A DNA stretch of 39,685 nt, from assembly GCA_023666885.1 (NCBI GenBank), contig JAMPBB010000007.1:1-39685 (forward strand), written 5' to 3'. A program made the position numbers and the translations under genes. The notes below the pieces were generated by a model. The model searched no databases. It saw only the letters and a program-made list of their open reading frames with translations, and was not told the origin of the DNA. Below, piece after piece: positions 1-39,685 of the stretch. Numbering within the stretch: position 1 is the stretch's first letter; each line of letters opens with the position of its first letter. Source of the DNA: Muribaculaceae bacterium (GTDB lineage: Bacteria > Bacteroidota > Bacteroidia > Bacteroidales > Muribaculaceae).

Positions 1-1
1 C

Positions 2-1180
2 GTTGACAGGAAACGTATTCTATGGGTCAGCTTTGATGATGAGCGTCTGGTGAGAATGAAATCAGATGAACTCAATCATATAATAGAAGCATACCGGGAG
101 ATGTACCCGGACATTGAAATGTCAGATGTGTATATGTTCTTCGATGAGATACAGCTTATAGAAGGATGGGAATATTTTGTTATGCGTCTTTATAAACATT
201 ACTCCAAAAACATATACATAAGCGGTAGCAACGCGACAATGCTCAGCTCTGAACTCAAGTCGGCTTTGCGGGGTTGGCCGGAGGAAGAAGAAACATTGCC
301 GCTTTCATTCCATGAATATTGCGAATTCAAGGGTGTTGATGCCGATGGATGGCTGGAAAGTGACATTGCTAAAATACGAAATGCGTTTTTCGCTTACAAT
401 AATGAAGGAGGCTTTCCGGAAGTTGTGTTGACGGATAATCCTCTGCAAAAAGCCAAAATCCTGCAAGGCTATTTTGACACGATGCTTCTGAAAGATTTAG
501 TAGAACATTATAATTTATCAAACATAGAGGTGCTCCGTTATTATCTGAAGAGGATTATGGCAAACCTCACAAAGCCGACATCAATACGGGCAATACACGG
601 GGATATAAAGTCACGTGGGCTGAAAGTAAGCAAAGACAACCTCTATGATTGGGCCGGCTATGCGTGTGACATATTCATGTTTCTGCGCATACCCAATTAC
701 AGCAAGTCGCTCCAGAAAGTGGAAAGCTCCCAACCAAAATATTACTGCATCGACAATGGTCTGAGAGATGCTGTGCTTTTGCCACAGGCCAATGATGATG
801 GCAAGAAACTTGAAAATACGGTATTCTTACAGCTTTACCGCCAGCGCACACCAGTTGATAAGATATACTATTATCAAGGCAAGGGCGAATGTGATTTTAT
901 AGTTCAACGTGGAACTGAGATAGCACAACTTATACAGGTCACATGGGATATGACTGATGAGGAAACTCGTAAAAGAGAAATCAATGGCATCATAGAAGCG
1001 TCCAACGCCACAGAGTGTGATAATCTTCTGATAATTACTGCCGATCAGCAAGAAGAAATAACCACAGATGCAGGTAAAACAATCCACGTAATATCTGCAT
1101 GGCAATGGCTTCTAAAAAATAACAAACAGGCAAACGCCGCTTCGGGTAGCATTGATGGTCATGCTTTTCTAATATCATGA
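2..1180 (+). CDS. AAA-family ATPase with DUF4143 C-terminal domain (5' end outside window)
   Basis: The frame is open from base 2, so the true start and the Walker A motif lie upstream of the window; the GTG at 50 is internal. A Walker B-like segment (MFFDEIQ) is followed by a sensor-like ISGSN stretch and the typical SELKSALRG...LPLSFHEY segment of AAA_14 ATPases. The last 150 residues contain GECDFIV and LIQVTW, the PD-(D/E)XK-like core of DUF4143. Proteins of this family are usually about 380-430 residues, so the 392 residues here are nearly complete. Their role is unclear; they are common, often variable genes in gut Bacteroidales. The gene looks richer in A+T than the hydrolase gene at 2041. 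It ends six bases from the convergent hydrolase gene. Confidence 0.85.
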   Translation, partial: VDRKRILWVSFDDERLVRMKSDELNHIIEAYREMYPDIEMSDVYMFFDEIQLIEGWEYFVMRLYKHYSKNIYISGSNATMLSSELKSALRGWPEEEETLPLSFHEYCEFKGVDADGWLESDIAKIRNAFFAYNNEGGFPEVVLTDNPLQKAKILQGYFDTMLLKDLVEHYNLSNIEVLRYYLKRIMANLTKPTSIRAIHGDIKSRGLKVSKDNLYDWAGYACDIFMFLRIPNYSKSLQKVESSQPKYYCIDNGLRDAVLLPQANDDGKKLENTVFLQLYRQRTPVDKIYYYQGKGECDFIVQRGTEIAQLIQVTWDMTDEETRKREINGIIEASNATECDNLLIITADQQEEITTDAGKTIHVISAWQWLLKNNKQANAASGSIDGHAFLIS

Positions 1181-1186
1181 TTTTCG

Positions 1187-1915
1187 TTAATCATTATTTC
1201 TGTCTGAGAACAACCATGCGAGGCGGTCAGGGGTGAAGCTCCATTCGCATGTCTGCCTGTGACCCCAACTGTTTTCCGTATCAAACCGCGCCTTACCGCC
1301 TGCTCTGTTCAGATCCTTAAAGAACAATCTGATGCGCCCTATATTTCGCTTGCGGTCATTACCTCCGGCCACTGAACAGACCCTGACATTGGCATAGCGG
1401 TCGGGGCTCCCCTTAGGTGTATCGCAGGCCACAGGCATAGCCGCAGTAAAATATCCGGGATAGGCCGCGAGCATGTTCCATGTACCTATTCCGCCCATTG
1501 AGCCGCCCATGATATATGTTTTAAGCTTGCCGCCGTCAGAGTACATGTCAAGCAGCGATTTCAATGCAGGCAACGCACTACCCATCCACTGCTGGCCATA
1601 AGGTGCTTGCGGTACCAGAAAGATGAAATTAAAGCCTGCGTCCTGAAGATATGTATAAATGTCGGCAATGGCCGGAGTGTTCATCTGAGTCTTGTTGTCG
1701 CTCCCCTGTCCGCTGCCTCCATGCAAGTACAGTACCACTATGTTCTTTGAATTATCTGGGGAAGTATGTACAGCCTTCCGGTAATTAAGCTTCATGCCGG
1801 GGAGCTCCGCTTTCTCGTAGCTGAACAGAGAGTCGGGGATGCTGTCCGCACCCCGGGAGATCCCCACAGCAAACAGTACCGTAAGGATTGTGAATAGAAG
1901 TCTGAGCCTGCGCAT
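1187..1915 (-). CDS. Secreted alpha/beta hydrolase (esterase/lipase-like)
   Basis: The start is taken at the ATG at 1915 (MRRLRLLFTI...), giving 242 residues. A longer reading from a TTG at 1933 would place the start inside the promoter. A hydrophobic signal peptide covers about residues 4-22. LYLHGGSGQG (about 63-72) is the oxyanion strand, GGSMGG (Ser139) is the nucleophile elbow, and NSWGH (His219) is the likely catalytic histidine, with Asp187 in GGNDR a candidate acid. This is the feruloyl-esterase/phospholipase-like hydrolase fold found in periplasmic Bacteroidetes enzymes; the substrate cannot be read from the sequence. It is transcribed from its own promoter, divergent from another hydrolase at 2041, which suggests the two may act on related esters. 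Confidence 0.85.
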   Translation of the reverse strand: MRRLRLLFTILTVLFAVGISRGADSIPDSLFSYEKAELPGMKLNYRKAVHTSPDNSKNIVVLYLHGGSGQGSDNKTQMNTPAIADIYTYLQDAGFNFIFLVPQAPYGQQWMGSALPALKSLLDMYSDGGKLKTYIMGGSMGGIGTWNMLAAYPGYFTAAMPVACDTPKGSPDRYANVRVCSVAGGNDRKRNIGRIRLFFKDLNRAGGKARFDTENSWGHRQTCEWSFTPDRLAWLFSDRNND

Positions 1916-1929
1916 AACATAATTTTTAT

Positions 1930-1961
1930 GCAAAGATATTTAACTTACGGGTATGAAACAA
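1930..1961 (-). promoter_or_regulatory. Bacteroidetes-type promoter of the minus-strand hydrolase
   Basis: Read on the minus strand, TTG (1959-1961), exactly 20 bases, then TATCTTTGC (1930-1938), a full match to the Bacteroidetes -33/-7 pattern. Transcription would begin only about 8 bases before the ATG at 1915, so the mRNA is almost leaderless. Confidence 0.75.
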
Positions 1962-1994
1962 TGAATCAATACTCCTAAATACGAATAAAATGGC

Positions 1995-2003
1995 TAAATT
2001 TGC
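1995..2003 (+). promoter_or_regulatory. Bacteroidetes -7 element upstream of the plus-strand hydrolase
   Basis: TAAATTTGC matches TAnnTTTGC. No clear TTG lies 19-20 bases upstream. It sits 38 bases before the ATG at 2041 and rules out the in-frame upstream ATG at 1990. Confidence 0.55.
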
Positions 2004-2040
2004 AGAAAGAATATATAATAACCATATAATATTGATACTC

Positions 2041-3456
2041 ATGAAAAAAATTCTGACCGCACTGGCAGTATCATTGTCTGCCGTAGCCGTGCCTGCTATT
2101 GCCTCAGGTGCCGAAAGCTCACCGGTATCAGACAGTGAAGCCGCAGCCATAAAGACTTATTTCAGCGACTTGCTCAATGAACGTAACGCCACTGTGCCTA
2201 CCGGTAAAATAAAAGTTACGGATAAGAACTATGACGCCGTGCGCGCACAGCTGTGGGACCTATGGAGCCAAGCCAACAAGGAATTTGATGAGCCTCAGCT
2301 TGTGAAGCCTATGGATATGAAGGCCGAAGGATATGACCGACGTAATCCTGTGCCCAACGGGATGTGGCCTATAGTGGGCGGCGACATGCAGTACCTTTTC
2401 GGCCACAAGGGCGACATGCCTGAGCAGGGATGGCCGCTGTACCTGTATCTGCACGGGTCAGGCGGCAATGACCATGAGTTCAAGGCCGGGGCAAGCTGGT
2501 GTGCCTACTTTGACGACGTGCCCTCGCTGTATTTCATACCTCGCAGCCCTGAGGGGGGCACCGGTTGCCGTTGGTACCAGCCCTCACGTCAAAAAGCCTG
2601 GGAGCGCCTGCTGCGCCAGACTTTCATTTCCGGTATAGCCGACCCTAACAAGGTGTTCGTGATGGGTATATCGGAGGGCGGCTACGGCAGTCAGCGTCTG
2701 GCATCGTTCTATGCCGACTATCTGGCCGGAGCGGGTCCTATAGCCGGAGGCGAGCCGTTCTATAACTGCGACCCCCGCAATACTGCCAACATAGCCTACT
2801 GCCAGCAGACCGGCGAGCTTGACACCATGTACGGGCGATCGCGCGTAGTGGCCAAGGCACAGAAGACTTGGGACAGCCTTCAGGTGGCTCATCCGGGCTA
2901 CTATACGCACAAGATTGACCTCCAGCCGGGACGCTACCACGGATGTGACTACACCCACACCACTCCGTGGCTCAAGAGCTTCACGCGCAATCCATGGCCC
3001 AAATACGTGTACTGGGAGAATCAGGCCATAGGCAATGTAAACGGCGAGGGTGCTCGCGCACGCACCGGCTTCTATAACCTGCACGTGATAGAGGGTCAGA
3101 ACGGCGCTTCGGACGGTCCTGACTATGACTCTTATGAAATGAAGATTACCGGCAATGACATTGACCTGAAAGTTAACTCGGTAAATGTGCAGCCCGATGA
3201 TGAAGTATCGGAGGACGGATGGGCCATGAAGCTCGATGCCAAGCGCACTGCCACCCCGGCCACCAAAGGCAAGGTGCGCATATATCTGAATGACAATCTC
3301 GTGGATATGTCGAAGCCCGTCAACGTGTATGTCAATGGCAAGAAACGTTTCTCCGGCAAGGTAAAGATGGACGGCCGCTACATGGTGGAATCGCTCGGTG
3401 AGTTCTTTGACCCGTACCGCATATTCCCGGCTGCCGTAGAGGTGAGCGTGGAATAA
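2041..3456 (+). CDS. Secreted alpha/beta hydrolase, PHB-depolymerase/esterase-like, with C-terminal extension
   Basis: The start at 2041 gives 471 residues with a clear signal peptide (MKKILTALAVSLSAVAVPAIASGA). The hydrolase core is YLYLHGSGGND (about 135-144), GISEGGYG with nucleophile Ser211, TGELDTMYGR with candidate acid Asp261, and RYHGCDY with His300. Residues after about 330 (NPWPKYVYWENQA...) form a separate beta-rich C-terminal domain of the kind seen in large Bacteroidetes carbohydrate esterase-like hydrolases. It probably cleaves ester groups in the periplasm or at the surface; the substrate is unknown. G+C is high, unlike the genes on either side. The minus-strand hydrolase at 1187 diverges from the same 125-base region. 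Confidence 0.85.
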   Translation: MKKILTALAVSLSAVAVPAIASGAESSPVSDSEAAAIKTYFSDLLNERNATVPTGKIKVTDKNYDAVRAQLWDLWSQANKEFDEPQLVKPMDMKAEGYDRRNPVPNGMWPIVGGDMQYLFGHKGDMPEQGWPLYLYLHGSGGNDHEFKAGASWCAYFDDVPSLYFIPRSPEGGTGCRWYQPSRQKAWERLLRQTFISGIADPNKVFVMGISEGGYGSQRLASFYADYLAGAGPIAGGEPFYNCDPRNTANIAYCQQTGELDTMYGRSRVVAKAQKTWDSLQVAHPGYYTHKIDLQPGRYHGCDYTHTTPWLKSFTRNPWPKYVYWENQAIGNVNGEGARARTGFYNLHVIEGQNGASDGPDYDSYEMKITGNDIDLKVNSVNVQPDDEVSEDGWAMKLDAKRTATPATKGKVRIYLNDNLVDMSKPVNVYVNGKKRFSGKVKMDGRYMVESLGEFFDPYRIFPAAVEVSVE

Positions 3457-3493
3457 GAGATTGTTTCGTAACCTCTAATAAAAAAACATAAGT

Positions 3494-4204
3494 ATGAGAC
3501 TATCAGTTGCACTCACTGCCTTTGCTGCAGTATTATTTGTTACGAGTACATCGGCATTTTCACAGGACGCAGGAACAAAAACTTATCGATTTACCACCGG
3601 ATTGGGAGAAATATGTAAAAAATCAACAGGTGGATACTATGACGGTAAATTGATTGAAGAATTCCCCGACGGCACCATTATTGAGGCTACGGCATTCGGC
3701 AACGGGTACTATACCGGAGTGTCCCCGAAAACAGGCAAGAAGGGCTTTTTGCGCAATTCTAATGAAGCCAAAGCTGAGTTCATCAATCCATATAACATCA
3801 TAGACCGTATATTCCATACCTGGGTATATGAGTACGATGAATATGGCTATAAGGACCCTATGGCCCAGCCCAAGAGCCACAATCTATTGATTATAAGACG
3901 TAACCCCAATGGTGAGGATGATGATGCTATCATATCCGTGGCTTATATCAATGATCCTGATACAAAAAATGAAAAGACAGTTTACAAGGATTACTATGGA
4001 AAATTTCTGCCTTACTGTGTCACGGCTACTCATGTGAAAAACAATGGGGAGAAAGCTCCGATAGATGAATTTCGCATATATCTTACATATAATCCAAAGT
4101 ACAGCGGAATGAAAGTGGTTGGAGCTGAAATATACGGCGCTATCATCAATGGTGAAATGTGGGATATAATGAAACGCGTAAATGTCTCTTGCAACGCCCA
4201 ATAA
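3494..4204 (+). CDS. Secreted protein of unknown function
   Basis: 236 residues, beginning with a signal peptide (MRLSVALTAFAAVLFVTSTSAFS). I do not recognise the mature part. It opens with a short beta-rich stretch (GGYYDGKLIEEFPDGTIIEATAFGNGYYTG), resembling the MORN-like or tail-fibre-like 'G-Y-Y-x-G' repeats, and is rich in Tyr and Asp later on. It follows the hydrolase gene by 37 bases on the same strand with no visible terminator or promoter between them, so co-transcription is likely. Base composition is lower in G+C than the upstream gene, which could mean separate origin. Confidence 0.7.
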   Translation: MRLSVALTAFAAVLFVTSTSAFSQDAGTKTYRFTTGLGEICKKSTGGYYDGKLIEEFPDGTIIEATAFGNGYYTGVSPKTGKKGFLRNSNEAKAEFINPYNIIDRIFHTWVYEYDEYGYKDPMAQPKSHNLLIIRRNPNGEDDDAIISVAYINDPDTKNEKTVYKDYYGKFLPYCVTATHVKNNGEKAPIDEFRIYLTYNPKYSGMKVVGAEIYGAIINGEMWDIMKRVNVSCNAQ

Positions 4205-4241
4205 ATCGCTGAAATGAAACGTCCACTTGTATATTTACCAT

Positions 4242-4754
4242 ATGAGACGGGACATTATAGCTACGGCTGAATATCAGGCTCCATGCGGAAGGCTTGTACT
4301 CGGATCATATGCCGACAAGCTGTGCATGTGCGACTGGCTTATTGAGAGGCATCACGCTCGTGTTAGCAACAGGCTGCGTGAGTATATAGACGCAGACTTC
4401 ATAGAAGGCACCTCCGATGTTATTGCACGAGCCGGCGTGCAGCTTGATGAGTATTTCAGCGGCCGTAGGAAGGCATTCGACATTCCGCTTATGTTTGTAG
4501 GCACGGAATTCCAGAAAAGCGTGTGGAATGCGCTGCTTGACATACCGTACGGCACCACGGCTCCATATGGAGCCGTGGCACGGATGATAGGCCGTCCTAA
4601 AGCCGTAAGGGCTGTGGCCAATGCCAATGGAACCAATGCGCTGTCCATATTCGCGCCCTGTCATCGTGTGGTAGGCAGTGACAATTCCCTCACCGGATAT
4701 GGGGGCGGCATTGAGGCCAAAAAATTTCTGTTGGAGCTTGAAGGGTGCATTTAG
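4242..4754 (+). CDS. ogt: Methylated-DNA-[protein]-cysteine S-methyltransferase
   Basis: This suicidal repair protein removes alkyl groups from O6-alkylguanine onto its own cysteine. The active-site motif APCHRVVG is complete (Cys140), preceded by the DNA-binding helix TEFQKSVWNALLDIPYGTTAPYGAVA and the RAVANANG arginine-finger region. A short N-terminal ribonuclease-H-like domain occupies about residues 1-80. The ATG at 4242 gives 170 residues, the normal length for Ogt; a TTG at 4227 in the same frame is less likely. It lacks the AraC and zinc parts of Ada. The MFS gene begins 68 bases downstream and may be co-transcribed. Confidence 0.95.
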   Translation: MRRDIIATAEYQAPCGRLVLGSYADKLCMCDWLIERHHARVSNRLREYIDADFIEGTSDVIARAGVQLDEYFSGRRKAFDIPLMFVGTEFQKSVWNALLDIPYGTTAPYGAVARMIGRPKAVRAVANANGTNALSIFAPCHRVVGSDNSLTGYGGGIEAKKFLLELEGCI

Positions 4755-4822
4755 GATACGGCACAACGCTGAACATACTTCTGCCGGTCAATGTTCTAAA
4801 CTCAAAAGAACCACATTGCCGT

Positions 4823-6046
4823 ATGTCAGCCTCAAATAGCCCTATCCCGAATAACACCTCATCAACCGATGCTCCTTTTGACCGTAGAGGTTACCTGACG
4901 TTCATTGTATTCATAGCCATTCTCGGGTCGTTCAGTTCGCTGGTCAACGACATGTATCTGCCTACCGTCCCGGCCATGATGAAGGAGTTTCATACCTCTA
5001 TGTCAATGACACAGTTAGGCATATCGGCTACCATGCTCGGGCTCGGCATAGGGTCAGTGCTGTGGGGCTCACTGAGCGACCGCTATGGCCGCAAGAAGAT
5101 ACTCCTGATATCATTGGGCGTTTTCACCGTGGGCACCTTGGCCGCCATATTTTCTCCCACAATAGAGGTGTTCGATTCATGTAGGCTCCTTCAGGGCATA
5201 GGTGCCGGAGGCTCCATGGTGCTGAGCTACTCCATACCTACCGACCGCTATTCAGGAAGGAATCTTACGGTGATAATGGCACTCGTAGGCGCCCTTAACG
5301 GTTTTGTTCCCGCCGCAGCTCCGTTGGTGGGCGGTTTTATGGCTGATGACTTCGGGTGGCGCGGAATATTTATGGTGCTCCTGGGGATAGGTGTGATAAT
5401 GTGGATATGGACCACACAGCGCCCTGAGAGCCTTCCACCGTCACGGCGCTTGCAGAACAGCAGCATCATGATATATATCAAAGCATATGCCGTGCTGATG
5501 CGCAACGGCCGGTTCATGACCTATGTCCTTACCAAGTCAATAGGAGTGGGGCTGCTGTTTTCCTACGTATCATCAGCACCATTCATCCTACAAACCCATT
5601 ATGGCATGACAGCCTCGCACTTCGGGCTGCTTTTCGGAGCCAATTCGGTGGCCATGATAGTAGGCTCTATACTTGTTTCAAAATTAAAGAATACCAAGCG
5701 CAGTATGCTTATAGGTGGCACCGTTATGTGTGCCGGAGCTGTGGCCGAGGCTGTAGTGCTGTATCTTGACGGCGGTATCATCGGCTATGAAATAGCTATA
5801 GTACCCATGCTGTTCGGCTCCGGCATGGTATTCTCCACGGCCAATGCCCTGTCAATGGAGGAAGGGCGTAGCGATGCCGGATCGGCATCGGCCATACTGA
5901 ATGTAGTGAAATACATATTTGCCGCCATAGTTACTCCGCTGGTAGGGCTCGGCGATATCATGCGCAGCACCGGTATCGTATTCTTGTGCATAGCCCTTGG
6001 TGCCGCCACATTCCTGATAATAGCCAGCCGCCTCAAACCCGCTTAA
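4823..6046 (+). CDS. MFS transporter, Bcr/CflA drug-resistance family
   Basis: A 12-helix major facilitator of 407 residues when started at the ATG at 4823; the open frame back to 4745 overlaps the previous gene and adds a non-hydrophobic tail, so it is rejected. Family marks are FSSLVNDMYLPTVPAM in helix 1, the loop 2-3 motif GSLSDRYGRKK, and LQGIGAGGSMVLSYSIPTDRY in helix 4, all typical of Bcr/CflA (DHA1) proton antiporters. These export bicyclomycin, chloramphenicol or sulfonamides in other bacteria. The natural target of bicyclomycin is Rho, which is encoded 28 kb away, but no link is implied. It probably acts in the inner membrane as an exporter; the substrate is not predictable. Confidence 0.9.
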   Translation: MSASNSPIPNNTSSTDAPFDRRGYLTFIVFIAILGSFSSLVNDMYLPTVPAMMKEFHTSMSMTQLGISATMLGLGIGSVLWGSLSDRYGRKKILLISLGVFTVGTLAAIFSPTIEVFDSCRLLQGIGAGGSMVLSYSIPTDRYSGRNLTVIMALVGALNGFVPAAAPLVGGFMADDFGWRGIFMVLLGIGVIMWIWTTQRPESLPPSRRLQNSSIMIYIKAYAVLMRNGRFMTYVLTKSIGVGLLFSYVSSAPFILQTHYGMTASHFGLLFGANSVAMIVGSILVSKLKNTKRSMLIGGTVMCAGAVAEAVVLYLDGGIIGYEIAIVPMLFGSGMVFSTANALSMEEGRSDAGSASAILNVVKYIFAAIVTPLVGLGDIMRSTGIVFLCIALGAATFLIIASRLKPA

Positions 6047-6077
6047 TGACGGTGGTACCGCTGTTCAAAACTGCTTT

Positions 6078-6108
6078 TTGAATTAAGGAGTAAGTGAAGT
6101 AACTTTGC
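6078..6108 (+). promoter_or_regulatory. Bacteroidetes-type promoter of the YczE-like gene
   Basis: TTG (6078-6080), 19 bases, then TAACTTTGC (6100-6108). The ATG follows at 6124, so the leader is about 10 bases. Confidence 0.7.
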
Positions 6109-6123
6109 AGAAAAATTTATTTA

Positions 6124-6897
6124 ATGGGTTTAGTTATTGCATCAGGTTCTCTCAAGGAAAAGATTACAGGTTTTGTTTGGCAACAGTTGCTTCTGGTTAT
6201 CTCTCTGTTCATAATGACCTTCGGTGTGGCGCTATGCGTACGCTCCTCTTTGGGCAGCAGTGTTATATCCACCATACCATTTGTGCTTACATTAGCCGGC
6301 GATGACGGACTGATTCCGGCTCTTACCATAGGTGAATGGACTTATGTTATGAACTTTATGCTCGTGGGACTGCAAATGCTCATACTGCGCCGCAGGTTCG
6401 AGTGGGTCCAGCTGTTTCAATTAGTGATAGGATTCCTGTTCGGGTGGCTTCTGGACCTGAACATGGCCATAACTGAGGTAATGGTGCCTGAAGGTATTGC
6501 ATGGCAGATAATGGCTCAGATAGTGGGGTGCACCGTGCTGGGTATAGGCATAGCGTTTGAGATACGGTGCGGCTCGGTGACCATGCCGGGCGAAGGCCTT
6601 CCGGCGGCTATAAGTAAAATAACGCGCATCCCGTTTGCCAAGGCCAAGATAGCGGTGGATATCACGCTTGTGGTCATAGCCGTGACTCTGGGATACGCCT
6701 ATTTCGGAGTGTGGGTATGGACAGTAGTGGGGCCGGGGACATTGTTTGCCATGATTTATGTAGGCGCCGCTGTAAAAGCCATATCGCCTCATATATCATG
6801 GTTTGAGAGGGTGCTTTGCTACCGGCCCGGATTCCGCCGATACGTATACGGACTGGCACGTACCTTACGGAATCTGTCAGCATCGGACCGATACTGA
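6124..6897 (+). CDS. YczE/YitT-like (DUF6198-type) integral membrane protein
   Basis: 257 residues with about five hydrophobic segments (roughly 20-42, 68-88, 95-115, 130-152, 175-215). The family signatures are visible: FGVALCVRSSLGSSVISTIPFVL near the first helix and FEIRCGSVTMPGEGLPAAIS in the middle. The family is widespread in Bacteroidetes and Firmicutes as YczE, YyaS or DUF6198; its function is not established. The last base of its stop codon is directly followed by the last base of the convergent GLPGLI gene, so neither gene has room for its own terminator. Confidence 0.8.
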   Translation: MGLVIASGSLKEKITGFVWQQLLLVISLFIMTFGVALCVRSSLGSSVISTIPFVLTLAGDDGLIPALTIGEWTYVMNFMLVGLQMLILRRRFEWVQLFQLVIGFLFGWLLDLNMAITEVMVPEGIAWQIMAQIVGCTVLGIGIAFEIRCGSVTMPGEGLPAAISKITRIPFAKAKIAVDITLVVIAVTLGYAYFGVWVWTVVGPGTLFAMIYVGAAVKAISPHISWFERVLCYRPGFRRYVYGLARTLRNLSASDRY

Positions 6898-7761
6898 TTA
6901 TTTCAGATAGTCAGGCTCGAGGCTGTAGCGTTCGGGATTGTATTTCTCGGGTTCAACCCTTTTGCCGTCCGACTTGCGCACTGACTCTACTTTCACCACG
7001 CCGAACTGAGCTTTAAGCATGGCCATTTTGTTCTTTACATATGCATCATAGTCCGTCATGGCCTTCTTGCGGTCAATTTTTGAATAGGTGTCAGCCTTGT
7101 ACATGGGCGGTATGGCTTCGTTTACGCTTTCAAGCCCTATTGCTTCAAAGGCAAGCACCCCCTTGCTGTCAGCAAGCATGATAAGCCCGGGGAGTCCTTG
7201 TAGCTTCCAAGGGCCATCGGCCACGGGTATCTCAGGTGCGAACCACACCGTCCAGTCACGTCCGTGATATGTGCCTTTGGCCATTATACACTCGTAACCG
7301 AGCACTGTGCGTGTAGAGTCATCCACTATGGTCCAGTCAATGGTTTCTATAGGCTCGGTGTACACGCTATAGTCCTCACCATACTTATCGTACACGGTGA
7401 AGTTGCCGTCCTTGAAGTCCTTGAGCACGTAGAGATTCACGTTTTTAGAGGGAACGTTGCCACGGCGCTTGTCTACAGTAATGCTTCCATCCGGATTCTG
7501 CACCACCCATGCGGCCATCTGCATCTGGCGAAGATTTTTCTGACCTTCCGGGGTAGACGTCAGCGAGTCTACAATCTGGCTCATAGTATTATAATACTTT
7601 GAACCTTCCGGGCCGCTGAGCAGAGTCATTTCCTTTGATTCCACATCGCCGTCAAGACGTGTGGTAGAAAATCTGTACCCTACTTTCAGCGATGCCTGCT
7701 GCCCGAGGACCGGCGCTGCGGACAGCAGAATGGCTATTGCCACTAATAATGAATGTTTCAT
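6898..7761 (-). CDS. GLPGLI family protein
   Basis: 287 residues with signal peptide MKHSLLVAIAILLSAAPVLGQ. The naming motif appears intact in WKLQGLPGLIMLADSKG, after the conserved YECIMAKGTYHGRDWTVWFAPEIPVADGPW. GLPGLI proteins are periplasmic or outer-membrane associated, found only in Bacteroidetes, and of unknown function; they are often encoded beside a TonB-receptor-like beta barrel, as here. The gene overlaps the barrel gene by four bases (ATGA), implying translational coupling and a shared complex or pathway. The C-terminal half (YVKNKMAMLKAQFGVVKVESVRKSDGKR) is probably helical. Confidence 0.95.
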   Translation of the reverse strand: MKHSLLVAIAILLSAAPVLGQQASLKVGYRFSTTRLDGDVESKEMTLLSGPEGSKYYNTMSQIVDSLTSTPEGQKNLRQMQMAAWVVQNPDGSITVDKRRGNVPSKNVNLYVLKDFKDGNFTVYDKYGEDYSVYTEPIETIDWTIVDDSTRTVLGYECIMAKGTYHGRDWTVWFAPEIPVADGPWKLQGLPGLIMLADSKGVLAFEAIGLESVNEAIPPMYKADTYSKIDRKKAMTDYDAYVKNKMAMLKAQFGVVKVESVRKSDGKRVEPEKYNPERYSLEPDYLK

Positions 7762-10349
7762 TTGTATATAGTTACAGTTAATAATATTTCACGTCCGCGC
7801 AGCCGCCGCTGCGACTCATATGAACTCACGCTGTTATACACTTTATAGCTATATGCCCGGCGGTCAAAGATATTTGTCACCGAGGCTGCAAGCTCTACGC
7901 GCCTGTTCATCCTGTAGCTTAGCTTAGAGTCCATAAGCATCAGATTCTTATGCGTGTCAGCAGTAATGTCGTTGCTATAATAATCGGCGGATATATGCCA
8001 CTCCCATTTGTCATGTGGTATTATGTCGATCAGTCCGGTATGAGTGACGCTTCCAAGCCATGACTCATCAATACCGTTCATGGATATACGGCTGGCTGAA
8101 TAGCGCAGATAGTATTCAAGTGAGAGCCAACGGGCTGCTCTTCCGTTGGCCGAGAACCCTACGCCCCACGATGTACTTACTGAATGTACGGGCACATTCT
8201 CTGCCACTAACGCTGACACACCCCTGCTGTATGAACCTGACAGATTGGCGCTGCCTGATATAATGTCAATGCCTTTACCTACATTGGCTCCGACATTGAA
8301 ATTACGTGACCGGGCTCGGGCAGCGGAATAGGAGTATACCACATAGTCATCATACATAAGCTGATGCATGGTATACGGCACGCTATTCCATGTATGTGAG
8401 GCAAACATATTTGAAAACAGCCCGTACCTGACATACTTGTATTTCAGCGACATGCCCATACGCTGTGAATTAGTGTTATAAAAGCGGTCAGTACCGGAAT
8501 GAAATGTACGGTAATCAGTCATTATCACTCCGGGGTATATCGTGCCGAGCGACATAGGCGCTCTGCCGGCCCCGCCATTGATATTGAACTCTATTTTGCT
8601 CCCGAGCTTCCAATCAAAGTCCAATGTAGGTGAGAAGTACAGTTCTGAACGGTTAGCAAACTGATGGTCAAAAGTATATGTGGCAAAACTCACAGGAGCC
8701 GAAATACGGACATTGATTTTCTTATACCAATACTCAAACTGAGGCCTGGCATATACCGTAAAATCGCCGGTATTGATAGCATTGTCAGTTATGCCGGGAA
8801 TAGACTGCGGGATCCGGGATATTTCTGACGACATGGCTCGAACGGTACCCGTCAGGCCTGCTTCCACCCCTACCGATACAGGTCCGAGCAGAAAAGTAAA
8901 AGCCGCCGATTCCTTAGTATTAAAACTGTGTGACGTGACATGCTGCCGTATCTCAGCGCCTTCGGAGGGCAGGACGATAAGCCTCTGCGGCATTGACTCC
9001 CACTCATTACGGCTTTCAAATGTAATGAGCCTGTTTGACTTGAACCGTTTGATTAGCTTCAGCTGATTCCGCACCTGATAGTCAGGCATCGATGCATTCT
9101 GTGTATTGTTAAGCGAGCCCATTATGCGTAGCGCCACGTCATCCCATTTCACATCGGTGCGAAGCGTATTGTTCAGGAAGAAAGTCTTCTCATTGGCCTC
9201 ATAAATGAACTTGCCCGAAAGCTTATGCGTATGCCGGGCACCTGATATATGTTCTGTCACCACTCTGTCACCCTCAGGCAGAAAATAGGTGGCCGCGTTT
9301 TCGGCATCTGATTCATTGCGCCCGAATGAATAATCCACCTGCGCTTTTACCTCCCCCCGGGGAAGTTTCCATAGATTATTGGTGGAGACGACGCATGACC
9401 TGTTAAACGTAGTCCTGTTGCGGCGCAGCGACGGCACTGACGGAAGCGATACGTTTATGTAGCGCGACAATCCGGTATGCGCTCCTTCATCGAACAGATC
9501 CGTCAGCTGGTCCGCTATTTCGCGGCCGGTATTGTTTGCCATAAAAGTGGTCAAATTTTGGAATCCCGGCATTACGGCCATAGTAAAAAGGCTACCTTCC
9601 CACAGTGCGGTGCCGGGCGAAAACATATACCCTCCGCCGGCGTTGCCGTGGGCTGACCATGTGGCTTTGGCCTTTTTCTTCAATTTCAGATTCAGTGCGG
9701 CACGGTCCGAGAAGCTGATTCCTGACAGCACCTGCAGAGGCTGGTGATTTTCCATCACTTCCACAGCGCCTACATCATCATGACTGATACCGTTGACCGC
9801 CACACCATACTTGCTGCCCATAAGGTCAGAACCTTCTATATAGAACCTGTTTATGTCCTCGCCCTGATACTTTATGGAGCCGGATTCCTTTACTTCTATC
9901 CCCGGCATACGGCGTAGCACATCGCCTATGCTCCGGTCCTGTTTTTGCGCAAAGCCGCCTACCGAATAGGTTATAGTGTCACCCTGCTCTCGTATCCGGG
10001 CCGCCTTCACTGTAACTTCTTTAAGCTTCACAGCACCGTGCTGCATACGTACATCCACATGCTCATCGCCGCCACGAAGGGGCTGTCGGAACATGTCATA
10101 GCCCAAGGCGGTGACTTCAATGAAGAGGGAATCCGTCACATCCGGAAGCACAAGGGAGAATGTCCCGTCCGGCTTGACCTTGCCAAACTTCATCATCTTC
10201 CCTGACGTGCGTTTTATCACTACGTTGGCAGGATAAACGACACTGCCATCCTCACCTGATTCACGCACTATACCGCTCACGGTACTCTGTGCATACGCAC
10301 TGAATACGGATAGAGCCGATATAAGTATAATGATAAGCCGAGCTGACAT
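7758..10349 (-). CDS. Outer-membrane beta-barrel protein, TonB-receptor-like with carboxypeptidase-regulatory domain
   Basis: 863 residues. A signal peptide (to about residue 20, AYAQ) is followed by a carboxypeptidase regulatory-like domain (about 23-105), a KLKEVTVKAARI stretch, a plug-like segment with DVLRRMPGIEVKESGSIKYQGEDINRFYIEGSDL (about 143-175), and a long barrel with alternating aromatic residues ending in a terminal beta strand (EILLTVTIYK). This is the receptor type that regularly accompanies GLPGLI proteins. It is shorter than SusC proteins and lacks a SusD partner. It probably imports or exports a substrate, perhaps a peptide or metal chelate, across the outer membrane; none can be named. 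Its promoter contains a run of nine G (minus strand). Confidence 0.88.
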   Translation of the reverse strand: MSARLIIILISALSVFSAYAQSTVSGIVRESGEDGSVVYPANVVIKRTSGKMMKFGKVKPDGTFSLVLPDVTDSLFIEVTALGYDMFRQPLRGGDEHVDVRMQHGAVKLKEVTVKAARIREQGDTITYSVGGFAQKQDRSIGDVLRRMPGIEVKESGSIKYQGEDINRFYIEGSDLMGSKYGVAVNGISHDDVGAVEVMENHQPLQVLSGISFSDRAALNLKLKKKAKATWSAHGNAGGGYMFSPGTALWEGSLFTMAVMPGFQNLTTFMANNTGREIADQLTDLFDEGAHTGLSRYINVSLPSVPSLRRNRTTFNRSCVVSTNNLWKLPRGEVKAQVDYSFGRNESDAENAATYFLPEGDRVVTEHISGARHTHKLSGKFIYEANEKTFFLNNTLRTDVKWDDVALRIMGSLNNTQNASMPDYQVRNQLKLIKRFKSNRLITFESRNEWESMPQRLIVLPSEGAEIRQHVTSHSFNTKESAAFTFLLGPVSVGVEAGLTGTVRAMSSEISRIPQSIPGITDNAINTGDFTVYARPQFEYWYKKINVRISAPVSFATYTFDHQFANRSELYFSPTLDFDWKLGSKIEFNINGGAGRAPMSLGTIYPGVIMTDYRTFHSGTDRFYNTNSQRMGMSLKYKYVRYGLFSNMFASHTWNSVPYTMHQLMYDDYVVYSYSAARARSRNFNVGANVGKGIDIISGSANLSGSYSRGVSALVAENVPVHSVSTSWGVGFSANGRAARWLSLEYYLRYSASRISMNGIDESWLGSVTHTGLIDIIPHDKWEWHISADYYSNDITADTHKNLMLMDSKLSYRMNRRVELAASVTNIFDRRAYSYKVYNSVSSYESQRRLRGREILLTVTIYK

Positions 10350-10371
10350 GTGACATTGACGTTATAATTCA

Positions 10372-10405
10372 CAAATATACAACTTTTTCTAATTCACCCC
10401 CCCCC
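10372..10405 (-). promoter_or_regulatory. Promoter of the barrel/GLPGLI operon with a G9 run at the -33 position
   Basis: On the minus strand, a -7 element TATATTTG (10372-10379) lies 22 bases before the ATG at 10349. Seventeen bases further upstream begins an uninterrupted run of nine G (10397-10405 on the plus strand as C), which covers the place where the -33 TTG normally sits. No TTG is found nearby. Confidence 0.6.
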
Positions 10406-10449
10406 TTACCATTTATTAAAAAAATTTATCATTTTTTGTAGTCGCAAAA

Positions 10450-10493
10450 AATGACACAGGGCTGCACCGGGTTGGATGCAGCCCTGTGTCATT
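10450..10493 (-). terminator. Strong intrinsic terminator of the GH32-permease-fructokinase operon
   Basis: A perfect 17-base-pair stem (10450-10466 with 10477-10493) around a ten-base loop, with stem core GACACAGGGCTGCA. On the minus strand the stem runs directly into TTTTTTGC, giving the U-run. It lies 22 bases beyond the fructokinase stop codon. Confidence 0.92.
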
Positions 10494-10514
10494 ATCAATA
10501 AATAGTGCGCAGAA

Positions 10515-11393
10515 TTACTTTGTATATTCAGCGGGCAGAGTAGGCATGGCTCCCTGCTGAGTGCATACGTAGGCCGAAGTGGCCACGGCTATCTGATGCG
10601 AGTCGGCCACTGAGCGGCCTTTGAGTATATTGGCAATAAACGCGGCGGTAAAAGAGTCGCCCGCGCCAACGGTGTCGGCCACTTCCACTTTAGGTGTGGG
10701 CTGGAACGAAACATTTCCCGGCGTGAACACATAGCTGCCGTTTATGCCGCAGGTCAGGATAAGCATCTTAAGGTTGTACTTGCCGAGCAGAATCCAGCAC
10801 TTGTCCTGAAGATCTATACCCGGATAGCCGAACATACGGCTTACCGTAACAAGCTCTTCATCATTAATCTTAAGGATATTGCAGCGCATCATGGAGTTGC
10901 ATAGGATTTCCTTGTTGTAGAAACCCTGTCGGAGATTTACGTCAAACACCACGAGCCTGCTGTCATCCTGAGGCATGGCATCAAGGAAACGGTTGATGGT
11001 ATTGCGTGACACTACATTGCGCTGCGCAAGAGATCCGAAGCATACGGCACGCGTACGCTCAGCTATACTTTCAAGCTTGGCCGTATAGGGTATATTGTCC
11101 CATGCCACATTTTCCTTTATTTCGTACTGCGGTATTCCTGCCTGATCTATCTCTACCTGTACGGTACCTGTGGGATAGGGCACTATGTCCAGATGATATT
11201 TCACGCCCTTCTCCTTGAAATTCTCAAGGAGCTCCATGCCCAAAGCATCATCGCCTATGGCGCTTACGGCTATGCTGTCAAGGCCGAACTGCGATACGTG
11301 ATAGGCAAAATTGGCCGGGGCACCACCTATCTTCTTGCCTTCGGGGAGCACATCCCACAGGGCTTCACCCATTCCTACTACTAAGTCATTCAT
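10515..11393 (-). CDS. Fructokinase, PfkB-family carbohydrate kinase
   Basis: 292 residues. The N-terminal KIGGAPANFAYHVSQFG substrate motif and the C-terminal DTVGAGDSFTAAFI motif with catalytic base Asp246 define a PfkB/ribokinase-fold sugar kinase; the close spacing to a GH32 enzyme and a fructose-type permease makes fructose the expected substrate, giving fructose phosphate for glycolysis. It is the last gene of a three-gene minus-strand operon, seven bases after the permease gene, and is followed by a strong terminator. The position matches the fructokinase of the B. thetaiotaomicron fructan locus (BT1757). The exact phosphorylated position is not visible in the sequence. Confidence 0.92.
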   Translation of the reverse strand: MNDLVVGMGEALWDVLPEGKKIGGAPANFAYHVSQFGLDSIAVSAIGDDALGMELLENFKEKGVKYHLDIVPYPTGTVQVEIDQAGIPQYEIKENVAWDNIPYTAKLESIAERTRAVCFGSLAQRNVVSRNTINRFLDAMPQDDSRLVVFDVNLRQGFYNKEILCNSMMRCNILKINDEELVTVSRMFGYPGIDLQDKCWILLGKYNLKMLILTCGINGSYVFTPGNVSFQPTPKVEVADTVGAGDSFTAAFIANILKGRSVADSHQIAVATSAYVCTQQGAMPTLPAEYTK

Positions 11394-11400
11394 GATACTG

Positions 11401-12591
11401 TTATTTTGATGTTTTTATTTTAAGAGTATAATACATTAAGTACACCACGCCTATGGTCATAACGGCCACGGCGCCTGCCTGTCCCATGGCATCGGCTGCA
11501 AAGCCCATGGCAAGCGGGAATACCGTACCTCCGAAAAGTCCCATGATCATGAGTCCGGATACTTCGTTCTTCTCATCAGGCGACTGATTCAGAGCCTCAG
11601 AGAATACCACCGAGAAGATGTTGGAGTTGCCGAATCCTATCATGCCTATGCCTATGTAGAGCCCGTAGAGGGTATGGTTAGTAAACAATATAACCATGGC
11701 CACAAGCATAAGGATCACGCTGAACCCGAAGAATTTCTTGGGCGACATGCTGCGGAGTATGAATGCGCCGAGGAAGCATCCGGCTGTACGGAATATGAAG
11801 TAGACGCTGGTGGCAAATCCGGCTTCCTCAAGAGGCAATGACAGACGCTCCATAATAATCTTCGGAGCAATGGTATTGGTTCCCACATCAATGCCTACGT
11901 GGCACATAATGCCGAGGAAACATAGAAGTATAAACGGGCGTCCGAGAAGTTTCAGGCATTCCCCTACTCCCGAGGCCTTGTCAGGCCGCTCCTCTTCAAT
12001 GGGTGTGGCTCCGAGCACAGATATGGACAGGAAGCTCACCACGGCATAGATTACGAACAACGCACGCCATCCAAGCCCGAATGTGGGGAAGTATGTAGTA
12101 GCCCCCCATGCTGCAATGATAGGCGCAAGGAACGATGCTATGGCCTTGACAAACTGTCCGAATGTAAGGGTTGACGCAAGCTTGTCGCCGCTTATAAGAT
12201 TAGTGACAAGCGGATTCAGCGACGTCTGCATTATGGCATTGCCTATACCGAGCAGTGAAAATGAGAGCAGCATAATGATGTAACTGTCGCCAAATATAGG
12301 GAAAATAAGTGAAAGCGCAGTTACCATAAGGCTTATGAGCACAGTCTTCTTACGGCCTATACGGTTCATGAGCATTCCGGTAGGCACTGAGAATATCAGG
12401 AACCAGAAAAACACAAGTGACGGAAACAGATTGGCCTGAGAATCGGTGAGGCCCAGATCCTTCTGGACATAGTTGGAGGCTGTGCCCACAAGGTCAACGA
12501 AGCCCATGGCAAAGAAACATAGCATTACGGGAGCCATCTGCATAAGCGAGCTCTTCTTCCGTATTACTGATCCGGTAGTAATATCGTTCAT
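11401..12591 (-). CDS. MFS sugar permease, probable fructose importer
   Basis: 396 residues with 12 predicted helices and the loop 2-3 motif GMLMNRIGRKK. The N-terminal MAPVMLCFFAMGFVDLVGTASNYVQKDLGLTDSQANLFPSLVFFWFLIFSVP resembles the FucP/GlcP (FHS) sugar:proton symporter group. It lies between a GH32 gene (eight-base gap) and fructokinase (seven-base gap), so it most likely carries fructose released in the periplasm across the inner membrane, as does BT1758 in the B. thetaiotaomicron fructan locus. The assignment of fructose rests on context; the fold itself would allow glucose, galactose or fucose. Confidence 0.88.
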   Translation of the reverse strand: MNDITTGSVIRKKSSLMQMAPVMLCFFAMGFVDLVGTASNYVQKDLGLTDSQANLFPSLVFFWFLIFSVPTGMLMNRIGRKKTVLISLMVTALSLIFPIFGDSYIIMLLSFSLLGIGNAIMQTSLNPLVTNLISGDKLASTLTFGQFVKAIASFLAPIIAAWGATTYFPTFGLGWRALFVIYAVVSFLSISVLGATPIEEERPDKASGVGECLKLLGRPFILLCFLGIMCHVGIDVGTNTIAPKIIMERLSLPLEEAGFATSVYFIFRTAGCFLGAFILRSMSPKKFFGFSVILMLVAMVILFTNHTLYGLYIGIGMIGFGNSNIFSVVFSEALNQSPDEKNEVSGLMIMGLFGGTVFPLAMGFAADAMGQAGAVAVMTIGVVYLMYYTLKIKTSK

Positions 12592-12598
12592 ATCTTAA

Positions 12599-14437
12599 TT
12601 ATAATTTTATTGAATATACTTTCAGTGAATTAATCTTGGCATTGCCTCCCTGAGCCTTTATGGAAAGCGAGGTGTATGGTGCGGTGGGGAAAACGAGGTT
12701 AGTCATCACCGCACGGCCATCATTGGCAAACAGTTCTATACTTGAACGGTCTACGAACAGGCGCAGCTTTACCGATCCGTCCGCTGTAAATACCTTGCAT
12801 GAGGTTACAGCCGGAAATTCCCGGCTGAAATCAGTAATGCCGCTCTTGGTTCTATCCATTGATATGCAGTCAGTAGCTGCATCATATTTTATTACAGTCT
12901 TTTCACCGGCCTGATTGGAAAGGAGCATATCGATAGCAGCGGCCTTCTGCGGCGTGATATCAAGTACTATTTCACATATGCCGCCATTAGCTTCCGGAAG
13001 AGAATATACACTGTATTTTGAACCCACTGACCGGTTTGAGGCCTGAGCCACCACACGGTCACGCATAGAGTCCAGCTCAGGGACCGGTGTAGAGGCCACA
13101 TACGCTTGCCCGTCAGTGTCAAAGAACAGGCTCAGATCACGTGGCAGAGTATTGGCACTGCGGTATTGCATTGTGGGCACTTCGGCTGCATACTGCCAGT
13201 TGCTCATCCATCCTATGGCCGTACGCCTGCCGTCAGGCGCATCGCTCCAGCTTACAAGTGCATAATTGTCCTTGCCGTGGTCAAGCCATTTAGTAGGCAC
13301 ATTTCCGGCAGCGTCAGTGTCAGCACGGAATGTCTTGCCGTCAAAGGTACCGGTGAAGTACTGTATTGCGCTCCCGCCAAAGGGGCCGCCGGGATTGATG
13401 TTGCATATCAGCACCCATTTTTCAGCCGTCCCGTCAGGCGTGGTGAGCGGGAACAGGTCCGGACACTCCCATACGCCGTCCTGAGCGCCGAGCCCCTTGC
13501 CGAAACTGCTCTGAAGCGTCCATGCCTTCATGTCGGGCGACGTGAATATGAGCATCTCCTTGTCAAGGGCATGAGCCAGTACGAGAGTCCACTCGTGCGT
13601 TTCATCATTCCAGAACATGTTGGGGTCACGCGCCTCGCTTTCAAGCGTAATGACGGGATTTCCGGGGTATATATTGAACGTGGCTCCATTGTCCGTACTC
13701 CAGGCAAGGCTCTGGGTCTGGCTGGCTCCGGCCGATGTGTACATAGCCACAACAGCATCCTTACCGAATCCGGCACTTCCGGCATGGTCAATGGCGCTGC
13801 TGCCACTGAACACAGAGCCGAGCCCGTTAGGCTCTATGGCAGCGGGATGATGATCCCAGTGTACAAGGTCACGTGAGGAGGAGTGTCCCCATGTCATGTT
13901 CTGCCATTTTGACCCATAGGGGTTCCACTGATAGTACAGGTGCCATACGCCATCCTTATAGAACATACCGTTAGGGTCGTTCATCCAGCCGTAGAGCGGG
14001 GTGTGGTGGAATGCCGGGTGGTACTTCTCGCGGTTTGCGGTATCAAGGGTATCAGTCATGGAAAATGCGCTCCAGCATGCATCTTCCTTAGCCTCACGCA
14101 CCGATGACCGGTTCTGTGAGGTTATAATGTTAAGAAGCACATCATGCCCGCTGTAATCGGACAGGTCCAGAGGCATGGTATAGTCCACCTTTGACTTGGC
14201 AAGACGTACAAAAATGGTGCGCTCAAGCTTGCCATCGACCACTATGTTCACAGTAGCGTCATCGTTGGATTCCTGAACAGGCAGAAGCATATATCGGGCA
14301 TCGGAGTCCACGCGTACTATAGTATTGTTGGTACCCAGATGCTCCACCTTGACCCCGCCGTTGGCCGCATCAGCCGGATTCAGCCCTATAGCCATGGACG
14401 CAAGCAGTGTCAGTACCTTAACGGATGTTTTTTTCAT
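12599..14437 (-). CDS. Glycoside hydrolase family 32 with N-terminal DUF4980-like domain (exo-fructanase-type)
   Basis: The ATG at 14437 (MKKTSVKVLTLLASMAIG...) gives 612 residues with a signal peptide; the frame continues to 14524, but that stretch holds the promoter region. Residues about 25-130 form a beta-rich N-terminal domain as in Bacteroides GH32 enzymes with DUF4980. The five-bladed propeller has all catalytic groups: WMNDPNG with nucleophile Asp154, EARDP with Asp271, and WECPD with acid/base Glu324. The C-terminal beta-sandwich (KLRLFVDRSSIELFANDG) is typical. Without a lipobox it should be periplasmic, cutting fructose from levan- or inulin-type oligosaccharides or sucrose. It is the first gene of the operon with permease and fructokinase. 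Confidence 0.95.
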   Translation of the reverse strand: MKKTSVKVLTLLASMAIGLNPADAANGGVKVEHLGTNNTIVRVDSDARYMLLPVQESNDDATVNIVVDGKLERTIFVRLAKSKVDYTMPLDLSDYSGHDVLLNIITSQNRSSVREAKEDACWSAFSMTDTLDTANREKYHPAFHHTPLYGWMNDPNGMFYKDGVWHLYYQWNPYGSKWQNMTWGHSSSRDLVHWDHHPAAIEPNGLGSVFSGSSAIDHAGSAGFGKDAVVAMYTSAGASQTQSLAWSTDNGATFNIYPGNPVITLESEARDPNMFWNDETHEWTLVLAHALDKEMLIFTSPDMKAWTLQSSFGKGLGAQDGVWECPDLFPLTTPDGTAEKWVLICNINPGGPFGGSAIQYFTGTFDGKTFRADTDAAGNVPTKWLDHGKDNYALVSWSDAPDGRRTAIGWMSNWQYAAEVPTMQYRSANTLPRDLSLFFDTDGQAYVASTPVPELDSMRDRVVAQASNRSVGSKYSVYSLPEANGGICEIVLDITPQKAAAIDMLLSNQAGEKTVIKYDAATDCISMDRTKSGITDFSREFPAVTSCKVFTADGSVKLRLFVDRSSIELFANDGRAVMTNLVFPTAPYTSLSIKAQGGNAKINSLKVYSIKL

Positions 14438-14640
14438 GTTATGCGGATTAAAAGTTAATTCTGTGTTTTTTACTCTGCAAAGTAAATATATAAGCGCCAA
14501 CGTGCGCTGTAAAATTTGTGGCATTAGCTGCTACAAATGTTGCATGGCATGATTTTTAACACTGAATGCTCTGTTTTTCATATAATTGTCCATATATTTG
14601 CAATGCATACAGAAATTTGAGATTGTACCAGTCAATTACC
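14438..14640. promoter_or_regulatory. Divergent regulatory region between GH32 operon and the hybrid sensor gene
   Basis: 203 bases without a gene. Toward the sensor gene there is TATATTTGC (14593-14601), a full -7 match, with only CTG at the -33 position. Toward GH32 there is a weaker TTACTTTGC (14477-14485, minus strand) with no properly spaced TTG. Between them lies GCATGGC-ATG-ATTTTT (14542-14557), a word repeated upstream of susC, and TTTTTCATA (14574-14582), also repeated there. The lack of good -33 boxes suggests activator dependence. Confidence 0.6.
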
Positions 14641-17391
14641 ATGAACAGAATTATCACATACCTTATTACCGCTATAGTATTGACCGGAGCGCTTACCGCA
14701 TGTAACGGCAAGCGTACATACCGTATAGGCGTGTCACAGTGCAGCCAAGATGACTGGCGCACAAAAATGAACGAAGAAATCCAGCGTGAAATCATACTGC
14801 ATCCGGAGGCAGAAGTGGAGATACGCTCGGCCGATGACAGCAATGAAAAGCAGATAGCCGACATACATTATTACATGGAGTACGGCTTTGACATAATCAT
14901 AGCCGCACCTAATGAGGCTGATGCCATAACTCCCGTAATAGAGGAAGCCTATTCGGCGGGCATACCTGTAGTGATATTTGACCGTGACATAAACGGCCAC
15001 AGCTACACGGCACGCCAGGGTGTGGACAACTATGCCATAGGCAAGGCTGCCGCTGAATATGCACGGCACCTTACAGGCAGCGGAGGGAAAATTTTAGAGA
15101 TATACGGGCTACCCGGCTCCACTCCGGCCATAGAACGCCATAACGGATTCAGGGACGGGGCCGCATCCGAAGGCCTTACAGTGCTCGGAGCAGGTATAGG
15201 CAACTGGAACGGCGATGATGCCGCCAAAGTTACCGACTCACTCCTAAACATATACAAGGACGTGGATCTGATATTTGCCCACAATGACCGCATGGCCATA
15301 GCCGCCTCTGAGACAGCACGCCACCATGGACTGAAGCTTAAGGTAATAGGTATAGATGCCGCCCCGGAGATAGGCATACGTGCCGTGGCCGACAGCATTA
15401 TCGATGCCACATTTCTATATCCCACCGAGGGGTACAGACTTATCCGGCTGGCCTTGGACATACTCAAGGGCCAAAAGTATGAAAAGGAGGCCACGCTGCC
15501 ATTAGCTTCGGCCGTAGACAAGACCAATGCTGACATTCTGCTGCTCCAAAACGAATCGCTCAAGGAAGAAACGGCTAAAATAAAGCTCCTAAAGACACAG
15601 GTTGACGACTATTGGGACCGCCATTCGGCCCAGACTACCCTTTTCTATGCCGCCATAGCCATATTGGTACTGCTTTTCGGCTTCCTGTTCCTGCTACTCA
15701 GGGCATTCTGGCAGCGCAAACGTCATCAGGCCACTCTTATGGAACAGAACCGTCTTCTAGAAGAGCAGCGTGACACACAGCGGGAACTGAACCGGCAGCT
15801 GAGCGCAGCCACTCAGTCAAAACTTATGTTCTTCACCAACGTGTCACATGACCTGCGCACTCCCCTGACGCTCATCTCCGAACCCGTGGAGCAGCTGGCC
15901 GAAGCACAAAACCTTACTCCTCAGCAGCAGACCTTGGCGCGTATAGCCCGTAAGAATGTCAAGATACTTCGCCGCCTTATCAACCAGATACTTGACTTCC
16001 GCAAATATGAGAACGGCAAACTTGACATACACCCGGAGGAGGTGGCAGTGGCCCCTCTGTTCCGGGATTGGGCCGAAGCCTTTACGGCAGTGGCGCGTGT
16101 GCGTCATATCAAGTTGGGAATCAACATTGAACTGCCTGACACATTCTCCATGGCCATAGACCTTGAGAAAATAGAACGCGTATGCTTCAATCTGCTGTCC
16201 AATGCCTTCAAGTATACACCTGACAATGGCCATATCGACTTTACCTGCTCACAGAATGATGATATACTCACCATTTCCGTCAAGGACACCGGCAAAGGCA
16301 TAGCAGCCGATGATCTGCGTAACATATTTGACCGTTTCTATCAGGTGGACAAGATACACCCTAACGGTTCGGGTATAGGGCTGTCGCTTGCCAAGGCTTT
16401 CGTGGAGCTGCACAAGGGAGTAATAACCGTTGACAGCACACCCGGTAAGGGCTCCACATTTACAGTGACACTTCCGGTGACACACACCTCGGTAAAACCT
16501 GAGTCACCACACATAAGCAAAATAACGGCGCAGGATGTGGAGTCGGAACTCGGAGTCATTGAACCGGAGGTGCCACTGCCCGCAGTGGATATGGCCGATG
16601 AAAGCAAGCCGCTGCTGCTGGTGGTGGATGACAATGATGACATACGCCGCATGGTATCGGAGCTGCTGAATGACAGCTACCGTATAATTACAGCGGAAAA
16701 CGGACGCGAGGGCATACGACTTGCCGTAAAATATGTGCCTGATCTGATAATATGTGACGTGATGATGCCTGAAATGGACGGGCTGGAGTGCTGCCGCCGT
16801 ATCAAGGAAGAGGTGAGCACGAGCCACATCCCCGTACTGATGCTTACGGCATGCTCTATGGATGAGCAGCGTGTGCAGGGCTATGACAGCGGAGCTGACG
16901 GATACATATCCAAGCCTTTCAGCAATGCCGTGCTCCGCTCCCGATGCGCAAGCCTGATAGCTAACCGCATACGCATTAAAGAGCTGTTCCGGGGCAGTAA
17001 CATCACTGAAGCGGCTAAGCCGGACAGCACAGCCGCCATGCCTATACCGGCCACGGTAGAGAACGAGTTCTATGCCCGGTTCATAAAAAATGTAGAGGAG
17101 CATATGTCCGATCCGGAACTGAACGTGGACATGCTGGCCTCGGAAATGGGGTTAGGACGTTCACAGCTGTACAGAAAGATCAAGGCTCTGACAAATTACT
17201 CACCGGTGGAACTGATACGCAACATCAGGCTAAAACATGCGCGTGAGCAGCTCCTCACCACCTCGCGCACCATAAGTGAAATAGCATATGAATCCGGATT
17301 CTCCACCCCCGCCTATTTCACCAAATGCTATCGTGAGGTGTATGGCGAAACCCCGTCGGAACTCCGCGAGCGCACAGGACAGAAAAAATAA
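14641..17391 (+). CDS. Hybrid two-component system regulator (HTCS) with periplasmic-binding-protein sensor, fructan locus
   Basis: 916 residues from the ATG at 14641; the upstream in-frame start at 14566 would lie before the -7 element. Order: signal sequence with a lipobox-like LTAC (Cys21), type I periplasmic-binding fold of the LacI/ribose-binding kind (about 27-305), helix and membrane segment (about 333-358), HisKA with VSHDLRTPL (His403), ATPase with N, G1 (DTGKGI) and G2 (GSGIGLSLAK) boxes, receiver domain with CDVMMPEMDG (Asp706) and KPF, and an AraC-type double helix-turn-helix (about 810-912). B. thetaiotaomicron BT1754 has the same architecture and binds fructose. Here it stands between divergent GH32 and susC genes, so it should sense periplasmic fructose and activate both. 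Confidence 0.95.
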   Translation: MNRIITYLITAIVLTGALTACNGKRTYRIGVSQCSQDDWRTKMNEEIQREIILHPEAEVEIRSADDSNEKQIADIHYYMEYGFDIIIAAPNEADAITPVIEEAYSAGIPVVIFDRDINGHSYTARQGVDNYAIGKAAAEYARHLTGSGGKILEIYGLPGSTPAIERHNGFRDGAASEGLTVLGAGIGNWNGDDAAKVTDSLLNIYKDVDLIFAHNDRMAIAASETARHHGLKLKVIGIDAAPEIGIRAVADSIIDATFLYPTEGYRLIRLALDILKGQKYEKEATLPLASAVDKTNADILLLQNESLKEETAKIKLLKTQVDDYWDRHSAQTTLFYAAIAILVLLFGFLFLLLRAFWQRKRHQATLMEQNRLLEEQRDTQRELNRQLSAATQSKLMFFTNVSHDLRTPLTLISEPVEQLAEAQNLTPQQQTLARIARKNVKILRRLINQILDFRKYENGKLDIHPEEVAVAPLFRDWAEAFTAVARVRHIKLGINIELPDTFSMAIDLEKIERVCFNLLSNAFKYTPDNGHIDFTCSQNDDILTISVKDTGKGIAADDLRNIFDRFYQVDKIHPNGSGIGLSLAKAFVELHKGVITVDSTPGKGSTFTVTLPVTHTSVKPESPHISKITAQDVESELGVIEPEVPLPAVDMADESKPLLLVVDDNDDIRRMVSELLNDSYRIITAENGREGIRLAVKYVPDLIICDVMMPEMDGLECCRRIKEEVSTSHIPVLMLTACSMDEQRVQGYDSGADGYISKPFSNAVLRSRCASLIANRIRIKELFRGSNITEAAKPDSTAAMPIPATVENEFYARFIKNVEEHMSDPELNVDMLASEMGLGRSQLYRKIKALTNYSPVELIRNIRLKHAREQLLTTSRTISEIAYESGFSTPAYFTKCYREVYGETPSELRERTGQKK

Positions 17392-17447
17392 TTCAGGCAT
17401 ACGAGGGCGTAATGCCAATAAATGTTGAGAAGTGTATCACTTTTAAT

Positions 17448-17519
17448 GCATGGCTACATTTTTCATACACGCTGCAACATAATGTATACAGCGTAGGGCA
17501 ACGGGGACAATATCTTTGC
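17448..17519 (+). promoter_or_regulatory. susC promoter and upstream activator-like sequences
   Basis: The -7 element TATCTTTGC (17511-17519) is a full match and lies 31 bases before the susC ATG; no TTG occurs at the -33 position. Upstream are GCATGGC-TAC-ATTTTT (17448-17463), shared with the GH32/HTCS region, and an inverted repeat ACGCTG (17469-17474) / CAGCGT (17489-17494). These are plausible sites for the AraC-type domain of the HTCS. Confidence 0.6.
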
Positions 17520-17550
17520 CCACGGAAAATATAACCAATCGACATAACGC

Positions 17551-20500
17551 ATGAAAAAACAAATCTTCACCGCCATCATGCTATTCATAATAGCACTGGC
17601 CGCCCGGGCAGAGAATATAACTGTACACGGGACTGTGATTTCAGCTGCCGACTCCGAACCTCTGATAGGAGCCAGCGTAGTATCAGCCGATAAAGGCTCT
17701 ATAGGCGTAGCCACAAATTTTGACGGCGAATTCACCATTACCGTACCAAGCGGTACGGAGCTTATAGTATCCTATGTCGGGTACAAGACCAAGAAGGTGA
17801 AGGCAGCCCCTGAACTGACCATAATGCTTGAAGAGGCATCGGAGATGCTTGACGAAGTGGTAGTGGTAGGCTATTCATCAGAAAAGAAGTCGGATCTCAC
17901 CGGCTCGGTATCGGTAGTAAAAATGAAAGATGTGGCCGACACTCCTACCGGCAATGTCATCCAGTCACTCCAAGGACGTGTGGCCGGTATGACCGTCACC
18001 ACCGACGGCACTCCCGGCGGCCTTAGCACCGGCACCTCCATACGTGGCGCTTCATCATTCCGCAGCGATGCCAACGGGCCTCTGTATGTAATAGACGGTG
18101 TGATGACCCGTGAAAATCCCGGAACCATCCTTAACAGTAATGACGTAGAGTCAATACAGGTACTTAAGGATGCCGCCTCAGCTTCTATATATGGTGCACA
18201 GGCCGCAAACGGTGTTATAATAATCACTACCAAACGGGCCAAGGCAGGAGAAGCACGTGTAACCTTTGACGCCACCCTGACCATGCAGACGTACAACAGC
18301 GGCCTCAATCTGCTGGACGCCTACGAATGGGGCAATGTATACTGGTCAGCATACAAGTATGCCCACAACGGAGCCACACCCTCATCGGCCATATATGGCA
18401 ACGGTGCTACGGCCAATCTTCAGACCTATAAGAACCTTAACGGTATGGACGTGCTGCCGCAGACCACTGACTGGGAAAAGGAAATACACCGCACGGCCCT
18501 GATGCAGACCTACAGCATAGGACTGTCAAAGGGCGCTGATAACGGCTCATCATCCCTGTCACTGAGCTGGCTTGACCATGACGGTATAGTAAAGGGCTCG
18601 GACTTCCAGCGTGTAAACACCCGCTTCAGTTCTGACTACGGATTCCTTAACAATAGGCTCCGTGCCGGAGGCAATATGTCAGTCAACTGGTGGAAAGCCC
18701 ACTACATGCCTGACGGTGCCGAAGAGAACGCCGTAAAGCAGCATCCGGCCAAAGCCGTTTATGACGTGAGCGGCATGTACGTGGACCAGATCAATGACAT
18801 ACTTGGCGATGCCCCTAACATGATGCGCCTTATACAGAACAATCAGGCTAACAAGCATGAATACTGGCGCATGTTTGGCAATGCATACCTCCAGATAGAA
18901 CCCATAAAACGCCTCATAGTAAAGACCAACTTCGGCGTAAACTATTACAACGAAACCAACAAGACGTTCGAGCCCAAATGGCTGCGTGACGATGTAAACA
19001 AACTCAATCAGTCAACCGCCAAAAACGTTGACTGGGTTTGGACAAATACCGCACAGTACAACATTGACCTTGGAGTACATTCCATAATGGCACTCGCAGG
19101 TGTGGAATCCAAGAAATATCATAATGAAAGCTTCTTCGGCTACGGTACCGGACTTGAAATAGAGGATCCCAACTATCTTTACTTAGGCAATGTAACCTCA
19201 AACAAGAACGTTGGCGCCGGTGCATCGAACTACTCCATGTTCTCCGGATTCGGGAAACTCAACTATACGTACGACAACAAGTATCTGCTGTCATTCACCA
19301 TACGCCGCGATGCTTCATCACGTCTGTCAAAAGAGCATAACTATGACTGGTTCCCGTCAATATCGGCCGGCTGGCGCATATCGCAGGAAAAGTTCATGGA
19401 GAGCACCCGCTCATGGCTCACCGACCTTAAGATACGCGGTTCGTGGGGTATCAACGGCAATGACCTTATAGACAATGAAGCATTTTATGCAAAATATCTG
19501 ATGAGCCTTGACCGTGGTTCATACAATATGAACGGCGACGGTACCACACTGGCTCCCGGTGCCTACCGTATACGCACCACCAATCCCGAACTCAAATGGG
19601 AGAAAACTTACCAGACCAACGTAGGTATCGATGCCGGGCTGATGAATAACCGCCTTACCCTGTCACTTGACTATTTCTACAAGAAAACAAAGGATATGCT
19701 GGTAGAGAAACCGTATATAGCCACAATAGGTGAAGGCGGCTACTGCTGGTACAACGGCGGCGAAATGACAAACCATGGCTTTGAAGGTCAGATAAACTGG
19801 CGCACCGCCGTCAACAAGGATTTCAGCTACGAGGTGGGCTTCAACTTCACTGTATCCAAGAATAAGGTTACTGACCTGCTTGATGACATTTATTACAGTT
19901 ATGGAGGCGGCTATGCCGGGCACTCCCTTGTAGGCCAAGCCTTAGGCTCATGGATGGGATTCAAGACCGATGGCGTGTTCCACACACAGGCTGAGGTAGA
20001 TGAATACCGCAGCAAGTATCAGGTAGAGTTCGGCGATCCGGCTGTAGGACGTATCAAATATGTAGATACCGATGGCGACGGTAAAATCAACTACAATGAC
20101 CGCACATGGTTAGGATGTGATCTGCCTAAGGCTCAGTTCGGTCTCAACCTGAGCGGTACATGGAAAGGTTTTGACATGAACATGTTCTTCAGTGCCATAA
20201 TCCGTGACGCATTCAACAACTCCAAATACTACACTGACCTGTTCCAGTGCTGGAACGGTAACCACGGTAAGAGCCTGCTTGAAGCGGCTAACGCATACGA
20301 TGAATTTCTCAAGACCGGAGTATATAACTGTGACACTCCTGCTCCCACCACAAACAACTCCAACAATGAGCACGAGGTATCAGAATTCCATATAGAAAAC
20401 GGTTCATTCCTGCGCATGAAGACACTCACCGTAGGCTATTCACTGCCCCAGTCATTACGCACCAAGCTCAAGATGAGCAACGCCCGCATATACTTCCAGG

Positions 20501-20610
20501 CACAGAACCTGTTTACCATAACCAGGTACTCAGGCGCCGACCCTGAAGGCCTCGGATATCCGTATGCACTCCCCCGTCAGTATACCTTCGGCATACAGTT
20601 CGGATTCTGA
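17551..20610 (+). CDS. SusC/RagA-family TonB-dependent outer-membrane transporter
   Basis: 1019 residues with signal peptide MKKQIFTAIMLFIIALAARA. A carboxypeptidase-regulatory-like domain (about 24-95) is followed by a TonB-box-like DEVVVVGY, the plug domain (about 115-230, including LQGRVAGMTV, SIRGASSF, PLYVIDGV and DAASASIYGAQAANGVIIITTK) and a 22-strand-type barrel ending in QYTFGIQFGF. SusC proteins form the barrel under a SusD lid and import oligosaccharides using TonB energy. The neighbouring SusD gene, two GH32 enzymes and the HTCS point to fructan oligosaccharides. The gene starts 159 bases after the HTCS stop and 46 bases before susD. Confidence 0.96.
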   Translation: MKKQIFTAIMLFIIALAARAENITVHGTVISAADSEPLIGASVVSADKGSIGVATNFDGEFTITVPSGTELIVSYVGYKTKKVKAAPELTIMLEEASEMLDEVVVVGYSSEKKSDLTGSVSVVKMKDVADTPTGNVIQSLQGRVAGMTVTTDGTPGGLSTGTSIRGASSFRSDANGPLYVIDGVMTRENPGTILNSNDVESIQVLKDAASASIYGAQAANGVIIITTKRAKAGEARVTFDATLTMQTYNSGLNLLDAYEWGNVYWSAYKYAHNGATPSSAIYGNGATANLQTYKNLNGMDVLPQTTDWEKEIHRTALMQTYSIGLSKGADNGSSSLSLSWLDHDGIVKGSDFQRVNTRFSSDYGFLNNRLRAGGNMSVNWWKAHYMPDGAEENAVKQHPAKAVYDVSGMYVDQINDILGDAPNMMRLIQNNQANKHEYWRMFGNAYLQIEPIKRLIVKTNFGVNYYNETNKTFEPKWLRDDVNKLNQSTAKNVDWVWTNTAQYNIDLGVHSIMALAGVESKKYHNESFFGYGTGLEIEDPNYLYLGNVTSNKNVGAGASNYSMFSGFGKLNYTYDNKYLLSFTIRRDASSRLSKEHNYDWFPSISAGWRISQEKFMESTRSWLTDLKIRGSWGINGNDLIDNEAFYAKYLMSLDRGSYNMNGDGTTLAPGAYRIRTTNPELKWEKTYQTNVGIDAGLMNNRLTLSLDYFYKKTKDMLVEKPYIATIGEGGYCWYNGGEMTNHGFEGQINWRTAVNKDFSYEVGFNFTVSKNKVTDLLDDIYYSYGGGYAGHSLVGQALGSWMGFKTDGVFHTQAEVDEYRSKYQVEFGDPAVGRIKYVDTDGDGKINYNDRTWLGCDLPKAQFGLNLSGTWKGFDMNMFFSAIIRDAFNNSKYYTDLFQCWNGNHGKSLLEAANAYDEFLKTGVYNCDTPAPTTNNSNNEHEVSEFHIENGSFLRMKTLTVGYSLPQSLRTKLKMSNARIYFQAQNLFTITRYSGADPEGLGYPYALPRQYTFGIQFGF

Positions 20611-20656
20611 ACATAACATATAAGACACATCCACTACCTATAAATATAGAAAAACG

Positions 20657-22420
20657 ATGAAACTACATAATATATTCCTTGCCCTTACATGTGCTGCCAC
20701 TCTTACGGCTTGCAGCGATGACTTCCTTGAAAACAAACCGCAAGGCAGCCTGTCGGACGGCGTAATGACTTCAACTGAGGCTATTGACCTGCTGGTAAAC
20801 TCAGCTTACGCCTCACTTTCAGGATTCACAAATGAGCAAGGCGACCCGTGGGTACGTCCTACATCCAACTGGAGCTTCGGCGAAGTCCGTGCTGACAATG
20901 CCTATAAAGGTGGAGGCGGCGAAGGTGACCTGTGGGACATACACGCTATGGAAACATTCCAAGTACAGTCAAACAACGGCAATCTTGACGGCAAATGGTT
21001 CAATCTGTACAGCCAGATTTCACGCTGCAATGCCGCTCTGCGCGTACTTGAGACGGCCGATGAAAGCACCGTCAAGGTAAAGGCCTCACGAATAGCCGAA
21101 ATGAAAGTGCTCCGCTCTCATTTCTACTTTGAGCTGGTACGCCTGTTCAATAAGGTTCCTTACATGGATGAGAATCTGCCCGAGACGGAATATGTAAATG
21201 TGCCTAACGATGAGTTTACACGTGATGAACACTTAGGCCGTATAGCCGCTGAACTGCTTGATGCTGCACAGTCACTCCCCGAACGACAGAGTGAAGTAGG
21301 CCGTATAAACCGTAACATAGCGCTGGCATACGCCGCCAAAGTAAAACTCTATCAGGCATACGAGCAGGATGAACAGACTCATGCAGTGACAAACATCAAC
21401 AAGCAGCTTCTCCGCGAGGTGGTGTCACTAATAGATCAGATAAACGGCTATGATCTGCTACCGGATTTCCAGGGCCTTGACCTTGTAGCCAACGAAAATG
21501 GAGTGGAATCAGTATGGGCTATACAATACTCTATGAATGACGGCTCTGGCGATGCCGGACGTGTAAACTGGAGCAATCTGCTCAACTCTCCCGCCGGAAA
21601 CAGCCCCTACCACGGCGATGGATTCTTCCTGCCCTCACAGGATCTGATCAACGCATATCAAACGGATGAAAACGGTCTGCCCGTGTTTGACTACCAGTCA
21701 CGTCCTGACTATGCCACGGTAGAGTTCATAGATGACGAACACCAGCGGCTTAGCAATACCGAACCTACGGTAGATCCGCGCCTTGACTTCGTGGTAGGCC
21801 GCCCCACCATCACATACAAGACATACAAGGCCACTCCCTGCCAGTCATGGGTACGTGACCGGGGTGTATACGGACATAACTGTGCAAAACGTTTCTGGGT
21901 ATCGCCCGAGTCATCTGACATGTATCAGGGTTGGCCGTGGGGCGCATCACAGCTCAACTGGCAGATAATCCGATATGCCGACCTCCTTCTTTACAAAGCT
22001 GAAGCCCTCATAGAGATAGGGGAAGACCTTGATGAGGCACGCAACATAATAAACCGTATACGCACCCGCGCCATGAACAGCGCCTATGTAAAGGACTTCA
22101 ATAATCCTGCGGCAGATGCAGCCAACTATAAAATAGGCCTGTACCCTGCATCAGGATGGACACAGGACTACGCACGTAAAGCTCTGCGCACAGAAATGCG
22201 CCTTGAAAAAGCTCTTGAGGGTGAACGTTACTTCGACCTTGTTCGCTGGGGTATAGCCAAACAGGTGATGACAGCCTACTTCAATGTCGAGAAGGACAAG
22301 CGTATCTATTATCAGAACTCAACGTATTCTGACGGCGAAGAATATTTCCCCATACCTGTGGCCCAATACAATTTCTCATTAGGCCGATACACACAGAATC
22401 CCGGCTATCCGGCATTCTGA
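20657..22420 (+). CDS. SusD/RagB-family outer-membrane lipoprotein
   Basis: 587 residues. The lipobox LTAC (Cys19) is followed by SDDFLEN, an acidic stretch consistent with the Bacteroidetes lipoprotein surface-export signal. The N-terminal part has the SusD-type helices (AALRVLE, FYFELVRLFNKVPYMDE), and the C-terminal end has the usual ALRTEMRLEKALEGERYFDLVRWG and PIPVAQYNFS...QNPGY. SusD proteins are the surface lid that binds glycan over SusC. Its ligand is inferred to be fructan. A hairpin with a T-run lies 54 bases beyond the stop codon. No separate surface-binding lipoprotein such as BT1761 follows it. Confidence 0.96.
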   Translation: MKLHNIFLALTCAATLTACSDDFLENKPQGSLSDGVMTSTEAIDLLVNSAYASLSGFTNEQGDPWVRPTSNWSFGEVRADNAYKGGGGEGDLWDIHAMETFQVQSNNGNLDGKWFNLYSQISRCNAALRVLETADESTVKVKASRIAEMKVLRSHFYFELVRLFNKVPYMDENLPETEYVNVPNDEFTRDEHLGRIAAELLDAAQSLPERQSEVGRINRNIALAYAAKVKLYQAYEQDEQTHAVTNINKQLLREVVSLIDQINGYDLLPDFQGLDLVANENGVESVWAIQYSMNDGSGDAGRVNWSNLLNSPAGNSPYHGDGFFLPSQDLINAYQTDENGLPVFDYQSRPDYATVEFIDDEHQRLSNTEPTVDPRLDFVVGRPTITYKTYKATPCQSWVRDRGVYGHNCAKRFWVSPESSDMYQGWPWGASQLNWQIIRYADLLLYKAEALIEIGEDLDEARNIINRIRTRAMNSAYVKDFNNPAADAANYKIGLYPASGWTQDYARKALRTEMRLEKALEGERYFDLVRWGIAKQVMTAYFNVEKDKRIYYQNSTYSDGEEYFPIPVAQYNFSLGRYTQNPGYPAF

Positions 22421-22473
22421 TATGATGACAATAGGGATAGTTAGTACTAAGGTTAAAAAGATAGGTTGAAATC

Positions 22474-22517
22474 AATGGGGAGCCGTGACTGATTCTTATG
22501 GCTCCCCATTTTCTTAA
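22474..22517 (+). terminator. Intrinsic terminator/attenuator between susD and the second GH32
   Basis: A perfect 11-base-pair stem AATGGGGAGCC (22474-22484) / GGCTCCCCATT (22500-22510) with a 15-base loop, followed by TTCTTAATT. It ends 14 bases before the GH32 ATG at 22531, so it must be read through, at least in part, for that gene to be made from the susCD transcript. No other promoter was seen in the gap. Confidence 0.75.
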
Positions 22518-22530
22518 TTACACACCAATA

Positions 22531-23991
22531 ATGAAAAGAATCATAACATCCATACTGCTTACGCTAAACGTAGTTGTGATAGCGAAGCCCAATGATACTA
22601 CTCTTTACCGGGAGCAATACCGCCCGCAGTACCATTTTACTCCGGCCCACCGCTGGATAGGCGACCCCTGCGGGTTAGTTCACCATAACGGACGGTTCAT
22701 GGCCTATAGCTGGGGCGGATATGAATCCGCTGACCTCATCCACTGGACCGAGCTGAACGACCATGCCATACACGGTGTGCCGAAAGGAATATCTACATTT
22801 ACCGGAAGTGTGGTAGTGGACCGTAATAATACCGCCGGATTCGGCAATGACGCTTATATAGCAGCCTTCACATCGTTCGATGAGGCAAGTAAGAAACAGT
22901 CACAGTCCATAGCATTCAGTCATAACAGCGGACATGACTATCAGTATTATGACCTGAATCCGGTCCTTGACATATGGAGCACTGAATTTCGCGATCCCAC
23001 CGTAATCTGGCATGAGCCTTCAAAGCAGTGGATTATGCTTGTGGCCAGGGCGCTTGAAAAGAAAGTGGCTTTTTACGGTTCACAGGACTTGAAGCAGTGG
23101 AAGTGGCTGAGCGATTTCGGCCCTGCCGGTGACAGCGAAAAATCATGGGAATGTCCCGATATGTTTATGCTGCCCGTTGACGGCAATGCCGAAAATAAGA
23201 AATGGGTACTCGTAGTATCAGTTAACTGGGATAGGGAACAGTACTTTACCGGTGAGTTTGACGGCACCGGCTTCATATGCGATTCACCGGACAGCGCTCC
23301 ACAATACATTGATCATGGCATTGACTATTACGCATCAAGAGTATTTCAGGATTATGACGGTACGCTACCTGACACATATAGCATAGGGTGGGTATCAAAA
23401 TGGGATTATGCCGGTCAAGTGCCTACAAAATATGGCAAAGGTGTATGGTCATTACCCCGTGTATTGTCACTGAAAAGTACTCCTGACGGACTGCGGTTAG
23501 TACAGCAGCCGTACGGCGGATTGAAGAATCTGAGGGGTACGCCTTTTACTTACAATATAAAGCTCAATCCAGGGGTGACACCGCTAAAGGAATTGTCCAA
23601 ACTTGACAATGTATATGAGATTGATGCCACATTCACTACAGCCGTCGATAACACTGTCGGATTCATACTGTGCGAGGGTAAGGATTGCAAAGTGACGTTG
23701 AGCTATGACACCGCTTCAGGTACATTGATTCTGGACCGGACATATGCCACACAGGAGGACATTCCCAAGTTCGACCGTGTAGCCCACACTCATGTAAAGC
23801 CGTCAAACGGAGAAATAAATTTTAATATCTTTGTGGATAAGTCAGTGATAGAGATATATGCCGGCAATGGCGATGCCGTACTTACAGCCCTGACATTTCC
23901 GGATACAGAAGCTGTAATTGTAGAGGCATTTGCTCTCAGAAAAGGTACGGAAATGTCACTTAAAGTGTATCCTATGCAGTCAGTCCACTGA
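22531..23991 (+). CDS. Glycoside hydrolase family 32, variant nucleophile motif
   Basis: Starts at the ATG at 22531 (MKRIITSILLTLNVVVIAKP, a short signal peptide without lipobox); the in-frame ATG at 22498 lies in the terminator stem. About 486 residues. Catalytic groups are kept: WIGDPCG with Asp45, EFRDP with Asp155, and WECPD with Glu207. The nucleophile motif departs from the usual WMNDPNG, and about 13 residues of the loop that normally follows (YYQWNPYGSKWQN in the sister enzyme) are missing, giving SWGGYESADLIHW. The C-terminal sandwich includes NIFVDKSVIEIYAGNGDA. It probably attacks a different fructan linkage or chain length. Its end overlaps the convergent DUF1893 gene by 20 bases. 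Confidence 0.93.
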   Translation: MKRIITSILLTLNVVVIAKPNDTTLYREQYRPQYHFTPAHRWIGDPCGLVHHNGRFMAYSWGGYESADLIHWTELNDHAIHGVPKGISTFTGSVVVDRNNTAGFGNDAYIAAFTSFDEASKKQSQSIAFSHNSGHDYQYYDLNPVLDIWSTEFRDPTVIWHEPSKQWIMLVARALEKKVAFYGSQDLKQWKWLSDFGPAGDSEKSWECPDMFMLPVDGNAENKKWVLVVSVNWDREQYFTGEFDGTGFICDSPDSAPQYIDHGIDYYASRVFQDYDGTLPDTYSIGWVSKWDYAGQVPTKYGKGVWSLPRVLSLKSTPDGLRLVQQPYGGLKNLRGTPFTYNIKLNPGVTPLKELSKLDNVYEIDATFTTAVDNTVGFILCEGKDCKVTLSYDTASGTLILDRTYATQEDIPKFDRVAHTHVKPSNGEINFNIFVDKSVIEIYAGNGDAVLTALTFPDTEAVIVEAFALRKGTEMSLKVYPMQSVH

Positions 23992-24397
23992 TAAATCCGG
24001 CTATGAGAGGAATACACTCTTCTGCCGAGGTACACTCCGCGCACAGTTTCTCCACCGGACATATGCCTGTACCCATACGGTTTATAATATTGGGCACACA
24101 AATGCCATAACTCACTTTTACGTCCGAGCCTGCAAAGAGTGACATTGCAGGCTCACTTATTATATCGGCATAAACCCCTCTTATACCTCCGGCTATCATC
24201 AGGGCGGCGGCTCCTTTGCCCACCACCTTGTCAGCCACCAATGCGCCTGAAAGCATGCAAGGTTCCCGCTTAAGAAGCATATACAGGTCCTTGACGCCAC
24301 GCTGATAAAAGCTTGTAAAGGCATCATTATTATATATTACGCATGAGCAGCCGCTTTCATGCAGCATGGCTACAGCTCTTTCAAGATTATTGTCCAT
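23972..24397 (-). CDS. DUF1893 domain protein, last gene of the efflux/two-component operon
   Basis: 141 residues covering the whole DUF1893 family: LERAVAMLHESGCSCVIYNND, KGVKDLYMLL-like, VVGKGAAALMIAGGIRGVYADIISEPA and YGICVPNIINRMGTGICPVEKL. A structural representative from Thermotoga (TM1506) has a cytidine-deaminase-like fold without a metal site; function is unknown. Here the C-terminal part holds four cysteines as C-x5-C-x2-C-x5-C (CPVEKLCAECTSAEEC), which could bind a metal or form disulfides. The gene begins inside the end of the histidine-kinase gene (11-base overlap), so it is translated with the two-component system and may modulate it. Its 3' end overlaps GH32 by 20 bases. Confidence 0.9.
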   Translation of the reverse strand: MDNNLERAVAMLHESGCSCVIYNNDAFTSFYQRGVKDLYMLLKREPCMLSGALVADKVVGKGAAALMIAGGIRGVYADIISEPAMSLFAGSDVKVSYGICVPNIINRMGTGICPVEKLCAECTSAEECIPLIAGFISGLTA

Positions 24398-25703
24398 AAT
24401 GAGGAAATGTAATGGTAAAACGTGTCAGCCTGTCGGCAGCCGAAGTGTACAGGCTGAACCTGCATCCATGGCTGCGCAATATATCCCGGACCGACATAAG
24501 ACCAAGCCCCTGCCCGGCAGGCTTGTCAGTATAGAACGGCGTAAAGAGTTTTTTCTGCTTCTCAGGCGTAATACCGGTTCCGCTGTCCGTTACGGTTACA
24601 GTGACTGTTCCGTCATCATTTTCTGCTGCGGAAACGATTATCGGGTCATAGGATTCCGCCGCCGACATACTTTCAGCAGCATTCTTCACCGTATTGACCA
24701 TCACTTGCTCGAAGAGTATGGCATCAAGCATAACCTTAGACAGATTATCAGGAATATCAAAAAACACGGGGACAGACTCAGCCGATGCCACACTCTGTAT
24801 GAAATGATCAGCCCTATCAAAGAATACATGTAAGTCCGTAGGGGTCAGTACGGGCACCGGAATCTTTGCCACTGATGCATAACGTGACACAAAATCGCTC
24901 AGATTACGAGCCCTGTCAGAGCAAGCGCGAAGCACATCCGTAACATCACGGTCAGGCAGCATGGACATCAACGTATCCATAGCCGATACAAGGCCGCCCA
25001 CCGTATTGTTTACCTCATGTGACATAACCCGGATAACCTTTTCATACCCCTGCCGCTCTGATTCTATAACCGTATCAGTGATATTATGCAGTATATAGAA
25101 CCTGTATGGCACTCCTGCATTGATAAAACCATGACACGAGCACCTCACTACAGCATTGTCGCCACCACCACTGCGGTATGACACCACCTCACCCGGATGC
25201 AGGGTCAGGAGCTGTGCGGCCATTGGCGAGTCTATATCGGACAATGTCCCCACAGTGGCTATGGCTTTCCCCATAAAAGAGTCGGCAGAGGGGTTGGACA
25301 TCACTATGACCCCGTACGGGTCAGTGACAATTACTCCGGAGTCAATATTCTCAATAAGGAGATGCAGCATATGGCCCTGCTCCTCATATCGGATGCGCTG
25401 TGCCTTCAGCCTTTCAAGCATAAAGTTAAACGTATCCACTATGTCATCCACCTCCTTATGCCCTACACGGCGCAGCGTACTGTTCCAATCCTGTGCCCGA
25501 AGCATATCAATACCTCCGGACAGAGTATTGATAGGAGCCATAACCTTACGATAGAATACTATAAGATATATCAACGTCACGGCCAGTCCGGCTTCAATAA
25601 TATAAAACCATAATGTGTCCCTGAGCGCCACTATAAAGAACAGTGCCACCCATATACCTACTATCAGAATGGCAAATATCAGGAAGAAACAGCGCAGCCT
25701 CAT
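24387..25703 (-). CDS. Sensor histidine kinase, NtrB/NtrY-like, PAS-containing
   Basis: 438 residues. Two adjacent membrane helices (about 4-27 and 31-51) are joined by only a few residues, so there is no periplasmic sensor domain. They are followed by a HAMP-like region (52-105), a PAS domain (about 112-210, NIDSGVIVTDPYGVIVMSNP), the H-box VMSHEVNNTVGG (His229) and the ATPase with N-box (VMVNTVKNAAESM), DSGTGI and GQGLGL. The kinase should phosphorylate the NtrC-type regulator encoded just upstream (four-base overlap). The signal is likely sensed in the membrane or the cytoplasm. I see no sign of a metal or drug-binding site. Confidence 0.94.
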   Translation of the reverse strand: MRLRCFFLIFAILIVGIWVALFFIVALRDTLWFYIIEAGLAVTLIYLIVFYRKVMAPINTLSGGIDMLRAQDWNSTLRRVGHKEVDDIVDTFNFMLERLKAQRIRYEEQGHMLHLLIENIDSGVIVTDPYGVIVMSNPSADSFMGKAIATVGTLSDIDSPMAAQLLTLHPGEVVSYRSGGGDNAVVRCSCHGFINAGVPYRFYILHNITDTVIESERQGYEKVIRVMSHEVNNTVGGLVSAMDTLMSMLPDRDVTDVLRACSDRARNLSDFVSRYASVAKIPVPVLTPTDLHVFFDRADHFIQSVASAESVPVFFDIPDNLSKVMLDAILFEQVMVNTVKNAAESMSAAESYDPIIVSAAENDDGTVTVTVTDSGTGITPEKQKKLFTPFYTDKPAGQGLGLMSVRDILRSHGCRFSLYTSAADRLTRFTITFPHYGQ

Positions 25704-27025
25704 ATGTCTATACCAAACTTTTCAATACGCCGATACAGGGCTCCACGGCTGATGCCGAGCTCACGCGCGGCACGGCTCACATTGCCACGATGCTTGTCAA
25801 GCACCTCCCGTATACGAGCTTCCTCTATCTCATCCAGGCTGCGTAGAGGCGTATCGGGCGCCATGACGGCACTGTTTATCATACCGCGCACGTCAGCTTC
25901 CGAGAGTTCCTGTCCGGTAGCTATAAGAGCCGTCCGCTCCATCATGTTCTTGAGCTCACGTATATTCCCGGGATAGTTATGTGACATCAGGAAACGAATG
26001 GCACTATCACCCAATCGGGGCACGGGCAGGTCATTAGCCCTGCATGACTCCGCAAGGAAATGCTCGGCCAGCAGACGTATATCATGACCCCGTTCACGAA
26101 GCGGAGGCAAGTCCACATTTACCACACATATCCTGTAGTACAGATCCTCGCGAAAACGTTTTTCAGCCACCAATCGGCGCAAATCAGCATTCGTGGCGCA
26201 TACCACACGCACATCTACCTTGCGCGGGCGGTTGGATCCAAGCGGCTCGAAAGTATGCTCCTGAAGTACACGCAGAAGTTTTACCTGACAGGCAATGTCA
26301 AGCTCCCCTATCTCATCAAGGAATATAGTTCCGCCATTGGCGGCCTCAAAACGCCCCACACGGTCAGATACGGCGCCTGTAAATGCACCCTTCTTATAGC
26401 CGAACATCTCGCTCTCGAACAGTGCAGCCGGTATACCACCGAGATTTACCTTTATAAACGGGGCGTCACGCCGCTTACTGTTACGGTGTATGGCCTCCGC
26501 TATAAGTTCCTTGCCGGTACCGCTCTCACCGGTTATAAGCACAGGAGCTGAAGTAGGTGCCACACGCTTTACTATGTCAAGCACCTCAGACAACGCTCCG
26601 TCACGTCCTATGATATTGCCACGGTCAAAGGACCCCGTGGCATCATCCTCTGTCCTGACATTGACCTTAAGAGCGTTTGCTATTGACTCAAGCACATGGG
26701 CATTGTCCCACGGTTTTGTTATAAAATCAAATGCTCCCGCTCTCATCCCCCTCACAGCAAGGTCTATACTGCCCCATGCCGTAATCAGTATCACCGGTAC
26801 CTCAGGTAGAAAGAGTTTTATCTGGCGCAGAAGCGTCAGGCCGTCGTCACCTGTAGTTGACATCCCGAAATTCATGTCGAGCAGTACGGCCTCCGGCACA
26901 GCTGCCCGCACCGTCTGCATGGCTTCATCAGGCGAGGCTGCACACGTGCACACATATCCGTCCCGTTTCAGCAACAGTGAGAGCGAGGAGCGCACTATGG
27001 AGTCATCATCAACTATCAGTATCAT
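25700..27025 (-). CDS. Sigma-54-dependent response regulator, NtrC family
   Basis: 441 residues with the three standard domains. Receiver: acidic pocket DDD (6-8), phosphoacceptor Asp50 and Lys104. AAA+ domain: Walker A GESGTGKE (166-173), sigma-54-contacting loop GAFTGA (213-218) and FLDEIGELD. Fis-type helix-turn-helix at the C terminus ([26 protein letters not shown]). The intact GAFTGA loop means it can activate sigma-54 promoters, and a near-consensus sigma-54 promoter lies at the head of this operon (33081-33095). So it very likely activates its own efflux operon. The gene follows the TolC gene by 17 bases and overlaps the kinase gene by four. Confidence 0.96.
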
Positions 27026-27042
27026 ATTACCCTACAAAAATA

Positions 27043-28518
27043 CTAATTTCTTATGATTTCTTCAAAGTCAGCCTCAATAGGCCGGCGCCCCGTGAAGTCC
27101 CATAGCGTAATGCTGCGGAGCTGATAATAGTAATACCAGTAATAGAACAGCTCATTAAGGTATCGCACCCGGGCGGAGTCCTTCACCGTCTGTGAGTCGT
27201 TAAGGTCAAGTGCCGAGATACGTCCGGTAAGGAACGTAGCCACACTGCTGTCATAACGCCTCCCGGCCACGGAATCGGCACGTGCTGACAGCGCCAACTG
27301 TCCGCGCTGATTGTTAAACTTCTCTACAAGGATAAACAGGTTCTGACTGAAATCGGCCTGTTCCTTGCGCAGTATGCTTTTTGTAAGCTCTCTGTTGCTC
27401 TCAGCCACTTTGACACGACCACGGCGTTTGCCCCAGTCAACCAAAGGAAGCGATATACCCACCTCCATCACCTGATTGTCCTTAAGCCTGGAGTAGGCCG
27501 CAGGGAAGTCCGTATCAGTCCCCGTAAGGCCCACCTGGGCAAACAGTTTGAAGTCACGTAGATTCCCCTTAGCCTTAGCCACCTCATAGTCAGCCTCAAG
27601 CTGGCGGCGGCGTATGTTAAGTGAAAAGGAGTTATGTGCCAATGCATGCTCCAGAGCATCGGCAAATACCACATCACTTACGTCCAGCTCCTGAGGCTGT
27701 ACAGGTTCGATATCTATATTCTCAGGAAAGTCAAGAAATGCACACAGCCTGAACATGGAGCCTTTCATGTCACTTTCACTTTCGGTAAGAGCCGAGCGTG
27801 AATTGAGCAGGTTCAGCTCTATCTGCATGAGGTCATTTTCACTTATGCGCCCCATGGCCCGCTTGGCACAAGCCACTTCGTAGAGCTTCTCGGCATTCCG
27901 CAGATTCACCTCTGCCGACATCCGGCTTTCACGGGCCGCAAGCAAGTTGAAAAAATATTGTATGGCTGTCATGGCCACTTCTTCCGTAGCACTTATATAG
28001 GCCGCCTTGGCTTCCTCATATCTTACCGGCTCTATGCGTCTGTTCCATTTCACATCATTAACGCCGAACAATGGCTGCGTAAGCCTCAAGGCCACGGGGA
28101 CACTCATAAAACGGTTTGACTTGCTGCCGCTAAGCTGCCTCAAGTAGTCAAGTGATGAGGTCAGCGACAGGGTACCGCCAGTAAGCCATATGCGCTGCTC
28201 TACCGCCAAGGCTCCTGACAGCATGATATTATCATCACGAATAAACGTGTATGCTCCGTCAGACTGCTGATAACTGTTGAACCGCTTGTTATATGACGGA
28301 AATGTCGCAGTCAGTTTCACCTCGGGAAGGAGGTCGGCACGATATGAGCGGTATTCCCAGTATGCGCTGCGCAGCTCATTGACAGCCACTGCCGCATCCA
28401 CGCTACGGCTCCGCGCCCTTGCCACGGCAGCATCAAGCGTAAGTGACAGCACCTCGGCTTTCAGTGTCAGCGACATCAGCAACGCTATACCCGTCAGTAT
28501 CTTACGGCATATCATCAT
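27043..28518 (-). CDS. TolC-family outer-membrane efflux channel
   Basis: 491 residues with a signal peptide (to about residue 21, SLTLKAEV). Two OEP repeats with long helical stretches (for example RESRMSAEVNLRNAEKLYEVACAKRAMGRISENDLMQIELNLLNSRSALTESE) and the LRDFKLFAQVGLTGTDTDFP / VGISLPLVDWGKRRGRVKVAESN segments are the usual marks of TolC-like proteins. As a trimer it would form the channel through the outer membrane and periplasm for the adaptor and ABC transporter encoded upstream. The C-terminal tail (YWYYYYQLRSITLWDFTGRRPIEADFEEII) contains an unusual Tyr/Trp cluster. It overlaps the ATPase gene by four bases. Confidence 0.95.
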   Translation of the reverse strand: MMICRKILTGIALLMSLTLKAEVLSLTLDAAVARARSRSVDAAVAVNELRSAYWEYRSYRADLLPEVKLTATFPSYNKRFNSYQQSDGAYTFIRDDNIMLSGALAVEQRIWLTGGTLSLTSSLDYLRQLSGSKSNRFMSVPVALRLTQPLFGVNDVKWNRRIEPVRYEEAKAAYISATEEVAMTAIQYFFNLLAARESRMSAEVNLRNAEKLYEVACAKRAMGRISENDLMQIELNLLNSRSALTESESDMKGSMFRLCAFLDFPENIDIEPVQPQELDVSDVVFADALEHALAHNSFSLNIRRRQLEADYEVAKAKGNLRDFKLFAQVGLTGTDTDFPAAYSRLKDNQVMEVGISLPLVDWGKRRGRVKVAESNRELTKSILRKEQADFSQNLFILVEKFNNQRGQLALSARADSVAGRRYDSSVATFLTGRISALDLNDSQTVKDSARVRYLNELFYYWYYYYQLRSITLWDFTGRRPIEADFEEIIRN

Positions 28519-29186
28519 AGCACTCTGCGTCCGTCAAAGAAATGGGCCGTGCGGTCAGTATCATTGGCCTGACTCTCATTATGGGTAACCATTATCACCG
28601 TCCGGCCGCTGTTCTTGTTCAGATCATGAAGAATATCCATTATCTCACCGCTCATTTTTGAGTCAAGATTACCGCACGGCTCATCGGCAAGAATTATCTT
28701 GGGGTTGCCCACAATGGCACGTGCTATGGCCACACGCTGAGCCTGTCCGCCTGAAAGCTGTGAGGGCATATGCGTCATCCTGTGGCTCAGCCCTACACGC
28801 TCAAGCGCTTCACGAGCCAGCCGTGATTTATTACCCGCCTTATGTCTGTACATAAGAGGCACCATCACATTGTCAAGCACATTAAGGGTATTAATCAGAT
28901 GAAAGCTCTGGAATATGAAGCCAAGAGTTTCATTACGCAGCGCAGCCAGAGCCTTGTCACGCATCCCGGCCACATCGGTACCACACAGTTCCACCTTACC
29001 TGATGTAGGGGCATCAAGCAGCCCCATTATATTCAGCAGTGTGGACTTTCCACATCCTGACGGGCCCATTATGCTCAGAAACTCGCCCTCATTGACTTCA
29101 AGGTTTACATTCTCAAGAGCTCGGGTTTCTATGGTTTTGGTACGGTATATTTTATTTATCTCGCTCAGTTTTATTATAGTAGACAT
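28515..29186 (-). CDS. ABC transporter ATP-binding protein, MacB/LolD type
   Basis: 223 residues, a complete nucleotide-binding domain. Walker A is GPSGCGKST, the Q-loop region FIFQSFHLINTLNVLDNVMVPL, the signature LSGGQAQRVAIARAI, Walker B IILADEPCGNLDS (Cys where most relatives have Thr) and the H-loop VMVTHNES. This size and sequence type belong to ATPases that drive FtsX/MacB permeases, which act as mechanotransmitters rather than as channels. It lies between the permease and TolC genes, with a 31-base gap from the former. The whole set resembles MacAB-TolC, split so that the permease and ATPase are separate proteins. Confidence 0.96.
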   Translation of the reverse strand: MSTIIKLSEINKIYRTKTIETRALENVNLEVNEGEFLSIMGPSGCGKSTLLNIMGLLDAPTSGKVELCGTDVAGMRDKALAALRNETLGFIFQSFHLINTLNVLDNVMVPLMYRHKAGNKSRLAREALERVGLSHRMTHMPSQLSGGQAQRVAIARAIVGNPKIILADEPCGNLDSKMSGEIMDILHDLNKNSGRTVIMVTHNESQANDTDRTAHFFDGRRVL

Positions 29187-29217
29187 GATATGATTATTTT
29201 TTTAGTAAATGAGTTGA

Positions 29218-30534
29218 TTATTCATCGCGCAGTGCATCTACCGGGTTTATACGGCTAAGGTTACGTGCCGGCAGATACGTACCTGCAAGTACGGCAGCAA
29301 GAAGTATCACGTATGATACGGCCACAAGAATAAGGAAATGTGGCCAAAATGCCGCCACCCAATTATGGGACATATTGATTGATATAAAACTGCTTGTGCC
29401 TTTTGACAGCCCGAATTTCAGCCCCCACTGCAAGAACAGGAAAACGCCTATAAGGAAACCTGCGGTAAGAAGCACGGCACTTTCTGACATGAGCATGGTC
29501 AAAATATTGCCACGGGTGGCTCCGTATGACCGGAGTACACCTACTTCACGTATACGCTTCCGGGTCTGTAGCCACATAGTACTTACCGTGCCGAATATCA
29601 GATTCAGAATAAAGAACAATGCCAATAACTGAGTCACCTTCAGCTTGGAGCCGTCAGATGATTGATAGGCTGTTTCATCAAGGATACTGCTATAACTCTT
29701 GATACCTGACAAATAAATATTGGCATCGGCAAGACTACGCCTTATTTCAACGAAATTCCGCCCTGAAAATTCATCCGCATCAGTATCAGCCGTAAGTCGG
29801 ATCAATATATAGAAGCCATATTCACTTGGCACGTATTCTCTGCTATTGGTGAAATAAAGTGCACCGGTATTGAACGTATTACGGTATTTTACATTCTCTA
29901 CCACTCCTACCACCGGACACCATACGGTATCGCCATCCTCGGTAGTTTCACTAACGAAACGTTTACCTACGGCATTCTGCCCCGGCCAATATAAGTCGGC
30001 CACCTCATGTGTTATAATCACTCCGTTACCAAGAGGATTGGCTGACAGCTCTTCAACAGCCGGACTGCCTTCTGCCGCATTTATTCCATACGTTTCAAAG
30101 AATTCAGTTCCCGGCAGAAACTCCACATTGAGTGTGCCGTAGCTTATGGTATCTATAGCCGGATTACCGCTTCTAAGTTCAGAAGATGAGAGTGATCCAC
30201 TGTTTATATAAATATTCGGAAGATAAGATACACGCTCCACACCGGGCATATTCTTAATCTTGGCAATAATCCTGTGCAATGCAGCCTCCTTGACATCGGC
30301 TGAATCGTTTTCGGCCTTATAGAGATCCGATGACTTCGGATACATATCAAACTCCATAATAACAAGGCGGTCAGCATCATATCCTAACGGCTGGCGTACC
30401 ACATGAGTCATCACTATGGCCGGATCCAACAGGAAACAGAGCAGGAACGTCACTATTATCAACTCGGCAAACAGCCAGCCATTGGCCTTACGGCGGTGCC
30501 ACAAATTCTTTAATATCATCATAGCATTAATCAT
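29218..30534 (-). CDS. ABC transporter permease, FtsX/MacB-type (second)
   Basis: 438 residues. One N-terminal helix (about 20-42), a large periplasmic domain (to about 300) and three C-terminal helices (about 300-325, 350-375, 395-420). The FtsX motif is visible as REVGVLRSYGATRGNILTMLMSESAVLL, and the protein ends with RINPVDALRDE, the usual MacB-type tail. It overlaps the other permease gene by eight bases, and the two probably form a heterodimer that works with the ATPase encoded next. Relatives move peptides, antibiotics, siderophores or lipoproteins from the periplasm; the cargo here is unknown. Confidence 0.93.
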   Translation of the reverse strand: MINAMMILKNLWHRRKANGWLFAELIIVTFLLCFLLDPAIVMTHVVRQPLGYDADRLVIMEFDMYPKSSDLYKAENDSADVKEAALHRIIAKIKNMPGVERVSYLPNIYINSGSLSSSELRSGNPAIDTISYGTLNVEFLPGTEFFETYGINAAEGSPAVEELSANPLGNGVIITHEVADLYWPGQNAVGKRFVSETTEDGDTVWCPVVGVVENVKYRNTFNTGALYFTNSREYVPSEYGFYILIRLTADTDADEFSGRNFVEIRRSLADANIYLSGIKSYSSILDETAYQSSDGSKLKVTQLLALFFILNLIFGTVSTMWLQTRKRIREVGVLRSYGATRGNILTMLMSESAVLLTAGFLIGVFLFLQWGLKFGLSKGTSSFISINMSHNWVAAFWPHFLILVAVSYVILLAAVLAGTYLPARNLSRINPVDALRDE

Positions 30535-31801
30535 GAAGTGATTGGACTATAGGATGGCGCAGAGCGTTCCACGCCGGAATCAGCGCCGACAGCATATTAA
30601 GTATCAAACACACGCAGAACATTATCACAAATACACCGGGCGAAAACAGCATGTCAGGCGTAATGTTAAGCCCTGTAGCCGTGGCGTAATAGAGCTGCAA
30701 TATATCGCCATATAGGGCATTGCCGCCAAAGTATAATACGGACCATGCTATGGCGAGTGCGCAAACCCCGCCTATCAACGTAAGCAGCAGATTCTCCCAC
30801 AAAACCTGACTGAGCAACCGGCCGCGAGTAGCGCCAAAGGATTTACGTATACCTATCTCCTGCTGACGCATCTCCATACGTCCGGTTATCATGCCGCTCA
30901 GGTTCAGAGCCGGGACTAACAGGAACGCAAGGCCTCCGGGCAGAATGGCTATAAGGATATAGCTCCAGCTGAAGCCTGACTGGTAAACATTATTCTTAAG
31001 CACTGATACGGCATGAATCTCCGGCTGGTCAAAAAAATGGACATCCTTATCAGGATTAGCCGCCGAAAGGCGCTGTCCTATATCCGTAAGTTCACGCTTC
31101 AGCGCATCGATATCATCAGTTATCATGACCAATTTTAGCGGACCTGTATAACTTGCTGATTCCACAAATGATTTATCTACAGTATATGGGATAAGCGCGT
31201 CGGCAAAAGAGTATTTATGTACAGCACTTCCGGGCCTGTATACACCGCATATCATATAATCGGTAAACTCAAGGCTTACGGTACGCCCTACAGCATTGTC
31301 ATCAGGCCCGAACAGAAGCTTCGCAAGATTAGAGCTTATGGCAATACTGTGGATACCGCTTTCGAAATCTGACTGACTGAAGGGGACGCCCTGAACAAAC
31401 TCCAAGTCAAATACTTTGAAAAACTCAGGATCGGTAAACTTGACTCCTACCTTGATGTCACGGCCTTCGGTATCGAATGCTGACATTTCACGCATATTAG
31501 TCTGCGCCGAGCTGTATGCCGCATTCTTCATATGCCGCAGATGCTGCTCTATAAGCGAATATGACAGGGATCCTTGACTCCAGTTGTCATAACTGTCCTT
31601 TGCAGTGGTGACTACTGTGGATATATAGGCTATCATGTCACGCTTATGCTCAGGATACATAGGCGCTATCTGCACATATATAAGCACATAATATAGCATA
31701 CTAAGCGCAAGTGCCATAGACGTGCCGACTATATAGATGGATGAGAACAGCGGATTCTGCACCATCATATGCCAGGCTTGTTTGAAATAAACTTTAATCA
31801 T
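30527..31801 (-). CDS. ABC transporter permease, FtsX/MacB-type (first)
   Basis: 424 residues with the same plan as the neighbouring permease: helix near residues 15-40, periplasmic domain to about 275, then three helices. The FtsX motif is EIGIRKSFGATRGRLLSQVLWENLLL and the tail is RHPIVQSLHD, lacking the DALR of its partner. The two share the fold but are clearly different in sequence, as expected of a heterodimer. Its stop overlaps the start of the second permease by eight bases and its start overlaps the adaptor stop by four. Confidence 0.93.
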   Translation of the reverse strand: MIKVYFKQAWHMMVQNPLFSSIYIVGTSMALALSMLYYVLIYVQIAPMYPEHKRDMIAYISTVVTTAKDSYDNWSQGSLSYSLIEQHLRHMKNAAYSSAQTNMREMSAFDTEGRDIKVGVKFTDPEFFKVFDLEFVQGVPFSQSDFESGIHSIAISSNLAKLLFGPDDNAVGRTVSLEFTDYMICGVYRPGSAVHKYSFADALIPYTVDKSFVESASYTGPLKLVMITDDIDALKRELTDIGQRLSAANPDKDVHFFDQPEIHAVSVLKNNVYQSGFSWSYILIAILPGGLAFLLVPALNLSGMITGRMEMRQQEIGIRKSFGATRGRLLSQVLWENLLLTLIGGVCALAIAWSVLYFGGNALYGDILQLYYATATGLNITPDMLFSPGVFVIMFCVCLILNMLSALIPAWNALRHPIVQSLHD

Positions 31802-33048
31802 TTGATTATCTTAATTATATTTGAATTGCTGAATGCATGCATATCATTGAGTACCACTCTTTCGCCGGGACTCACTCCGGATATTACCTCCACATGATCG
31901 TATCCCGATGCTCCAAGCTTAACTGACCGGCGCTCTATTTCACCCCGTCCATTATCTACATACAGTTCATATGAGCCTGCTCCGTTATATCCTGACGGGA
32001 TAGGTATACGGGTAACGCCGCTCTTCAGCCCATTGGATATATACACGTCAGGCTTTAATCCCGCGCGCAGAACCTCAGAGCTGTCACAGTCTATAGTGGC
32101 CGTAAAGCTGTACATTCCCGAGCGTGACGTGGGAGCTATATCACGTACCGTTCCTTCAAACTCCTCACGTGCCACCTTAAAGCTTATCCGGCATCCCGGA
32201 CGCACGTCGCGGCCTCGGCTGTCGGCCACTTCTCCCTCTATTCTGTAGTGGGCCAGGTCAGCTATCACAGCCACTTGCTGCCCGGCGCTGATCTGCGAGC
32301 CTATCTCATTTACTATTGATGTCACTGTGGCATGCCGTGGCACTAAGATCTCAGCATCGCCAAGCAGCCGGGAGGTCAGGGCAAGGTCTTTACTCTTAAT
32401 CTCTATATCTAACCGTGCCATACTTACATCCGCTTCCATGGCACGCCGTTCATTAGCCAGCTGCTGTTTGAGCTGCTCAAGCTCCAATACAGCCGAACGT
32501 CGTGCAAACTCCACCTCCCGGACCTGATCAGCCGTACCGCCGCCGATACTGTCAAGATACCTCTCGTTGGCAAGCTGCATGTTAAGACGGTTCAGATTCA
32601 TTTCCGACACTTTGATACGCATCTCCATATCATGGAGCTTGGTATTATTGTTTGCCTGAAGTTTTTCAAGTGAGAGCCGCATTCTGGACAGTTCATCACA
32701 CTGCTTTTCATAGTCAGTACGTGTGGCATCCAAATCCAGGCGCATAAGTGGACTCCCCTTCTTGACCATATCGCCGGGATGGCGGTACACCTCCAGAATC
32801 CGGGTTGACACCGGTGAGCTTATTATCTCTTCCATTGACGGGACTATATGTCCGGTAGCATTAATAGCCACTTCAATGTCGCCCCTGTCGGCAGTACCCA
32901 TTGACAGATCCTTTTCATTAATTCCGGTTCGGGAAAAATACCATATGCCCCATATGGCAAACCCTATAATGAGCACTGCTATGGCAATCCTCAGCATCTT
33001 TTTCCGTTTTATCCTGAAGCGTTCTGCGGCTGTAAGAGTTCTATCCAT
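31798..33048 (-). CDS. Periplasmic adaptor (membrane-fusion) protein, HlyD/MacA-like
   Basis: 416 residues, first gene of the operon. A single N-terminal membrane helix (about 19-39, IAIAVLIIGFAIWGIWYF) anchors it. A split biotinyl-lipoyl domain is seen (IISSPVSTRILEVYRHPGDMVKKGSPLMRLD and ILVPRHATVTSIVNEIGSQISAGQQVAVIAD) around a long coiled-coil hairpin (about 110-230, with many Leu and Arg/Glu), then a beta-barrel domain and a membrane-proximal domain (SGYDHVEVISGVSPGERVVLND). It would bridge the ABC permeases and the TolC channel. A sigma-54 promoter lies 33 bases upstream. Confidence 0.95.
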   Translation of the reverse strand: MDRTLTAAERFRIKRKKMLRIAIAVLIIGFAIWGIWYFSRTGINEKDLSMGTADRGDIEVAINATGHIVPSMEEIISSPVSTRILEVYRHPGDMVKKGSPLMRLDLDATRTDYEKQCDELSRMRLSLEKLQANNNTKLHDMEMRIKVSEMNLNRLNMQLANERYLDSIGGGTADQVREVEFARRSAVLELEQLKQQLANERRAMEADVSMARLDIEIKSKDLALTSRLLGDAEILVPRHATVTSIVNEIGSQISAGQQVAVIADLAHYRIEGEVADSRGRDVRPGCRISFKVAREEFEGTVRDIAPTSRSGMYSFTATIDCDSSEVLRAGLKPDVYISNGLKSGVTRIPIPSGYNGAGSYELYVDNGRGEIERRSVKLGASGYDHVEVISGVSPGERVVLNDMHAFSNSNIIKIIK

Positions 33049-33080
33049 ATACTGTTATCTGTTATCGCCCAACATATAAT

Positions 33081-33095
33081 ACAATAGTCGTGCCA
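33081..33095 (-). promoter_or_regulatory. Sigma-54 promoter of the efflux operon
   Basis: On the minus strand TGGCAC (33090-33095), five bases, TTGT (33081-33084): the -24 and -12 elements with the required ten bases between GG and GT. The consensus is TGGCAC-N5-TTGC, so only the last base differs. Start of transcription would be near 33069, about 20 bases before the adaptor ATG. The operon itself encodes a regulator with an intact GAFTGA loop. Confidence 0.85.
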
Positions 33096-33128
33096 CAACA
33101 ATAACTCATTAGCTAACAAACAGATGCC

Positions 33129-33156
33129 AAAATGGTTGGTGTCCATTTTCGGACAC
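33129..33156. promoter_or_regulatory. Two overlapping palindromes, candidate activator site upstream of the sigma-54 promoter
   Basis: GTGTCC (33139-33144), six bases, GGACAC (33151-33156), overlapped by AAAATGG (33129-33135), seven bases, CCATTTT (33143-33149). Both are perfect. They lie about 35-60 bases upstream of the -24 element, where enhancer-binding proteins bind. They also lie just after the dinB stop, but no T-run follows on the minus strand, so a terminator is less likely. Confidence 0.6.
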
Positions 33157-33161
33157 TTCGG

Positions 33162-34277
33162 TCAGTAATCAGTGTCAAAATCTATGAGCAGCTGGCGCCA
33201 GTCATCATTCAGCATGGAGAAAGAAGAATGGCGTGACGGCTCACGTTCAGGCGGATTTGACACGGTGATTCCCATAAGCCTTACCGGACGCGCAAGAGTG
33301 CCCAAGTTATCTATTATCATACGTGCCGTATCGGTAAGCGATACCACATCCCAGCTGCTGCGCTCCCCGGTATGGCTGCGGGTTATTTGGCTGAAATCAT
33401 CATATTTAAGTTTTACGGTAAGTGTACAGCCTCTGAAATCAGCCCTCTGCAAGCGCCCATATAAGTCCACGGCAAGCTCGCGAAGCCGGTCGTATAGCTG
33501 AGTCTTAAGAGTCATATCAGTGTCAAATGTCACCTCACATCCTACCGACTTACGGACACGCACTGCCTCCACCGGCCTGTCATCCTCGCCTCTGGCAAAT
33601 TTGTAATATACTCCCCCCGCCTTACCGAACTGAGCCCTAAGACTTTCAAAACTCATGGCGCGCAGATCAGCCCCGTTATGTATACCCATAGAATGCATTT
33701 TCCGCGCCGTAACCGGGCCTATCCCCCAGAACGCCTCTATGGGCAGCCGCTCAATCAGCTTTAAAGCACTTGACGGATGTATGGAAAACATCCCGTCAGG
33801 CTTACGGAAATCAGATGCTATCTTAGCCAGAAACTTGTTATATGATACCCCCGCCGAAGCCGTAAGCTCAAGACGCTCTCTGATTTTCTGCTTTATTTCA
33901 CGCGCTATAGTCACAGCCAGGGGAATTCCCATTTTATTGTCAGTGACATCAAGAAAAGCCTCATCAAGGGATATAGGTTCCACTATATCAGTGTATTCAT
34001 GGAATATACCGTGCATCTGCGCCGAGACATTCTTATAAGCGTCAAAACGCGGCGTTACAAAAATCAAACCCGGACACAACTTGGCAGCCCTGCTTGACGG
34101 CATAGCCGAGCGTACGCCATAACGCCTTGCCTCATAGCTGGCAGCCGCCACCACACCTCTCTGGTCAGGATGCCCTACAGCTATAGGGCGTCCCTTGAGC
34201 TGCGGATTGTCACGCTGCTCTACGGAAGCGAAAAAGGCATCCATATCCACATGGATTATCTTTCTGAGTTTTGCCAT
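33162..34277 (-). CDS. dinB: DNA polymerase IV (Y-family translesion polymerase)
   Basis: 371 residues from the ATG at 34277 (MAKLRKIIHVDMDAFFASVEQ); an upstream in-frame start at 34301 would precede the promoter. Catalytic acids are in HVDMDAFFASVE and SLDEAFLDVTD; the steric region AVGHPDQRGVVAAASYEARRYGVRSAMPSSRA, the thumb helix-hairpin-helix (LIERLPIEAFWGIGPVTARKMHSMGI) and the little finger (VGCEVTFDTDM...LTVKLKYDDFSQITRS) are all present. The C-terminal tail lacks the usual beta-clamp motif in its most common form; PVRLMGITVSNPPE may replace it. No SOS box was recognised. A -7 element lies directly upstream, so the mRNA is nearly leaderless. Confidence 0.96.
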   Translation of the reverse strand: MAKLRKIIHVDMDAFFASVEQRDNPQLKGRPIAVGHPDQRGVVAAASYEARRYGVRSAMPSSRAAKLCPGLIFVTPRFDAYKNVSAQMHGIFHEYTDIVEPISLDEAFLDVTDNKMGIPLAVTIAREIKQKIRERLELTASAGVSYNKFLAKIASDFRKPDGMFSIHPSSALKLIERLPIEAFWGIGPVTARKMHSMGIHNGADLRAMSFESLRAQFGKAGGVYYKFARGEDDRPVEAVRVRKSVGCEVTFDTDMTLKTQLYDRLRELAVDLYGRLQRADFRGCTLTVKLKYDDFSQITRSHTGERSSWDVVSLTDTARMIIDNLGTLARPVRLMGITVSNPPEREPSRHSSFSMLNDDWRQLLIDFDTDY

Positions 34278-34280
34278 ACA

Positions 34281-34288
34281 CAAATGTA
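34281..34288 (-). promoter_or_regulatory. -7 element of dinB
   Basis: TACATTTG on the minus strand matches TAnnTTTG and lies four bases before the ATG; no TTG at the standard spacing (a TTG lies only ten bases upstream). Confidence 0.45.
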
Positions 34289-34307
34289 TGAACTTTGTCA
34301 ATAATTA

Positions 34308-34339
34308 TTTGTTAAAATGAAATAAATGGAATATCTTTG
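34308..34339 (+). promoter_or_regulatory. Bacteroidetes-type promoter of rho
   Basis: TTTG (34308-34311), 20 bases, TATCTTTG (34332-34339). Transcription would start near 34346, giving a leader of about 263 bases before rho. The -7 element is half of a palindrome CTTTGTT (34335-34341) / AACAAAG (34351-34357). Confidence 0.75.
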
Positions 34340-34345
34340 TTGCGT

Positions 34346-34608
34346 GAAATAACAAAGGCTCTCCGGCCTTCACATTCGGCTCGGGTCAAGTTTATACAGA
34401 CGTTTCCCCTCTAAAGAATTATTACAAAGACATTTCAGGCATTCGCTTGTAAGGTTTGTCCCGGTTCTCCCCTCTTTATTTTTACGTGTATTTGCGTAGC
34501 AAAATATTAGAATATATTTTTCCAATCCATATTTTTCAGATTGCGCCTACAAGCTATTAGAGGGGCAATCATGTGTAAAAGAATTTATATACAATTTTAC
34601 TGACCAGT
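34346..34608 (+). ncRNA. Long structured leader of rho (candidate cis-regulatory RNA)
   Basis: No gene longer than ten codons. Pairings seen: hairpin AAGGC (34355-34359) / GCCTT (34366-34370); long-range stem CCCCTCTAA (34406-34414) / TTAGAGGGG (34557-34565), nine pairs; nested inside it GCTTGTA-A-GG (34445-34454) / CC-TACAAGC (34546-34554), nine pairs with one bulge. A second CCCCTCT (34469-34475) can compete for AGAGGGG. The 3' partner lies directly before a short upstream reading frame. I do not recognise a named riboswitch. Confidence 0.5.
34571..34603 (+). CDS. Possible leader peptide upstream of rho (ten codons)
   Basis: ATG ... TGA encoding [10 protein letters not shown]. It ends five bases before the rho start. 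An AGAGGGG, resembling a weak Shine-Dalgarno sequence, lies five bases before the ATG and is the 3' half of the long-range leader stem. Such short frames arise easily by chance, so this is a weak call based only on placement. Confidence 0.25.
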
Positions 34609-36705
34609 ATGTACAATATTTCTGACCTGAACGCTATGTCCGATGAACAGCTTAAAGGCATAGCCGAACAAATGGGTATGAAACGTATCGACTCTATGGA
34701 TAAGGACTCGATAGTATATGCCATACTTGACCAACAGGCCATTGACGCGGCAGCCTCAGGCGCCGGAACCAACAAGAAGCGCAAACAACCTAAGGAACCG
34801 CGCCCCAAGAAAGAAAAAGCTCCAAAAACTACCAATAATTCAACTGATGCCGCGAAACCGGTAATATCTGAAAACGAATCGGCCACCGCTGAAGCTCCCG
34901 CGCCAAAACGCCGCGGACGCAAATCAAAAGCTCAGATAGCAGCTGAGGAAGCTGCGAAAAAAGCAGTCAATTCCGGCAATGAACAGCAGGAACTACCTTT
35001 AGATCAGATAGCTGCCCCCGAGAGTCAGACACCGGCGGAAGAACCTGCCGTATCGGCTCCAACACAAAAACGCCGTGGACGCAAGTCAAAAGCTCAGATA
35101 GCGGCTGAAGAGGCTGCCCGCAAATCTGCTACTGAGGGTACCGACACTCAAACTCCTGCACCTGCCGATACTAATCCGAATACTAAAGCGGAAGCACCGG
35201 CAGAACAAAACGAATCCAACAATACTGAAACAACGGCTACCGCTGCATCATCTGACACCGCTACAGACGTAGAGCCACGTGATAACAATGACAGGCAGAA
35301 CCAGCCTAAGCGTGACTTCAAGCCTAAAGATACATCGCTCGGCTCATTCTTCCCCCGCTCTGAAGGCCGACGCTTTGTTCCCAGATCTCAGCGTGAAAAA
35401 GAGGAAGCCGCTGCCGCAGCAGCCATAGCCGCCGCTACCGCACCGATAGTGATAGCCGAACCATGGCAAATGGAGAAACAGCAGCAACAGCAGCAAAAAA
35501 ACCGCAACAAGAAGAACCGCAACAACAACAATAATAATAACAACAATAATCAGCAGCAGCGCCAATATCAAGAGGCCCCATATGACTTCAATGGACTCAT
35601 ATCCACATCGGGCGTGCTGGAAATAATACCTGACGGCTACGGATTCCTGCGGTCAAGCGACTACAACTATCTGTCATCGCCTGACGATGTCTACGTTACA
35701 CAAGCTCAGATAAAACAATACGGACTTAAAGCCGGAGATGTAGTGGAGGCTTCCATACGTCCGCCCCGTGAAGGCGAGAAGTATTTCCCCATGAGCAAGG
35801 TGCTGAGCGTCAACGGCCGCTCACCGGAATATATCCGTGACCGCGTTCCGTTCGAGCACCTCACACCGCTGTTCCCCGATGAAAAATTTGACATAACATC
35901 AGGCCGTTCCGGAAATCTGTCAACCCGCGTGGTAGATATGTTCTCCCCCATAGGCAAGGGACAGCGCGGTCTTATCGTGGCTCCGCCCAAAACCGGTAAG
36001 ACCATCCTACTTAAAGACATTGCCAATGCCATAGCTGAGAATCATCCTGAGACGTATATAATGATTCTGCTCATTGATGAACGTCCGGAAGAGGTGACCG
36101 ACATGAGCCGCAGCGTAAACGCCGAGGTGATAGCATCTACATTCGACGAGCCGGCGGACCGCCATGTCAAAATAGCCGGTATGGTGCTTGAAAAAGCCAA
36201 ACGCCTGGTAGAGTGCGGTCATGACGTAGTGATACTGCTTGACTCCATAACCCGCCTGGCGCGTGCATACAACACCGTATCGCCCGCTTCGGGCAAGATT
36301 CTGTCAGGCGGTGTGGATGCCAATGCCCTACAGAAGCCCAAACGTTTCTTCGGTGCAGCCCGCAACATAGAAAACGGAGGTTCGCTCACCATAATAGCCA
36401 CAGCCCTGACCGAAACAAGCTCAAAGATGGATGAAGTGATATTTGAGGAGTTCAAGGGCACGGGCAACATGGAGCTTCAGCTTGACCGCAAGCTTTCCAA
36501 CAAGCGAATATTCCCGGCAGTGGATATCATGGCTTCATCTACGCGCCGCGATGACTTGCTGCTGCGTGAGGAAACGCTTAACCGCATGTGGATTCTGCGC
36601 CGATTCCTTTCGGACCGTAACAGCATAGAAGCTATGGAATTCATAAAGGACCGTATGGAGCGCACCTCAAGCAATGATGAGCTGCTCCGCACCATGGGCG
36701 ACTAA
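34609..36705 (+). CDS. rho: Transcription termination factor Rho with disordered Q/N-rich insertion
   Basis: 698 residues, far longer than the 419 of E. coli Rho. Order: Rho_N helical region (about 1-45), disordered insertion (about 48-322), RNA-binding cold-shock domain (from 326, [24 protein letters not shown]), ATPase with Walker A APPKTGKT (Lys464), [13 protein letters not shown], the Q-loop/R-loop region ([25 protein letters not shown]) and [18 protein letters not shown]. The insertion holds a duplicated basic segment ([17 protein letters not shown] at 100 and 154), an alanine run, six Q and ten N in a row. A similar insertion in B. thetaiotaomicron Rho has been reported to drive phase separation needed for gut fitness. 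rho ends at an intrinsic terminator. Confidence 0.98.
34906..35124 (+). repeat. In-frame duplication in the Rho insertion
   Basis: Two copies of a 51-base-plus unit encoding [17 protein letters not shown] at 34906-34962 and 35068-35124, offset 162 bases. They differ mostly at third positions, so the duplication is old and the protein sequence is being conserved. Confidence 0.85.
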
Positions 36706-36727
36706 ACTCCTGACTTATATATCTTAC

Positions 36728-36760
36728 AGTCTGTCCCATGTTATGGGGCAGACTTTTATT
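36728..36760 (+). terminator. Intrinsic terminator of rho
   Basis: Stem AGTCTGTCCCA (36728-36738) / TGGGGCAGACT (36744-36754), eleven pairs with one G-T, five-base loop, followed by TTTATTTG. Its T-run overlaps the stop of the convergent gene. Confidence 0.88.
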
Positions 36761-37577
36761 TGCCTATTCCGTAACGGATGCACAGGGAGTCGTAGGCAGC
36801 CGTGTGTTTGAACCTCACTATGGCGCTATCCATTAAGGATGTCAGCACTGAATCGGCCGGCCTCATAAGCCATGACTGGAACTGGGTGAAGGACACTTCG
36901 GTAGATATATCTACATTCTTATAATGTGAGGCAAGACGCTTGGCCACCTTTTCATTGACCACAGCGTAGTCCACATCGCCCAACGAAGTAAGTATGAACA
37001 GCTGCTCCGATCCGTATCCCGTGGAGTCATTCAGATATATGGTATCGCCTATCTCGGCTCCGAGGTTGCGCAGCCTTACTATGGCGGGCGAGCTTTTAGG
37101 CACCCACACATGCAGGCCGGCGAGCGATAGCTGATCCGGTACCGTAACGGCTCCGTTGCTGTCCATACGCTGTACAAGCACCTGCCGGTCAAGATACAGA
37201 GGTTCAGAAAAAGCATATTTTGATTTATAGTCCGATGTTACCGGCACATCGGCCACTATGAGATCAAACCGCCCGCTGTCAAGCCTGTCAAGAGCCGCAT
37301 CGATTGATGTAATGGGATGAAACTTCACATGCAGTCCCTCTGCGGCAGCCATAAGCCTGAGGGCATCGTAATTAAAGCCCCCAAGTGTATCGTTATACCG
37401 GTACAATGACAGCGGAGAGTACTCTATGGCCACATCTATAGTATCACCGCCCGAGGGCACGTCCGATGTATTGGCCGTCGGACGCTCGGAGGTGCATACT
37501 CTCAGCGCTATAAGCAGCAGCCCTGCATAAAGCGTGAACCACCACTTTGATTTGGGTTTGAGCCTGCGTATCTCCAT
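36756..37577 (-). CDS. Periplasmic solute-binding protein, SBP_bac_3 family
   Basis: 273 residues. An N-terminal hydrophobic helix (about 12-26) precedes Cys28, but LRVC is a poor lipobox, so it could be a lipoprotein or membrane-anchored. The body is a type II periplasmic-binding fold: IDVAIEYSPLSLYRYNDTLGGFNYDALRLMAAAEGL, the FDLIVADVPVTSDYKSKYAFSEPLY hinge segment and DVDYAVVNEKVAKRLASHY. This resembles the amino-acid-binding half of MltF or of ABC receptors, but no ABC permease or lytic domain accompanies it here. It overlaps the upstream porin gene by one base (TGATG), so the two are co-translated. Confidence 0.85.
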   Translation of the reverse strand: MEIRRLKPKSKWWFTLYAGLLLIALRVCTSERPTANTSDVPSGGDTIDVAIEYSPLSLYRYNDTLGGFNYDALRLMAAAEGLHVKFHPITSIDAALDRLDSGRFDLIVADVPVTSDYKSKYAFSEPLYLDRQVLVQRMDSNGAVTVPDQLSLAGLHVWVPKSSPAIVRLRNLGAEIGDTIYLNDSTGYGSEQLFILTSLGDVDYAVVNEKVAKRLASHYKNVDISTEVSFTQFQSWLMRPADSVLTSLMDSAIVRFKHTAAYDSLCIRYGIGK

Positions 37578-39553
37578 CAGTTGGCAAAGTCAACGGAAAT
37601 GCCCAAAAGCAGTCGGCGGGGATTAAGCGGATAGCCCGGCACAGAAAAATAGTCACGCCCGGTAAGACCCTGATTGACGTGCGAATACAGCACATAGAAT
37701 CTGGCCTTGCTCAGCTTCATGTTGGCATAAGCATTCATCATAGGATAGTTGCCGAGCTTCACCTCGCGCTGGTTATAGAACGTCATGGTGGCAGGCTGGA
37801 ATCCCGGTGCATAATACTTGGTGTAATAGTCGCAGTCTACGCCAAGCTGCACCGAAAGCACTCCCGCCACCTTGAATAGTATGTACAGATTTGAGTACAC
37901 TGCAAATTTTGGCAGCGGAAGCACGGCATCATTCGAGCTTGTCTGATAAGTAAGTCTGTTGCGCCAGTTAAGTATACCTACCCGAAAATCCTGCTGAAGC
38001 GAAGCACTGAACACCTGTACACTCCCCGAATGCTGCTGCGGCAGTGACAGTTCATTGAAGTATATCATGTTCTGTACATTCTCAGCACCTACATTTATAT
38101 GCGTGCCTGAAAATGGCAAGTCAAGCTTACCACCGAAGCGGAGCCTGCGTATCTTACCGAAGTCATTCTCCCATATGAAGTGATTTGACACATAGTGCTT
38201 CATAAGGTATGGAGCCGTTTCGTTGGCAAAAAGTCCGTATCCGGTTATAGCCACGGTATCGCCCAACAGTTTGAATCGTGTGGATATGTTGCCATTGGCA
38301 TGGATCTCTCCTGCAGCCGCCCCTACCACGCCTATCTTACCCGTAGCCTCATAGCGCAGCAATGTGCCACGCTGCTTGGTGAGCTGCGCACCCACCCACA
38401 GCAAGTTTTCGGTAGCCTTTCCCGGCACAAGCTCACCATACGGATATGGTGTAAGATCCGACGGCCTGTCAGGATGCAGCGTCATGGTGTCAGGAGCCTG
38501 TGTATACTTACGTATCTCATGGGTCACATATCCGGCCAAGCCGAACTTGGCATATTTATGAAATCCCTCAAGAAGCGAAACGCCAAACGTGTTTCTGAGG
38601 CTCCAATACGATGTCACATCATGTGTATGACCTTGCGTAAGATATGAATTCTCCCACAGATTGCTGTCTTCACCGGTGGATTTGTTGTCAAACACATGGC
38701 GTGCCGAGTTGTAATCAAGTGTCCATATGAAGCTTGACACCGGTATGTAGGTACGTATGTCCACGGTATCAGCCTCCGTTTTATGGGTGGCCGGTTCGGT
38801 ATGCCAGTACCCCACTTTATAGCGGCTGTTTATATAGGCCTCCTGCCCCGTAAGGCGGTTATGTGCATCATTGAGTCTTACCGGTATGGTCTTGGGGTTG
38901 AATGATGTCACTCCGCCTTGTATCTCGCCCGGTTCGGTCACATAACGTATATCAGATAAGCCGCCATTCTCCTTCAGCACATAGTTATAGTGATTGAAAA
39001 AGGCCTGATACTCGAATCTGTCGCCCATATATGAGCTTGACAGTCCCCATGCCATATCCTTGACCGCCTGATTCTGATATGAGCCCTTGGAGTACAGATA
39101 GTCAAGATTGGCTCCTATCTGAAGCTGTTTGTTCACATTGCCGGAAAATACCGCTTGCAGCCTGTCCTGTGCGCTTTCTTTGCCGCCGCCGGTATTATAG
39201 CTTAACAGCGTCATGGGTATGCGCGTATTATAATATTTGTGGTTGCCACGCTCGGGAAGCCACGCCTCCAATACGTCGCGGAAAAAGAAATCGCTCTGAG
39301 GCTTACGGTCAAAAAATATCATGTTCATGCCCTCGGCGCCAAGATTACCGGTAGTGGCATACGCTATGGAAACCTCCGAAGGCACCGATTGCTGAAAGTA
39401 ATTATATAGAGTGGTGTCAATAGTGGCCGTCTCGTGCAGCCCAAGCGGCGGGAGCATCTGCCAGGCGTATGAAGGCGCTATCACAGGATCCTTTGCTGCG
39501 CAGGCCAGTGCGGTGGTTATTGACAGAAGTATTACTACTCGTGATAATTTCAT
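37577..39553 (-). CDS. Putative outer-membrane porin (Porin_10-like)
   Basis: 658 residues from the ATG at 39553 (MKLSRVVILLSITTALACAAK, signal peptide); the start at 39580 would overlap the -7 element. The mature protein opens with the conserved DTTLYNYFQQSVPSEVSIAYATTGNLGAEGMNMIFFDRK segment of Bacteroidetes 'putative porin' proteins, then a long series of alternating aromatic and polar strands (EYQAFFNHYNYVLKENGGLSD and RARFYVLYSHVNQGLT-like near the end). The terminal PRRLLLGISVDFAN is a typical last strand for outer-membrane insertion. Function is inferred as a general or substrate-specific pore; the linked solute-binding protein suggests a small polar ligand. Confidence 0.88.
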   Translation of the reverse strand: MKLSRVVILLSITTALACAAKDPVIAPSYAWQMLPPLGLHETATIDTTLYNYFQQSVPSEVSIAYATTGNLGAEGMNMIFFDRKPQSDFFFRDVLEAWLPERGNHKYYNTRIPMTLLSYNTGGGKESAQDRLQAVFSGNVNKQLQIGANLDYLYSKGSYQNQAVKDMAWGLSSSYMGDRFEYQAFFNHYNYVLKENGGLSDIRYVTEPGEIQGGVTSFNPKTIPVRLNDAHNRLTGQEAYINSRYKVGYWHTEPATHKTEADTVDIRTYIPVSSFIWTLDYNSARHVFDNKSTGEDSNLWENSYLTQGHTHDVTSYWSLRNTFGVSLLEGFHKYAKFGLAGYVTHEIRKYTQAPDTMTLHPDRPSDLTPYPYGELVPGKATENLLWVGAQLTKQRGTLLRYEATGKIGVVGAAAGEIHANGNISTRFKLLGDTVAITGYGLFANETAPYLMKHYVSNHFIWENDFGKIRRLRFGGKLDLPFSGTHINVGAENVQNMIYFNELSLPQQHSGSVQVFSASLQQDFRVGILNWRNRLTYQTSSNDAVLPLPKFAVYSNLYILFKVAGVLSVQLGVDCDYYTKYYAPGFQPATMTFYNQREVKLGNYPMMNAYANMKLSKARFYVLYSHVNQGLTGRDYFSVPGYPLNPRRLLLGISVDFAN

Positions 39554-39576
39554 CTTGTACTTATGATGTATAGGCG

Positions 39577-39608
39577 GCAAAGTTACTTCATCTTTCGGCC
39601 ATTTCCAA
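39577..39608 (-). promoter_or_regulatory. Bacteroidetes-type promoter of the porin operon
   Basis: On the minus strand TTG (39606-39608), 20 bases, TAACTTTGC (39577-39585), a full match; the ATG follows 23 bases later. The remaining 77 bases to the window edge show no gene. Confidence 0.78.
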
Positions 39609-39685
39609 GTTTTGTCAATCCGTAATTATTTCTGTAGAGTCAACTGGCAAGTGCAAAATTAAGCAATTCGTTTGAAGAACTCTTT

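What the first reader, a model, noticed from the sequence alone, without database searches (positions are those of the whole stretch)
23972..33156. Efflux operon that encodes its own sigma-54 activator
Seen: TGGCAC-N5-TTGT at 33081-33095, with the correct ten-base GG/GT spacing, about 33 bases before the first gene, plus a perfect GTGTCC-N6-GGACAC upstream. Known: the only sigma-54 activator in this window (25700-27025) has an intact GAFTGA loop and is encoded within the same operon. Inference: a positive feedback loop in which a membrane or cytoplasmic signal switches on adaptor, two permeases, ATPase, TolC channel, regulator and kinase together. Bacteroidetes use of sigma-54 is little studied.
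Basis: partly seen in the sequence, partly recalled or inferred. Interest (0 to 1): 0.7.

Follow-up and report, generated by a model that had tools for sequence, protein, structure and literature searches.

The report
Self-activating sigma-54 export pump operon
A Bacteroidales genome carries an operon for a pump, predicted to export unknown compounds, with a sigma-54-type promoter sequence and a paired DNA site that relatives keep at the same spacing, so the operon is likely switched on by the regulator it encodes; in one related lineage that regulator lacks its sigma-54 domain and the promoter sequence is of another type.

Summary
The -24/-12 box (33095..33081, - strand) and the palindrome (33156..33139) precede a tightly packed MacB-type tripartite ABC exporter operon that also encodes an NtrC-type response regulator and a kinase with almost no outer loop. 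Of 167 distinct homologous upstream regions (window included), 145 have the box at fixed spacing from TGTCCGN4CGGACA (142 at 59-62 nt, 3 at 77-82), against 0 of 167 for the reversed sequences; an IHF-like box lies between. Of 81 operons whose regulator gene is in hand, 69 encode the full regulator: 65 have this arrangement and 2 a weaker box. The other 12 encode a short regulator without the sigma-54 AAA+ domain: 12 of 12 keep the palindrome, 0 of 12 have the box there, 12 of 12 have TTGAC there and a TAnnTTTG-like box beyond. They form one clade among sigma-54 operons: one natural domain-deletion event. This ties regulator, site and promoter together and supports autoactivation. Transcription, RpoN dependence, binding and signal were not tested. 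Sigma-54 control of FtsX-type permeases in Bacteroidia was predicted in print (PMC12316311); my searches found neither this operator nor the switch.

The parts
33139..33156 (-). Palindrome GTGTCC-N6-GGACAC (family consensus TGTCCGN4CGGACA), likely binding site of the operon's regulator
   Evidence: conserved at fixed spacing in relatives
33102..33114 (-). IHF-like position (WATCARNNNNTTR in relatives); degenerate here, AA and TTA kept
   Evidence: column frequencies; coordinates; the IHF consensus is recalled
33081..33095 (-). -24/-12 sigma-54-type promoter TGGCAC-N5-TTGT
   Evidence: conserved in relatives
31798..33048 (-). HlyD/RND-type periplasmic adaptor, first gene
   Evidence: TIGR01730 over cut-off
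30527..31801 (-). MacB_PCD + FtsX permease A
   Evidence: 5xu1, MacB chains
29218..30534 (-). FtsX permease B
28515..29186 (-). ABC ATPase of the LolD/MacB type
27043..28518 (-). TolC-family outer membrane channel (OEP)
25700..27025 (-). NtrC-type response regulator: receiver, sigma-54 AAA+ with GAFTGA, Fis HTH
24387..25703 (-). Histidine kinase: two hydrophobic segments with short loop, HAMP (just under its cut-off), H-box SHEVNN by eye, HATPase_c
23972..24397 (-). DUF1893 (TM1506) gene overlapping the kinase end; likely co-transcribed but not found next to the relatives

Best explanation
This is a tripartite MacB-type ABC exporter operon whose sigma-54-type promoter is likely activated by the NtrC-type regulator encoded near the operon's own end. 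Predicted sequence of events: (1) the kinase, which has almost no outer domain, senses a membrane state or the working transporter; (2) it phosphorylates the regulator; (3) the regulator assembles on TGTCCGN4CGGACA about 78 bp before the start; (4) an IHF/HU-type protein bends the DNA between; (5) the AAA+ domain remodels RNA polymerase with sigma-54 at -24/-12; (6) exporter, regulator and kinase rise together. Shown here: the parts, gene order, conserved sites and spacings, and that the operons whose regulator lacks the AAA+ domain also lack the -24/-12 box but keep the palindrome. Inferred: every step of activity.
For: Conservation: 145 of 167 distinct upstream regions have the box at fixed spacing from the palindrome, 3 more a weaker box there, 2 a strong box 70-72 nt away; reversed sequences 0 of 167. 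Box alone on the other strand: 7 of 167 against 151 of 167. Compound pattern: 54 places in 51 of 247 genomes, reversed pattern 0. Covariation: 65 of 69 full-length regulators (+2 with a weaker box) go with the arrangement; of 12 short ones 0 have the box there, 12 the palindrome and TTGAC 52/53 nt after its start. One clade of 12 (support 1.0) inside a clade of 19 with 7 full-length ones (0.999). RpoN in this genome and in 233 of 247 family genomes. HU/IHF-family proteins present. Kinase: 42 of 43 kinase reading frames (350-520 aa) show at least two hydrophobic segments, the first two 2-16 residues apart.
Against: No expression or binding data. The covariation is one evolutionary event, not 12, and deeper branches of the tree are poorly supported. 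Two of 69 full-length regulators fail the promoter test: L035, whose promoter seems to lie before an extra first gene (pattern hit in G402, the same contig), and L183, box present but palindrome altered. The contact loop reads GAFTDA in 14 of 69, GSFTGA in 3, GAFTNA in 1; 4 missed my pattern (two GAYTGA, one GAYTDA, one masked). Eight related operons have no regulator in the DNA held, so 'encodes its own activator' is not universal. The window's IHF-like box is degenerate and the second upstream palindrome of many relatives is absent here (6 of 12 at that place). Stimulus and substrate are unknown.
Confidence: 0.85

Rival explanations
1. The palindrome is an intrinsic terminator of the upstream gene, and the operon is read by a housekeeping promoter or by read-through; the -24/-12 match is chance.
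For: In 30 of the 73 named-record loci counted the palindrome is extended by at least 3 pairs and followed by a T-run, as in a terminator. The box alone is not beyond chance in this window.
Against: In 70 of the 89 unnamed-genome loci (window included) there is neither extension nor T-run. Sequence, not just pairing, is conserved, and the spacing to TGG is 60 or 61 nt in 128 of 146. The palindrome may double as a terminator in Bacteroides.
Confidence: 0.05
2. The regulator binds the site but works as a repressor, or the operon answers to another genomic sigma-54 activator.
For: Two other full-length sigma-54 activators exist in the genome. No direct activity data.
Against: Promoters of the -24/-12 type need an AAA+ activator (established knowledge). 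The linked regulator is the one that varies together with the promoter type.
Confidence: 0.08
3. The kinase senses a cytoplasmic signal through the PAS-like stretch between HAMP and H-box, independent of the transporter.
For: More than 100 residues lie between the HAMP match (ends at residue 100) and the H-box (His 229); PAS-like by eye only.
Against: No PAS family scored at E 0.001. The near-absent outer loop recurs across homologues, as in intramembrane-sensing kinases.
Confidence: 0.35

Closest known systems
MacA-MacB-TolC type (type VII) ABC exporters; LolCDE; darobactin exporter DarBCD
   Same: Adaptor, FtsX/MacB_PCD permease, LolD/MacB-type ATPase, TolC channel; ATPase best NCBIfam match is DarD, adaptor also matches DarC
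   Different: Separate ATPase and two different permeases; the MacB, LolD, LolE, DarC and DarD models are all below cut-off; linked NtrC-type regulator and kinase
ZraSR and other autoregulated NtrC-family systems
   Same: sigma-54 activator controlling its own operon (ZraR autoregulation stated in PMC12316311, passage seen)
   Different: Regulator and kinase sit near the end of an exporter operon; palindrome TGTCCGN4CGGACA (zra sites not compared)
BceRS-BceAB flux-sensing modules
   Same: FtsX-type ABC transporter next to a kinase with two membrane segments and almost no outer loop (PMC10314905 passages)
   Different: Adaptor and TolC added, sigma-54 activator as the regulator; transporter-kinase contact not shown here
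Predicted sigma-54 regulon of Bacteroidia, PMC12316311
   Same: Predicts sigma-54 promoters for COG0577 FtsX-type permeases, enriched in Bacteroidia (passages)
   Different: In the passages I saw: no operator, no linked activator, no spacing rule, no sigma-factor switch
PrrA/RegA/ActR-type short regulators (recalled)
   Same: Receiver plus Fis-type HTH without AAA+ (resemblance to the 12 short regulators)
   Different: Here the short form groups with this exporter operon's own lineage and keeps its palindrome; no PrrA sequence was compared

Membership tests
sigma-54-dependent promoter | GG/G(C) dinucleotides at the right spacing, TGGCAC-N5-TTGC-like | tested here: met
   TGGCACGACTATTGT, 1 mismatch; conserved
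sigma-54-dependent promoter | Transcription requires RpoN and an AAA+ activator | not testable with these tools
   RpoN gene present; dependence not measurable
NtrC-family bacterial enhancer-binding protein | Receiver, AAA+ with Walker A and GAFTGA, Fis HTH | tested here: met
   Pfam, motifs, PDB relatives 4l4u, 1ny5
NtrC-family bacterial enhancer-binding protein | Conserved upstream palindromic enhancer | tested here: met
   Palindrome 60/61 nt from TGG in 128 of 146; binding itself not tested
MacAB-TolC-type tripartite ABC exporter | Adaptor, MacB_PCD/FtsX permease, MacB/LolD ATPase, TolC channel | tested here: met
MacAB-TolC-type tripartite ABC exporter | Fused ATPase-permease MacB equivalog | tested here: not met
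   Separate genes; PRK10535 far below cut-off. Works like, not a member of, MacB proper
Bce-type flux-sensing module | Kinase with two membrane segments and minimal outer loop beside an FtsX-type ABC | tested here: met
   (hydropathy only)
Bce-type flux-sensing module | OmpR-type BceR regulator (type recalled) | tested here: not met
   Regulator is NtrC-type
Bce-type flux-sensing module | Kinase-transporter complex | not tested
   No complex was modelled
PrrA/RegA-type short regulator (for the 12 relatives) | Receiver + Fis HTH, no AAA+ | tested here: met
   12 of 12 by BLAST against the window regulator's domains; 3 of 12 scanned by Pfam; origin is this family

The most novel reading that the evidence does not exclude
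In one lineage the same exporter operon changed its sigma factor in place. Its activator dropped the AAA+ domain, the -24/-12 box was replaced by a housekeeping-type -33/-7 promoter, and the operator stayed at the same distance from the start. The short regulator would now activate the housekeeping polymerase directly, while the window's form shows the ancestral sigma-54 design, possibly driven by transporter flux sensing.
Probability: 0.7. Interest if true: 0.78.

Novelty: new variant of a known kind. Interest (0 to 1): 0.65.

Why it matters
Sigma-54 and the housekeeping sigma family open promoters in unrelated ways, and how a promoter moves between them is, to my knowledge, poorly documented. 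These operons offer a before/after pair with the same operator and target genes, similar spacing, and a regulator that has or lacks the AAA+ motor. The set also gives Bacteroidales a concrete sigma-54 operator that can be tested in culturable strains, and a way to predict which exporters share one regulator.

Tried and rejected
Strict pattern GTGTCCN6GGACAC-N28..58-TGGCAYN5TTG over 295 Bacteroidales genomes found only the window. A looser one (TGTHCG..CGDACA) found 6 of 295 genomes, in f1 and four other family codes. The exact form is therefore not universal: homologues carry TTCG, TACG or other letters, and the sample, drawn evenly over the order, held few close relatives.

Loss of RpoN as the cause of the switch was rejected: of 9 genomes with only the short form, 8 have RpoN; the ninth, G522, is 76% complete.

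A first motif scan placed some boxes wrongly (e.g. L219, L144) and was replaced by the position-bound test. Its 'weak' label for L159 came from a chance pair; one search shows a 9-of-10 box 72 nt from a perfect palindrome, and L192 likewise at 70 nt. I count these two apart.

Of 181 upstream regions, 14 with the same last 100 nt as another were dropped; the filter for starts under 60 nt from a contig end dropped none.

PMC8895600 was searched for AAA+ loss; the passages held nothing relevant. Search listings 13, 14, 52, 53, 55, 64, 65, 66 and 71 showed no title or abstract start on this palindrome or on AAA+ loss in such regulators (open-licence PMC only).

No structure prediction was run.
Full report
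OBSERVATION. The box TGGCAC-GACTA-TTGT (33095..33081, - strand) and the perfect palindrome GTGTCC-GAAAAT-GGACAC (33156..33139) are present as described. The adaptor gene starts at 33048. From adaptor to kinase the gene junctions overlap by 4-8 nt or leave gaps of 17-31 nt, so one transcript is likely. The upstream neighbour dinB ends at 33162 on the same strand. The box alone is not unusual in a window of this size. The palindrome is unique in the 2.17-Mb, 86%-complete genome.

WHAT THE OPERON ENCODES. HlyD/RND-type adaptor, two FtsX-type permeases (one with MacB_PCD), a LolD/MacB-type ATPase, a TolC-family channel, an NtrC-type response regulator with intact GAFTGA, and a histidine kinase. 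A DUF1893 gene overlaps the kinase end, but it was not found beside the relatives in the DNA held. The kinase shows two hydrophobic segments with a few residues between them. Of 43 kinase reading frames of 350-520 aa examined, 42 show at least two such segments, the first two 2-16 residues apart; one (L087) shows one. The genome has one RpoN, three full-length sigma-54 activators and one 39-position match at the cut-off, and four HU/IHF-family matches, two of them side by side.

CONSERVATION. Relatives came from a scan of named genome contigs (80 loci kept of 271 that encode a relative) and from 247 genomes of the same family (113 with a match; 100 places fetched). Gene order HlyD, permeases, ATPase, TolC, regulator, kinase recurs, often with extra genes or another order of permeases and ATPase. 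Of 181 upstream regions, the window's included, 167 are distinct. With a simple score, 151 of 167 have a box on the coding strand and 7 of 167 on the other strand. Bound to position, 145 of 167 have a box of at least 8 of 10 at set distance from a palindrome of at least 9 of 12 (142 at 59-62 nt, 3 at 77-82), against 0 of 167 when the same regions are read backwards. Anchored on TGG in 146 loci, TGTCCGN4CGGACA starts 60 or 61 nt upstream in 128. Between the two lies WATCARNNNNTTR (C 80%, A 94%, T 91%, T 95% at its key columns), which matches the IHF consensus as I recall it. A second palindrome 18-23 nt further upstream (at least 8 of 12) occurs in 96 of 162, but not in the window (6 of 12 there).

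OTHER PLACES. A pattern search over 247 family genomes gave 54 places in 51 genomes and none for the reversed pattern; the window is missed because its palindrome matches 11 of 12. By coordinates, 45 of the 54 lie before the adaptor operons (in G402 before an extra first gene). Of the other 9, I read 6: two precede permease operons with their own regulator (L266, L267), one a TolC-regulator-kinase operon (L270), one an ATPase (by eye) plus a 776-aa MacB/FtsX permease (L265), one a 773-aa outer-membrane barrel protein (L268), and one runs off the contig (L269). Regulators there are by BLAST, the two long proteins by Pfam, the rest by eye.

THE NATURAL EXPERIMENT. The regulator gene was in hand for 81 of 167 operons. 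Sixty-nine, the window included, encode receiver-AAA+-Fis proteins: 65 have the box at set distance from the palindrome, 2 a weaker box there (L176, L194) and 2 fail (L035, L183). Twelve encode 171-187-aa proteins that keep receiver and Fis helix-turn-helix and lack the AAA+ domain (3 of the 12 scanned by Pfam). None of the 12 has the box there; all 12 keep the palindrome, with TTGAC 52 or 53 nt after its start. A thirteenth locus, L222, has the same promoter; its regulator lies beyond the DNA held, and its genome has a short-form match on another contig. At +23 from TTGAC the 13 loci show TAnnTTTG exactly in 7 and end in TTTG in 12. This resembles the Bacteroidetes -33/-7 promoter (TTTG / TAnnTTTG; PMC7366714, passages). 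Among 154 other loci, 4 have a TTGAC 48-57 nt after a palindrome start (L036, L043, L152, L207; all four also score a sigma-54 box). From the two spacings the palindrome would start at about the same distance (about -86) from the start in both types; this is my estimate, not a measurement. Of the 86 operons with unseen regulator, 80 have the arrangement, 1 a weaker box (L101), 2 a strong box 70-72 nt from the palindrome (L159, L192), 1 palindromes without a box (L141), 1 a box with the upstream part cut by the contig end (L063), and 1 is L222.

DIRECTION AND NUMBER OF EVENTS. A FastTree of HlyD+ATPase+TolC (81 operons, 1132 columns) puts the 12 short-regulator operons in one clade (support 1.0), inside a clade of 19 with 7 full-length ones (0.999); several deeper nodes are weak. 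A receiver+HTH tree also groups the 12 (0.993), but does not resolve their nearest relatives. So this is best read as one event, loss of the domain plus change of promoter, followed by spread over three genus codes (6, 4 and 3 loci with L222; from the handles, tallied). It counts as one covariation event, not twelve. Loss of RpoN does not explain it: 8 of the 9 genomes with only the short form have RpoN. Four genomes (G369, G297, G535, G453) hold both forms.

TRANS CONTROL. Eight operons with box and palindrome (L157, L159, L163, L171, L177, L203, L218, L223; L159 at 72 nt spacing) have no regulator in the DNA I held, and each of their genomes has a full-length family regulator elsewhere, E at most 1.1e-135. 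In L195 and L211 the regulator is divergent.

MECHANISM. The best reading is NtrC-type autoactivation of an exporter operon: enhancer, bend, -24/-12. Basal regulator could come from read-through of dinB (inference). The kinase form recalls Bce modules, where transporter cycling is proposed to activate a kinase without a dedicated sensing domain (PMC10314905, passages); here that is a hypothesis.

NOVELTY. Sigma-54 control of FtsX-type ABC permeases in Bacteroidia was predicted in PMC12316311 (passages). Autoregulated NtrC-type systems are known. New here, as far as nine search listings show, are the conserved operator with fixed spacing, the linked activator, and the joint loss of AAA+ domain and -24/-12 box.

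Noticed in passing
L205, L212, L214, L219, L222, L224, L225, L228, L230 upstream of the adaptor gene: In 9 of 13 short-type promoters the -7 box ends 4 nt before the predicted ATG, so the mRNA would be nearly leaderless, rare in B. thetaiotaomicron (about 3.7% of 5' UTRs under 10 nt, PMC7366714, passage).
   Followed up: partly
L157, L159, L163, L171, L177, L203, L218, L223: Exporter operons with box and palindrome but no linked regulator in the DNA held; a full-length family regulator lies elsewhere in each genome.
   Followed up: partly
L268:5917-8238 (-): The compound promoter motif precedes a 773-aa outer-membrane beta-barrel protein with a CarboxypepD_reg domain, a possible extra regulon member.
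   Followed up: partly
L141 upstream of the adaptor gene: Two palindromes but neither the -24/-12 box nor TTGAC at the expected place; regulator lost to the contig end. Possible second switch or intermediate.
   Followed up: no
L159, L192 upstream of the adaptor gene: Strong box and perfect palindrome 72 and 70 nt apart instead of 60/61, about one helical turn more.
   Followed up: no
L042, L053 and similar Bacteroides loci, upstream of the adaptor gene: The palindrome is extended and followed by a T-run, so it may double as a terminator of the gene before.
   Followed up: partly
L028, L031, L035, L039, L042, L044, L048, L053, L056, L064, L072, L087, L184, L216: GAFTDA instead of GAFTGA in the sigma-54 contact loop of the regulator (14 of 69); all but L035 keep box and palindrome at the set spacing.
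   Followed up: no
L035: Operon with two permease pairs (four permease-like reading frames) but one ATPase, adaptor and channel; longer operons recur.
   Followed up: no
window 17551-23991: Products that look like SusC, SusD and a glycoside hydrolase by eye, next to the operon; not examined further.
   Followed up: no
window 34609-36705: Rho-like terminator factor with a long low-complexity N-terminal part, by eye only.
   Followed up: no
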